Assembly: GCA_025526935.1 (NCBI GenBank)
Contig: JAHLKD010000081.1
Span: forward strand, 124,001 to 188,000
Length of the DNA: 64,000 nucleotides
Origin: Cladochytrium replicatum
Taxonomy: Eukaryota > Chytridiomycota > Chytridiomycetes > Cladochytriales > Cladochytriaceae
Direction of reading: 5' to 3'
Below are positions 1 through 64,000 of the stretch, piece after piece. Made by a program: the position numbers and the translations under genes. Every line of letters starts with the position of its first letter. The stretch's first letter is position 1. The notes beneath the pieces are model-generated. The model did no database searches. It worked only from the letters and a program-made list of their open reading frames with translations, and was not told where the DNA came from.

Positions 1-59
1 GATTTTGGACTTGCGACCTTTGGACGCTGGAAACACTGGAAAACCATCACTTACCGACG

Positions 60-2864
60 ATGCCTGCTGACTCGGACATGCCTGAACCACCTCCTTCCCT
101 ACTCACAGAGAAGAAGGAGGATATGACTGTTCTCGACCAAATATTTCGTCGGTCTCCTGAAGAAGCGCCACCGCTGGTCGACTCCAGGCTCTTCCTGGAT
201 CCACCCACGTCATGGAACGCCGGGCCCCGCGGCTCACACTCCTCCTTCCTCGACGCCGTCCTTGCAGCCGGGCACGCCACCTCGAACCATCCTGGCGAAG
301 TGGTCGATCACGTCTTCCTGGGCGAAGAAGATGTTGTACTCGGTCTGGACCGTTCGGCAGTACCGCACCGGTTATACTGGGGCATTGGGACAGAGAAAGG
401 GTACAAGTACATTGGCCCCCACAAGCAGAGTATTCATCCGGAGATGGAGGACTCGCATTGGCCAACTATTGATGATCGGTGTCAGCCCGCGCGCCAGCGG
501 AAACGTCAGACAAAATCCGGTGAACAGAGGGACTTGAACGATGATGTGACGGTTGCGTCTACACCCGGCGAGAACGTGTTGCCGCGTATCGAAGACCATG
601 CGGCTGCGGCTGAGCCTTATGAAACTTGCCAGGCAGAGAAGCGCAAACGCAAGCGAAGGCATCTTAGGAACGAAGCGCACTTGACGTGTGCGAACGGCGC
701 CAGAGTGTTTGTGATTGCGGACGGACACGGTGGGGCTGAGGCTTCCCGGTTCTTTGTGGTGAGGTCGCAGCAGCAAGTTAGGGAACTTATGGACAGCCGA
801 GAATGGGACTTTTCAAGAGAAGAGGACAGAGAAGATTTCCGCGCTGAGATTGGAAGGGTGTGCCAGATGATGGATGCAGAGTACTGTGCAAACAAGGTTG
901 CGGAGTATGCGCGGTGGCTTGATGCCGGAAAGCCGGTGGGGTCGAGACCGGCCGATGATGGTGCGACCTTGGTAATTAATATCTTACATCGGGGATTCTT
1001 GGTAAACTGCAACGTGGGAGACTCGAGGACGCTGGTCGCCGCGAAACTCCCTACTCTCAGCGACGGACCACAAGCGTTCAAGCAGCGGAGACTCGTCGTG
1101 AAAGCTGCATTGGATGCTGCGGAACTACGAAGAAAGCAAGATGCGATGATGAGGATGGCGTTAGGCGAAGATCAGGTTGAAATGCGAACAAGTCCAACTA
1201 CTGCACCTATTGAACCTGGTACGTTACGAGGATCGCCAACGGAAGAACATGTACCTGATGCGGCACCTCCACCGCCTTCAGATACACCAACGACAGCACC
1301 AAACCCACTGCATCCTTTCTCTGGGCGAATGGGGGAATTCTATCCAACACCATCTTCTACTCCACCACCTTTGCCTGCAAACTTCCAGTTCCCCTTGAAT
1401 GCCTCTGATGCGATTGCGTCTTCTTCGGGTACGGGAAGCGTCAGCAGTGGAAGCAACACCTCCGCCTCAAGTACCGCCGCTTCGTCGACTTACCGGCCCG
1501 TATACCATTCTTTCACGGAATCTGGATCTCACTGGACGCCAATCTTCACTTCAAACGACCACAACATGACTCACCCCGAAAAGGTAAACTCCATCCATCG
1601 GGCTGGGGGCCAGTTTGTCAACCCGAATGGCACGATCAAGTATGTGCACGTTCAGCCAGACCGCGTGACGCCGTACCACGAGCTTGTCGGCGCAAGAATC
1701 TACCGACCAGCGAATAAGGCCATTCGCACGATTGGAGTGTCGAACAAGCGGACTCTGAATCTTACTGCAACGATGGGAGATCTGTTGTTCAAAGTCGAAC
1801 CCGCGGTCCTGTGCTCTCGTCCCGATGTCGAGTTTATCTACCTCGACCCAGCACACAACTACATGATCGTGGTCGCAACGGATGGAGTCTGGGACCACAT
1901 CTCCTACGCAGCCGTCGACACATTCCCACAGGAATGGATCGGTCGCCCCTCCCACGACTCATCGGTCAATCTCAGCTGGAACGACTTTCAAAACATCGTG
2001 GTTGCGAACTGGCTCGGAAGCGCCGTCGACAACACCGAGATGGTCGTCGAGTGTGGGATGATGTCCGTGACTCCACCCCCGCCGTCGCTTTTCGAGCCAC
2101 CAAACTCGCCTGACCGTGTCGGAGCGGAAGACGAGTGCGAGCTGAGTGAAGACGACGACTACTCAATCTTTGACGATGACGATGGATCCTCAGTCTCATC
2201 CGACGAGACCGACGTCGAAGCCGACGCCGCATCATCGTCTTCGGGGCTAAAGAAAACACAATCCATTCCAGCACACTCCGCAACCTTCCCAAGAACCGAC
2301 ACCACCCCACTCCAACCCTCCGCCGCGTCCCTCTACTCCCGCTCCCTACCCGAAGCTTCCACATCCTCACACATCCTCCTTCCCGGCGCGCTCCTCACCA
2401 ACTCTAACAACAACCTCGCCCACGAGCCTCCCGTCCGTCCCTCGCGCGCAACACGTCGGTACCAGCAACACCTCCGCGCGCACCACCGGTGGTGGCGCAA
2501 AGCCATGGGGTACCATCTGAACCATCTTGCGACCGCACTCACGGAGCGCGAAGGGCAGCGGACGCCATTGTTTGAGCTGCACCAGGCGAGGTACGACGAT
2601 GCGACTGCGTGCGTGATTGTGCTGGAGAGTTCGGTCGGGATGAATGTAGTGGGTCTTGGGAAGGGGAGGAGTGAAGGGGGGGGCGATTGGGTTGTGATGC
2701 CTGCGGCTATGGCAGCGGCTGCGGAAGGGGAGTTGGAGAGGGAAAGTGGGGAGGAAGAAGGAGAGGGGAGGGAGGGGGTGAAACTTGAGAGACTTTCGAC
2801 GCTTGATTTGGCGTCGGCGTTGGCGGCGGCTGGGGGACTTGGGATCGAAGAAGATGATGAGTAG
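60..2864 (+). CDS. PP2C-family Ser/Thr protein phosphatase with long disordered insertions
   Basis: Single-exon reading frame of 934 residues. The PP2C catalytic core is split by insertions: FVIADGHGG (about residue 218), DDGATLVINI and VGDSRT (about 300-320), VVATDGVWDHIS (about 605) and DDATACVIVLE near residue 845 all match the metal-binding and core motifs of metal-dependent phosphatases. A Ser/Pro-rich insertion of about 200 residues lies between VGDSRT and the second half of the domain, and an acidic/Ser-rich loop follows the ATDGVWD motif. It should remove phosphate from Ser/Thr of protein substrates with Mg/Mn. The frame is open to the left window edge, so the protein could start further upstream; the ATG chosen is the first in frame. 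The C-terminal tail is Glu/Gly-rich. The target pathway is unknown. Confidence 0.82.
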   Translation: MPADSDMPEPPPSLLTEKKEDMTVLDQIFRRSPEEAPPLVDSRLFLDPPTSWNAGPRGSHSSFLDAVLAAGHATSNHPGEVVDHVFLGEEDVVLGLDRSAVPHRLYWGIGTEKGYKYIGPHKQSIHPEMEDSHWPTIDDRCQPARQRKRQTKSGEQRDLNDDVTVASTPGENVLPRIEDHAAAAEPYETCQAEKRKRKRRHLRNEAHLTCANGARVFVIADGHGGAEASRFFVVRSQQQVRELMDSREWDFSREEDREDFRAEIGRVCQMMDAEYCANKVAEYARWLDAGKPVGSRPADDGATLVINILHRGFLVNCNVGDSRTLVAAKLPTLSDGPQAFKQRRLVVKAALDAAELRRKQDAMMRMALGEDQVEMRTSPTTAPIEPGTLRGSPTEEHVPDAAPPPPSDTPTTAPNPLHPFSGRMGEFYPTPSSTPPPLPANFQFPLNASDAIASSSGTGSVSSGSNTSASSTAASSTYRPVYHSFTESGSHWTPIFTSNDHNMTHPEKVNSIHRAGGQFVNPNGTIKYVHVQPDRVTPYHELVGARIYRPANKAIRTIGVSNKRTLNLTATMGDLLFKVEPAVLCSRPDVEFIYLDPAHNYMIVVATDGVWDHISYAAVDTFPQEWIGRPSHDSSVNLSWNDFQNIVVANWLGSAVDNTEMVVECGMMSVTPPPPSLFEPPNSPDRVGAEDECELSEDDDYSIFDDDDGSSVSSDETDVEADAASSSSGLKKTQSIPAHSATFPRTDTTPLQPSAASLYSRSLPEASTSSHILLPGALLTNSNNNLAHEPPVRPSRATRRYQQHLRAHHRWWRKAMGYHLNHLATALTEREGQRTPLFELHQARYDDATACVIVLESSVGMNVVGLGKGRSEGGGDWVVMPAAMAAAAEGELERESGEEEGEGREGVKLERLSTLDLASALAAAGGLGIEEDDE

Positions 2865-3477
2865 TGGGAACTCTGGCAGAATAGGTTTTGACATTTTTCT
2901 GTTTACTCGTATTGGGACTTCTTTTTTGAGTTTTCAAACCTACAGTTTATTGAAGTGGAGAGGATGCGAACAAATGGTTTTTTTTGAGATTTGAATTTTC
3001 GTTGCTCGACGCTTTGCGTTTCTTTTTCACTTATTTGAGCCCAAGCTTGTCCAGATTCGTCTTGTTCTTGTTTTAGCAGGCAATTGGGATTCGATATTAT
3101 TAGATTTCTTATTTCCTCTTTATATGGAAACATTTTTTTTTTTGATGTGCAATCTGGACATTATTGACATCTCAAATGCAGCCAGAGTTCGTGGATTGAG
3201 TTTCTTTCAGTTTTCAGAAACGGGACCATGTTGATTCACTTTTCTTATTGGATTCTAATTGTTTTGGCGTTTCTCATGAAGGTCAGATCTTTTTTAATAA
3301 TGTTCAACAAGTTGAAGAAAAGTAATCAAATTCAAATCGTTCTTAATCATTTTATTGTGATTTTCGCACTGAACTCCCAGAGGATATCATAACTATTAAC
3401 TGTCATTTACCACAAAGTTTAACAGATGCTCAAAAACACCACGCCAGCGTTCTGAGATTGAAGGGACGGTTATAAGT
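2865..3477. other. Intergenic, AT-rich
   Basis: AT-rich stretch after the phosphatase stop, containing poly-T runs near 2975-3140. No coding similarity was recognised. It probably holds the 3' UTR of the phosphatase and the far edge of the decayed monooxygenase copy. Confidence 0.5.
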
Positions 3478-3539
3478 ATGAGTGCAAAACTGAAACTGGT
3501 ACGAGAGCAAAACTGGTCAAGAACGCTTACAAAAGCTGC

Positions 3540-4640
3540 AAACCGAGCGTCGAACGAAGCGAGTCCACCAGAAGGCGCGCACAGGTCAGCAACTCGGGCT
3601 GAAGGGAAGCAACCGGAGGCTGCGGGAATGTACGAGCAAGCACCTGGAGATCCCTGGGAGGCAAAACTCTATGTTTCCTTCAAAGGGATCTGTCACATTA
3701 ACAATAACACCAAAATCATGTTCGCGCAGTTTCTTCTTCGATAGCTTGACCTGATCCTGGCGCAACAAAAGCGGTCGAGTCCATCTGGTTATAGGGTATC
3801 TCTTAAAAATAGAGAATGTGAGAACTTATTTGTACGAATGATGAGATCTGTCATACCAACTATGAAATACTCTGCGGAGGTCCGCCAAAGCCAACGGGTT
3901 TAGCGTTATAATTTGAGAGTACGTTCGGCTGCTAATCGACAGTTTTGGCATGCCCCGTACACCAAAACCACTCAGAAATGAGTCATATCTTACTGGTGCC
4001 CATTCGGTGAAGAACAGCCAGCAAAACCCCGACTAGCCACAAAAGGTTCGTATGGTCGCATAAAAGTATTCTCTCATTGACGTGTCGCAAACATAGATGA
4101 CACTTCATTGGTTAGAGTGGACTCAAAAACTCACATATGATGAACTGGAGGGTCTTGAATCACTGGAATCTCCTGAACGACATGGTACTGTGCATCGTTG
4201 GGTGCTTCAAAGTACGAATAGCATTATGAGGTACTTTCCGCCGAGACGGTGGTGTTCGGCGCAATAAGATCAAAAGTGATGAAGTCAGTGTCGCGGATGG
4301 GGGATTCTCTAGAAGGTCCGAGGCCTCGTCGGAGGCCGATTAGTGGGGACAGGTCATAGAGGTAGCAAAAGCGTTAAGAACGTTTTGGATGGAATTTGGA
4401 GTTACATGAAGATCTCGGTCTTGGGTATTGTTGCAGCTCGCCTTCGTCGATGGGTGAAAGTAAATGCTGTATACGTTGCCGTGCTCCATGATCCATCCAG
4501 TGAGCAGGAGGTCTTGATGGGCATCCAGCACCGGTTTTGCAAAATCCTCGGCGAGTCAGCATTTCTTCGGGTTTGAGCATACCCCAGCGGTTGCGTTCAC
4601 ATAGCCAATGGCAATATCTACTCTGTCGATTTCATGTACC
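3540..4640 (-). pseudogene. Decayed DOMON/copper monooxygenase paralogue (left copy)
   Basis: Read on the minus strand, this region repeats in order pieces of the intact gene at 5025-7212: an exon-2 block (IAIGYVNAT near 4610), exon 3 (DAHQDLLLTG and TKASCNNTQDRDLHV, 4340-4560), exon 4 (VIYVCD near 4100), exon 5 (RTYSQ near 3930), exon 6 (SKKKLREHDFGVIV) and exon 9 (NVTDPFEGNIEFCLPG near 3650). Exon 3 carries a premature TAA where the intact gene has a Tyr codon (T-S-stop-C-Y-S-Y-F), followed by frame breaks. The exon 6 and exon 9 pieces are fused, so exons 7-8 are deleted. No exon-1 signal peptide was found. It cannot encode an active enzyme. Confidence 0.85.
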
Positions 4641-5024
4641 ACCAGTGTCCCTAAATCCAATAGCTCTGCAATTTTTTACGCTACCTCGATTTTCATCGTG
4701 GGCTCGTCTGACGAGAGCGTCCTCAACGGGCTTTTTTTGCAGAAGTCAGAATGGTGGCATGTAGCTTGAATTTCTCTTGTTTTTAACCATGTTGGTCATG
4801 TTTAACATTCATGAACAAATCAAGTAGCAATACAAATATCTGGCAAGTTTGGAGAAAATATCGACAGAACGGGAGCTTCCCGCCACATATAATACTACCA
4901 ACGAGAATCAATGTTGTTGGCTTTGATCACACTATATCACAACTATCTCTCGGATCGCAGAAAAAATGGTTGAAAGAAGCTAACGCAAATTCATTGAGGT
5001 TTGCTGTTGGACCGAGTAAAAGGG

Positions 5025-7212
5025 CTACAACAGTAAAGTGAAGCTGAACAAAACCATCAAGGCAACGACAAAGCCACTGTTTAATGGCACGCTTCGAATT
5101 GCACTTGATGGCGCACATGTCAACAGCTCGGGCTTGGGGGGAACAAACGCAACAGCCGGTATGAATGAGCTGGCATCAGGAGTACCTTTGATACAAAACT
5201 CGGTGTTTCCTCCAAAAGGATCCGTTACGTTTACCACATCCAAAGTAGAATTCATAATAAACGGAAGGCGCCAGCCCGAGATCAACGGTTGTACCGGGTA
5301 ATAATCGATGAAAGCATAGCACATTTCTTCAGTTGAGGAGAACCCGCCTTTGGTGCTGTTGCGCTCGTTGGTCGAGTCCCAGATGCAGTTCATGAGGAGA
5401 CGATCGCCAGGAGCGATGTTGACGTAATTAATTCGGTTATACACATGATAATTAAAATCAAAGTAGTCCTGAAAAGCAATTTGTCAGTTCAGAGCTCATA
5501 GAAAGACGATGAAAATTCCCACACCTGACCAAGTAGCGTTTCGGTTTGATTGCTTCCTTGCCGAATGATTGATGCTTTCGCCGCACGCCCACGCTTGTGC
5601 ATATGCAAACCGGTTCCAACCACCTGTTTGTAATTTGTGTCAATAGTGTCCTGACCACCTTTGCTTTGAATGACTAACAGTAAGATTTTGCGGTAGAAGG
5701 CGAGAACATCCTTGGGGGAACTCGTAGGTTCTTGAGGTGATTTCACTGGACATACGCATCAGAATTGCATGGGAATTGACATCACACGATTTCATACCCG
5801 GCAGGGATATCGAAGATGTAGTTAGGGTCCATCCCAATTACAAGAACACCCAAGTCATTTTTGCGGAGATTCTTCGAAAGCTTCAACTGATAACCAGATC
5901 CAGACTCAATGAAGCTTGTTGGATTGACTTGGTTGTAGTGGATCTCTGAAAGGATGGTGTTAATTACCAAAATCTTCATTTGCGATGTTTGAAACTGACT
6001 TTACCTAATAAGAAATACTTGGCAGAGGCTTCCCCTAGACCAACTGGTTTGGCAAAGTCTTGTGAATAGGTGCGAATATTTTGGCCCTGTGAATAGAATT
6101 GTCAACAACAAGGCCAACAGTAGCTTTTTGAGGGCTAACCGGGGCCCATTCACTGAAAAAGCGATAGCAAAATCCGAAGTCCCCGCATTGAACTTTCGGT
6201 GTCGTAGAGTTGAAGTAAGCAGTTAACGGCGAGTCGCAAACATAGATGACCCTATTTAAAAAAATTTGAATAACGATCAACAATGGACAACCAGAGACTT
6301 GAACATTCTTACAAATGGTGAATCCGAGGGTCTCGAATGATGGGAATCTCCTGAACCACATGATATTTTGCATCTGTCGGTGCCTCAAAGTATGAGTAGC
6401 AATAGGACGTTATTTCAGCCGGAACTGAGGTGTTTGGCGAAAGCAAGTCAAACGTGATCAAATCGGTGTCACTAATGGGAGGGCTCTCGAGCAAAGCTGC
6501 AGCTTCATTTGTTGCGGAATTCAGGTCAATTCTGGTTGATCCGCGATCCGTGGATGTATGTTGCGCGAAGTTCATAGAAGTACCAAAGGCAACAAGAACG
6601 TTTTGAATGGAATTCGGGCCAACACGAAGATCAATGTCTTCGGTGTTGTTGCAGCTTGCTTTCGTTGGGCGAGTAAAAGTGAAAGCTGTGTAAGTTGGAG
6701 TGCTCCATGATCCTGTGAGGGTGATGTCTTGATGGGCGTCAAGCGCAGGCTTCGCAAAGTCCTCGGCGAATCGATCCTCCAGTACAAACTTGCTCTGATG
6801 CAGAACAAATGATTTATGTCAACTAAGTTACCAACTTGACACATTTTTCAACTTACGGATGTTGCATTCACATAGCCAAGGGCAATGTCAGCTCCTTTCA
6901 TCCCTATTCCAAGATATCGTAACCAATTGTTAGAGGGATATTTTTGACAAAAACATTGCCTTTTCTCATACCACCCGTCTCAGAGAATCCGACCGCCAGC
7001 CATCCCGCAGAGTTGTTTGATGCAACGCCGATATTTATGGTTGCCAGGTCAGAGGATAAAGTCCAATAGAATTCGACGGGCTTCTTTGCCGGTGTGAGTA
7101 TTGTAGCATGTCGCTTGTACTGGGATGTATCGAAAGGAACCCAGCCAGGGCCAGCGGCAGCCGCTCCTGAGACTTGGACCAAAGCGAAGCAAGCAAAGAG
7201 GATCTGGAGCAT
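5025..7212 (-). CDS. DOMON-domain copper type II monooxygenase (dopamine beta-hydroxylase-like)
   Basis: Nine exons join in frame: 7212-6972, 6903-6857, 6794-6313, 6251-6140, 6086-6005, 5945-5798, 5745-5679, 5623-5525, 5468-5025 (1722 nt, 573 residues). A signal peptide (hydrophobic residues 3-20) is followed by a DOMON domain (WLAVGFSETGGMKGADIALG, KPALDAHQDITLTG). The ascorbate-dependent monooxygenase halves follow: KYHVVQEIPI and RIHHLVIYVCD (copper H site), then LLEIHYNQ, GLHMHKRG and STEEMCYAF, which hold the His, His-x-His and Met ligands of the second copper. The C-terminus is hydrophobic (about 15 residues), typical of a GPI signal or membrane anchor. By family it hydroxylates a small amine or similar substrate with copper, ascorbate and O2 in the secretory pathway or at the cell surface; the substrate is unknown. 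It is flanked by two decayed copies on the same strand. Confidence 0.9.
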
Positions 7213-7736
7213 GATTTGGTGGGCGATGCTCCTCTAAGGACAGTTGGGTTTGCTTTTTGTAGCATGATCCGGCCCAAAATGGCGTTTGAAAAATTTTTTC
7301 GTTGAGCAACTTACCATGAAATCACGTACTGATTGAGAGAGCGGCCTAAGATCCCCTCCCTTTCGCATCTAACCTTTATTTTTTAAGGGTTCCGAGTGTG
7401 GTGCTTTTCCTCTGAGACCGTTTTGTTCCGCAGTGTAAACATCGGTTTTTTCACCCTTGCCTTACGCCATTTGCGCAATTTACGCCAGCAAATCTCAAAC
7501 CTTTCCCATTTCTCCCGGCTAAAATCGAAGCGCACACGTAGAGGATTACAATGAGAATGATGGGAAACTACCTGCATTTAAGGGATTTGATCGACGGCAT
7601 CGACAGAGTACAGAGTATTTTCTAATCGCAGAGACAAAAAAAGTCAGTCATAGGAGAAACTCAAAGTGTCAGCTAAACTGAGTTACTCGATAAAACATGA
7701 AATCAAGAAAGACAAAGAAGTTAGTTTGGGAGCTGC

Positions 7737-8035
7737 TTAGTGTGATCCATCCACACACTTCTCGGTGCACAGCTTCAGATGATAGCCAGATCCCGATTCG
7801 GAGAATCCATTTGGATTCACTTGGCTATAATGAATCTCTAGAGAGATCTCGGTAAGCACGTGTTGACTGCCAACTACCAGCAAAGTTTTTGGACGCGGCT
7901 CCGAAGTTTCTCGTCCCGCGGTCGTCCGAGAGCGTCCAAAAGAGCTCCACGGGCTTGTTTCCATATGTTAGAATCGTGGAACTGGTCGTGGAAAAGGAAC
8001 CCAGCTGGGCCAGCTGCCTGGGCGAGCATAGTTGA
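7737..8035 (-). pseudogene. Truncated DOMON/monooxygenase paralogue (right copy)
   Basis: Minus-strand similarity to exon 1 of the neighbouring gene (KPVELFWTLSDDRGTRNFGA, SKNFAGSW) runs directly into exon 6 sequence (LEIHYSQVNPNGFSESGSGY). Exons 2-5 are missing and the fusion probably arose by a deletion with ends in exon 1 and intron 5. There is no start codon or signal peptide in frame, and the piece ends about 10 residues after the exon 6 block. It is a remnant of a third tandem copy. Confidence 0.8.
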
Positions 8036-8834
8036 ACGATCTTGATCTGAATACGAGTCGCACTGAGGAGGTCACAAGGCTCTTCTTTCCTTATAAATGG
8101 CGGATGGCGTGAAAATTTTCTCTTCAAAAACAAAACTTTATCAAATTGCTGCCCTTCATAATCAGTGCAGCTTCTACATGATGGAACTATCCTGCAGTTA
8201 CATATTAGATGTCCTCCAAAACCCCGTTTTGACACGTTTGGTGCCGACACAAACTTCAATTTGTGTCAGGTTAAACCACGTCACAAACGGCCACCTGAAC
8301 CAAATGCCCCACGATTTGATAATGTAAAACAAAGAAAACTCGCGAGTTGAAATATGGAAATATTCTCTGTAACCTACAAACCTTTCAAGAAGCTCATCAA
8401 ATGCGGTTCTTGTCAATGAAACTTAAACGGGCTGTTGGATGGTGATTCAAGTGCCCGAGACAGCAGGCGATGTCGATTCTGATCGCTCTCGGTAAGAAGA
8501 AGGGATGTGTAGGCCAGCTTCAACCGCTCTTGATGTTCCTCCTCTTCTAACACAGTTGCAATAATGAACTGCATGTGTTGGTTTGGTGCCAAATTTGTAA
8601 ATATTAAGTTATTGAGACCTGCTTGTAACGAGGGGTTTCGCAGGACAGATTTGTTTGTCACCCGAGGTTGCGGGAATACATGATATAATTATTTATCCAA
8701 AGTGGTCAAAATAATGATCCGAAGGATGGTATTGGATACTTGTATCAACACCAGTAACGTGTTTGGCATCTTGAAGCCCTTCAAAGAGAATACGAATGAT
8801 GATCACCCCCCTTCCCATCTTGAAGCCGTCACGC
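8036..8834. other. No recognised gene
   Basis: A minus-strand frame at 8413-8661 (82 residues, Glu/Leu-rich middle) has no recognised family and no visible splice partners. Otherwise AT-rich sequence without supportable features. Confidence 0.4.
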
Positions 8835-9740
8835 TCAATCGAACGTGTCGTTGTCTGTGATCGGCAAAGTTACCCGAACCTGGGTTGTCGGCATTAAATC
8901 AGAGCGCACGCGCACATTGTCCAATGTGTCCTCCACTGCTGCAATCATCGGATCGACATCGGAAAGCATGCCGTTTGCGATCAACCGGTGAAACAATCCG
9001 GAGGGGTTGCACAACGCCAACGGCCATCCATAAGTAAAAGTGCCAACCTTTCCGTCGTCGTCGAGCGAAAACACAACGCTTTCGGGATCGATTCCGTTAA
9101 TCAGGGGAAAAAAGATAATCCCCTCTTTGCAACGGGTCTTCAGGTCTTTAAACGTTGCGACACAAGCGGCTGGTTGCTGATATCCACCACGCTGTCAATT
9201 GTTGTTTTCTAGCTTGCCGCCTGCGTTTTCTGACTCATGGGCGTCGCTGGTTTCTTTGACAGTGATTTTGCTGGAGTCGCTTTCGCTTTCTTGACTTTGA
9301 AGCCTTCCTTGGTGAGCTCGAGTTCCGCCAACAATCTGTTTACCTGCGTTTCCTCTTCAGCACTGCGTTTTTTGGGCTGCGAACCAAGATTGAGATCTTA
9401 TCTGCCAACAGTTGCTCATCATCTTTATCTGGAAGCGTCCCTTTGAGCCTGTGACAAGGATAGAGACAAAAACTAACCTTTCAGTTGCTCATCATCTTTA
9501 TCTGGAAGCGTCCCTTTGAGCCAGTGACAAGGATAGAGACAAAAACTAACCTTTCAGCCCAAGTTTCTGCTTTGTCTTGTTCAAGTTTGTGCGAAGTTGA
9601 GCCAATGTGAGCTGTTTCTCAACAAATATGTGTGGGTACCGATTGTAGATTTCCAATGGTGCTTCATTTGGGTCGATGGTCCCCCATCAAGCATACCTTT
9701 CTCAATAAGCTTCTGGGCTTCAGAGCTTGACCAGAGTCAG
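8835..9740 (-). pseudogene. Broken unidentified gene with coding-like exons
   Basis: Several minus-strand segments look truly coding but lie in three different frames. Near 9660-9560 a segment with APLEIYNRYPHIFVEKQL and AQLRTNLNKTKQKLGLK is a plausible amphipathic exon followed by a GTTAGT donor. Near 9490-9410 there is GTLPDKDDEQLLADKISIL. Near 9370-9212 there is a Lys/Ala-rich basic tail ending ATPMSQKTQAAS and a stop. At 9110-8835 there is a segment with FSLDDDGKVGTFTYGWPL ending TDNDTFD and a stop. I could not join them in frame, so decay, missing introns or sequence errors are all possible. The family is not recognised. A 73-bp tandem duplication lies inside it. Confidence 0.4.
9409..9554. 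repeat. 73-bp direct tandem duplication (two copies)
   Basis: Copies at 9409-9481 and 9482-9554 differ at very few positions. On the minus strand each copy begins with the same GTTAGTTTTTGTCTC donor-like start; one copy retains a CACAG acceptor, and in the other the same site reads CACTG. The duplication therefore copied an intron together with the start of the next exon. Confidence 0.85.
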
Positions 9741-10259
9741 CGGGGCTGGACGAGATTTATAAGAATGACTACTGCATCATCTGAGAATGAGGCAAGAACC
9801 AGAGAAGTGCTGTGATCCGTCGAGATATCGCTTGTGGAAAAGTGACAAACCTTCAGGAAACTGGTGGTTTGTTTGCCGAAATATCCATCACCAGCTCCGC
9901 AACTCGTAGGTCTCAAGCAGACTTTGGTTGATCCTCTGCGTAAGCTGACACCTCCGCAAGATCTCGGTGCGGTGTTGTTTGATGAATGAGATCTTGCTTG
10001 TTCACCACCAGACGGGAATTGATGCTTTGTTTGAACGCAAACTTTGACACGAACCAGATCAGCCCCTATCGACCCATATCGACCCACATTGCCCAGCTTC
10101 TCTTTCTGTGGTGGCAGTGGTCTCCCTTCCTTGACAACAAACTCGGCAATGGAGGAGCTTGCATCCTGCTTCATGGAGGAAGGTTGCAAGCTCATGCATT
10201 CCAGCGGAGGCATTATGGGTCGAACTCAAATGGGTATGGACATTTGTTGATGATGCGGC

Positions 10260-10862
10260 ACACTGTATGAACGTGGTTGAACGTGGTAGGTACAGGTTTG
10301 TTAATTCTTTTCCTGCACAGATTCACTGAACAAAATAATTATTGTCAGATAAAATGGGACAATGGATTTGCGAGGGCAACCCCACACTCGAAAGTACTGG
10401 TTTCACTGGATGGGACTGATTTTCGAATCCGAGAGCCACATCCATTCGATCGCAAGTGGTTCTCCCACAAATTCAAAAAGGCGGGACTGCGATATGAGAT
10501 TGGCTTGTGCGTTCGCACTGGCCGCATCATCTGGGTTAACGGATGGAGCTCTTGTGGACAATGGCCCGACTTGAAGCTCGCACGTTCCGCATTCGTTAAG
10601 GCGCTGCGACCTGGAGAGAGGGCGCGCTAGCCAACAAGGGCTACAGGGATCCCATCTACTTATATTTCCAACTCGCGATAATTCGCTTGGACGGAGCCAC
10701 AAGAAGATCATGGCTCGACACGAAACAGTCAATTCTCGGATCAAGCAGTTTGGAGTGCTTGGACAGATCTTTCATCATGATCTGAGTCTTCACCGGAAAT
10801 GTTTTCTTGCCGTTGTGAACATTGTTCAGCTCAACATCTTTAATGGCGAAAGCTCTCTATAA
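10260..10862 (+). mobile_element. PIF/Harbinger (HARBI1-like) transposase, decayed
   Basis: The plus strand encodes a DDE_Tnp_4-type core in pieces. The first catalytic Asp lies in KVLVSLDGTDFRIREPHPF (about 10400), followed by KWFSHKFKKAGLRYEIGLCV and GRIIWVNGWSSCGQWPDL. The block ANKGYRDP (about 10635) is where the family normally has a catalytic Asp (ADxGY), here replaced by Asn. The third acidic residue lies in MARHETVNSRIKQFG (about 10715), followed by the conserved tail FLAVVNIVQLNIFNGE and a stop at 10860-10862. Frame shifts separate the three blocks. The N-terminal DNA-binding part was not recognised, and terminal repeats were not located. Confidence 0.8.
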
Positions 10863-11439
10863 CGAAAAGAAAAATCAAATACTACGGAGTGGTTCCAGTA
10901 AGGATAATTAAAAATGCAATAAGGGGAAGACTGTTGGCAGTTTATGTTGCACATCCAACAATTCCCCCACTCTCCCTTTGTGACAATTTCGTCATCAAGA
11001 CACCAACTGCACGACAGATTTGTGGGGAGAACTTAACTCGCAAAAAACAGTATGGAAGGCTTACAGCCCTATCCCCAAACTTCCGACTTTCATTCAGAAG
11101 TACCCACGTAAAGCTTTGACTGGGGTTCATTTGGCTCCCGACTTTAAGCTTCCTCGGTGAGATGGTCGCCAGAAAGCCTTCCACACAGCTCCTCGGATCG
11201 AATTCACTTGCACACTCTATACACACTTTATATTATTCCGGAAGTTTGGGAATACTTTTATTTCGGTAAAGAGCGTCCAAGTGGCACTACTTTTTAGCAC
11301 AAGAAAAGGAAAGGCGGAGGCAACCAACGTTCTCTCATTACTCCAAACTGCAAGCATAAACTGAGACATGAAACTGCAATCTAAAAACAACGTGTAAATT
11401 ACATAGCAATAAAAATACCCGCTGGAAACATCCTTTCTC
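10863..11439. other. Intergenic
   Basis: No supportable gene. Overlapping short frames on both strands at 10889-11226 have no recognised domain. The right part is probably the 3' UTR of the arrestin-like gene. Confidence 0.4.
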
Positions 11440-14400
11440 TTAGGTAGGGGGATTCACTTGTCCCCTTACTTCAACCAACGATCGTGCAAGTGCCTGCCGG
11501 AGTGCCTCCTCGTCATCCACCAGTCCGCCATTTATCGCAACACGCTGCAGCTGTCGCTCCAGCGCTATTTCCACCACAGATGGTGGACCACCTGTAGCCA
11601 ATGACGATCCACGCACGGGTCTCGCATGGGCGTTCGCACTCCCCGCGCTCACGCTTGCACCCAGCATCCCAGCATTGGGACGCAATACCTGTTCTTCTCC
11701 AATAACAACACGTCCAAGCTGATGATCATGCAGATCAGCCTCCACCTGCTCAATCGCCGCGAGCCCACCCGACCTTCTCCGAACGTCGCTCACCATCGCG
11801 GGCGCAGACGGCAAATCAGGACCCTCGTCCAACGTCACGCCTGCCGCCTTCGCCGATTCCTCCAGCGCAAGTTTCAGCGCTTCCTCTTCCGACAATGCGC
11901 CGTTGAGCCGGACGTACTCGTGCGCAGTTGAATTCCTCCGATGCGGTTCGCCGATGTCGATCGCGGACATGGAGGACACGGACGTGCGTCGCATGGTCGG
12001 GCTACCCCCCATCGGGATCTTGGGAGCCGCGAGCGTCGGGGATTCTTCGATGCTGCCCATGGAGTAGCGGTTCGTTGCTGGTGCGGTGCTTCGACGACGG
12101 GGGTAGGGTGCAACGGGGTCGTTGATGCTCTCTGCGAGCGAGATGGGTCGAGTCCGAAGCTGGGTCGCAACACGTCTTGGGTTTGACGGTTCGCCGGAAA
12201 CGACGACGGCTTGTGGCTCAGATGCTTTGCCCTTGTCCGCTTTCACAGGCGTTGCCAACCAATTTACCGCCATTCGGAGCTGTTCCTCGCCCGGGAACGG
12301 GTCTACGATGTTCTGTTCGGGTTCTTGAACCTCCGCTTCCACATCCATTCCCAAACTCGTCATAGCCTGCTCGGGACTTACTCCAGAAGCCTGAGCCAGC
12401 GCTCGCCCGAGAGATACGGTCGAAAGAGGTTCAACACCTTCCACCGCGTTATCACCATCCCGTCTGCCTAATCCTGAGGAAGTCCCTACGTGCGCTGGGA
12501 ATATCTCGACACCCTTACCCTTCTGCTGTGCGTCATTAACCGTCTGGCTTCTCGCAGGCGACGGTTTTAGTGGTCCTCCTCCTACAGCAGATGCCGAAAC
12601 TGTCCGCGAATGACTCAACGGTTTCACTCTCTGCAACCCTTCCATTCGCCGATCCCGATCCATGTTCTGCAATGCAGTCCATCGTCTAACTTGCTCCCGA
12701 GCAAGATGGCTGTCCGAACTCGACGCACCACCGGCTCCCGCGCCGCCCATCGCAGCTTGGATGTACGTCTCGTCAAACATGCTGTACCAGAACTCGTCGC
12801 TCTCCATCATGGCTGCTGCAGCAACTTCGGGGTCGATCGGTGCTGCGATGTTAACTTGATGCTGAGGAGGTGTCGGATGAGACGCAGCTCGAGCACGACC
12901 TGGTGTTGCGGAGTGGGCGGGGTGATCTGGATCGATGTACGCGATGGGGACCAAGACCGTCGGACGTTGCACAGTTCCGAGCAGAGTCGGTGTGACCCGC
13001 GCAATCGAGTCTCCTGCCGAGTCGCCTCTGGGTCCTGACAAGGAGTCAAAGAAAGAGGTCTGAACGATGTTGGACCGCGATAGCGATCCTGGGACTGAGA
13101 ACACATGCGAGCCACCCGGAACATGCGCGTACAGCGTTGTGGCCGCTTCGATCCTTGGATCACGATACGTCCCCGCTGCTGCCGCTTCGGCAGGGGTACC
13201 GCGCAGTGACACACTGGAGGCCGCGTGGCCCAATGTCCGTGGAGTTGGTGTCACATCGCGGGCGTCGTCATTGCGCGGGCCAGAATCATCACTGATCGTA
13301 GACACGCCGGCTGAAGATAGCCCATCCACAGCAGCGACGGCAGCAACTGAGGCGGCCCATGCCGCGACACCTGCTGGAGTGTGGATGTCCAGCTGTGAAA
13401 TCGTTTGCGTTAGAGCTACGCGAGGGTCCAAGCTTTGGCTGGTGTATTCCGCAGTCGTTGTTCGAGTCGTTGATGATGGATCGACGAGTGAAGGCAAGTC
13501 CGGGTCTAGTTCGTCAAAGTTTACGCTTACTTTTGACTGCAAAAGTGCTCGAACTTTGGCAGCATTGATCCGAGGGAGCGTACCGGGTGGTGCATCATCT
13601 GCCACCAGATCGACAAAGGCGAAGTTTGGTGGGGATGACCTCGAGGGGCCAGGGCGCTCTGGCGAGTCGGCTAAGTCGTTGAACACACCGTCATGTCCAT
13701 CCCAAGACCACGGAGGAGCATTCGCTGGTAGAGATTCGGACTTTTCGAGCAATGGCGCGAGATGACTATTCAGAACAGATAATCGGGAAGACCCGAGCAC
13801 GAAGACCTCGTGCTCCAAAGTGACAGGTCGCCAGTTGCGATCCGTAAATGAGACTGTGACTGAAATGATGTGAGATATTGTGACTTGACCCCATGTTCCG
13901 GTTGGATTAATGGTGGGGCGTTCCTGTGTCTGCGAGGGGGTTAGAGGAGAACATGCAAGATACGGTGCTTGCCTCCCTCGCTATAACACAACGATGAGAC
14001 AAAGTGATGGAGAAATGAAATGCGCTCACCTTTGCCACGAAACCCCACCCATCCTCTGTAACTTGCTCAATCATCCAAGAGGCCTTCTTTTCCCTGTTCC
14101 CACTTTCTCCCAAATCAATCCCAATTGCAAGGCTCATGATCTCGTAAAGTGTAACTTCAATGCTTTTAATTTTATTCGACGACATGATTGACTTGTCTGC
14201 GAGGTCCTGAAACTGATACTGAACCTCGAACCAGTCTCCGGGAATAAACACAAGTGGCAGCGAAATCCACCATCTAACCGCTTGGAACATGTCCGTAACG
14301 TCTTTTCGTCCAAAGGCAGAGAGGTCATCCAGCAGCGCGAATTTAGGTGGACGAACAGGAAGCGACTCCAACGAAAAGTTTGCCGACCCCTCTATGGTCT

Positions 14401-14916
14401 CTTTCCCCCTCTTCACTCCATAAGCCTTTACAGTCACCGTATATACAACGCGAAACTTCCCGTTCGAGACCGAGGGCACGAGCTGCGACAGGTTAGGTTT
14501 CAAGTCGATTCTGAAGGGAAGAGACAGCGGTGTGGATGCAGCGACCTCTATCTCAGAATCTCTCCCTGGATCCCTCAAAGGGAATCGGGACTGAAAGAAC
14601 ACAAATGATTTGGTATTTGCGCCTCCGAAACCAAACGACCGCGCAGAGCTCGTTCTCGCTACAAATTCGCCAACGACATCTGCATCAAGTCCAATGACCG
14701 AGAGGTTTGATTTGGAAGTGTTTGTGAACAGAATCTGTCCGTGGATTTGGAGCGGACTAGCTGTACCTACACACATCGAGCATTAAAATGCCGTTAAGCG
14801 ATTAAACAGATTGACAAATGCGCCCACATACCAATCAAACCATCGACTAGTGTGGACAGACCTGGCTCAGGAAGCACCACCAGCGAGAGAGTCTTTGGAC
14901 CCCACACGGCAGGCAT
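11440..14916 (-). CDS. Arrestin-domain protein with two C-terminal ubiquitin-interacting motifs
   Basis: Three exons, 14916-14832, 14766-14030 and 13923-11440, join in frame (3306 nt, 1101 residues). The start ATG gives MPAVWGPKTLSLVVLPEPG, the first beta strand of an arrestin fold. Residues about 30-150 match Arrestin_N (LQIHGQILFTNTSKSNLSVI, SLPFRIDLKPNL) and about 160-310 match the second arrestin lobe (IPGDWFEVQYQF, SHIISVTVSFTDRNWRPVTL). The remaining 790 residues are low-complexity and Ser/Ala/Pro-rich. Near residue 953 (SEEEALKLALEESAKAA) and near 1075 (DDEEALRQALARSL) are two acidic-Ala-Ser helices typical of UIMs. Alpha-arrestins act as adaptors for ubiquitin ligases in membrane protein endocytosis. 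I saw no clear PPxY motif, so it may read ubiquitin instead of, or in addition to, recruiting a ligase; that role is inferred. Confidence 0.82.
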
Positions 14917-15359
14917 TGTTCAGCTCCAAAGCTCCAAATCTCCAATGCACCAACACAGCAACGAATGCCAGTGTTTTCCAGTGTTTTTCCAGTGTTCTCA
15001 CACCTCCAAGTGTAGACACACTTTCACACCACTAACAATTTGCACACAAGCCACACAAAAATATGTCAATTTGAATTTGGAGGGTCACGGACTTTCTCTC
15101 CGCCGAAAGACCTCGGCAGGGAGCACCAATGCGCTACCAAAACTCAGGGGAAAGCTTGGATCGGTAGTGGACACGCTGGATGAACATGCGAACGGCAGCG
15201 TCGGGCGTGGCGTGCATTGATCATCCTCAACCAACGTCGCGGAAAAACAGCTACATTTGAGAAATTGTAGAACAACAGTGAGTTAAAATCATCCCCCTTA
15301 CTTAATTCAGCACAAATTTTTAAGGTTCTCGCCACCATATACTACCCCAAAAGGCAAAG

Positions 15360-16325
15360 GCATCTAACAAACACTCTTTGTCAAAAGCATCCATACATGC
15401 CTGTGCAGACGGTGGAGCAAATCGACTCTTTGATGCATTCTCTTCAGATTTCGATCGTAAGAGGTTGGTTTGGCTCCAAATCGTGAAACCGTGGGAACAA
15501 TGTTATAATGTTCCTGGAAAAGGTTTCTTCCGAACCAGATCCATGGAGTCGTTAAGACCAGATGTTGCTGAATGGTACAAGTCCCAGGTAATAAACTTAG
15601 GTTCTTCCTTTCGAGTTTATATTTTGACCAAGCATGCAGGGAGTGGAAGTTGTTGATCACGACACAACAGACTTTCAAAAGTGTCTCGAACTGGTTGAGG
15701 AAATCGAGATGTTGGAGAAAAACAGGTAAAATTTGCACCTCCCCCAGTTTCGCCACTCTGTTATTGGTATGTTGTTTGAGATCTTTGCGTTTGATGCACT
15801 TGGCGGTCGATTCGATCAAGCCTTGTCGAGCATCAATGTTCTCCACTTGTGCGCGACAGCAGACCTATCATTCTCGCTTCCGAAGACAGCATTGCCTTTC
15901 TTCTCACAAATGTATACGGCGATAAATGTGTGCCGCCTTTTGTTTTAACTCCAGGGAAAGCACGTAATCTTGTGCAATAGGCCGATTGAAGGCCCAGAAT
16001 GCGATTTACTTCCAATTGGCAAACATCATCTCCACAGGACTAAACTGAAATTTGAGTTAGTTTATTGGCGATGAAGACGTCCTTGTGCCTATCGGGATAA
16101 TGTAGGCAAAAGGAATGGTGTCATCATTTGGAACGCTGGTGTCATCATTTAGAAAGTGTCATCATTTGGAAAGCTGGTGAGCACGTCCAACATCTTGGCA
16201 GAACCGACTTGAATGGGATCTGAGACTGCGTTGGGAGATGATACTATTGCAGTCGTGGAAGTGGAGACGGATGCAGATGCTGTATGGGCAGTAGCAAAAA
16301 GCTTCAAAATGCAAAAGACTTCCTG
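15360..16325 (+). pseudogene. Thiamine pyrophosphokinase relic
   Basis: Ordered plus-strand fragments match thiamine pyrophosphokinase: HACADGGANRLFDAF (15390-15450), then SLRPDVAEWYKS (15548-15590), an intron-like break, GVEVVDHDTTDFQKCLELVE (15640-15700), FDALGGRFDQALSSINVLH (15790-15845), SEDSIAFLLTN (15875-15915), GPECDLLPIGKH (15990-16025), SFGKLVSTSNILAEPT (16155-16215) and VVEVETDADAVWAVAKSF ending at 16325. The frames change at least four times, the Asp-rich GDLDS motif before SLRPDV is destroyed by a small deletion, and an in-frame stop follows LAEPT. It cannot make ThPP from thiamine and ATP; a working copy is expected elsewhere because the enzyme is normally essential. The N-terminus before DGGANR is not recognisable. 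Confidence 0.8.
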
Positions 16326-16389
16326 ATCATGATCGAGGTGTCACCCTAGCCCACTCAATATTCACCTCTCTAGCACGCTGACCAGCCCC

Positions 16390-16760
16390 ATCTTGCTCAC
16401 AATGATCAAACACTGTTGGTTGTAGCACAGTTCCACTCCACTGTCTTTCAACCAGCCAATCAAGCACGGTCAAATAGCCGTCTATGCTGGCACCACTCAT
16501 TGCGTAGCTCGAGTCCGCTTGATTTCTGACAGAGTAGCCGTCAACATGTCCTTTTATGCTTGCACGGTCGAGTGATTCAGAGGTCTAAAGATAAGGTTAT
16601 TATTGTCAAAGAGGAATTCACCGTAGAATACTCGTGTGCTGGCTTCGTCCATCGAAATGACCAGGGTTATAAGTTGATCTGGACATTTCGTCTCATTCAC
16701 TAGAAAACCGGCGACTTTGAAAGCACGTGATAAGCGTGCGAGCGTGGCTTGTGGTGCCAA
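16390..16760 (-). other. Weak ankyrin-like trace and short ORF
   Basis: A 68-residue minus-strand frame ends at 16554. Further on the same strand (about 16510-16390) is a segment, AMSGASIDGYLTVLDWL, that resembles the degenerate ankyrin-like units seen at 24.8 and 31 kb. No intact gene can be built. It lies just upstream of the STEEP1 start. Confidence 0.25.
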
Positions 16761-16765
16761 CCAAC

Positions 16766-17226
16766 ATGCCGAAAGTGGGTTGAAAATGTGTCAATGAAGA
16801 AAGCTGATTGAGTTTGGAGCTTAGATCGTCTCTTCATCTACGCTCTCGTCGTCGGATTCTGCCGCTGCTCAAGCCGAATTGTCAATCTACTACTGTTTGT
16901 GCGGATACTACGCTTTGAGCTGCGAGACCTCACTCAAACGCCTACCAAAGAGACGGACCGACAATGCCACCATCATACCAAAAGAGACTATCGTCATGAG
17001 ACATGATTTGAAAGAAGGCACCGAACCAATAATCATTCAGAGGTACACAGGAGCTTACTTTTGAAAAATTGTGTTTGTTTATTTTGTGCTGTCTGTATGT
17101 AGGCCCGCGGGATATGAGAAACAGCTGAGATTGCACTGCAAGAATTGTAACCTGCCCGTTGCGTACACTTGTGGTTTGGAGATGCCATACGTTTACATCA
17201 TGGACAGCTCACTCTCCGATTACTAG
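16766..17226 (+). CDS. STEEP1 (CXorf56/UPF0428) family protein
   Basis: Three exons: 16766-16774, 16825-17042 and 17103-17226 (351 nt, 116 residues). The first coding exon is only 9 nt (M-P-K), which restores the family's usual MPKxVS start (here MPKIVSSSTLSSSDS). Conserved blocks follow: YYCLCGYYAL (first CxC-type pair), SLKRLPKRRTDNATII, then RPAGYEKQLRLHCKNCNLPV with the CxxC pair, and AYTC. Human STEEP1 is known as an ER-exit factor for STING; the fungal role is unknown. The animal protein is about 220 residues, so this version lacks the helical Lys-rich C-terminal half and stops soon after the zinc-like core. A divergent exon further downstream cannot be excluded, but the TAG at 17224 follows directly. 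Confidence 0.82.
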
Positions 17227-17394
17227 TATCCATCTGCAAACCATTTAACTTAATCTCCAAAATACATGCAAACGGTGATGAGTTCATAATTCAACTACAA
17301 CTTTTCCCAACGGGAGCTCCAAGCAACTCCGGAATTTGAATCAGAGCGAAATCTCTATTTGTGAACATCAATCTGTCGGTCTACCGCATTCACG

Positions 17395-17958
17395 TCACGA
17401 CAATGTGATGGATTTGATGACAGATAATTGGAACTGAAGAATCATCGTCACAAGCAGCAACATGTCCACACCCTTAGCGACTCTCAGAGTGTACTGCTGA
17501 AGTGTGTTGCCCTTCAACGAAACTTCCGCAATCACCCTCCTCGTGTCCCTCGCTAACTTGACATAAATCTCCCCGTTGCCCGTAGCAGTCTTGTAATTAA
17601 CATCGACCACACCTGCTTCCAAGTTCTGCACCACAGCTCGCACCTTCTTCTTCACAAAGCCCTGTGAAATTTCGAGAACATAGCTCAATTGGCTCTCCCC
17701 TTTCACAGTCTTTGACTTTGCTCCCCAGGCTCCGTGCTCGATAGACGCGACTACGTGGTCGCCCTCGAATATCTGTATGGTTTTGAGCGTGCCGTCGTGG
17801 GGGATTGAGTAGAGAATGGTGGACGGGTCGGACTCGCTGTAGACCTTGTAAACCGCGTGCTTGCCCTGGACGGTTTCTTCAATTATGAGGGAGAGTTCGT
17901 CGTCGTGATTGACATGTCGTGCGCCGTGGATGACGAGCTCGTAAGGCCCCAACGGCAT
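17395..17958 (-). CDS. Small protein, possible Tubby-C-like (LURP-one/scramblase) fold
   Basis: Single-exon frame of 187 residues starting MPLGPYELVIHG. The pattern of beta strands (ELSLIIEET, AVYKVYSES, LYSIPHDGTLKTIQIFEGDH, GEIYVKLAR, VIAEVSLKGNTLQQYTLRV) followed by one hydrophobic helix (GVDMLLLVTMILQFQLSV) resembles the 12-strand barrel with a buried C-terminal helix of the LOR/phospholipid-scramblase/Tubby superfamily. This is a structural impression and not a motif match; the exact family is not recognised. It is convergent with STEEP1, with 168 bp between the stop codons. Confidence 0.6.
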   Translation of the reverse strand: MPLGPYELVIHGARHVNHDDELSLIIEETVQGKHAVYKVYSESDPSTILYSIPHDGTLKTIQIFEGDHVVASIEHGAWGAKSKTVKGESQLSYVLEISQGFVKKKVRAVVQNLEAGVVDVNYKTATGNGEIYVKLARDTRRVIAEVSLKGNTLQQYTLRVAKGVDMLLLVTMILQFQLSVIKSITLS

Positions 17959-18132
17959 GGCGTGGCCTATGAATTAGAATGCATGATGAGATTAGGTTTC
18001 CCGCTGGAACGAACACCTTTCACTCGTGGCCCACCAGCAGTTGATAGCATGACTTTTGTAGACAATATGTGGGCACGGTAAATTTAATTTGGCACCCATA
18101 ATTCATAACTGAACTCATAACTGGGTGGTTGG

Positions 18133-19020
18133 ATGGATCACACTGCAGCACTAGGTGGACGGGAAGACGACGTATGTGCAATCTGCCTGCTGTCCTTATA
18201 CTCACCAATCGGAGACAACCAAAACCTAGAAGAAAACGACGATGCATGGATGCTGATGCGGACAGCCCTGGATGGCTGCGGACATTCTTTCCACTTTGGT
18301 TGCATACGTCCTTGGTCTAGGGTTTCCTCCACATGCCCTACCGATCGCCGGGCATTTGAAAAGCTGTTGGTGTACGACAGCAACGGGAATTTGCAGAGGG
18401 AAGTCACAATTGATTCAAGCATAACCTCAATATGGGATGAAATTCAACCGGGGACATGGACATGCGAAGTTTGCAGGCGGAGTGACCGAGAAAGCATTAT
18501 AATGGTATGTATGCAGAAGTGAGCCTTCATTGACAATCCGCTGACTATACAAATCTACTCTACAAAGCTATGCTACCGTTGTAATATTGGTTACCACGCA
18601 GATTGCATCAACCTGGCTAATATCCCAACAGCGGACTGGTTCTGCAGCTCATGTAATGCTGCCATGGCCATTGCAGAGTATGAGCCGGAGACGATACCGT
18701 TTGCCACACGTCTTCAGTTCAACATTTCAAATCAGAGAGCAGCTGTGGAATACTTTTCCGAACAGTCCCGCAGAACTGTTCGGGAACTGGCGCGAGCTCG
18801 AAACATCGGGACGGAGGATACTGATCTCGATACGTTGCGGAGAGAGGTGCCTCAAGATATGAGACAGCGGATCGAACGGCTCCGGAGACAAAGAGAAGTT
18901 ATCGACAATCAGGACGAGTTGACATACCGACTCGAACGGCTCAGGGCAGACATGTCTGAAACTGTACCAGTGGCAAATATCCTATCCTCTAATCCAAGAA
19001 ATGAAGAGATCGAGAGATAG
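18133..19020 (+). CDS. RING-H2 plus PHD zinc-finger protein (tandem copy 1)
   Basis: Exons 18133-18504 and 18568-19020 (825 nt, 274 residues). The RING-H2 finger occupies about residues 14-80: VCAICLLSL, then CGHSFHFGCIRPWSRVS and CPTDR. A PHD finger spans the intron: WTCEVCRRSDRES, then LCYRCNIGYHADCINL and WFCSSC. The C-terminal third is charged, Arg/Glu-rich and probably coiled coil. RING-PHD proteins of the PHRF1 type are nuclear ubiquitin ligases reading chromatin. The next gene downstream has the same domains and the same intron position, so the two arose by tandem duplication. This copy is half as long. Confidence 0.87.
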
Positions 19021-19043
19021 AATTACGCTGTGATAAACTTTCG

Positions 19044-19136
19044 CTCAGCTCTGATTTATTCTTTTGCATTCTTTCTCAGCTCTGATTTATTCTTTTGCAT
19101 TCTTTCTCAGCTCTGATTTATTCTTTTGCATTCTTT
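19044..19136. repeat. 31-bp tandem repeat, three copies
   Basis: Copies start at 19044, 19075 and 19106 (unit begins CTCAGCTCTGATTTATTC) and are essentially identical. They lie between the stop of the first RING-PHD gene and the start of the second, so in the 3' UTR or the promoter. Confidence 0.9.
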
Positions 19137-19199
19137 CTTTTTTTTGATAGAACACTCCAAATTTTTTAATCAGCGCTGCGCAAACCAATTGAACATTCA

Positions 19200-20790
19200 A
19201 TGGGTGGTCATTCTAGCCGTGCACTAGACTTGCGGGACGATGAAGTTTGCGCAATCTGCCTTCGGAATGTGTCCCTCTCAAACACGCCTGAAGAGCACAT
19301 TGAGGACAACGACGAGAATGAGTCGATGCTAACGCTCCTCGATGTGTGCCGGCACCCTTTTCACTTTGGCTGCGTTCATGCCTGGTCGAACGTCTCAACT
19401 ACATGTCCCACCGATCGCCTTGAGTTCAAAAAGCTGCTGGTTTATGGCGAAGACGGGTTGATACAGAGAGAGGTTGCTGTTGAAGCGAAGCGGGCACCGT
19501 CTGTCTGGGGAAATGAGGAGGTTGTGGAGGAAGTGACTTATTGTGAGGTCTGCAGACTACGTGATCGAGAAGACGTCATGCTGGTAAAAATCAGATGCGT
19601 CAAAACGGAAGGACTTGATTTTGATGTTCTATTTGCTTCAGCTATGTGACAGATGTGATTTGGGATACCATACGTACTGCGTGAACCTCAGCGACATCCC
19701 TTCTGGTGAATGGTTTTGCCCCACTTGCACTGCGATCTCCGTTTCTGATGAGAATGATGATGTGCGGCAAACAACACCAACGTCAACAAGTTCCCAACCA
19801 AGGCAGTCAAGACGATCAATTCGCCGAAGCGTTTTGAGAATTGATGTAGCACAAAGTCCCAATGACCGGCCACCAGCTTCAGTCGTAGAATTTTCTAGAT
19901 CTCGCCGAAATCGAAGATCAGCGTCAGCACTTGAATCCTTAAGGAGGGAATTGTTGGAGGAGACGCGACAACGGCTCGATGAGCTCCGCAGATACAGAAG
20001 GGAAAGAAGATCTGATGGTCGAGACAGTCTACTTGGTTCCACAAGTTTTGACTTTCACACGCAACCGCATCAGGCGAGTTCGTCATCATACAACTGGCCA
20101 GCCGCAACTGCGTTTGCTGGCTCGAAGCGTCTTCGGTTGGAAGAAGATTCGAGGGATAGTACAAAGAGAGCTCGGATTGGGGAGGGCGATCCTTTGAGCA
20201 AGCTTTGGAGGGAAGCTGAGAGGGCACGACGACTGGAAAGTTCTCTCACTGGAACTGGGAGTTCCCAAGTTGGATCATCAAATCCGACCATTACAAGATC
20301 TGGACCTTCAACGAATCTTACCGACCGTCGAACCACAAATGGAAAGCATGTGTTGCAAACAAACCCACCATCCGTCACCTCCCAAGCTCAAACCGCACGT
20401 GGAATCCATGTGTTTCCAACAAATCCACCATCCACTACCTCGCGAACTCAAAACATTGCGGCCAGACCTTCGTTAGATCGAACCTCCGTGGCGAACATCT
20501 CATCTTTTTCCCAACGGTCCCTCTCATTCCCCAGAAAGCCGCCTCCAAACTCGGCCGGCTCCGCTTCAGCCTCAAACATTACGCGAAGCTTATCCGCAGC
20601 AGTTCAACCAACCGCTAGCTTGATATTGGACAGAGAAGACGGGTTGAAGAGGCTGGATGCGCTGTTTGCAAGTGAATCTAAGGTGGAAGTGAGCCCGACT
20701 CCCGTGAGGCCTTCAGCCGAGTCGTCGTTGCCATTGAAGCGGGGATCGCTGCCTTCTTTTCGAAAGGCACAAAGTTCGTCCAGTTCCTGA
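19200..20790 (+). CDS. RING-H2 plus PHD zinc-finger protein (tandem copy 2)
   Basis: Exons 19200-19583 and 19642-20790 (1533 nt, 510 residues). The RING-H2 finger (VCAICLRNV, CRHPFHFGCVHAWSNVS, CPTDR) is followed by a PHD finger (YCEVCRLRDRED, LCDRCDLGYHTYCVNL, WFCPTC). After residue 165 the protein is disordered and Ser/Arg/Pro-rich, with a basic SRRSIRRS patch and a short internal repeat (THNG/AxxHVLQTNPP then HVFPTNPPST). The domain order and conserved intron match the neighbouring gene at 18133. The likely role is a nuclear ubiquitin ligase with a histone-reading PHD finger, inferred from the PHRF1-type architecture. Confidence 0.87.
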
Positions 20791-21079
20791 ATGTGTTCAT
20801 TGATGTAGAAAATTGTTTAGTTCTCTTCCCCGCCATATATTCTTTTATCTGTATCCTTTCTATTCTTCTTTTGGTTTTTCGCTGAAAGAACGGGGATAAT
20901 AATTCCGTGTTTCGCGGACGCAATCCTGATCGCTCTAGCTGAACATGCCCAATCCCCATCCTCGCATTCACAGCAGCAACCCAACTAAAAAGGAAGTATG
21001 TCCAATCTCGTCGCAACCACAAAGTCATTTCAAAGGCCGACGCACGCAAACTGTCATCTTTGCAACGCAAACAAGAATA
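20791..21079. other. Intergenic
   Basis: AT-rich 3' flank of the second RING-PHD gene; no feature recognised. Confidence 0.5.
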
Positions 21080-21560
21080 TAATCATGCTTTTTCCCAAAA
21101 CCCTCACTTTTATTTAAATTTAATGGAGGATTGCAAACGTCCTATGTCAAAATAGCAACTTAAAACGAAGTGGGTGTGGTGTCTTACAACACAACTTTCA
21201 GTGTCAGAGGCTTCTGTTGAACTGCACGCCATCCAATGTAGTTGTCGCGAAGATTGATGCATAAAAGTGTGGAGTTGCAAGTGCATTAGCACAAGCAAAA
21301 AGGTTGTATTCAAGTTTAAATCTTGAAGGGGAGAGTTACTCTCAAGAGCTGTAGCTAGTGCACTTGCACCTTCATGTCCAGTGTCGTTATAATAAGGGTT
21401 GAGTATTTGATGTGTGGTATTCTGCTCAAGCAGCAGCTAGTGCACATGCACCATTATCTCCAATATCATTGCATTTAAGATTGAGTTTCTGAAGTGCAGA
21501 GTTGCCTTCAAGTGCTGTGGATAGAGCATGTTGTTTATACTTAGATTAAGCCATCGCCAG
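21080..21560 (-). pseudogene. Decayed leucine-rich repeat (ribonuclease-inhibitor type) protein
   Basis: On the minus strand three or four RNI-type LRR units are visible: ALEGNSALQKLNLKCNDIGD and NGACALA (21510-21440), then GASALATALESNSPLQDLNL (21370-21310), and NSTLLCINLRDNYIG (21270-21220). In-frame stops and frame changes lie between the units, and the rest of the protein is absent. Such LRR proteins are common as expanded families in early-diverging fungi; function unknown. Confidence 0.7.
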
Positions 21561-22599
21561 AGTCCATACAAAACATAAAGCCATACTGACATATCAGCAA
21601 CAGCTAAATCCATCTATCTCATCAAATGCTTGTGCACGACGATTGATCAACAAAATATTTTGTTTCTTCATATTTCCAAGTCTTTAAATTCACAATCCCA
21701 CTGGGCCAACTGGCCTCTGGATTTGAGCTTCAGTCCTTCCTTAATTCCACCAAGACATTGTCGTCCTGGAAAATTTTAATTCGAGATCAGTCGATAGCTC
21801 ACGGAACAATAACAGAATAAACCCCCACATTGCCTGCTTTCAACTTTTGTTTTTATGGTGTTGATCGAGTCCTGACTCAAGAGGTAGATTATGATGGGAC
21901 TCTTTTTGTAATCCATTGATGAATTGCTCGTACCAGTCCCCACCGAGATGTAGGCAGTGTTTGTCAGGAAGTGAGATGCTGCAATAACAGTGAAGGATGG
22001 TGGGCCTCTATTTGAGCTTGGAGTAGTCCGGCAGTTCCAGCATCGGAATTCTGGCGGTACGAGATAGATGAGGCTACACGGTGAAACCGCACAATGTGCG
22101 GAGCAAGTCCAGTCATTTGTGTTTCAAAGAAATTTTCAGGGTCTTTGATTAGTGCGGTTGCAGTTCTATCAATTCAAGGAGCATATCGCTAATGTATCAA
22201 TTGCAATCTGCAATCAGACAGCTTGCTTCTTCTTTGAAGGCCGATGATTTGGAGCAGTGGGTGCTGGTAACGTGTGAGTTTCCAGTAGCTCTTGTGTGTA
22301 GAGTAGCGTGGTCACATGTCTATTGATTTAAGGTAGATTTGAGCAGAGTGCCGTGCCCATTTGACAATGCCCAGGTCGCTCGCCACCAATTGAGAACATC
22401 GATTAGTCCATTGCAGCGGTGGAATATCGACATTTTGAGCTGTGAGAAGTTCGATGTAAAGAAAATTCCTGCACTACCGTTGTTTACAATTGTAACTGCT
22501 GATCCATAAAGCTCCAAACTGGCAGGAAAACGTCGCCCCCCGTCTACTTGAAACAGCAACAGGCAAAACAGCCCCTTCAACACAACAAAACTACCACCC
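21561..22599. other. No recognised gene
   Basis: Low-complexity, AT-rich sequence. A minus-strand frame at 22320-22616 has no recognisable domain. The right end merges with the copia remnant. Confidence 0.4.
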
Positions 22600-24720
22600 C
22601 AGATCATCACCACCACTATTCACCACGTCCAAATTGAAGGGCAAGAAGATTAAACTGCAGAGTGATGGATCCAACTGGATTGGCTGGCACGCCAACATCC
22701 AGAAATCGCCATCACCCATTGTCTCAGCTCATTTTTGGACAAAAACAAAGTCATCCCTAGCATCAAGGATGATGGCACCATGGACTCAGCAAAAATAAAC
22801 TTCACCCGATAAAGACATTCTTTTTTGTTCACAAATGCAACTCGACTTCTGCTATTCATCCAGGAATCCTTGCCAACTGACACTATTGGAGCTCAGTGAG
22901 CCTAATAGTACCACCCTGGGCAAAATTCTGGAAGACCTCAAGACCACCCCAACTTGCAAATGTCGCTGCAACTGAAGTACGACGAAAATGGCAGAAACTT
23001 TGACTCTCCGATCATGTCAGCATCATTGCCTACAACTCCGCGATCTTGAAAAATGTCAGAAACTTCGTCTCTCCGATTATGTCGACATCATTGCCTACAA
23101 CTCCGCAATCTTGAAACTTTCCGGATTGAGTCAACCATCAATGCTTTCATCAGACACAGATGTTGATAGCATGTCGGACTATAGAAGTGGTCGAGCCGGT
23201 GTCGACTTGTCTCCTGAAAGTAAAATAACCTTCAAGTAACGGTCCTTGCTTCTACAGCAATCTGCAAGGCTCAGTCCGAACACTAGGAGCAAGCGAACCA
23301 ACCTACTGCGTCTGAAATATTCTTCAGGTCATTCAGTAGTTTTGTACTGGATGATCTGTGTCTGCAACATGTTTTTAGATTTTGGTCACGTGATTCTACT
23401 AAACAAAATTCTGAATAAATCAAAATAATTAAGAATCAATTTTAAATAAAAGAAAGAAAGTCCCATTCACCCAACTCTTTCCCCAAATCTCTCTTTATGC
23501 CACATTTGTGGCGCACACCATGACAGTTTTCTCGCTCCGGAAGCTACAGAGAATGTTATCCCTGTAGATGTCCTCCACGACCCACAAATTTGCCCAGCTG
23601 AACTTTCAGCTCATATGATTGCGATGACGGATCTCTATGGCCGCAAAATTGTACCACCAACCACAATACATGCTCGACTCGGGCATCAGAGCTCAGTTTC
23701 CATGAAACTCTTGATCTCACCCTCATCTTATTCGTCAATCTGACATCCCATCCTCCATTGCAGACATTGATAAAGAGATCTGTCAACCATGTGGACAAGA
23801 AAAATTTAGAAATGGAACACTTCAACAGTAAAGACCGACAATTTGGCGAGTACCAGACACCACATCAGTGCCGGCCAACGTCCTTCCTGTTTGACGCCAC
23901 CTGATGGTCAGCCTAAACACCTTCAACAACAACAACCTGCCCAAAAACGCCACCAACCTTGCAAACGAAACAATACTCCATCACCAACAACAAACACAAG
24001 TAGACCAGTCATATTAATAGCCCAAAACATCTTGTGAGCAACCTGAAAGTGACAATGACAAATGGGGACACCACTTTGGTAGTGTAAAACAGACCCTCTT
24101 GCACCACTGTGGTGGTGGATAATGCTGGTGCCACCGTGGGAGTGGGTAACTCCTCAAATGATGACAGTAGCCCTCAAACTAGTATGTAAGCAGCATCTTG
24201 ATGGAGTTGTGGAGTTGGGAAATCGTTCATTGGAAAATCCATGTGTCTTGCTTTCTGACAGTTGTTCGCTAGCTAGGTCCTTACTCTTTGTGGTTTATGT
24301 TTGGAAGTCCGGCATAGTGCTCAAACCTCCTACCAACAACGAGACCCTCTTCAGTAACATCACAGTCAGCTGTTCCCTTGTAGACGATGTATTTGCTTTT
24401 GCCATGTACAAAACCATCATGGCTACAGACAACACTTCAACAGATCTCGCGATCCTCAATGGACCAACTACTGTGTATGAAGACCAACGCTGGTTGTGTT
24501 TCTCAAATTAAAGCAGGTTACATTCGCACTGACCTTAACAAACATGTAGATTCAAAAGTCTCTGCCACTGCCCATCACGACGGTACCGATCTATGTGTCA
24601 TCAAAATTTTTTCTTCTGAGAACATGGCTGACTCACTCACCAAAACCCTTGGCCATATTCAGTATCAGTCTCCGACTTCTCACAGATATTCGTTCTATGA
24701 CATCCTTGTCCAAAGGGGGA
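22600..24720 (+). mobile_element. Ty1/copia retrotransposon remnant 1
   Basis: Copia-type blocks occur in the right order on the plus strand, broken by stops and shifts. A gag-start-like segment KLQSDGSNWIGWHANIQ lies near 22635. A zinc-knuckle-like CHICGAHHDSF is near 23505, and the gag-pre-integrase block IHARLGHQSS is near 23675, with a CxxC pair (CQPCGQEKF) near 23790. The RNase H end is clear: TDLAILNGPTTVYED (24440-24485), then GYIRTDLNKHVDSKVSATA (24525-24570) and SSENMADSLTKTLGHIQ (24612-24665). A one-base insertion shifts the frame inside the YEDN motif. Integrase and most of reverse transcriptase are missing. LTRs were not identified. Confidence 0.8.
22987..23116. repeat. 65-bp tandem duplication inside the copia remnant
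   Basis: Two adjacent copies starting at 22987 and 23052 share most positions (AATGGCAGAAACTTTG against AATGTCAGAAACTTCG, both ending in ATCTTGAAA). They are diverged by about ten substitutions, so the duplication is old. Confidence 0.75.
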
Positions 24721-24739
24721 GCCTCTATACGCTAAATAT

Positions 24740-25000
24740 CACGAGTTGGTTAACAACATTGATCAGTAGACATGTGCCCACGCTACTCTACACACAAGAG
24801 CTAATAGAAACTCACAGGGCATCGTTTCAACCTTGGAAATGGTGGATATCCAATGACCTTTCATTGACGTCGACTGAGTGGGCTATTGATATGGCGAGCT
24901 ATTGTGGACACCTTTCAGTTCAGGACTGGTGGAAAGCTGAAGTATACTGAACGAGACATGGGCAAAGCGAGTGCGAATGGCCACATTGAACGTTGTTGAC
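24740..25000 (+). pseudogene. Ankyrin-like repeat fragment fused to the copia 3' end
   Basis: The frame that encodes the copia RNase H continues without a stop into WAIDMASYCGHLSVQDWWKA (24880-24940), then after a frame change LKYTERDMGKASANGHIE (24940-24990). These are units of the same Trp-Trp ankyrin-like repeat seen at 31 kb. Only about one and a half units remain, so it is a fragment. Confidence 0.65.
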
Positions 25001-25666
25001 TTTTGGGGAAAATCCAATGGACTAAACCCAAAATGGACGGAGGAGAAAGGTCGATGAATGTGTCGAATAAGAACGATGAGCAGCAAGGGCTCCTGAGGAT
25101 CAGTGAGCAGGGAATTCGAACGGTCACCGGTACCGTGGAAAGTGAAGTCCTTGCATGGATGGAAAGACAGTGGCCCTGTCCAGACAAAGTAGTAGAGGAT
25201 TTGTCGTTGCACAGGTGCATTTTCTATGACCGAGGGCTAAGTTTATAAACATACCCATATTCAGTTCATCGAATAGACCCACTTTCAGCTCAGATGCAAT
25301 AAACTTGAAAATGCACGCTATTACTTCTTCACTTTGACACAACAACGGATCTCCAACGGCTTCCCCCAGTTTTCTAGTGCCCTGCGAACATGGTCCGAGT
25401 CCCATTTCGCTTGATCCCCACACTTCACCAGATCGAGCAATGCAACCTAGCCGGGCACAGAATGGCGCGTCGCGAAGCTAAAAACACGGAACAATGTCGC
25501 CTTTCGAGATGCTGTGATCCGGCAGCTAGGATGTTCAATCACGCACAACCCAGTCTTATGTCGAATGTTCGTAATCACTGAAATATTGATACAAACAGCT
25601 CTGGCACATAAAAAACAACATCATACATGTACACTCTTACAAAAAACACCAAACCCCTTCTTTTAT
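25001..25666. other. Intergenic
   Basis: Short frames on both strands without recognisable domains. The right part is the 3' flank of RAD23. Confidence 0.4.
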
Positions 25667-27142
25667 TCACTGCCAGTCGTCTTGCTGACCCTGATCAAAC
25701 AAGAAATTTGCTGCGAGCTCCTCGTTCTTGTCACACGAGAAGTAGGCCTCGATCGCCAGCGCCCTATCGAAACCCAACGCCGTCAACTGCATAAAAAATA
25801 ATCATCAGTCTAATCCAAACAATATGTGCCCTCTTTCGTTTCTCACCCGCTGAATCGCAGCGTCTTCCTCCGGCGTAATCGTAATAACCTGCCCAGGACC
25901 CTCCCCTTCGTCTCCCTCAACCCCCTCAGCGAGCGCCTGCAAGAAAGCGTCGGGGTTCTGGTTGATCAGCTCCAACAGCTGCGGGTTGCGTTCCCCGATA
26001 GTCTGCAGCATCGGCTGGAGCAGCTGCGGCTGCGCCGCGATGAGCTGGCGCATCTGCTGGAACTGCGGCGAGTTGAGGTGCTGGATCAGCTCGTTCATGC
26101 CGGGTCCGCCCGCGGCGCCTGTAGCGACTGGAGCACCGCGCGCACCACCACGGTTGCCCTGCGTGGCGGCGGCTTGCTCAAAGAGGTTCACGTAGCCTTC
26201 GCCGCCTGCTGGTGCAGCCGCAGACGGGGTCTGAGCCTGTGGGGTCTGAGCCTGAGCGGGTGAGGCGGCAGGTGCAGGAGCAGTCTCTCGAGCAAGACCA
26301 TCAGGAATTCCCTAGATTAACAATCAAAAGCCGGATACACGAATAATAATTCAATTCAGCGTACGGTGATGAGGTACTCTGCAGCACGGTCGGGGTTGTT
26401 GAATGCAGCGCGCATGGCACGGACAACCTCTGTTCGCTCGTAACCCATCTCCATCAATCCAGTCACCGCTGCCTCGTATGCGGTACCTGTAACTAATCGA
26501 AAAATGTCAAAGATGTTCCCTCGATTTCATTTCGATGACGTACCGAGACCAGAGCTGTCGAAGGTAGCAGCAGCTGCAGGTGCGGCGGCAGGTGCAGGAG
26601 TGGCGGCTACGGCGGGAGCAACTACTGGAGCCGGAACGGGAGCCGGAGCGGGAGCAGGAGCAGCAGCCGGAGCAGATGTAGTTGCGGTAGCAGGTGCAGC
26701 GGGTGTGGCGGGCCTGGTAGATGCCGAGGAGGATGCGGATGAAGCAGCTGTTTTTGGCTGTCGACGAGTTTGTGATTATTTTCAACCCCACGGCATTAAC
26801 AACTATTCAAACCTTGGTGACCATCACAACCAAGAAGTCCTTCTCAGTGATCCCATACTCCTGAAGCTCCTGTGTATCCACTAGCTTTTTTCCTAAAGTG
26901 ATTAATCAGTTACAGGTACCCCAAGACATATTAATAGCATAAACCTGAATGAATCAAAACCTGAGACTCGACAGTGCAGTTCAAGTGGGAGGCAATCCTC
27001 TCTTTTACGGCGAGAACCTGAACGACACAAAACAAGTCAGCAGATTGTCAACGACACAACCCGTTGAGTTGACCACCTTTTCTGTTGGTTCCGCCTCGAT
27101 GTGGAACATGGTCTGTTGGAGGGTCTTGATCGTAAGCTTCAT
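25667..27142 (-). CDS. RAD23: RAD23 nucleotide excision repair / ubiquitin shuttle protein
   Basis: Seven exons: 27142-27077, 27017-26945, 26892-26813, 26757-26544, 26486-26365, 26311-25847, 25786-25667 (1140 nt, 379 residues). The order is canonical. An N-terminal ubiquitin-like domain ([31 protein letters not shown]) is followed by an Ala/Pro linker and UBA1 ([20 protein letters not shown]). The XPC-binding domain comes next ([36 protein letters not shown]), and then UBA2 ([20 protein letters not shown]). The protein ends [14 protein letters not shown]23 carries polyubiquitinated proteins to the proteasome through its UBL and stabilises the XPC/Rad4 damage sensor. RPN2, another proteasome partner, is encoded 13 kb away. 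Confidence 0.95.
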
Positions 27143-28443
27143 TGTGTATTCTGTACGAGAGGAAAGGAATGAGAAATTGAAACATGAAAATATCAGCAAG
27201 GAGAGGATCTTTCAAAAACGCGCAAGTTTCCAGCTATGATTCCCCCCTAGGTTTCCGATGCAGCGAATGTTTTTAGACGGATTTCTCATGCTGCAGACAG
27301 AGTTCTTGGGATCTCGCAACGTGGCCCAGCATGAGCCAACGACCGCAAGAATGCACGGCACATGATAGCCAAGCGACGCGAACCGCTCGGTAGCAAGGAG
27401 TGATAACACCACGACGGTAATACCGTCTATGAGCCAGAGTTCATCGTACGTACGTTCAGGTGTGACGAATAGAATACGATCCAAGAAAGGCTTACGAATG
27501 CTGCTGGCTGTGGCAGTGCACAGATCCAAATCTGGAAATCAATTGACCTATGTATTATTGATGATTACAGCAGTATTGTTGATGATGGGTGGTAATGGTG
27601 CAGCGAGGTCTGTAGGAAGCATATAGACCATGGCAATCACAGCAATAGGATGGCCACGGTGAGTAAGCATCCACTCACGTCATGGTGTTTATCTTGTCGT
27701 GCATAAAAATTGGACCTTCTCACGGAAGACAGAGACGGAACAGAGTGTTGACGACGAAACAATCATAAAAAACAAGAAAACTAAAACAGTGATGGTCGTA
27801 TCACTACCGCCCCTTCAATGAAAGCACTGACCGGAGGATGGCTTCTGTGAAGTGATTGAGCATCCGACCATCAAAATGAAACAGAAAATAAACGGAATTG
27901 TGTGGGATGCAACAAGAGTAAGCCTCATTGAGTTTCAGCGTGTCCTCCACTGGTGAAGGCCAAACCACCGTAATCGCAATGACTGTAAAACCAATGACGA
28001 ACCAGCACGCACTCGCGTCCCCACAGAGATCTCAGAGACAAAGGCCAAAGCCAAGAACGACCGATGCGTGAAGCAGGAGATTTTAACCTCTCCGGCGCAC
28101 CAGATCCAACCCGACAAAAACCGAGTAAAACGCCAACGAGGTCACAGGTGAAGAGCTAAGAAAACACCAGGAGCGACTGTGATGCTTCCGCAAGCGCGGC
28201 CCGCACTTTCTGCGGCACTGAGCACGTCCGAGGACTTTACCCAAGCTGAGCAAGAGCTGAGAATGCGAGACGCATATCTGCCGTTAGTGAAGCTTCGTGT
28301 CCGATTCTTTCCGGTATCCCCGTGGAAGGAAAAACTGGCTGGGTGGGGTTCTTTTTGTAAAGTAAGGTGTGGCTTAATGGCTGGATTTGAAAGGTTGGAG
28401 ATCACAATTTTTACATTGGAAAAAAAATTGATATAGCTGTGAT
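27143..28443. other. Upstream region of RAD23, unrecognised frames
   Basis: On the minus strand 27230-27700 encodes hydrophobic segments (ITVVVLSLLATERF, YHVPCILAVVGSCWATL and HPIAVIAMVYMLP) that look like remains of a membrane protein, but stops interrupt them. A plus-strand frame at 28179-28436 and a minus-strand frame at 27935-28117 show no recognisable domain. No gene is supported. Confidence 0.35.
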
Positions 28444-29806
28444 TTACCAGTGCGTCTGTAATGAATAGTGGTATTGAATGTTGAACTGGTCAAAGTATGG
28501 CTCGGTAGGCGGGTTGGTGTACAAAAACGGAGGGGTCCACATTTTCCTGATCAGCATCCAAAGTGACATTTTAAACACTCTCTCATTCGAAAAATAAAAT
28601 TATTTTTTAACTGCTTTCTAAGTTTCGCCTGAAAAGATTAAGTATCGCCTTTCAAAAAGTAAGAGAATCGTGATCCATGATATTTTTTTACCAACCTCAT
28701 TCTCCCGGCGTTGTTGCTCCTGACCACGAAGTACGTCTGCCTTCTGCTCCAGCGTCATGACTTTGAACCAGTCCCCTCACTCTATGGTGCAAAGATTAAG
28801 TATATCGGCGGGATGGGATGTGAAGATGTCGGTGTTTACTAGTGTCCCCCGTCAATATTGAAGGCGTCGGGTGTGTCTCAGTCAAGAAAGGTCCCGCTAG
28901 ATGCCGATCAATCTCCTGGAGACTCATTTCCTGTTCCATAGCACGATCATGGGCTTCCTTCAACCTCCTCCAGTCAGCCTATATTGATGAGTAACGAAAG
29001 AAGTTTGAACAATGGTAGTCATACCAACTTGCGGTTGATGTGATTATCATTCTCCGCGATCTGTCTCCTCGCATCGTCCACCTCCTTCTGCACACGACGT
29101 TTGCAGCACCGACCACTAAAAATTTTACCCATATCAACCATCCGTTACTTTTTTGTCAAGTTACTCTTCACCACACAAGTCTGCTCCGCGTTCTCCTGCC
29201 GCTTCTTCTCCGTCATGCCTCGGGTCCCCTGCAACGCCCAAGCGCGGATTTGCTGCCTCTACCTCGCGATCCCGTCGCTCGAGCTCAGGTCCTCACCCTC
29301 GAAAATCTCCCAATCCCCGACCCGGGCAGGGAGGTCTTCCTTTTTGAGTCGGGATCGTACAGATCAAAGTCGCGGCGTTGCCAGGGGTTCCCTGTTGTGC
29401 TGCGCGGAAGTCGTTGGCGGCTCGGTCGGTGCACCGGCGGGACTCGGCCGTTTCGTTGTCGAGGTTCTGAAGAAAACTGTTGGTTACCGTCACGGTCTTG
29501 TCTGATTTGGAGGAAGATCAGAAAGGGAGGAAAGGAGGGATCTGCGGAGTAATGGCTTACCAAAGGCATACTCCAGCTCCCGTTCAATGCGCTGGAGCTC
29601 GTTTTGACCGCAATCTGATGCTCTAGAGTAGGTACATCGATCTGTGTGCAGTGTTTAAATATTGAATAAGGTGGTCGTGGGTCCATCGTGTTACCCGGTA
29701 ATCCTGACTTTAGAGTCGAATATGGAGTTTTTCAATCCTCATCGAGCTTGCGTCGCCTACTTGAAGCGTTCTCGAAGCTCTCCGAGGCAATATCGACTTT
29801 GTACAT
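28444..29806 (-). pseudogene. RIB43A/RIBC2-like flagellar microtubule protein, frame-broken
   Basis: The minus strand follows RIBC2 from end to end. The start (about 29806) gives MYKVDIASESFENASSRRRK, then IFDSKVRITG joins across an intron to IDVPTLEHQIAVKT (29640-29600). Next come NELQRIERELEYAF, an intron, TNSFLQNLDNETAESRRCTD, NDFRAAQQ, RRDFDLYDPDSK, EDLPARVGDWEIFEGEDLS, RQQIRAWALQGT, IDRHLAGPFLTETHPTPSI, KVMTLEQKADVLRGQEQQ, and finally LYTNPPTEPYFDQFNIQYH before a stop at 28444. At least four frame shifts and an in-frame TAG separate these blocks, and about 45 residues before the C-terminal signature are missing. RIB43A proteins are inner-lumen components of ciliary doublet microtubules. 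It is either a pseudogene or a locus with dense sequence errors. Confidence 0.85.
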
Positions 29807-30049
29807 AACTTGGATAGGCGCAAGGGGGGTTGATTGGTATCCGATCAACAAATTGAGCACAGTTGAGGGATGTAGTGGGGGATCTTTATATTTTCAACAA
29901 AGAAATAACAAGCACGTTTTGTTCAACGAAGGAACAACAAGGGTGGATATCTCGGTTATCGTTCGAAAATCCACAATTGCGACATTCGAAAAAACATTCC
30001 TATTGTCCATCCGTCGATCATTCGTCAAGCTGGAAGCGTCACGTTTCCT

Positions 30050-30250
30050 CTATTTCAACGTTGCCCTCCATGCGTCGTGTTCAGCTTCGATTTCCTGGTG
30101 GACCTTGTCGATGTAGATTTTGTACTTTTTGAAGGCGGGTTCGTGCATGCCGTACCACCAGTATCCGCCCAACAAAGAGCCGACGGTGATGGAGCCGACG
30201 AGATCGCGGTAGATGCGGTTGCGGAAGCGGCCGACGATAGGAGCAACCAT
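30050..30250 (-). CDS. COX9: Cytochrome c oxidase subunit VIIa (Cox9-like)
   Basis: A 66-residue single-exon frame. The start MVAPIVGRFRNRIYRDL, then a single transmembrane helix with the GGYWWYG motif, then a short charged tail, match fungal Cox9/subunit VIIa in length and layout. It is a small inner-membrane subunit needed for assembly of complex IV. The tail (YIDKVHQEIEAEHDAW) is a few residues longer than in yeast. It lies about 245 bp upstream of the RIBC2 relic start, same strand. Confidence 0.85.
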   Translation of the reverse strand: MVAPIVGRFRNRIYRDLVGSITVGSLLGGYWWYGMHEPAFKKYKIYIDKVHQEIEAEHDAWRATLK

Positions 30251-30985
30251 GACGATTATCTGATTGAAATTGGGAAAGCACCAGTTAGAGAGATAAGAAA
30301 AAGGTAAAAGTGATGCTCAGTGTACACCGAGAGCAGGGCAGATACCCCAAGACACAACCACAAGCAGCTCGCTCTCTCGCTCTGGGCGTTCAGTTACCAA
30401 AGTTGAGTCAGGAAACCAATCCGGTGGCGGTGCATGTTGAAAGGAAACAATGTTAGTACTAATAACAATATTACGATAAATATGATAATTATGGAATCAT
30501 CACTTCCAACGGCACTACAAGCTAACCAGTCGCAGCATTGGACGGTGAGCGGAATTTAATGTGTGTGCACTATACATCGCCGTTCATTGCGTGGTTGATA
30601 AACTCATCGAAATGGGCTGTCACTCATAATTAGCATTTCTTTATCTTAATATTGTTATTGCTGGAAGGCTCACATTTACACGGTTTGCCGCGGAGGTGGA
30701 TGATGATTTTGTTGATCTGACTGTATGGAACAATCCAAGCTTCGCTGCAGGTGATCATGTCGTTTCTTTCGTTGCGCAGATGACTTGCTGAGGTGGGTTG
30801 AAATTTTAAATGTCTTTTGATCTGCAGCAAAAACAAAGTTTGTGTTTCTGATCTCAGGCATTTATATTTTGTCGCTGTGTCGCATGGCCAGCTCCACTAT
30901 CTCCAGAATCAGGTTTCCTTTGTTCTCACACAGCTGCAGATCAACAACATACTCAAGCAACATGCGAACTACCATCTTCGAAATC
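30251..30985. other. Intergenic
   Basis: Upstream flank of COX9 and AT-rich sequence. Short frames at 30630-30860 show no domain. Confidence 0.4.
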
Positions 30986-31744
30986 TTCTTCAGGGTAACC
31001 TACAAATCTGCCCAAAACTTTCCTCCAATGTTCAAGTGGAGGAAATCCAGGGCTCGAATTGAAGTATGGTCCAGCGAAGGTGATCGACTGGGCGAGCGAG
31101 ATGGGGCATGTGGACATACTCGACTGGTGGTTTGCGAGTGGATTGAAGGTTGAGTACAGCGAAGCGGGCATCGACGATGCATGCAGATACGGACAAGTCA
31201 ACGTTCCAAGTGGAGGAAAGCCAGTGTGGGCGAGCTCAAGAACAGCGACGGAGCGATGAACAACGCAAACAAGTATAACCATCCTGAGGTCCTCGAGTGG
31301 TGGAAATCAAGTGGACTTTCGAGTTGAGGTTCTCGAACCGTGCGATCAACTATGAACTATGCCCAGTGTCAGTGGACGAATCACTGCTGCGGATTGGTGG
31401 ATGTCCCGTGGGCTCAAGTTGAGGTATACATTTAACGCGATCGACGACGGCAGTGGATATGAGAACGTGGAAGTGCTCGAATGGTGGATATCAAGTGGAC
31501 TTGAACTGAAGTACTCCGAGAGGGCCACCGAAGCCGCCAGTTCAAACGGATACATGAAAGTCCTTGGCTGGTGGATATCACGCGGACTTCCGCTGAAGTA
31601 CTCCTTTGCTGCGATTGATTCGGCGAGCAGGATGGCCAAATCGAAGTGTTGGACTGGTGGAAAGCCAGCGGGCTGGAGCGGAAATGGAGTGACGACGTGT
31701 GTGACTGGACACTTAATCTGAGTATTGATAATCCAGCGAAGTAA
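30986..31744 (+). pseudogene. Ankyrin-like repeat protein, frame-broken
   Basis: About six units of a roughly 33-residue repeat occur: VIDWASEMGHVDILDWWFAS, SEAGIDDACRYGQVNV, AMNNANKYNHPEVLEWW, AIDDGSGYENVEVLEWWISS, ATEAASSNGYMKVLGWWISR and the last unit GQIEVLDWWKASGLERKW, ending in a stop at 31742-31744. Each unit keeps the ankyrin helix-turn-helix spacing and a Trp-Trp pair. At least three frame shifts interrupt the run (near 31205, 31330 and 31630), so no continuous product is made. The N-terminal part, often F-box-like in such proteins, was not recognised. Confidence 0.8.
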
Positions 31745-31746
31745 TT

Positions 31747-33340
31747 AAGCCACAAAGCACTTCTCTTCATTCTCAAACTGCGTTTAAAGGAATTTGACAT
31801 CCAGAAACACCAGTCACGTGTAAGCGTGTTTACTTCTGACGGAAACGACGAAGATGATGATATTGGAGTTTTAACAGGTTTGGAGTTTGTAACCCATAGT
31901 GGCTTCAAAATCTTCAGCGCATAAAGTCCATCCACTAAGAAATAACTTCTTCCGTCTCCACTACTTCTATTTTCAGTATCCACTTTGCTTTGTGATCACT
32001 TCCAATGGTAAAAGATGAATTCAAAATCATCCTTAAAAACACTACATCGAGATGGATCCGGTGTGAAGAGTAGAATTTCATCGACATGAACTGTCGTATG
32101 TTCTCTTACTCCGTGTTTACCAGGAATCTTTCGCCAGAAATGACAGACATCTGACAAGTTTCTTAAAAAAACCATAGTTGTGTACTTTTCCCATAAAGAT
32201 ATCCATTCTGGGGGCAGCTTGATGCAAACCATACAAGCTCTTGATCAGTTTACAAACAATCTCTTGAAGTTGCTTGTTAAACTTCTCGAACCCATGGGGC
32301 ATCTCAAGATAGTTTGTTTTGCAAAGCGCTCCATTAAGGAAAGCTCCTTTGCCATCATCCTGAAGTATGTAAAACATAGCTATCGTTGATAATGCGATAA
32401 GCATTCGAAGTAGTCTTCGTGACTGGAGAATAGACCTCATTGAGGTCCTCACCTTCGAAATGAGAAAACGCTCTTGCAACCCATCTAGCTTTGAATCAAA
32501 TAATGTTTCCACTTTTGTCAAGCTTATAATCAAATACCATTTCCCTGATAGGAGATTCTTCCCTTCCAGTAAGATGGATTCTTCCCATGTGTTAGTTTGT
32601 GCAAGTTGATATTTCTCTTCACACATTGCGGTCAGCCAGTATCCTACTTCATCAGGTCGCGACATGCTTCCTTTAAAGTCATTGAAACTGTTCTGTATTG
32701 CCCGGATGGAATAAGTGTTGAGGAGTCGCTGATTCTTTTCTTCAAGTGCCACGGTAAAGCAGGTTTGCTTCGTTTATGGCTTCGAACTTTTGAATTGCCA
32801 TTAAAATTGCGTTTTGCTTTCCGTCCCCGTTCCCTAAGCATATAGTGCTCACGTTCAAGAAGAATCAAAGGTTGTCCAGCAGGTGGAACATAATACTCAA
32901 TAGGAGGTTGGTCCTGCTGAAGAGGCTCGAGATAGCGAGTTGATGGCAATTTCTTCGTTGCTATCCAATTCATACCTCAGTGTGTCTCTTCCCGTACTGT
33001 AGCCTGCACATTCGTGTACTGTCATACATGAAGGGTTGCTTGAACCTTCCTGTGCTGGGATAGAAGAACAAATTCAATAGTATTCCCTTTGAGTGTTGCT
33101 GGAGTCGGACTTAGAGTCATCGTACATGTCAATGTCGGTGTTGTGTAACCCAGAAGCGTCACTCGTATCGTGTCCGGATTCTATATCCAACAAATTGTTG
33201 AGTGAATGCACAATCCTACTGATTCGTGAAGTCTCACCATCCGAAGATACGTTTCTCGCCTTACGAGCGTGTCCAAGTGATTCATCATTGGCGGAGTCCA
33301 TCTCGTACATGTCTTTGGATGCAAGGAGATAGTTCAAATC
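31747..33340 (-). mobile_element. Ty1/copia retrotransposon remnant 2
   Basis: A minus-strand reverse transcriptase (RVT_2) is clear: WLTAMCEEKYQLAQTNTWEE, GKWYLIISL, ALSTIAMFYILQDDGKGAFL and LIKSLYGLHQAAPR (32650-32180). Upstream is the charged linker normally found between integrase and RT (33337-32700). Downstream is a connection-like block, ILKPLWVTNSKPVKTPIS (31915-31850). Integrase, protease and RNase H are not recognised and the frame is broken repeatedly. In the catalytic box the usual Asp-Val-x-x-Ala-Phe-Leu reads DDGKGAFL. The element is inactive. Confidence 0.8.
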
Positions 33341-33914
33341 CCTGACTCGTCGACCACATTCGTCAGTGTATGTGACTGGACTGAGTCGAAGGCTCGGTGA
33401 TTCATTTAATCAGGACTCAGAGAATACTGCCTTTTGTGGAGTAATGCATTGCCTGTGTGATAACTACTACTCTCACTACTGACGCAAGTTAGACTGCTAT
33501 GAGAGCATCGCGAGCTGAACGCAAACTGTGCGCTGATGGGCGGGGAGCAGCTTCACGAGAACCTGCACTTTTCAATTATACCGATGGTGCCGGCCAACCA
33601 AGACATTTAAATGTTGCAAAATAAACCATTCAACAGAATTCGAAAATGGATTTTGAGCAGCAGCATATTTCCTGTGAAGCTTAAACACTGTGTCAAACAG
33701 GACATACTTTCCGGGTTTCAGCTAAACCCTTGTGAAATGGACCTATGTTTGCCACAGTTCGTTATTGACTCCTCGTCTCGTTGAAATGTTGTACCCGTTC
33801 AACGACAATATGAAGGACTCTTATTTCCTCAGGATCAGCTCTCTGACAACTTCTATATTGTTCACACCAGAAATTTTTAAAAAGATCACAAAAATGTGCT
33901 CCTGCAGCCCAGCT
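33341..33914. other. Intergenic, 3' flank of GCV2
   Basis: No feature recognised; a 63-residue plus-strand frame at 33732-33923 overlaps the GCV2 end and has no domain. Confidence 0.45.
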
Positions 33915-36900
33915 TATTCATAATCCTCAATCGGGGGGCAAGAGCAAATCTAAAGCAAAAAGTCAGACCCTTCTTCCGGTATTCTCCGTCCTTTCAAAAC
34001 TCACCAAGTTGCGGTCTCCGTAAGTATCATCCACTCTCGCAACCGTAGGCCAGAACTTCCTCCTCCTCAAGTAGCCCAGCGGGTACGCCGCCTCTTCCCT
34101 CGTGTACGGCCGGTCCCACTTCTCCGTCAGCAACGTGTCGACAGGGTGCGGCGCGTTCGTCAGCACATTGTTCTCCCTCGGCTGCTTGCCCTCCTCAATA
34201 GCCCGGATCTCGCCTCGGATCTTGATCATCGCGTCGCAGAACCGGTCCAGCTCGCCCAGCGACTCGGACTCCGTGGGCTCGATCATGAGCGTGTTGGCCA
34301 CGGGGAACGACATCGTGGGCGAGTGGAATCCGTAGTCGTGCAGACGCTTGGCGATGTCGATGGCTTCGATGCCGGCGGTCTGGGCGAAGGGCCGGCAGTC
34401 GATGATGAACTCGTGCGCGCAGAGGCCGTTGTTGTTGGTGTAGAGGATCTTGTAGTGCTCGGCGAGACGCTTCTGCATGTAGTTGGCGTTGAGCATTGCA
34501 ACTTGGGTAGCCTTTTTAAGACCCTCGTCACCTATGTACAAACAATTGGATTTCTTTGAAATGCGAAACTCAAGCTTAAATTACCCATCATCTTAAGATA
34601 TGCCCACGAGATGGGCAAGATCGAAGCGGATCCCCATGGAGCAGCAGAGATAGGTCCGATCGAATTCTCAGTTGCACCAGGCATCTTGACCACCGGGTGT
34701 CCCGGCAAGAATTCTCCCAAGTGCTTCTTCCTGAATACCCAAAATAAGATCAACAATGCGACTGTACAAAAAAAGTACTCAATACTTACACTCCGATGGG
34801 TCCCATACCCGGTCCACCACCACCGTGTGGGATACAGAACGTCTTGTGAAGGTTCAAATGGCACACGTCAGCTCCAATTTCCGCCGGCTTAGTCAAGCCC
34901 ATCTGTGCATTCAAGTTCGCTCCGTCCATGTACACCTGTCCGCCAGCCTCATGTACAACCCTGCACGCCTCCTTCACGGTGTCCTCAAACACACCGTATG
35001 TCGACGGGTACGTGATCATGATCGCTGCGAGCCTGTCTGCGTGCTTGGCAGCCTTCTCGCGGAGGTCCTTGAGGTCGAGGTTACCCGCAGCGTCGCATTG
35101 GACTGTGACGACCTGGTATCCGGCCATGGCGGCGGAGGCGGGGTTGGTACCGTGTGCGGAGACGGGGATGAGGCAGACTGTGCGGTTCTGCTGGTTGGTG
35201 GAAGCGTGGTAGGCTTTGATGACACGAAGACCAGCGTATTCGCCCTGAGCTCCGGAATTGGGTTGCAGAGAAATGCGGTCGAATCCAGTGGCCTCGCTCA
35301 ATGCATACTCAAGCTCCTGTTCGCAAGAATATTGACTTAATTTTAATTTCAGTGGATTGATATTCAACCAAGCTGACTAACCTGGAGCATAATACGGTAC
35401 CCAGCGGCTTGATCAGAGGGCACGAAGGGGTGGATCTTGCCAAACTCAGGCCAAGTGACCGGGATCATCTCAGTTGTCGCGTTGAGCTTCATGGTGCAAG
35501 ACCCCAATGGAATCATGGCGTTTGCAAGGGAAAGATCCTTGTTCATAAGCGCCGTGATGTAACGAAGCATCTCCGTCTCAGAGTGGTACAAATTGAAAAC
35601 AGGGTGGGTCAAGTAAGCCGACTTTCGTAACAAATCTGCCGGAATACCCTCCGTTCCTTTCAGACCTCCCGCAATATCGTCCACTGGGACCGAGACGGTA
35701 GTAGACTGGTACGAGTTTGAGATTGAGCCTGCAGTGAACACCTCGATGAGCTTAAGGAGGTCTGCCTTGGTGACAGTCTCGTCAAGCTGGACACCAACCG
35801 TTTTGGGTGAAATGGATCGGAGGTTAATCTTGTGGGACAGAGCGGTGGCAATCAGGTCTTCTGCCGGGTACGGGGTCTCAATGGTAAGGGTATCGAAGTA
35901 AGTCGAGTTAGTTATTTTGTAACCAAGACGGGTGACTGCATCGGCAAGGACAGATGTAAGGTTGTGAATGCGCTGTGCAATATCGCGGATGCCCTGGAAA
36001 ACGAAGAAGTTAAAGCAATCTGACAAGTTAAATTCTCAGAAGTTAACAGATACACACCTCAGGACCGTGGTAAACCGCGTACATAGCAGCCATGTTGGCA
36101 AGGAGGGCCTGAGCCGTGCAGATATTACTCGTCGCCTTCTCCCTACGAATGTGCTGCTCACGAGTCTGCAACGAAAGACGGTACGCAAGTTTCCCCGTTG
36201 CATCCTTCGACACACCAATCAAACGACCGGGCATGCGGCGTTTGTGCTCGTCCTTCACAGCAAAGAATGCGGCGTGAGGGCCACCGAATCCAAGGGGTAC
36301 ACCGAAACGCTGAGAGTTTCCGAATGCCATGTCAATTCCAAATTCTCCTGGAGGCTTGAGAAGTGCAAGAGCAAGGAGATCGGTTGCGCAAGTCACCAAT
36401 GCACCGTGGTCGTGGGCCCTCTTAGTGAAAGCTTCCAAGTCTACAATTCGGCCGTCGGTTGTCGGGTACTGTGTTTGAACAGTGAAGGGGGAAGTGTGAG
36501 CACACTCGAATGGAATTTGATAATTCGTATGTTGAAGATTTATACCTGAACGAGGACTCCAACAATGTTGTCCCTGTGTGCAGCAAAGTCCAATGACTCA
36601 ATGTCGCCCTTAATAACTTCGATCCCGAAACCGTCTGCACGTGTCTCCAAAACAGACAGAGTCTGCGGGTGGACCGCATTGTCAACAAAGAAGATGTTCT
36701 TCTTCCTGTTCGCAGCGGAGTAGCACATCAGCATTGCTTCGGCAGCAGCAGTTCCCTCATCGAGAAGCGAAGCATTGGCGATGGGAAGACCAGTCATATC
36801 TTGAACCATCGTCTGGAAGTTGATGAGGGACTCAAGACGACCCTGGGAGATTTCTGGTTGGTACGGGGTGTACTGGAAAGAACAAATGAGTTGTTAATAA

Positions 36901-37479
36901 CAGCATTAGTGCGTTCGTGATGACGGCCCTGTCACAAATCAATACCTGTGTGTACCATCCAGGGTTCTCCATAATGTTTCGCAAGATGACCGGTGGTACG
37001 ACGGTGTCCGTGTATCCCATCCCAATGTATGTCTTAAAGATCTTGTTGTTCGATGCGATCTCTTTCAACTTGTCCAACGTCTCCGTCTCAGCAAGTGGTG
37101 CACCAAGGCGGGTCTGCTTCGCCAGGCGGATCGAGTTCGGGACACCTTTGTCGACGAGATCGTCAAGGTCCTTGACTCGGACTGTTTTGCACATGCTCTG
37201 GATGTCGGCATCCGATGGTCCAATGTGCCTTCTTGCAAACGTATCGAGAGGTGCGAAAGTCGCACTGCCCGACCCCGCCGCGGTGGCCATGGACCGGGCC
37301 GATCTGATGTCATCCGACGAAAACAGTGATTCAGAGCGGATACCGCGACGGAACGAGGTCGCTGTCGAGCAGATCACTGCCGACGATACAAAGCGCTGCG
37401 AGTGAGAAGCTCTGAGAGCCACAGCGGAGACAGGCGACGCGGCAGCCCCGCCAGTTCGAGCAACAGCCGAAAGGAACAT
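33915..37479 (-). CDS. GCV2: Glycine dehydrogenase (decarboxylating), P protein of the glycine cleavage system
   Basis: Eight exons: 37479-36946, 36872-36546, 36468-36058, 35993-35382, 35316-34790, 34730-34585, 34531-34005, 33950-33915 (3120 nt, 1039 residues). The first 75 residues are Arg/Ser/Ala-rich without acidic clusters, as in a mitochondrial presequence. The mature part starts [19 protein letters not shown]. The N-terminal half has [18 protein letters not shown] and the C-terminal half carries the PLP lysine in [18 protein letters not shown]. The small last exon adds [11 protein letters not shown], as in other P proteins, and replaces a shorter read-through end. The enzyme decarboxylates glycine with PLP and passes the aminomethyl group to H-protein lipoate in the mitochondrial matrix. 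Full length for the family. Confidence 0.96.
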
Positions 37480-37900
37480 TTTTGGCAGCGTACAGGAAAC
37501 GAGTGGCTTAAGAGCAGGGGCACACCGTGGGAAAGTAAAAATTGGACCAGTCGGTTGGTTGGTTGGGGCGTGAGAAGGGGCAGACTGCGCTTGTTACTGT
37601 AGGAACAGATCGGCACTGCTCACTGAATACCGCAACAGTGTGCAGAGTGGCTGTCATTACAGAGTTTTGCTTTTATACTCTCCTCTTCCTAATTTACGTC
37701 AGACTAACATCAACCTGATCATTTTGGGCAGACGGAATGCTTTGGAGACTTACTGATGATTTGTCACAGCTGCAGCCAACTGGCAAGTGCGACATCCAAC
37801 AACAAGTATTCTTGAACCATTTTCCCAATTTTCTAATTTTTCAACATGCCCAGTGTGGCTGTCCCCATCAACTCGCTCAACTTCAACCTCGGCCGCCAAA
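37480..37900. promoter_or_regulatory. Divergent promoter interval GCV2 / methyltransferase-like gene
   Basis: 421 bp separate the two start codons. A CT-rich stretch (37800-37850) precedes the right-hand gene. No specific operator was recognised. Confidence 0.45.
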
Positions 37901-39408
37901 ATGTTTGGCGTCAGACTGACCCTCCCGCTGCTCGTTACCGCGCTCATCGCCGTCATCTATCTGCTCTCGTCTCGAGCATCCTCTCCGACCTCATCATCGA
38001 ATTCCTCCCAGAAATACGTTTGTCCTGAACCTATCATTTGTCCAATGGTTCCTCACGACAACGGACCAGCAGCAGCGTCAGCACCACCACCAGATTCTGC
38101 AGAATGCAAGCATATCTGGAATCTTGACAGGGACTGCTCGGTGCCATACGACATGGTCAGCGCAACACCGGGAGTTTTGCCAATGTTCAACGTCGAGGCG
38201 GACATGGGTCGGCAGATTGTATGCAAAATGGCCAACGGAAACGATTTCGAGACTGAGTGGGCGCAGAGGCTCATTCCGCTCATTGACGGGAGAAAAGCAG
38301 TCGCATATCATCGAAAGCAGTGGGAGGTGAGTTAACACTGCTGTGCATAGGGATCACGGAGGATTCAGACTCATCTTGTTTTTTCTTGAACAGAGTGCGT
38401 ACATTGCTCATGTGGTTGAATCTCTGAATCTCTGCGGACCTGGGAAGCGAGGAATGACTTGGGGTGCTGGCAAAGAACGTCTCGTCAGGTAAATATCTTA
38501 TGAAGGACGTGGTTCCTTGCTATTGTCTGTAATTTATTTATTTCTTTTGTTTCAGCTATTTTGCAAGCAAGAATTGCGACATTCTGGCATCGGATCACAA
38601 CGAGGAAGACGCTTGGAGGAGCAATTGGAGTCAACAGAAAGCCGCGAAAGAGAAATTGTATTACCCTCATTTGATCGACAAGCAGACATTTGAAAAAAGG
38701 GTGTGGTTTAGGTATGTGCTTCATCGCTGTTGATTTATCCCAGGATGTTTATTCGCTCCATTTTTATAGGCACCAAGATCTGAACCATATGCCTATCGAC
38801 CTTCGCTACTCGTTCGATTTTGTCTGGACCGTGCGAACTGTTGGTAAGATAATATTTGATTTTGCATGTCACTGGGTCTCACGCACAGACTTTCAGAGCA
38901 CATTGGGTCTATTCTTCTGGGCCAAAGGTAAAATTCTTCAAATACTTCTCTTACAGAATCCTGAATTCTCATTCTCAGGTTCATAATGAACTCTCTCGAT
39001 ATGCTCCGACCTGGTGGAGTTGCTATGCACAGCTTCGAGTTCACCCTCTCTTCCGACTCCCGCACAGTCGATCATGGCTCATTCGTCCTCTGGCGCAAAA
39101 GGGACGTCGAGCGTCTAGCTGCTTCCCTCCGCGAGCTTCGGTACGAGGTCTTCCCCATCGTCTGGGGAGCAGGAAGCCACCGCGTCGACAAATCCCCTGA
39201 CGAGGCTCCATATAAGCACTACGACCACGTCAAGCTCGTTTTGGCAGAACACATTGTCACGAGCTTTATCATAGTGGTCAGAAAGCCGTACTCGTGGGGC
39301 AACCATCTCCCGCCTCTACAGAATCTTTGCGAGAATCCGCCGAGTTCGTTGGAGGAAGCTGCGTTGGGGTCGTCGAGTGGGAAAGCAAAGGCAAAGGGAC
39401 AACTATGA
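37901..39408 (+). CDS. Membrane-anchored methyltransferase-like protein
   Basis: Six exons: 37901-38326, 38394-38488, 38556-38711, 38770-38843, 38897-38927, 38979-39408 (1212 nt, 403 residues). The chosen ATG (CAAAATG context) gives MFGVRLTLPLLVTALIAVIY, a type II signal anchor; an upstream in-frame ATG at 37787 would add 38 residues and is less likely. The luminal part has LNLCGPGKRGMTWGAGKERL (glycine-rich loop like SAM-binding motif I), then SKNCDILASDH, DFVWTVRTVEHIGSIL and MNSLDMLRPGGVAMHSFEF, which follows the motif order of class I methyltransferases (LxPGGxxxxxE/H). Acceptor substrate unknown; sugar or cell-wall glycan modification in the Golgi is possible but only inferred from the anchor. 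One exon is just 31 nt. Confidence 0.72.
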
Positions 39409-39735
39409 AGGGGAAGAACGAATTATCGCGGTTGTTTCCGACTACATTTGGGTGGAATGTTTCTGATTCTTTGTTCTTGGGATTTTAGATTGCTTTTTTT
39501 TCTTCTCTCATCCATTAGCTGCATTACTATATACATGACTGGGTGTAATGGGCTGCGTACAAAGGAATCGTGCGCTCTGATTGTCAAGTGTTCACAGCAC
39601 ATGGGAAGACTACGCCTTCTGCATTCTACTGTTGGGTGTTCCAGCTCAGCGATCAACCTGATGTTTCAAACATCTTCTTGTTTTAATGTAAGAGGCATAA
39701 CCAATTCACGTATTGCACCGTTCATCGTCAAGCAA
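39409..39735. other. Convergent intergenic interval
   Basis: 3' flanks of the methyltransferase-like gene and of the PARG gene. T-rich after 39480. No other feature seen. Confidence 0.5.
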
Positions 39736-40620
39736 TCACAAAGACAACTGATTCCATCGGTCCTCCATTCTCGTCTTCATGTTTCCGTCAAGCACAGCGA
39801 AAAACACTTTCTTCAGACCCATTTGGTAACCCTCATCCACCAACACCTTGTGAAACAGCTCTGTGACTTGCTCCACAGAATTCTTGAACACGCCGCATCC
39901 GAACGCGCCCAGAACAACGGAATCATGCTCCTTTAACCGAAACACCTGCATGACCCTCCGGATCCTCTCCTCCATCGCCACCGGAATTCTATCTGCCCAG
40001 TGTGGTTGTTTGCGTCGAACCTCACCGGCGTTCACTGCAGCACATGTAACGACTCCAGCTAGCATGCATTGTGGCAAGTAATCACCCTGATCGTTGCGAA
40101 AGAATGGAACGCTAGGAGAGTAGAGCACGTTTGACGTGTAGAAGTACTTTTGCGCCGCCGGTACGTTGGATTGGGTGCACGGTGCATAGAAAGCGGGAGT
40201 AGATTCCAGGATCAAACCCAAACCAGACGATCGTGCCAAAGATTCTTCTTGGGCGTTTGCACCGCTGCGAAACCCGCCGCCCGGATTTTTTGCGCTCGCA
40301 AAGTTGAGAATGCCAACGGAGGTCGAGGAGGAGTGAAGAAGCAGAGCCGCTTCAAGGGTAGAGCAATGGAGAAACTCGATCGATGGTGGGGTTGTGACAG
40401 CAGCCGAAGGCTCAGATTGAGGAATTGGGTCAGAGAAAGGGAACAGTATGGTCCCTTCCAAGGAAGATGCGTAGTGATGGCGAAGAGAGACAGGCTCCCT
40501 ACTTGGGCCGAGGTAGAAGCCCTTTCCGATAGATGCTATGGTAGACTGAGCGATCTCGAATCTGTTGTTTCTGTTCGCCATTGGTAGTATTGATAGAGGT
40601 GGTGGGGTAAATCTGCCCAT
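39736..40620 (-). CDS. Microbial-type poly(ADP-ribose) glycohydrolase (TIGR02452 family)
   Basis: Single-exon frame of 294 residues; an alternative start is MANRNNRFEIAQ 14 residues in. The macro-fold active-site loop is VGILNFASAKNPGGGF followed by ANAQEESLARSS, which gives the GGG-x(n)-QEE signature with the catalytic Glu pair. Further conserved blocks are SVPFFRND, MLAGVVTCAAVNAG and SVVLGAFGCGVFKN. The enzyme removes ADP-ribose polymers from proteins. Length and order match filamentous-fungal and bacterial members. It shares the minus strand with RPN2, whose stop-to-start gap here is about 215 bp. Confidence 0.9.
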   Translation of the reverse strand: MGRFTPPPLSILPMANRNNRFEIAQSTIASIGKGFYLGPSREPVSLRHHYASSLEGTILFPFSDPIPQSEPSAAVTTPPSIEFLHCSTLEAALLLHSSSTSVGILNFASAKNPGGGFRSGANAQEESLARSSGLGLILESTPAFYAPCTQSNVPAAQKYFYTSNVLYSPSVPFFRNDQGDYLPQCMLAGVVTCAAVNAGEVRRKQPHWADRIPVAMEERIRRVMQVFRLKEHDSVVLGAFGCGVFKNSVEQVTELFHKVLVDEGYQMGLKKVFFAVLDGNMKTRMEDRWNQLSL

Positions 40621-40836
40621 TTATGAACCATCTGGACGGCGGAGGAGGAGCACTGGGCCACCTATAATTCATCATCAATAAAAATAATCTGATAATTCAA
40701 TAATAATATCAATCATGGGGTGGTTGTAAATGTATCTGTCGGATAGGGTTTTCTGGCACTCAAACATTATTAGAAAGATCGTTGTGTACTACAAATGAAC
40801 AGCTGAATCCTCTTGATCACGTCACAACCAGCCCCC

Positions 40837-43800
40837 TTAGTCCCTGTATTCAAATGCCTCTGGAAATTACACATTTGTATCGTCAGCTCAAACTTGCTCC
40901 AATATTGTGACCTACAACTTACCCGGAGGTGCTGGCTCACTGTCGGTCGCAGGCGTAGCGTTCGTCGTACTTGCAGCCGCCGGTGTGCTGGCTGGTGCAG
41001 CCGTAGTAGATGGTGCCGCTGTTGCCGGGCGTTCTTTGACCAACCATCAATTAGTCAACTTGATGGCTTCCTCAAATTCACTTCAAACTCACGCGAACTG
41101 CTCAAAGAGATGAGTTCTTCGGGCTCGGACCGCCGCAGATCCTTCACGATGGTAATGCCACCTGTAATGGTCTTGGAGAACCCGTGTTAGTCTTCCCCAT
41201 TTCGGACTCCATCGACTTTCAAACGTACCTTCTTCACTGGCTGATACCGATCCTCGTCCTTGAACGTGATGTACTTCAACTGCTGCGGAAGCACCCTCGT
41301 CAAGTTCTGCAGCACCTCGAAGCTCTCATCCTTCTTCTTGGTTTTCTTCTGCTTTGCCTCGGTAGTTGGCGTCGCCAGAGGTACATCCTTCAAACTAAGA
41401 TTTAGATGGCCCCTGTCTGTGTTTACATTTCATCACTCACCACATCCATGACATCTGTGACAGTCAAGCTAGTTGCGCTGTTTGGCGGCCCACCGGTCGC
41501 AGGGGTCTCTTTGCCGCCCTTCTCCTTCTCGTGCCGTCTAGCACGTGCCTGAGCTTTTGCCGTTGTTGACAGCACTGCAGTCGTAACCTTCTGGACAGTC
41601 TCCACTGCCGGAGGCTTGGTGGGAGGGTGGTACGCGAAAAGCGAGCTTCGGGCGTTGGACACATATTCGAGCTTCGGAATCTACTCAAAAACGGGCGATA
41701 AATACTTCTGAAATCTCTTTACAGCAATATAAGTACCTCAAGCTTGCCGTTCAAGGCAATAATTGCAGTTGGGGTGAACGCAAGCGAGAGGAAGTGCGTG
41801 AGTGGGTACCAGTACCAGAACTGGCAGAAGATCGCAGTTCCGACGATTGCGCTCATGTTGGCATAGCCCGATCGGGACTGGAGGGAGATGGTGACGTTGC
41901 GTCCACCTGAGAGAAAAATTCAAGTCAGATCGACATAATATGATTTGAACGCAACAGGTGCTCACCGGCGTCTATGATGCCCTGACCAAGAACGGCACCA
42001 AACTTGGACATCGCGTCCTCGTGCTTCTCTGAAATCAACTTCTCGTACAACTTGCGTGTAGCCACAACCTGGGGCGGGCAAGTTATCAGGACATTCATAA
42101 ATTCGATGACCAAATACATACTCTTGGTGACATGGCCTCGTTATGTTGGACGAGAACCATCGCCAACGAAATGAGCGCTCCTTGCCTGACGTAGTCAACA
42201 GGGTCCTTGGTAAGAGGCTCAAGAATTGCCAATGCATCCTACAAAACGGTAAACAACAAGTTCACGCTCCTAAAGTTTGAACAAACCTCAAGTCCAGTAC
42301 CCGCGCAAGAAATACCCAAAGCCAAAGTCGCTCCATAACGCACGTGCGGGTTGTAGCTCTCACTCAAAAGCTGCACGATCCGCGGCACCTGCTTGTGGTT
42401 CTTGAACAACAAGAACCCGATCGACGTCACAGCCGCCCTCCTAACATCATCGTTCACATCCGACACCGCAAAGTGCAACAGTTTCTTGAGCGCTTTGTTG
42501 TTGCCGGTCCCCGCGTACGCCATCGCGATGGTGTAGATACCTCCGTAACGCAGGATCGGGTCTTTGTCCGAGAGAAGCTGTTCGATCAAGGCATCCGCGG
42601 TCTCCTCACGCCCGTACATGATCATACTGATACCCACAGCGAGACCACGAATAATTTTCTCATGCTGAGTGTCATGGGCATACTGAAGCATTTCATCAAT
42701 GGCTTTCGAAGATGAGGTGCCCAACATGACAAGACCCATAGCTAAGCCTGCCGCTTCTCCCGCAACTGCAGAGTCAGCGAACAAAACATTCTTGATGGTT
42801 TCGTAGAGATCTTTAAGGATAGTGGGTTTAACGTAATTCGAAGAAGTTTTATATGAAATTGTTTACCGTCGTTGTCGGTGGCCATGGCAGCAACACCTAG
42901 TCCAAGACACGCGCCATGCTGAATGACTTCGTTCTGGTGTGTTTTGAGAGCGGTAGTGAGGTGCTCGATAACTGCGTCACCATGGTTGGCATGGATCAAG
43001 CCAAGTGCGAAAAGAGCACCACCTTCGGAGTACGCAGAGCCGCTGACACCGTCCTTTGGGAGGTATGGGGCAAGCAATGCTTTGCCGAGGGAGATTTGTC
43101 CCTATTTAAACGGTTAGCCAAAAAAGCGTGAATCCAATTCTAGGGCCACACCTTGTGAATCACTCCAAGTGCAGCAGTTGCGCTAAACTTTGTCCAGTTT
43201 GTAGCACGGCTCAACCATTCCAAGTTCTGCCTCAAGAATTCATCACTTGTTGTTCCAGCATGCATGAACGCATTAGCAAACGTGACGGCGGTGTGGAACA
43301 CCGAGTTACGCGACTCCAATGCAGTCTTGCTAGACTTCAAGATAAGGATATCCGCATGGTTGTTGCGGTGCAGAAACTCCAAGTTGAGTTTAATGGAAAG
43401 TTCGCCACCCAAAATATTCCGAATTTGGTTGAAAGCGGCAGCGTCCGATGGCATATCATCTGTCTCCATCGCATCGGTATCCGCCGCCGGGAGACCAGCT
43501 TTCACTCGTGCCAGGAACTGCTGGGTGGCGTTCTCCTCAAGATCGAACGCAACCTGGTATGCAATTAGCTTCGAGTCCTGTTTGAAGCAGAAATTTCAGC
43601 AACCAGACATTATATAGACAGGAAATGGCGTACTTCTCCTGACGAGAGCAATGATTTCAACATCTCAGAGCAAGCGGTAGGATCGTTAAGGTGTACCAGG
43701 CATTGTGCGACCGAAAAGTAATCTGGCTCTTTAAGGTTGTTGTACAACTTCACCAGTGATCGAAGAAGCTTGCAAAATTGTTCAATCCCAACTTCTCAAA

Positions 43801-44685
43801 AAAGTAAGTCCAGATGATCTACCTTGTTTCTAAACTCCACGCTTTCGACAAGGGTCATTGCCGACTCCATCACGTAGGACAAAATATCCTGGTCCACTTT
43901 ACTCGCACGAGAAATGCTCTCCTCAACCACGTCCAATCGCTGACTTTCTAGCGCGATTCCAATGGCCTGTTTATATTCTCCGTCCTCGAAGCACCGTTGG
44001 AACATGCGCTCGACTACGCTTTCTAGGTGGCTGTCAACTGGAGGCGCTTCCGGGGCAGTCCGTAGAGCGATGTATTTGTCGATGCACTTAGCTGATCGAG
44101 AGTTTTGGTATATCGAAAACAAGTAATTGTCAATTCTGAATTTTAGACTTACAGATGACAGTTTCAACGTATTCGCTTTTAGCCCCAAGGTCAAGCAGCT
44201 TTCCTGCACCGAGGGCGAACTGTAATGAATCTTCGTAGTCGCCCAAGTGATAGTAGACCTTATCGATCACATTACAGATTTTAGCTCCATCTTTAAAATC
44301 CCACACTGGAGATTACCTTTGAAGCCACCAGAGCAGCAAGCTCCCTTTGACGGAAATCCTCATTCTCGTAAAGCTCTTCGCTAAGTCACCACATAAAAGC
44401 ACGCGCGACAAAAGCATCGTCAAATTTCGTTTCATATACAGCCCAGCAGCACCACGCAGCAACATTCTTACATTTTCGAGACAGCGTCAGCGATTTCAGC
44501 CCAAAATTGGTCCACAAGCGCGTCCAGCTGCTGAAGAGCGTACACCTTCAGCTCCTCCTCCGTCTCATCCAAAAGAGAAATAATACCGCCTGCACCAAAG
44601 CAAGTGATCATGAGTTTTAAATCCAACCTGCTGCCAACACCGATTTTCTCAAGGCGCGATTACCTGCAGACGTGAGGACGACCAT
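40837..44685 (-). CDS. RPN2: 26S proteasome regulatory subunit RPN2 (PSMD1)
   Basis: A many-exon gene of about 1,000 residues. The first exon is 22 nt (44685-44664, MVVLTSA), then 44589-44472, 44380-44317, 44258-44153, 44091-43823 and onward. N-terminal helices follow [20 protein letters not shown] and [17 protein letters not shown]. The proteasome/cyclosome repeats occupy the centre ([79 protein letters not shown]). Then come [19 protein letters not shown], a Lys-rich linker, ALNGKLEIPKL and [18 protein letters not shown]. After a terminal intron the C-terminus reads [10 protein letters not shown] and stops at 40837, the counterpart of PEPFEYIDD in PSMD1. RPN2 is the scaffold of the 19S base and binds Rpn13. 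Confidence 0.95.
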
Positions 44686-44973
44686 TATGGAAAATTAAGA
44701 TACTGATCAACGAAGTGGGAATGGTGTAGATGCTGGTCACTGCAAGATACACGAAGAAAAGAGATCTTGTCAATAGCGGAAATTTGAAAGCATTCGCCGC
44801 CCCTGCGAAGCGAGCGAGCACTGCAGACCCATCAGATTCTTCCGATCGTTCTCATACATAAACGGCAATTCCGTCGTCGCGCAAAGTGCTGGCCAGTCTG
44901 TTCTCCTCTCCTAGTGCTGACGTTGGCTACAGTATCACGTGTGTCAGGATAATTTCAAAATAATTAGATTCAC

Positions 44974-44997
44974 TTTCAATTTCAATTTCAATTTCAA
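44974..44997. repeat. Hexanucleotide microsatellite (TTTCAA)4
   Basis: Four perfect TTTCAA units between the RPN2 promoter side and the PPIL1 3' end. Confidence 0.9.
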
Positions 44998-45059
44998 TTG
45001 CAGTAATGGGCAACACTCGGCCCTTGGGGCGGGCGAATCAATGAGGAATACCAGTTTTT

Positions 45060-45972
45060 TTACAGAGCAATCGCCTGGCGGATTACAATGTCCTGGGTGG
45101 GGCGGTCATTGCGGTCGGTAGGGGTCTGGGGTGAAATGCACTTGAGAAAGAGCAGTCGACACGTTGGAGGAATGTATACTCACCGCGCCAATGCGCTTGA
45201 CCACATCCATGCCGTCGACGACCCGACCGAAAACGGCGTGCTTACCGTCGAGCCACGGGGTGGGAGCAAGGCAAATGAAGAACTGGGACCTACAACACAC
45301 ACAAATCGGTCAGCCACGAGAGGATACACTGAAACTCTTGAAGATATGTGTACCCGTTGGTGTTAGGGCCGCTTGATAAGGAAACTTAATGTTAGCTATG
45401 ATCCTTTCGAGGTTGAAGCTTATAACAAACCTGTTGGCCATGGAGAGGATGCCGGCACCGGTGTGCTTGAGCTGGGGGTGAATCTCGTCCTCGAACTTGC
45501 CGCCGTAGATACTGACACCACCACGGCCAGTGCCGGTTGGGTCACCCCCCTGAAGCATGAAGTCCTGATATATGTCGATTCAGATTATTGCTTAAACCAC
45601 AAAAAGCGCTCTTTCTTTATTCTTACGGGGATGACACGGTGGAACTAAAGATGAACACAAACGCCTCTAGGTTAAAAGTATTGCAGTTTGTGGAGATCAT
45701 GACCAACTTACGATGACACCGTTGTACTTGCCGGTCCTCGCCTGAACAACAAAAGAAACAATCCATGAGCGTTTTTATTCTCGACTATTGCACGGAAAAC
45801 ACAAGACTTGCCAACTCGTAGAAGTTGTGGGCGGTGCGGGGAACGTGGTTCCAGTACAACTCGATGACGATGTCACCGGCTAGAATGCAGAATGCATTAG
45901 AGCGTTTTCGGAAACTCTTTTTCGGTACATACCAGAGGTCTCCAGCTTCACGGACTTTTCTGGGTACGACAT
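45060..45972 (-). CDS. Spliceosomal cyclophilin, peptidyl-prolyl isomerase (PPIL1-like)
   Basis: Starts [13 protein letters not shown] at 45972. Exons then give [29 protein letters not shown], an 18-nt micro-exon at 45644-45627 encoding [26 protein letters not shown] with [38 protein letters not shown] with [15 protein letters not shown], and a last exon [21 protein letters not shown] ending at 45060. The cyclophilin active site is complete: Arg in [15 protein letters not shown], the SQFF and the Trp/His of PWLDGKH. Length (about 160) and the short N-terminus identify PPIL1/Cyp spliceosomal type. It isomerises Xaa-Pro bonds in the activated spliceosome. Head-to-head with PUF60 only 46 bp away. 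Confidence 0.92.
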
Positions 45973-46018
45973 GCTTCGCTAGCTTTCTTTGGATGAGGAT
46001 GTGGCGTGACGATTCTGA
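45973..46018. promoter_or_regulatory. 46-bp divergent interval between PPIL1 and PUF60 start codons
   Basis: Only 46 bp separate the two ATG codons, so transcription must start inside this short stretch, within the coding exons, or from one shared core promoter. No TATA box is visible. ATGs at 45993 and 45999 upstream of the PUF60 start are out of frame with it and open an overlapping uORF. Confidence 0.6.
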
Positions 46019-48551
46019 ATGGATTCGGACGAAGTGGAGAGCACGAGGATGGAGAAGGGCCATGCACGTCTGGACAGCACAGAGGAACACCTATCACCGA
46101 ACGGAGGAAACATAACCATCGAAGCCTCCAGTATGGCATCTCCAAATACGCCTGCAGAAACTGCTGTTGTGGCAGAACACCATGAAACCACCCAGAACGG
46201 CACAAAAGAAGCAACAACATCAGCTTCCCAAAATCAGACTCCTCTCCCGATCACAGCAGGACTCCCTCCACGAGTGATGCCTGGAATATACCCTAACCAA
46301 GGTGAATGTTGCTGAGGCGGGCCCATTCGCAATGGTCATGAAGCATAATACTAAACTCCACTTTGCTCAGTCCCAGTGGTTTACCCTCAACTTGGCTTTT
46401 CACCAGCACTCACGTTCCCAACTCCTTTCTCCATCCAACCATATCCAACGTTTCCCGTACCTCTCACACCTGTCGTATACCCTGCAACGCAGCCCTTCCG
46501 GCCTCCAGCTCCACAATCTCCGACTCCTATAACATCTCTCACACAGGATCAAAGAGATCGATTAGAACAAGCGAAGAAGTACGCAAAGGAGATAACCGCC
46601 CAGGTACCCAACGCGTGTGATCCTCTTATTGCAAGCTAGCTTAACCCACATCCTCAAAGCTCTTAGGTCAGAAAGCCATTGCAGCAGCCTTCTCCTCCCT
46701 TCCCGCATCATCGCCAACCGCAGCCTCCCTAGTGCTCGGCGCAGAAGGCCGCTCCATCGCCGTGCTATCTCGAATCTATGTGGGTTCGATCAATTTTGAA
46801 CTCACCGACAACGACATCCGCCAGGTTTTTTCCGAATTCGGCAGCGTGAAGGCCGTCAGCATGACCATGGACGCGACCACCGGAAAGCACAAAGGTTACT
46901 GCTTTGTGGAGTACGATTTTCCCGAGGCGGCACAGATGGCGCTCGAGACGATGAACGGGTTCGAACTTGGTGGAAGGTATGTTGCAATTTTTTTCTACAT
47001 CGGGGAGGGTGTTTAGATATGGAGGAGGATGGTTGAACCCCACAACGCAAAACGTCGCATCGCCGTAACGGTTCTTGGAATCTCTCTCTCTTTTTCTATT
47101 TCTTTCTTTTCGCTCAGAGCCAGATGATACAAACACTTTTGCACAAACCCCCATTTCAAATAACGCAACGTGCATACATCTGCCTCGTGAAACCAAGACC
47201 CGTTTCGGAGCGTTAATCCTGCGACTCTGCGACGACACCAACGCAACTAGCAGAACGCCAGTTGCAGGAGTGGGGAATTGACACAGAAATTGCATAACCA
47301 ACCACAACTCCTCGTAGGCAGTTGAAGGTGGGGCGTCCCAACAACTACAGCATTTCGATACTGCAGACTCTTCCGCCTGCTCCACCAAATCGGATCTATG
47401 TCTCCAACATCCACGAGGTAGTTTCAGAGGATAACGTAGAGGAGATCTTTAAGGCGTTTGGTGATATAAAGAAATGCTCTCTTCTCGTAAGTTATCATCC
47501 AACTTGGTCGTTTTGGTTTCCACGCACGGGCTGAATCGCACTTCTTTCAAAAAAGCCTGATCCGCTGACAAGGAAACATCAAGGATGCGGGTGCGTTCAC
47601 CCAATGAGTTTTTCAACTGCCGATTAACTCATCAATTTTGCCAGCTACATTGAGTTCACTGACGAAACCGCTGCGACAACCGCAGTCGAAGCAATGAACC
47701 AGTTCCCACTCGGTGGCATCCGTCTGCATGTCCGAAAAGTCGTCGTGGGCGGCAAAATGCCAGAGGGCATGGCCAGTATCGCCAACTTGCCTCCCGTCGA
47801 GGATGCAGTCCTGCGAGCGAACGCCGTTGTCCACGCAGCGCAAGGTTCCGCCGCTGGAGGATTCAGAGCATTACCGAAAAACGTAGTCAATGTCGTGAAT
47901 AACATTGGTAACGTACAACAACATTGCGATATCAGTTATTTTGCACTGAATTTGATATTATGGAAGCTGTTAAGGCCGGCTCTGCGGTGAGACTTCCGTC
48001 GGGGCTCGCGTCGACAATTCAGCGTGTGAATGAGGAGAGCGTGAGCCTCGAGGAGAACATGTACGTCGCTGGATCATCGCAGCGCTACGCGTTGATGCAA
48101 AAGCTCCAACGTCGAGAGGATTTGGTGAGATCACCCATGCTTGTTTGTCCAACTTCAGCATATCTTATTGTGGCTTGACGACGTTCATTGTGTAGGCATC
48201 GAATGTGATTGTACTGCGGAACATGGTCACCCCTGATGAGATTGATGAGGATCTCCAAGGCGAAATTTCGGGAGAGTGCTCAAAGTTTGGCGCAGTCCTC
48301 AAAGTCGCGATCCACGCCCTGGACGGTGCGAAGACAGCACAAGATGTATCGATATATGTGCAATTTCAAGCGGCTCCCTGTACGTTACTGGCAACGTTGA
48401 TCGCCATGGATCTCACACAAACCTCACATTTGCAGCCGCAGAGAAGGCTGTCGCTGGTCTGAATGGTAGGTGGTTTTCTGGGAAGATGATTCAAGCTCAG
48501 ATATCCGACGTGAAGACATTTGAGGGGATATTGGAGAAGTTAGGAGCATAA
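46019..48551 (+). CDS. PUF60: PUF60-like splicing factor with three RRM domains (last is a UHM)
   Basis: Nine exons: 46019-46301, 46371-46603, 46672-46976, 47318-47486, 47556-47590, 47645-47907, 47967-48124, 48196-48379, 48436-48551 (1746 nt, 581 residues). An N-terminal disordered part (Ser/Thr/Pro-rich) ends in a helix, [23 protein letters not shown]1 has [20 protein letters not shown] and [16 protein letters not shown]2 has [20 protein letters not shown] and [14 protein letters not shown]3 has [20 protein letters not shown] and [18 protein letters not shown]; the Arg-Trp-Phe corresponds to the RxF motif of U2AF-homology domains that bind ULM peptides. PUF60 binds polypyrimidine tracts and helps U2 snRNP recruitment. 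The start is the first in-frame ATG in a tight divergent promoter, so the N-terminus is the least certain part. Confidence 0.92.
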
Positions 48552-48706
48552 TGGACAAGCTTGAGTAGTGCTCATGTGCACAGTGTTTTGCGGTGTCAAT
48601 ATTTCTACACTTTAATGTTTGCGATGAGGCTGAAACTTTCGAAAAATTTGCGAAGCGACTGTGCCGCCGAGCTGTGCTTTTGGACACAATTCAAATTTAG
48701 ACAAGA

Positions 48707-49886
<1,180 letters not shown>

Positions 49887-50184
49887 TTGGTAGTTGGGGC
49901 CTTGGTTGGTGTGAAACCCATTGCGCTCTTCGTTCGCGCTATTCTCTTCGTCCATCTTGGGCTGTTTCCACTAATGTTGATGCTGAGTTTCTTATTCATA
50001 TGTGATTAACTGCTTAACACGAGTTTACAACTGACCTTCACGCTGACTTGAAGTCACCGTCCTCACCAGTCAAGTAGTTACACACAACAATACAACAATA
50101 CGTGTTGGCCACAAAAAATACACACGGCAACGAAACAACTTCAACAGGAAATGAAACAAGCACAAAAGTAAAGCAATATTCGTA

Positions 50185-50945
50185 ATTCCATACAACATCG
50201 CGGTGATCGGACGCAGCATTGGCAAGCGTATGGCAATGAAGTTTTGAGGCAGTCGCCCTGAAGAACAGTTGTCCCCACATGGTAATAAACCCCGCACGCT
50301 ACGCAGTCTGAATTGGTCCCTCAGCACCTCGGGAATTGCCAGAACATTGGCTGGCAAAGATAACATTGAAATATTTGATGATGTGGGTCGGCTGCTCTTA
50401 TATAATGATCTTCGTTAGGCTAATGGAGTAAATTTGCCAGTCACTCTACCTACAACGCCGTGCAATTACGGTAAGAGAGAGTTACGTTCGCGTCTGCGTA
50501 GATTTTTATAAGCTGACTTGGCTCTATCTGGAGAAGCTCGTCGCTACCTGACAATATCAGCATTGGTGTATCTTACTTTATCACCATCCACAACCCGGGT
50601 GACCGTTCCAAACATCGAATATCAGATCGTTGACGCCATATAACACACAAGGCGAGAGCTCGTTGCGTATTGCTGTTGCAGGCAGCAAAATAGCTGTCGA
50701 GTTGTGTTCGCCACTGATTCATGGTCAGAAACTTAATGATCCAAAGCACTTTCAGCTTGGCGGCAAGAGGACAGCTTTGGCCTTGATCAAATGGGGATTC
50801 CAGAAGCGTTTCGTGAGCTTGCCACAGTGTAACGGAAGAGCGAATTAAACAAACTTGCACTTGTTTTCTTGGAACTGTCGTTGGAGCAAGTGACAAAACT
50901 TGAAACGTTTGATGAGCACATTGTTGATCGTGCGTTCGGTATTTA
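50185..50945 (+). pseudogene. Decayed tandem copy of the aldo-keto reductase
   Basis: The plus strand repeats the neighbour in order: HWQAYGNEVL (50215-50245, matching VWQAYGDEVV), remnants of the third and fourth exons near 50370-50480, then TPYNTQGES, CSPLIHGQKLNDPKHFQLGG, LIKWGFQKRFVSLPQ (50630-50830) and LETFDEHIVD (50895-50935). Deletions of one to several bases and multiple stops break every exon. The catalytic Tyr and Lys exons are not recognisable. Confidence 0.85.
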
Positions 50946-51182
50946 TTGATGTCGATCTTTTCTGAACTGGATGTTTCTCATTCGTTCGAAGCCCACATTC
51001 CATCCGTGGCGGTCAGATGGGACAGGGTCCATTTATTCACCACCGAAAACATTTTCAGATCATTATGCGAGCCTCACCGTTTAGTATAAATATGTCATGT
51101 TGGAAATGTAATGCCGCTGAACATTGCCATCTACCCCTCACAAGCCAAACGCAAATTGAAACACCGATTCCCGAAAACTAGA

Positions 51183-52462
51183 TCACTTCTTCTTCACCGA
51201 AAGAAGCTTGACTTCAAAGTGCAAAGTAGAGTTGGGCGGGATCTCAGGGGGTGCACCGCGTGATCCGTAAGCAAGAGCCGGAGGAATAGTGAGCTTGCGC
51301 TTCGAGCCAACGGTCATACCACTGAAAATAGTGGATCAGATTCCCTTTCAACTGCCAAGACAATGCAGCACTTACTCCAATCCCATATCCCAGCCCTTGA
51401 TCACCTCACCCTTGCCGACAGTGAAGCTCAAAGGTTGACCCTTAACGTTGGAGTCGAACACCTTGCCGTTGCTCAGTTTTCCAATGTAGCGCACAGCAAC
51501 TGTCGAGCCCTTCTTCGCCTTCGGGCCATTTCCGGTCTCCACGTCCTCAACCACCAAACCAGAGGGAAGGGTCCTCACGTTGTCGCCCTCCTTCTTTGAC
51601 TCCTTGGCAGCCTGCTGCTCCTTCTTTTCCTGCTTCTTTTCCTTCTGTTTCTGCTCTTTCGGGGCTTCCTGCTTAGCAGCAGCCTTGTCGATCTCAAACT
51701 TAACTTTCTTGGCCGAAGGCTCCTTCTCTCCGTTCTTTCGCTTTGAGCCAGCCTTCGGAGCCACCTCCACTTCCGCCTCGTCTTCATCGTCTTCGTCGTC
51801 GTCCTCCTCCATCGCTTCGCCGTTAACGAGTTTTGCCAGAAGCTCTTCATCATATTCTGCTCCCTCCTCATCTTCATCATCCTCGTCCTCCTCGCCCTCA
51901 TCATCCATGTCATCACCACCTATGTTATGAGGTAATGAGTAAGCAGAGCAAAACATGTTGGATGTTCTACGCGTACCGTCCATAAGGGCTGTGTCCACGT
52001 AGTGGAAGCCAGTGAGGTGAACAGCGGCATCACCGACGGCCTGGAGGCTGATCTCCTCTCCTTCGCTGAAGTAAATCTCGAGAGGCTGGTTCTCGGTGTG
52101 ACCAGACTGAAGCGTGCACAGGTTGAAGGTCGAATCTTCGACTGTAACCTGAACGATCACGGGCTTGTTGCTGTTGCCCTTCTTGGCAAGAGTAGCCTGA
52201 TCACATTAAATAATAAGCAACTGAGTTACGGGAGATCAAAACCATAAATGCCATACCATCGAGATGCGGAAGTCGGACTCCACAACTTGAGAATAGCTCT
52301 TGTTGGGCTCAAGGACCAGACCTGGGAGTGAAAGTGATGAGTCTTTGTGCGACAAAATGGCAGGCACAAGCGAGAACACGTGGTAGTACATCCAGAAATA
52401 GTCCAGGAAATGCTATGCCCGTTGGTTCAATACTCACCCCAGAAGCTAAGCGGAGAGACCAT
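51183..52462 (-). CDS. Nucleolar FKBP-type peptidyl-prolyl isomerase (FPR3/FPR4, FKBP39 type)
   Basis: Starts at 52462 with [20 protein letters not shown] after joining across the first intron. The order is nucleoplasmin-like domain ([28 protein letters not shown]), a long acidic tract (51800-51930), a Lys-rich basic tract ([15 protein letters not shown]) and a C-terminal FKBP domain ([58 protein letters not shown]). The last exon ends VKLLSVKKK. The drug-binding/catalytic residues Tyr, Phe, Val-Ile and Trp of FKBP are in place. Such proteins act as histone chaperones and proline isomerases on histone tails in the nucleolus. Confidence 0.92.
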
Positions 52463-52582
52463 CTTTGTTGAGGTTGTTTTTGTTGTGCGTGTGAGAAAAC
52501 ACAGAAAAGACCGTCTCAAGCCACGACCACCAAACAACCCAATAATGGCAATATTTCGAAAAATTAAAATTATTCGATTGTA

Positions 52583-53270
52583 ATGGCGACGTTCTCACAA
52601 ATAGTGGCGATCCTGTTGGTCACGTCGTTCTTATTGGCCTATGTAACAGCAATGTTTGGATCACAACAGACCATTATTTTAGTTTAGGGTTGGGAATCGC
52701 GGGAGTGACTTGATCCACTGCCCTGAATATCAACATCATCCCTGCTGTTCGTATTATAGATGAGGGAGTGATGGTCAAGTTACCAGTGTTTGTGCCGACG
52801 TCTGGTGACAAAGTACTGGTGGTGAACTCGGAGCTTATTGCAGAGATAATTCCGAAATTGATTGCAAGCATGAATTTCCAACCCGAGAAAGATCTTGTTC
52901 CGTTCCCGTATGCAAAACACGGGAAATCGTGAGATAACACCACTTCAATCACAATCACGGCAGGTCGCTCATTTGAGTTCTCGTTTGCACACTTCATCAT
53001 AGTCCCAAAAAACCTCCTGCATGACACGCGAACTTCAGAATCTGGCCATGCAGCCCACTCGATTTTAGGGACCTTTACTCCTAATCTGCAGCTCGGCGGT
53101 TCGACTTCCACATCGAGAGCCTTGGAACCCATACAGCTCAACTTACAATTCAAAACCTTCTTAAAAATATTGAACCGACAAAGAAAAGTACGCTCGGCCC
53201 AACAAAGTTCCAGAACTAGCATCCAGAACAAAGGCCCTGCAAATAATGGACTTGGCTGACAAATAAAAGG
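52583..53270 (+). pseudogene. Possible decayed signal-anchor protein (uncertain strand)
   Basis: On the plus strand, ATG 52583 opens MATFSQIVAILLVTSFLLAY, a strong hydrophobic start, followed after stops by INIIPAVRIIDEGVMVKLPV, GDKVLVVNSELIAEIIPKLI, FPYAKHGKS and, after a TGA, RSFEFSFAHFIIVPKNLL and ALEPIQLNLQFK. The beta-rich spacing looks like a LEA/immunoglobulin-like domain. On the minus strand a 303-residue frame (53585-52674) is open over the same sequence but its content looks less protein-like. I cannot tell which, if either, is expressed. Confidence 0.3.
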
Positions 53271-53585
53271 CCAGTAGGATGCTTTTTGGATGGGTCGTAG
53301 CCGGCTGGACGGGAATATAGCAAGAATCAAAGGTCTGTGTCTGGTTGATGTTTTGTAAATGTGATTTGTTGAATGACTTAGCGGTACACCGGTGTTGTGT
53401 TGAGGTAAACCAGCGAACGGAGGTACTGGACCTGTCGTGGTGTCAGCGATCGCTGGTAAAGCTGGGTTATCTGTTGCATAACCGGATTGGCAGGAGCATA
53501 GCACTCCTGAACGGCGTGAAGATGGTTGGACATTTTGCTGACTGATCTCTTCCAAAGTTTGCTGGTTTCTGTAGTTCAGTGCCAC

Positions 53586-54449
53586 GTTTGCGTTTGCTGG
53601 TGTTAATTAGATTGCTCTCCGTTACGGTTAACATTAATCTAAAATATACAAGACAATCGCTCGCATATTGTCATAGACATTACCCGTGCTCGTGTTGTTT
53701 GATATTCCACCCCTTTATTTCGTATCCGCGATAGGGATTTTGCCTCGAATAGCTCCTGCGGATACTCTAAACCAGATCTTTCATGGTTTGGTTTGACGCC
53801 AAAGCTGATTGGCAGATGCCGAACAGAGGATGGCTGATTTTTACCAGTGTAAACTCTACGTGCCTTCTCTGTCAACCTTCAATTGGACATTTTGCGCTGA
53901 CAGACGGATTCTCCTCTGCTGCAAAATATTAATCGCCTTCGTCCGCTTGTTCATAACTTTGGGGGGGCACAGTAAGGGTAATCTGTTCGATGAATTTCTA
54001 GTCCAGAAGATTGCATAAAGAGTACTGACCAGCGATGTGCTTGAAAGCATCATTCGGAATCAGCTTCCTCTTCAGATCTTTCGACCTAGCATGTTATGGC
54101 AAGGAAGCTTCGAATCACGAATCACAAATCCAAGAATAAACCAAAAACAGTAACATCACATGGCAAATGTAAACTCTTTCGCCGCATATCCTTAAGAAAC
54201 GTGATATTGCCGATTTGAAGTTGTGCGGCGATTTGCGAGCCCGCCCATTCCACTTCCAATTAGCCGATCCAGGATCGATCTTCACTTTATTCGAATTCGG
54301 GAGGAGGAATTGAATTTAAGCAATGAATTATTCTTGGCTCGACTATTATCGCACGGAATCCATTATCACTCTTTCACTCTTTCGTTCTGCTTGGTCATTT
54401 CAAGTATCAAAGGTGAAAATCCGATCCTAATACTGCAAATGTTGATTGG
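53586..54449. other. No recognised gene
   Basis: Short frames on both strands (53639-53875 minus, 53809-54018 plus) lack recognisable domains. A run of G near 53961 and AT-rich sequence elsewhere. Confidence 0.4.
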
Positions 54450-55010
54450 CGTTCAACGACGTGATGGAAGGGAAACCAAACCGTGCAAAGAACTTGTTGA
54501 AATCAAGAGTCTTCTCACGTTGTTAAACCCCAATCTCTTGTCCACAATTTCAAATTTTTTCTGTGCATTGCAGATTCCAGTCGGATCAAACTCGATTTTT
54601 TGCCTTCGATCCATAGAGCACCCGATAAACAAGAGTACCATTGGATCTGTTCAATACTACGCGCCATTTTGTTCCGTGAAAGTGGTAGATCCAGCAAGTT
54701 CGGCCGTGACCAACGTCCAAATTGCTCCACGACTTTCTGGATGACTCAACTCTCCCCAGCAAGATCTGCGCTGTGTTTACAGCTTTTTCATGTGTATATC
54801 TGGTTCCTCGCAAGAGCAATTGATCGAAAAGTGTGACCTCAGGATCTGTCCAGACAGTCGGATGCTGGTCACGCAAAAAGTTCTGGATGATCGCGCTATT
54901 GTCCGGTTCACAGACGCCGCTAGATGCCGCTTGATAAGGCCAGGTAGGAAGAACGGGTCATCTACGAAAATATTGAACTCATGCTCTCAGTCCTTCGCGG
55001 CGTCATGATG
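54450..55010 (-). pseudogene. Broken unidentified gene
   Basis: Minus-strand segments that look coding occur in alternate frames: FNIFVDDPFFLPGLIKRHLA (about 54990-54925), DQHPTVWTDPEVTLFDQLLL and TRYTHEKAVNTAQ (54876-54775), then DRRQKIEFDPTGICNAQ with KKFEIVDKRLGFNNVRRLL (54615-54500). The family is not recognised and frame changes separate the parts. Confidence 0.3.
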
Positions 55011-56390
55011 GGATGGCGATCATGCCATGTTCTATTTCATCGATCCCTAATATAGCGATCTGGTTTAAAGAACAGCTGCAGTTGAAAGAAGAGAACCAGC
55101 GTGGGTTTCAGCTTCTTCGTTGACGGTGAGTGTGTGCTACTTTTACTGCCTAAAAAATCTTGGAACCCTGATATAAAGGTCCGGGAACTCGCGTTGTTTA
55201 GAGAGATGACGAGCAAACCAAAACATGCACGTAAAGAGGTTGCACCACTACCCACCAAGGATCGAAGTTCAACACAGATCAATTGACATGTAACTTAAAA
55301 AGTAATCATTTCAACTTGCACACAGAATTGAAGATCACAATTAAGGAGAGCTGACGACAAACTGTTCGTTCCTGTCACTGGAATGGCAATCCCATCACAA
55401 GAGGTTGCACTGCACCTGATCTCACAGCATACTTCTTTGTTCAGACAGTCCATGAAAAAGAGTGTAAGCACACATATCAATGTTCGTGAAGCAGAGGGCA
55501 GCACCAGAATCAGCACAATTGTACCCACCTATGACTTTTTTTCATCTGTGTAATCTGGAGAAACAACAAAATGCGCTTTTGGCATCTTCAATGTGCATAT
55601 ACTTTGTCAATATGCATTGTAGCGCAGTGCGGACACCGGCAATCGATTGAGTTACATCGTCTTCGAATCCAGGATCACCCCGGTTGCCAAAAACTGGCTG
55701 AGAAAATTAACCTTCCCACAATTTTTTATCGTGAGTATCACATAAACGAGACACTGTAGAGCTTTGGAGACAACAGCAATCAATTTGCACAATCTGTTTT
55801 GGTATTGCAGTGGCACAACATGCTTGTTTCACTGCATGAAGGATGAGGCATTTGATCCCTGCCCAGAGTCAATGCAGTTGACCCCACGACAAAGGCATGA
55901 GTGTCTGGATTTTGTGGCATTCCTGGGCACCTGCACAGTACAGCAACCTTTGGCTGCCTATTGCTATTTTCTATGGAATGTGTGTGGGCTTGAGTTTCCG
56001 ATAGCTCAGTTGTGATGACAGACCTGAGTCTGGGACTTATGCTTGCCGCCTCTGCAGTCAAGACAGACCCGGCATCTATGAATTATGCTCACTTCTGGGC
56101 TGTGTTCATCTTTTCAACCATACCTGATGAGAAATGTTGCCATTCGATGGCTGGATGGATAGAGTCAGGGAGTTACATGGCTGGAACTTATAAGAATATT
56201 GATGGCATGGACTTAGTTACCAATGGACACAAGCCTGAAAGAATGTATAGCTTATTGCGAAGACGAGTTAGAATTGAAGAATTTGGGATCGATGTGATGG
56301 TGGACAATTAGAATCCTTCCCTGTCTTTCAGGGCATGCCAATAGTTTGTTTTCAACAATCAGCATGAGTCCAACATTCCATATCCACTGG
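55011..56390. other. Repeat-rich region with unassigned frames
   Basis: Frames of 60-100 residues on the plus strand (55571-55759, 55764-56015, 56012-56311) lie in a row just upstream of the hAT transposase and may belong to the same or another mobile element. None has a recognised domain. A possible Cys/His-rich stretch (HCMKDEAFDPCPESM) is not a clear BED finger. Confidence 0.35.
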
Positions 56391-56639
56391 TTCCGCAATA
56401 CTGTGGCTCAACATGTCAAGATTCAGAGGCTGGAGGAGTGACGGATTGGAGCAAGGGCTCCACTCATTGGATCAGCACAACACATCTTTATTGAGTGAAA
56501 CATCCACACCAAGTTGGACAGACTTGCAAATGCTTTTGGTGGCAAAAACAGTGGAGTTGTCTGAATGGGGAGCAGTGCTGGCAGATCGGCAAGGACGCCG
56601 GCCAAGATAGCGCCTAGCATGAAGGCGTCGCCATGGCTA

Positions 56640-57923
56640 ATTAGCTTGTCAAATGTCTGGAGGAATTTGGCATGCTATCCGTGAACTCTTATTGTGCATT
56701 ACAACTGACAATGGTTCAAACAACTTTACCATGTCAATGACTCTGGCGTTAATGTCAAAAACTTTCTTCGACGGCAGGTCAAAGGATCAGGTCTTCCCCA
56801 AAACGACGAAGCTCATTTATTGATTCGTGTCGATTTGTGAAACTGGTTCCTCTATTACCAATTATCGATGTGACAACTCACTGGAATAGCACGTTCCAAA
56901 CGATCCTTTCAGCTACGAGAGGCAACGGACAAAATATGCAGGATTGAAGATTCTTCGAAAGATTGGTCAATAAATGCAAAGCAATGGGAGGTCCTACAGA
57001 AGATCCAGAATGGTTTGAGTGTTTTCGAGGTAAAATCAAAGGCAATCAAGGGGTCTAGATATCCAACACTTCCGCTTGTTATTCCATTTTACAAATATCT
57101 TATCGATCAACTACAGGACCTAGAGGAGGCAGAACTGGATGAAACTTTCAGCAAAGCATTTCAACATGCACTTAACAAGCTGAGAATATATTACTCAATT
57201 GCTAAGAGCCCATGTTTAGCAGTTGCTACGGTACTCGATCCTCGTTTTAAGGATCAATATTATCGATTTTCAAAACCTTGGGAGAAGGTGTAGGAAGGGA
57301 TCAGGTCACCCTAGTGCGGAAAGTCTGGGACAAATCATATAAGTCACAGAAAATCAAGAACAGTAGTGCCGATGTTTTTGGAAACACACCAGAACGTCGA
57401 CACGATTCGAGCAGAGCTTCCGGTGATAGACACAAAAAACAGACGCTGAAAATTGAGAGCCATTAGATCCATTTTCATCTGGCAAGAAGAGATTCCTGAG
57501 GAAAAAGATGAACTGGATCGCTATCTTGGCGATCAGGTACTCCGCGGTATTGATTCTGATGGGAAGCCAATCAATATTATGGACTGGTGGAAGACCGTTG
57601 GAAGTGTGAACTTTCCAGCCCTAAGCCAGATGGCAGTGGACTATTTAGGAATACCAGCAACAAGCGCTCCAGTCGAACAAAAGTTTTCGGCCGGGGTTGA
57701 TTTGGTACCTGCAACTCGCAATCGCCTTGCTCCAAGAACAATAAATGCGTTGATGTGCTGTCATGACTGGTTGCATCAATTGAGTGCTGAAGAACCGTTC
57801 AAAAATGATTCCCTAGATTCAAAAAGTGATGTTAGTGAGGATTTTGCAAAGGTGCATAATTTTGGCAAGGATTTTGATGTCGTTTTAGAGCTGGAGGCAA
57901 CTGATGATAACCCAATCTTTTAA
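56640..57923 (+). mobile_element. hAT-superfamily transposase, decayed
   Basis: Conserved hAT blocks occur in order: ITTDNGSNNFTMSM (56698-56740), IIDVTTHWNSTFQTI (56860-56905), then after a shift DWSINAKQWEVLQKIQ, RYPTLPLVIPFYKYLIDQL, KLRIYYSIAKSPCLAVATVL with DPRFKDQYY (57175-57260). After a stop at 57290 and a shift comes the hATC dimerisation domain: DELDRYLGD, INIMDWWKTVGSVNFPALSQ with MAVDYLGIPATSAPVEQKFS and RNRLAPRTINALMCCHDWL (57510-57775). The frame ends at 57923. The N-terminal BED-type finger was not found. Premature stops make it non-functional, though an active copy elsewhere could move it if its ends are intact. Confidence 0.85.
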
Positions 57924-57954
57924 ATATAAATTGTTGTTTAGCTGTTCATCTGTT

Positions 57955-58290
57955 GAAGTACCGCCCAGGAGTTGAGAAAGTGTCCGTGTGGACAGAATCC
58001 TATTGCGAGTAGTAACTTGTAGAGAGGTTAGTTGTACTTGATAGAGATCAGTAAAGTACCGTCTATGAGTTGAGAAAGTGTCCGGGCGGACAGAATCTTA
58101 TTGCTAGTAACATTGATAGAGAGGTTAGTTGTATTGGGTAGAGATCACTGAAGTACCGTCAATGAGTTAAGAAAGTGTCCAGGTGGACAGAATCCTTTTG
58201 CTAGTAGTATTTGTAGAGAGGTTAGCTATACCTGATAGAGATTACTGAAGTACCATTAATACGTTGAGAAAGTGTCCGCGTGGACAGAAT
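57955..58290. repeat. 97-98-bp tandem repeat, about 3.5 copies, each with a small hairpin
   Basis: The landmark GTTGAGAAAGTGTCC recurs at 57971, 58069, 58166 and 58263. Each unit contains TGTCC, 4 bases, GGACA, an inverted repeat able to form a hairpin, and a shared GAAGTACC block. It starts about 30 bp after the hAT transposase stop, as expected of subterminal repeats. Confidence 0.85.
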
Positions 58291-58506
58291 CTGGGAGACT
58301 GAGTGTCACTGTGTCTGGGTAGACAGTTTCTTCCCTAGCTTATTATTATGTTCAGATTGGGTAGGAAACTATAGGTATAGTGTCAGGGAAGTATTATAGC
58401 ATACATTCCTTTACCATTCCGGCTAAGACGCCGCGCCTGTATCTTCCCACGATTTACATTACCAACACCATCCCTCGATCTTCCCACCACATACATTACC
58501 AACACC

Positions 58507-59480
58507 ATGCCTCGAACTACAAAGAAGCGAGCTTTGAAACAATCCAAACCATTATCTGAAAGAGAATCAAGTGCAGAACTGGTGACTGCACCTGAAACAT
58601 CTCTGGGATCAGGTTCTGAAGTGGAAGAAGCAGAAGTAGGCCTTGATGTCTAATCAACTGTAACTTCAAACAAACCGGCGCGATGTGGTATTGAAGGGGA
58701 TGCTGACTATTTACTCATTGACGGACTCTGTCCTGCTTCAGACATACGACTTTGGTATCGTAAATTCAAAGCAAGCGGCTACAGCTACGACTGGGAGCAC
58801 TTCATCAGCAACTGTCAAACAAATCGTGATGAATGCGGCCCAAGATTTGTTGTTCAAGGGTTGATCGACCGACACAACTCTGACAGCAAGCTAGTTCGTC
58901 AAGCCCTGAATGAAATTCAGGATGCATGCAGTGGACGAACAGAGTTCATAACAGCATCCAGGGCATCTGCTTCCAGATGCATAAGATCAATGAAGCTATT
59001 CATGACCTTAAATTGCCGTCTCTTCCACCATCAATCAAGTTTTGTCAAGTTAACTACAAAATCCTCTCCCAAAATGAGTTCTTACTGCCCATCTTTGTTG
59101 AATCTGACAAACGCTCAAGCTGAACATCAACTTCAACTAGCAGTGCTTGGAGCGGCCTTACTCTTCTTAAGGTGCACATTTTGCTCGGAAACTGGATACG
59201 GCACAACAACTCGCTAAGTACGTCTGACACTGTCTATCGCATGTTCAGAGCATTAGTGGATACATATCCTTCTGAATGGCTAAGGTTCTGGACAGCATAC
59301 ATCGGGCATCTGTCGTCCATGACGCTCCCTGAGGTGGATTGGAAACCTTGGAAGACAGGTTTAGCCACGGATTTCATGCTTTCAAATGACGACATCGATC
59401 GGTTCATCAGGACTGGGTTTGCAAAGGACATAACCAGTGGTGGATGGGACTCTGACAATATGAACCAATACAGAAGCTGA
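58507..59480 (+). other. Possible passenger ORF next to the hAT element
   Basis: ATG 58507 opens MPRTTKKRALKQSKPLSERE with an acidic tail, and after one TAA the same frame continues as DADYLLIDGLCPASDIRLWY, KASGYSYDWEHFISNCQTNR and FVVQGLIDRHNSDSKLVRQA (to about 58920). After a frame change another open piece runs to 59480 (MFRALVDTYPSEWLRFW, FIRTGFAKDITSGGWDSDN). Family not recognised. It could be one broken gene of about 300 residues carried by the element, or a host gene. Confidence 0.4.
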
Positions 59481-59642
59481 TTTGGGCTGTTCCACCTATC
59501 AACTTGTGATTGTTCAGCGGAGTTTTGTTCACCTTTACGATAGTGTTTCTAAATAACACACTGTCCACACAGACACAAAGTGTTCATGTAAATATCAAGC
59601 TTGTTCTAACTCAAGTTCAATCACTCCTCTACTGAGCAGCAA

Positions 59643-59807
59643 AAACCCGGCGGGTCAGGGTCGGGTACAGGTTTCAACCACTTCGGGTCTGGGTATACCA
59701 CTCGTACCTGTCAGTGACCAGGCTGGTGCCTAGACAAACACGACCCGAAATAAGGGTTTAATGCGGGTTGCCACTGAATCCCGGACCCGACCCAGACCCG
59801 CCGAACC
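59643..59807. mobile_element. Fold-back, MITE-like element with GGGTCGGGT terminal inverted repeats
   Basis: The left end (59649-59667) CGGCGGGTCAGGGTCGGGT and the right end (59785-59803) are inverted complements with one mismatch in 19 bp. A second inner inverted pair, TTCGGGTC near 59683 and GACCCGAA near 59742, makes the whole 165 bp able to fold back. No coding capacity. Confidence 0.75.
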
Positions 59808-60116
59808 TTATCAATGGGCAAACATTTTTGTGGATTGCACTACTTTTCTCTCCATGTGGGTTGTATTGACGTACATAAGTTCTCTTCTTCATTCCTATTT
59901 TTATCACATGTTCTTGACTTATTCTCTTCAGTGAATATATTCTCAACGTAAAACATGAAGTTCAATGCATTCTCCTTTCGCAAGTGCAGTGGGCTAGATA
60001 TTGATTGAATGATGAAAGGTTGGTGTATAGCACCATACCTGTTATCATCTCATGCTTCCGTTATTAAAAACCACAGAAGTAAATTATGAACAAATTCCAT
60101 TAGTGACCAGCATAAG
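59808..60116. other. Intergenic
   Basis: AT-rich 3' flank of the membrane protein gene; nothing recognised. Confidence 0.45.
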
Positions 60117-61819
60117 CTAGTTCCCGTAGATCTCATGTAGATACAGAGCCACCCTATTCATCCTAGCCCCAGACCCGATTTCACTGACTGAATAAAACAT
60201 TCTATCACCGGCGCTTGCGAGCGAACGAATCCCAAGCAATATGTCCATAGAAGCAGACCTTATACGCGAAGGAGCCCACAACTTTGATGAATCTCTGGTT
60301 TCCAAAATGTTGACGCTTCCTGGCAGCGATTGTGCTTCGATTGTCCATCTTCCTGATGAATGAACTAACACTTCAGAAACGTTCGCCTCCGAGTTGCGAA
60401 CGAAGGAGAAAGACCAGTCCTTGGGGAAAAGGTAGCACACTTGTGTCGTGAGTCCACCGGTAATCTCGCCATTTGAAGTGAGAGACGATTTTCCTGCGAT
60501 AAGAATACCCGAAGAACCATCGGGGGACATGGATCCCCGGAACGGCACCCCAACGAAACTCGTGTTCAATGTTGAATCCTGTGGTCGGCGAAACGGGAGA
60601 ATAAGTGACAGATTGTGTGGTTGTAGGAACGCATATGCATCGTAAATGCTTTGCACGGGAACGTTAGGAAGCATCATGACGCTCGAGCTGAAATTCGTTG
60701 ACTGTGGATCTGCGAAGCCAGATGACTCGGCGAATCGGTAGGTGCCCCTTACGGATGCACTGATCGCAGAACTTGCTTCGACGACAAACTCAGGTACGCG
60801 GATACGGTATATCCAAGTTACTCCGGAGTTATCCGCTAGCGCGACGTAGGCGTGCTTCATTGAGTTGCTCAAGAACATCGAAGCTCCGGCAACGGGATGG
60901 ACGAACGAGTTGGACGTAGCGTTGGTCAAGTTGAAAAGGCTCTGAGGGCTCGCTTTCTTCCCCAATCCTCGCCCAAGCTTGATTTGGACCAAGCTGACGG
61001 TGCTCTTGGTTGTGTTTAGGGCCAGAATGGTGTTGTTTGTCGAGCCGAAAATAGCAACGTAGGAAATACTGACACCTGGTTCCACCGTTTGAATGGTGTA
61101 ACCCCTGGTTGAGAAAGATGTGTGAGGTGCCGCTAGCAATACGTTCGTTAATCCGAAATACGGACCATGTGTTGTTCGTTATACCCGTCGAAAGCAATGC
61201 TGTTGTTCCATCTGCAAAGTCGAGCATGACAACGACCGCGAAATATCCGGCCGCGGCGATGTGTCGCGATGCGCTCGGCGGGAAAATGTACTCATTACTG
61301 ATGTCAAAAGGCTGCGTACTTGTGATGCTAAGGCGATCGTTGGGATTCTCACCGGGTGTCCCGAGTATCGAGAGCATAACTACTGCAAATGATGTGATCG
61401 CAGCGAGCAAGATAAGTGCTAGATATGATCGACAGAGTTAGTTTGACAAATCTTATCTTCCGAATGCGCTCACCAAGTATTGCAACTCGAACCCTCCTTG
61501 ACTTTAACAGATTGGAAAGTCGAGTCTCAGAATACGCCGGTGGTTTGGCCGCGACATTGCCGTAGGTGGGGAGTTCTTCCCATTGCGGAGTGTCCGAGCG
61601 GGTGTTCGAAACCACGCTGCTATCCCCTGCGACATTCGAAATAGGTTCATCACGAAGTCTTCCAGCTGATCTTGGAAGGCGGCCATCATTTGGGACTTCG
61701 GAAGGATCACGAAACGGATTCACCCCGCCGTCCCTCTGTTGACTGGTGTTGACGTTCGAGAGCTCAATCGCTTCGTTCCGTGTGGAGACCATGTAGTTCG
61801 ACGAAGATACGAGGGGCAT
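60117..61819 (-). CDS. Type II membrane protein with large external domain, function unknown
   Basis: Three exons: 61819-61474, 61418-61185, 61132-60117 (1596 nt, 531 residues). The second intron is 52 bp (GTATAACG to TTGCTAG) and restores the frame. The first 115 residues are polar and cytosolic-looking. One transmembrane helix follows (ILALILLAAITSFAVVMLSI), then about 390 residues rich in Ser, Asn and beta strands, with many N-glycosylation sequons (NNT, NLT, NAT, NFSS, NLS, NTS). Repeated strand patterns (YVAIFGSTNNTILALNTT, MKHAYVALADNSGVTWIYRI) hint at a beta-propeller. The family is not recognised. Possibly a cell-surface or Golgi-lumen protein. Confidence 0.7.
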
Positions 61820-62316
61820 TCGTGGTTTTATTCTTCCACGGAGTCAAGTCATCTTTCACGAGTTGCATGGTGCTGGGATCCGTCCGGGGCTGTGATGAAA
61901 ATTTGATTTGGATTCGCATACAAAAGGTTATCTCAGCGAGAGACCCTGAAAGAGGTTCGTTGGATATCTACAAAGGCCGCAACAGCCACTGTATAATACC
62001 TTGATGGATCAGCATTCCCGGATAAGTTCAAGTCCACAAAATGGACACCGACGGATTTCCTGGGTTGTGTAGTGCTCGCCAATGTAGTGACTAGTCAACA
62101 AATACAAAAACTAAACAAACTAAATCAAATGTCTATACATAGCACAGCTTAGGATTAAGTTAGCATTTCCAAGAGACGAGCAACCCATTTCCAGTGCAGA
62201 TACACATATTTTAATTTTTTGTTTCATTTTTAATTGACTTCAATTTCCACATCTCCCCACCCAACCTTCCACAATCAGAACTTTCTTAAAATTTCGTCTT
62301 TCCGACACCAAAAGAA
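61820..62316. promoter_or_regulatory. Divergent promoter interval of the two membrane-anchored genes
   Basis: 497 bp between the two divergent start codons, AT-rich with a C-rich pyrimidine tract (62250-62310) just before the right-hand ATG. No defined operator recognised. Confidence 0.4.
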
Positions 62317-63868
62317 ATGGATTCCCGCAAGTGCATCTGCGGCTTCTTTTTCTGGCTAAAGACCCTCTTCGCTTTCGCTCTGTCCATCGGCATCCTCGGC
62401 GGCGAAGCCTACTTTGTCTTCTACAAATACAAGCTCCGCCAGGCTGAGATCGCTCGCCTAGGCGCATTCCAGAATCAAACAGGTGGCCCAGACGACCCGA
62501 ACCAAGGCGTCGTCATCCCCATCGACCCTCTCCTCTGTGCAGCGCCTGCATCCTCAGTGCTTCGAACCGCCGCTTCCTCAGCCCGCACAGGTGATACTAA
62601 CGTGGTAACTCAGCTACACCGCCTCGAACCCCCGGACGGCGTCAAGCTCTTTGGGTTTGCGCTGGACTTCTCCATCGACACTCCTGCGCAGATTCGTGAC
62701 AGGCTCGGGGGTAGGCAGCCGCCCGTTATCGCCGGGTTTGTGCAGGTCACACCCGACGATCTCGCCGAGAACATGTCGAATTGGTTCGCGCAGTCGACGG
62801 CGGCGGTGCACGGAATGCTGGAGCTCACGGTGATGCCTATAGTGCCGCTGGAGAGGTTTAACCAATCTAGTTGGGACAAGATTGCGATTTTGATGTATCG
62901 GTTGAACACTCGACACGGCGTGCCTATTCTCCTTCGCTTCTGCCACGAGATGAATGGTATGCGAGAGGATTTGGTGCTGAGTATTTTTCGATTTTGACAG
63001 ATGAGTGTAGGGAACTGGAGTCCGTTTGGTCAGCGACCTATTGCGTTCAAGGCTGCATGGAAGGCACTCGCTGTTGCCCTTCACTCACGAACAAACATGA
63101 CCGGTATAGAAAGAATCTAAACATCCATTATCGCTCTCTAAATTTTGGCAAATAGCTATGATATGGGGTCCTAATCCAGGTCAGGGTTACCCGTACGGCA
63201 CGGACCCGAATCAGCCTGTCCCAGCAGCGACAACAGCGGAGTTTAGGGCACTGGATACGAACAACGATGGACGCTTCGACGAGAACGACGACCCGTATGG
63301 GCCTTACTGGCCCGGTTCCGAATTCGTCGACTGGGTCGGAATGTCGTTGTACAACTATGGTTACAGTGCCACTACTAGGAATTATGGCGCTATTTCTACG
63401 ACATACATTCAGTCGCAGCTATCTGGGCCGTGGACCGAGTCTGAAGCAACAACAGCTAATCGCACAATTGAGGACTTTTACAATCGATACGTCAATGGGT
63501 TCCAAAAACCCTTTGCATTAACAGAGTCTGGATCGCCTTATATCGTGACTCCCGGAGATCCGACAGTGACCGCCGCGGAGTTGACGGCGAAGCAGACGTG
63601 GTGGAGGCAGATGTTGCGATTCTTAGGTGACGCCAACTATTACCCGAACTTGAAGCTTGTTGTCCATTTCGAGGAGGCGAAGACGGAAAACGCTGCTGTT
63701 GGATTGACGGCGTATAAGGACTTTACCATTACGACTAAGGACGGGACGAGGACTGCGTTTTTGGCTGATATTGCTGGATCTGAAAGGGCCACGGCCAACC
63801 AGAGCGGATTCCTGACGTGGGGGAAGAACCTCAACTATACCTGCGATGGGAGAGTAAAGCTGGTATGA
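62317..63868 (+). CDS. Membrane-anchored GH26-like glycoside hydrolase (mannanase type)
   Basis: Three exons: 62317-62956, 63011-63103, 63156-63868 (1446 nt, 481 residues). Residues 13-35 form a signal anchor (FWLKTLFAFALSIGILGGEA). The (beta/alpha)8 catalytic part has VKLFGFALDFSIDTPAQ, MPIVPLERFNQSSWDKI, and the acid/base Glu in RFCHEMNGNWSPFG. Then come MIWGPNPGQGYPYG, a Ca-binding-like DTNNDGRFDENDDPYG, YWPGSEFVDWVGMSLYNYG, and the probable nucleophile Glu in PFALTESGSPYI. GH26 enzymes cleave beta-mannan and related glucans. The anchor suggests it acts at the cell surface or in the Golgi lumen and not as a freely secreted enzyme. Assignment to GH26 rests on the two Glu motifs. Confidence 0.85.
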
Positions 63869-64000
63869 TGGTCCGAAAATCATAGATTGTGGGCAAAGTA
63901 TCGTATTTCTCCTTTCGAGGCCTACCACCAACATTCTGTGCCCGTGGTACTCATTTTTGGCAAGCGCTTGAGCGCTCCGTTCTCTATTCCTCTTTCGCGT

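Follow-up and report, generated by a model that had tools for sequence, protein, structure and literature searches.

A decayed RIB43A/RIBC2 duplicate in the flagellated fungus Cladochytrium replicatum and a probable old doubling of a large part of its genome

Introduction

The inner proteins of doublet microtubules include RIBC1 and RIBC2. Fractionation, known from Rhizopus and Saccharomyces, is the process by which one of two duplicates is lost once a genome has been doubled. In mice, the loss of RIBC1 or RIBC2 alone was reported to be without effect on male fertility, and the loss of RIBC1 reduced sperm velocity; in mice lacking both proteins, the velocity was lower still and the litters were smaller, with an axoneme structure that was normal by electron microscopy (PMC12842877, from an excerpt of the report). 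The terms RIB43 and RIBC2 do not occur in the main text of an atlas of fungal flagellar proteins from 2026 (PMC13358043).

Duplicated fungal genomes have been described in several forms, here cited from excerpts of the respective papers. In the allopolyploid Coniochaeta 2T2.1, the copies average 91.9% identity and 97.83% of the gene models lie in duplicated regions, and 88.47% of the duplicated content of the diploid chytrid Rhizoclosmatium globosum is >95% identical (PMC6757388). Whole-genome duplication has been invoked for the flagellated fungus Allomyces macrogynus (PMC5913265), for which an intron density of 1.30 was given (PMC8476143) and which probably belongs to another lineage than the fungus studied here. 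No report of a chytrid whole-genome duplication was found among the matches listed in the open-licence PMC literature.

The DNA analyzed here, referred to as the window, is a stretch of 64,000 nucleotides (C81:124001-188000) from the 50.5-Mb, 198-contig assembly of Cladochytrium replicatum. It holds a broken copy of a gene of the RIB43A/RIBC2 family (PF05914), which encodes a doublet-microtubule inner protein. A second copy on contig C93 matches the family nearly end to end; the window copy keeps the same exon order but has neither a usable frame nor a stop, and a splice pair and the greater part of exon 7 are missing. As in Rhizopus and Saccharomyces, two-fold collinear blocks, losses on either side, double TCP-1 genes and mostly single MCM genes were found, although here in a fungus with ciliary genes. 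The two-fold genome with divergent syntenic copies resembles that of Coniochaeta 2T2.1 as excerpted, but the copies are more divergent and the loss is further on. The proposed duplication in a flagellated fungus is shared with A. macrogynus, in contrast to whose excerpted intron density the 1.1-kb coding sequence analyzed here contains seven introns.

Results

The RIB43A/RIBC2 gene in the window is disabled

When the window was aligned to the intact gene on C93, all eight exons of the RIB43A/RIBC2 gene were found in order from 29806 to 28465 on the minus strand, which bore out the identity assigned to the broken gene in a preliminary description of this DNA. The remnants are as follows:

29695..29806, minus strand: RIB43A exon 1 remnant; retains the start codon, with small gaps and a TGA in register at codon 26
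29561..29641, minus strand: RIB43A exon 2 remnant; one-base gap, splice sites retained
29179..29501, minus strand: RIB43A exon 3 remnant; 86% identical, with two frame-breaking gaps, a 27-base deletion and an in-register TAG; intron-3 donor lost
29025..29128, minus strand: RIB43A exon 4 remnant; acceptor of intron 3 lost, with a gap of five bases and a TAG in register
28840..28978, minus strand: RIB43A exon 5 remnant; two-base gap
28692..28781, minus strand: RIB43A exon 6 remnant; two-base gap
28597..28628, minus strand: RIB43A exon 7 remnant; 31 of 167 bases, the other 136 deleted together with the donor
28465..28546, minus strand: RIB43A exon 8 remnant; bears the C-terminal signature, without an in-register terminal stop

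Seven unambiguous frame-breaking gaps (1, 1, 2, 1, 5, 2 and 2 bases) were distributed over exons 1 to 6, in 953 aligned exon bases, together with three further, ambiguous gaps at exon ends and frame-keeping gaps of 3, 6 and 27 bases. The deletion in exon 7 removed 136 bases. Four in-register stops were observed: a TGA (exon 1), two TAG codons (exons 3 and 4) and a TAA that spans the exon 5/6 junction. Both the donor and the acceptor of intron 3 were lost, and the alignment to the C93 gene revealed no terminal stop in register. The preliminary description had counted at least four shifts, a TAG and a deletion before the C-terminal signature; this was right, but an under-count. Its frame shifts were real insofar as seven true gaps are present, whereas some of the frame changes seen by eye correspond to ordinary introns, of which the intact gene has seven.

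No open, spliceable coding sequence extends across the PF05914 profile in the window copy, which is thus not a functional member of the family and no longer encodes a RIB43A protein. Seven parental intron positions are recognizable, the flanks are collinear and the frame is disabled, as in a non-processed pseudogene. An origin as a processed retro-copy was rejected because the intron positions have been retained.

The identity between the two copies was 79–86% in exons 1–6 and 69% in exon 8, and that of the introns was 41–62%. Over the 305 codons scored, Ka was 0.10 and Ks 0.80, so that the likeness of the window copy to RIB43A is not due to chance. The resulting Ka/Ks of 0.13 is low and by itself looks constrained; the relaxation of constraint is shown only by the asymmetry between the copies and by the lesions.

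An intact copy is located on contig C93

When the genome was searched with the RIB43A profile, four matches reached the threshold of E 0.001; each was an exon of one C93 locus and had no internal stop, and the window copy was not found at this threshold. When positions 28200-30300 of the window were used for a DNA search of the genome, only the window itself and the C93 region were recovered, the latter in three pieces of 74–80% identity. The C93 gene model comprises eight exons and seven introns of 53–64 bases each, all of the GT-AG type, with a coding sequence of 1137 bases for 378 residues. Residues 1-378 of the protein matched the RIBC2 chain 8snb_6U of a solved structure (E 9.3e-70), and 12 further RIB43A-type chains were matched in the structure search. 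The Pfam RIB43A match (E 1.7e-98) was obtained with a 380-residue version of the protein that carries two surplus residues, and profile positions 4-372 of 372 were covered (PF05914).

With its full-length profile match, its match to a RIBC2 structure and its clean introns, the C93 copy belongs to the RIB43A family and, judged from its sequence, is complete and conserved. The 'second good copy' considered in the preliminary description does therefore exist, as an intact 378-residue RIB43A gene, and the core flagellar gene has not undergone a unitary loss.

The window and C93 share a duplicated block

Two collinear stretches were found between the window and C93, a duplication of the whole region that the preliminary description had no means of seeing:

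25578..52556, plus strand: collinear stretch in the same orientation as C93:96591-127690; matched fragments 71–87% identical
11310..18933, minus strand: second collinear stretch, in the opposite orientation to C93:89243-95737; identity of matched fragments 69–81%

The GC content of the two blocks is alike (48.2 and 48.3%). Since the matched fragments across both stretches were 69–87% identical and not near-identical, a haplotig or a recent allelic copy was rejected. The neighbors in the block include glycine dehydrogenase, proteasome-repeat, FKBP and RRM proteins, and the proteins of neighboring ORFs can be matched to C93 over long stretches in a single frame (as over 836 codons at window 11443-13980). 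The Ks of neighboring ORF pairs had a median of 0.67 and a range of 0.36–0.88 in 15 of the 55 listed pairs (3,128 codons), which were our own selection of pairs with at least 90 codons and Ka/Ks < 0.3; 39 shorter rows, some of them antisense frames, were dropped, as was one 116-codon pair with Ka/Ks > 2, which was taken as a wrong frame. The RIB43A value of 0.80 compares with this median of 0.67. Frame-breaking gaps in the 15 pairs numbered 34 in 10,411 aligned bases, a raw count that includes read-through introns and mutually compensating gaps, and this is a poor control which does not by itself set RIB43A apart.

A small gene adjoins the pseudogene:

30050..30250, minus strand: small neighboring gene, COX9-like; 66 codons, open in both blocks

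It gave no match in Pfam, and we take it to resemble cytochrome c oxidase subunit 9/7a. Its pair with the copy in the C93 block (L005 5561-5848, minus strand) had a Ks of only 0.10 over 66 codons and is an outlier against the neighbor median of 0.67, which could reflect strong codon constraint or gene conversion.

Genes have been lost from both blocks in an interleaved manner. A SAMHD1-like gene is present on C93 and absent from the window, and a search of the genome gave no other match to it. Two genes show the opposite distribution:

39739..40620, minus strand: PARG-like gene (PF10021); in the window block, absent from the C93 stretch
49346..50002, plus strand: aldo/keto reductase (PF00248); in the window block, not found on C93:1-200000

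The PARG-like gene was likewise not found on C93:1-200000, nor was a second copy of it found in a DNA search of the genome.

Several other features of the window were observed. The aldo/keto reductase gene is followed by a second aldo/keto reductase piece at 50603-50934 (plus strand), with two matched parts 47 and 54% identical. Two related tandem genes, which we take to be RING-like, lie at 18121-20787 (plus strand); C93 matches the first only, at 89.2–89.6 kb, and the second was assigned as PHD by Pfam. A repeat cluster at 56616-59810 matches C93 at 13, 28–29 and 80–86 kb, mostly at 78–93%; its offsets suggest tandem units near 97 bases, and it is probably a mobile or tandem repeat. The ORFs at 24083-24947 and 32120-32976 appear to us to resemble pieces of Copia-type retrotransposons; the latter is matched in part on C93 at about 14 kb.

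Duplicates of similar depth occur elsewhere in the genome

The genome-wide extent of the duplication was sampled on 11 contig pairs. Besides the window and C93, duplicates of broadly like depth were observed on the ten further pairs sampled. Nine gene pairs on nine contig pairs had Ks values of 0.51–0.96, so that the synonymous depth was similar across the sampled genome, with the COX9-like pair as the outlier.

The comparison of TCP-1/Cpn60 genes took in 15 of 17 loci (those on C18 and C30 were left out), and 14 of the 15 form seven pairs with 80.4–85.5% DNA identity and Ks of 0.55–0.96; for the remaining locus, on C60, a DNA search of the genome found no partner. The two PACRG copies are 82.7% identical, with Ks 0.51 and Ka/Ks 0.03, and a third, weak PACRG match on C61 matches neither of them. 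Two proteasome genes are located 63–65 kb apart on both C59 and C35, and the four DM10-domain loci fall into two sets of like pattern; these proteasome and DM10 pairs were deduced from matched profile ranges. The C59/C35 block was aligned, and six collinear pieces of 68–80% identity were found in the 8 kb compared. Collinear blocks of the kind expected for a whole-genome duplication pair were thus observed both for the window and C93 and for C59 and C35.

Several of the sampled genes are single-copy. Eight MCM loci were recognized and all were compared in part: only those on C72 and C7 form a pair (Ks 0.86), and the other six have no partner among these loci. The C72 locus is MCM2 and the C60 locus MCM7 when checked against solved structures; the names of the remaining six were judged from motifs, by which we did not recognize MCM5, so the list may not be complete. 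The C159 locus lies near a contig end and may be partial. A DNA search with the MCM locus on C59 gave only short matches to those on C72 and C60. In the second MCM2 copy (C7:358668-359300, compared with C72:116119-116803), a long internal stretch is missing and frame-breaking gaps are present, whereas the C72 exons are open. Because of this loss and these gaps, the C7 copy was regarded as another decaying duplicate.

Residue changes are concentrated on the window copy

The polarity of residue changes in RIB43A was determined with three solved chains as outgroups, which we take to be from a sea urchin (8snb), human (7ung) and a protist (u160509). The copies differed in residue at 63 of the 309 codons compared. 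At these sites, the outgroups favored the C93 residue in 32 cases, the window residue in eight and neither in 23; where at least two outgroups agreed, the split was 19 (C93) to 3 (window). Given the split of 32 to 8, the decay fell on the window copy. As read from these sequences, constraint was maintained on the C93 copy but not on the window copy. The constraint on the window copy appears to have been lost late, in about the last 15–20% of the divergence, an approximate and rough figure in view of the high Ks and the distant outgroups.

Discussion

The window copy of RIB43A is very probably a non-processed pseudogene, one duplicate lost after an old doubling of a large part, and probably all, of the genome, either by whole-genome duplication or by the merger of two related genomes. 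The doubling would have left two RIB43A copies in collinear blocks. With the intact C93 copy presumably making the doublet-microtubule inner protein, the window copy would have been free to decay; it may have remained under constraint over the greater part of the divergence, to be lost late, and would now do nothing as a protein gene. The TCP-1 genes are double, the MCM genes mostly single, losses are found on either block, and two copies (those of RIB43A and MCM2) are half-decayed; together these are the usual marks of loss after genome-wide duplication or hybridization, to which the 11 sampled contig pairs point.

One form of such a doubling, which we put forward tentatively and hold to be somewhat less probable than not, is an old allopolyploid, in which two lineages that had diverged to a Ks near 0.7–0.8 merged comparatively late into one nucleus of a flagellated fungus. 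If so, the late merger would explain the long constraint on both RIB43A copies and the only recent decay in the window, and MCM2 would likewise be in the course of reduction to one copy.

The second block could also have been made by one or several large segmental duplications and not by a whole-genome event. Several sampled genes are single-copy, and the extent of the duplication is known from sampled pairs only, as this would allow; but single-copy genes are also expected after partial loss, and a segmental origin is made unlikely by the broadly similar synonymous depth of duplicates on 11 different pairs of contigs, two of which form collinear blocks.

It is still less probable that sequences of two related species, or of divergent haplotypes, were combined in the assembly and that one of the two had lost RIB43A. 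An assembly that was mixed or unmerged would likewise show two-fold collinear blocks. However, if two genomes had been assembled together, a complete set of MCM genes would be required from each, and two such sets were not found: for six of the eight MCM loci there was no partner among those compared, and in the only pair one copy is degenerate. In DNA searches, no second copy was recovered for one TCP-1 gene, and one MCM gene had only short matches to other MCM loci. The GC content of the blocks does not differ, and the identity of 69–87% between fragments is far from the >95% of most duplicated content in the excerpted account of diploid R. globosum.

The 'local assembly errors' suggested in the preliminary description cannot explain the whole pattern, and a local assembly or sequencing error as the cause of the broken gene is very improbable. 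Of the seven clear gaps, three comprise a single base, and individual gaps of this size could be errors. Such errors do not account for the 27- and 136-base deletions, the four in-register stops, the loss of both intron-3 splice sites or the residue changes concentrated on the window copy, and the neighboring ORFs keep long single-frame matches to C93. Equally improbable is the suggestion that 'flagella are degenerating', with RIB43A as an early casualty in this lineage: one working copy was left in the searches made, but it is complete and conserved on another contig, so that the flagella need not be failing, and the PACRG pair with its low Ka/Ks and the four DM10-domain loci are present.

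Under the preferred reading, the loss of one of two duplicates after a doubling, a mild effect may be expected from losing one of the two fungal RIB43A copies, because the losses of RIBC1 and RIBC2 in mice were mild in the excerpted report. One broken copy should not be read as the loss of an organelle. The greater interest lies not in the pseudogene, which is an ordinary one, but in the apparent genome-wide duplication of a zoosporic fungus. With a doubled genome of this kind, one could test which parts of the flagellum tolerate or need a doubled dosage, and how genes are lost after duplication in an early-diverging lineage.
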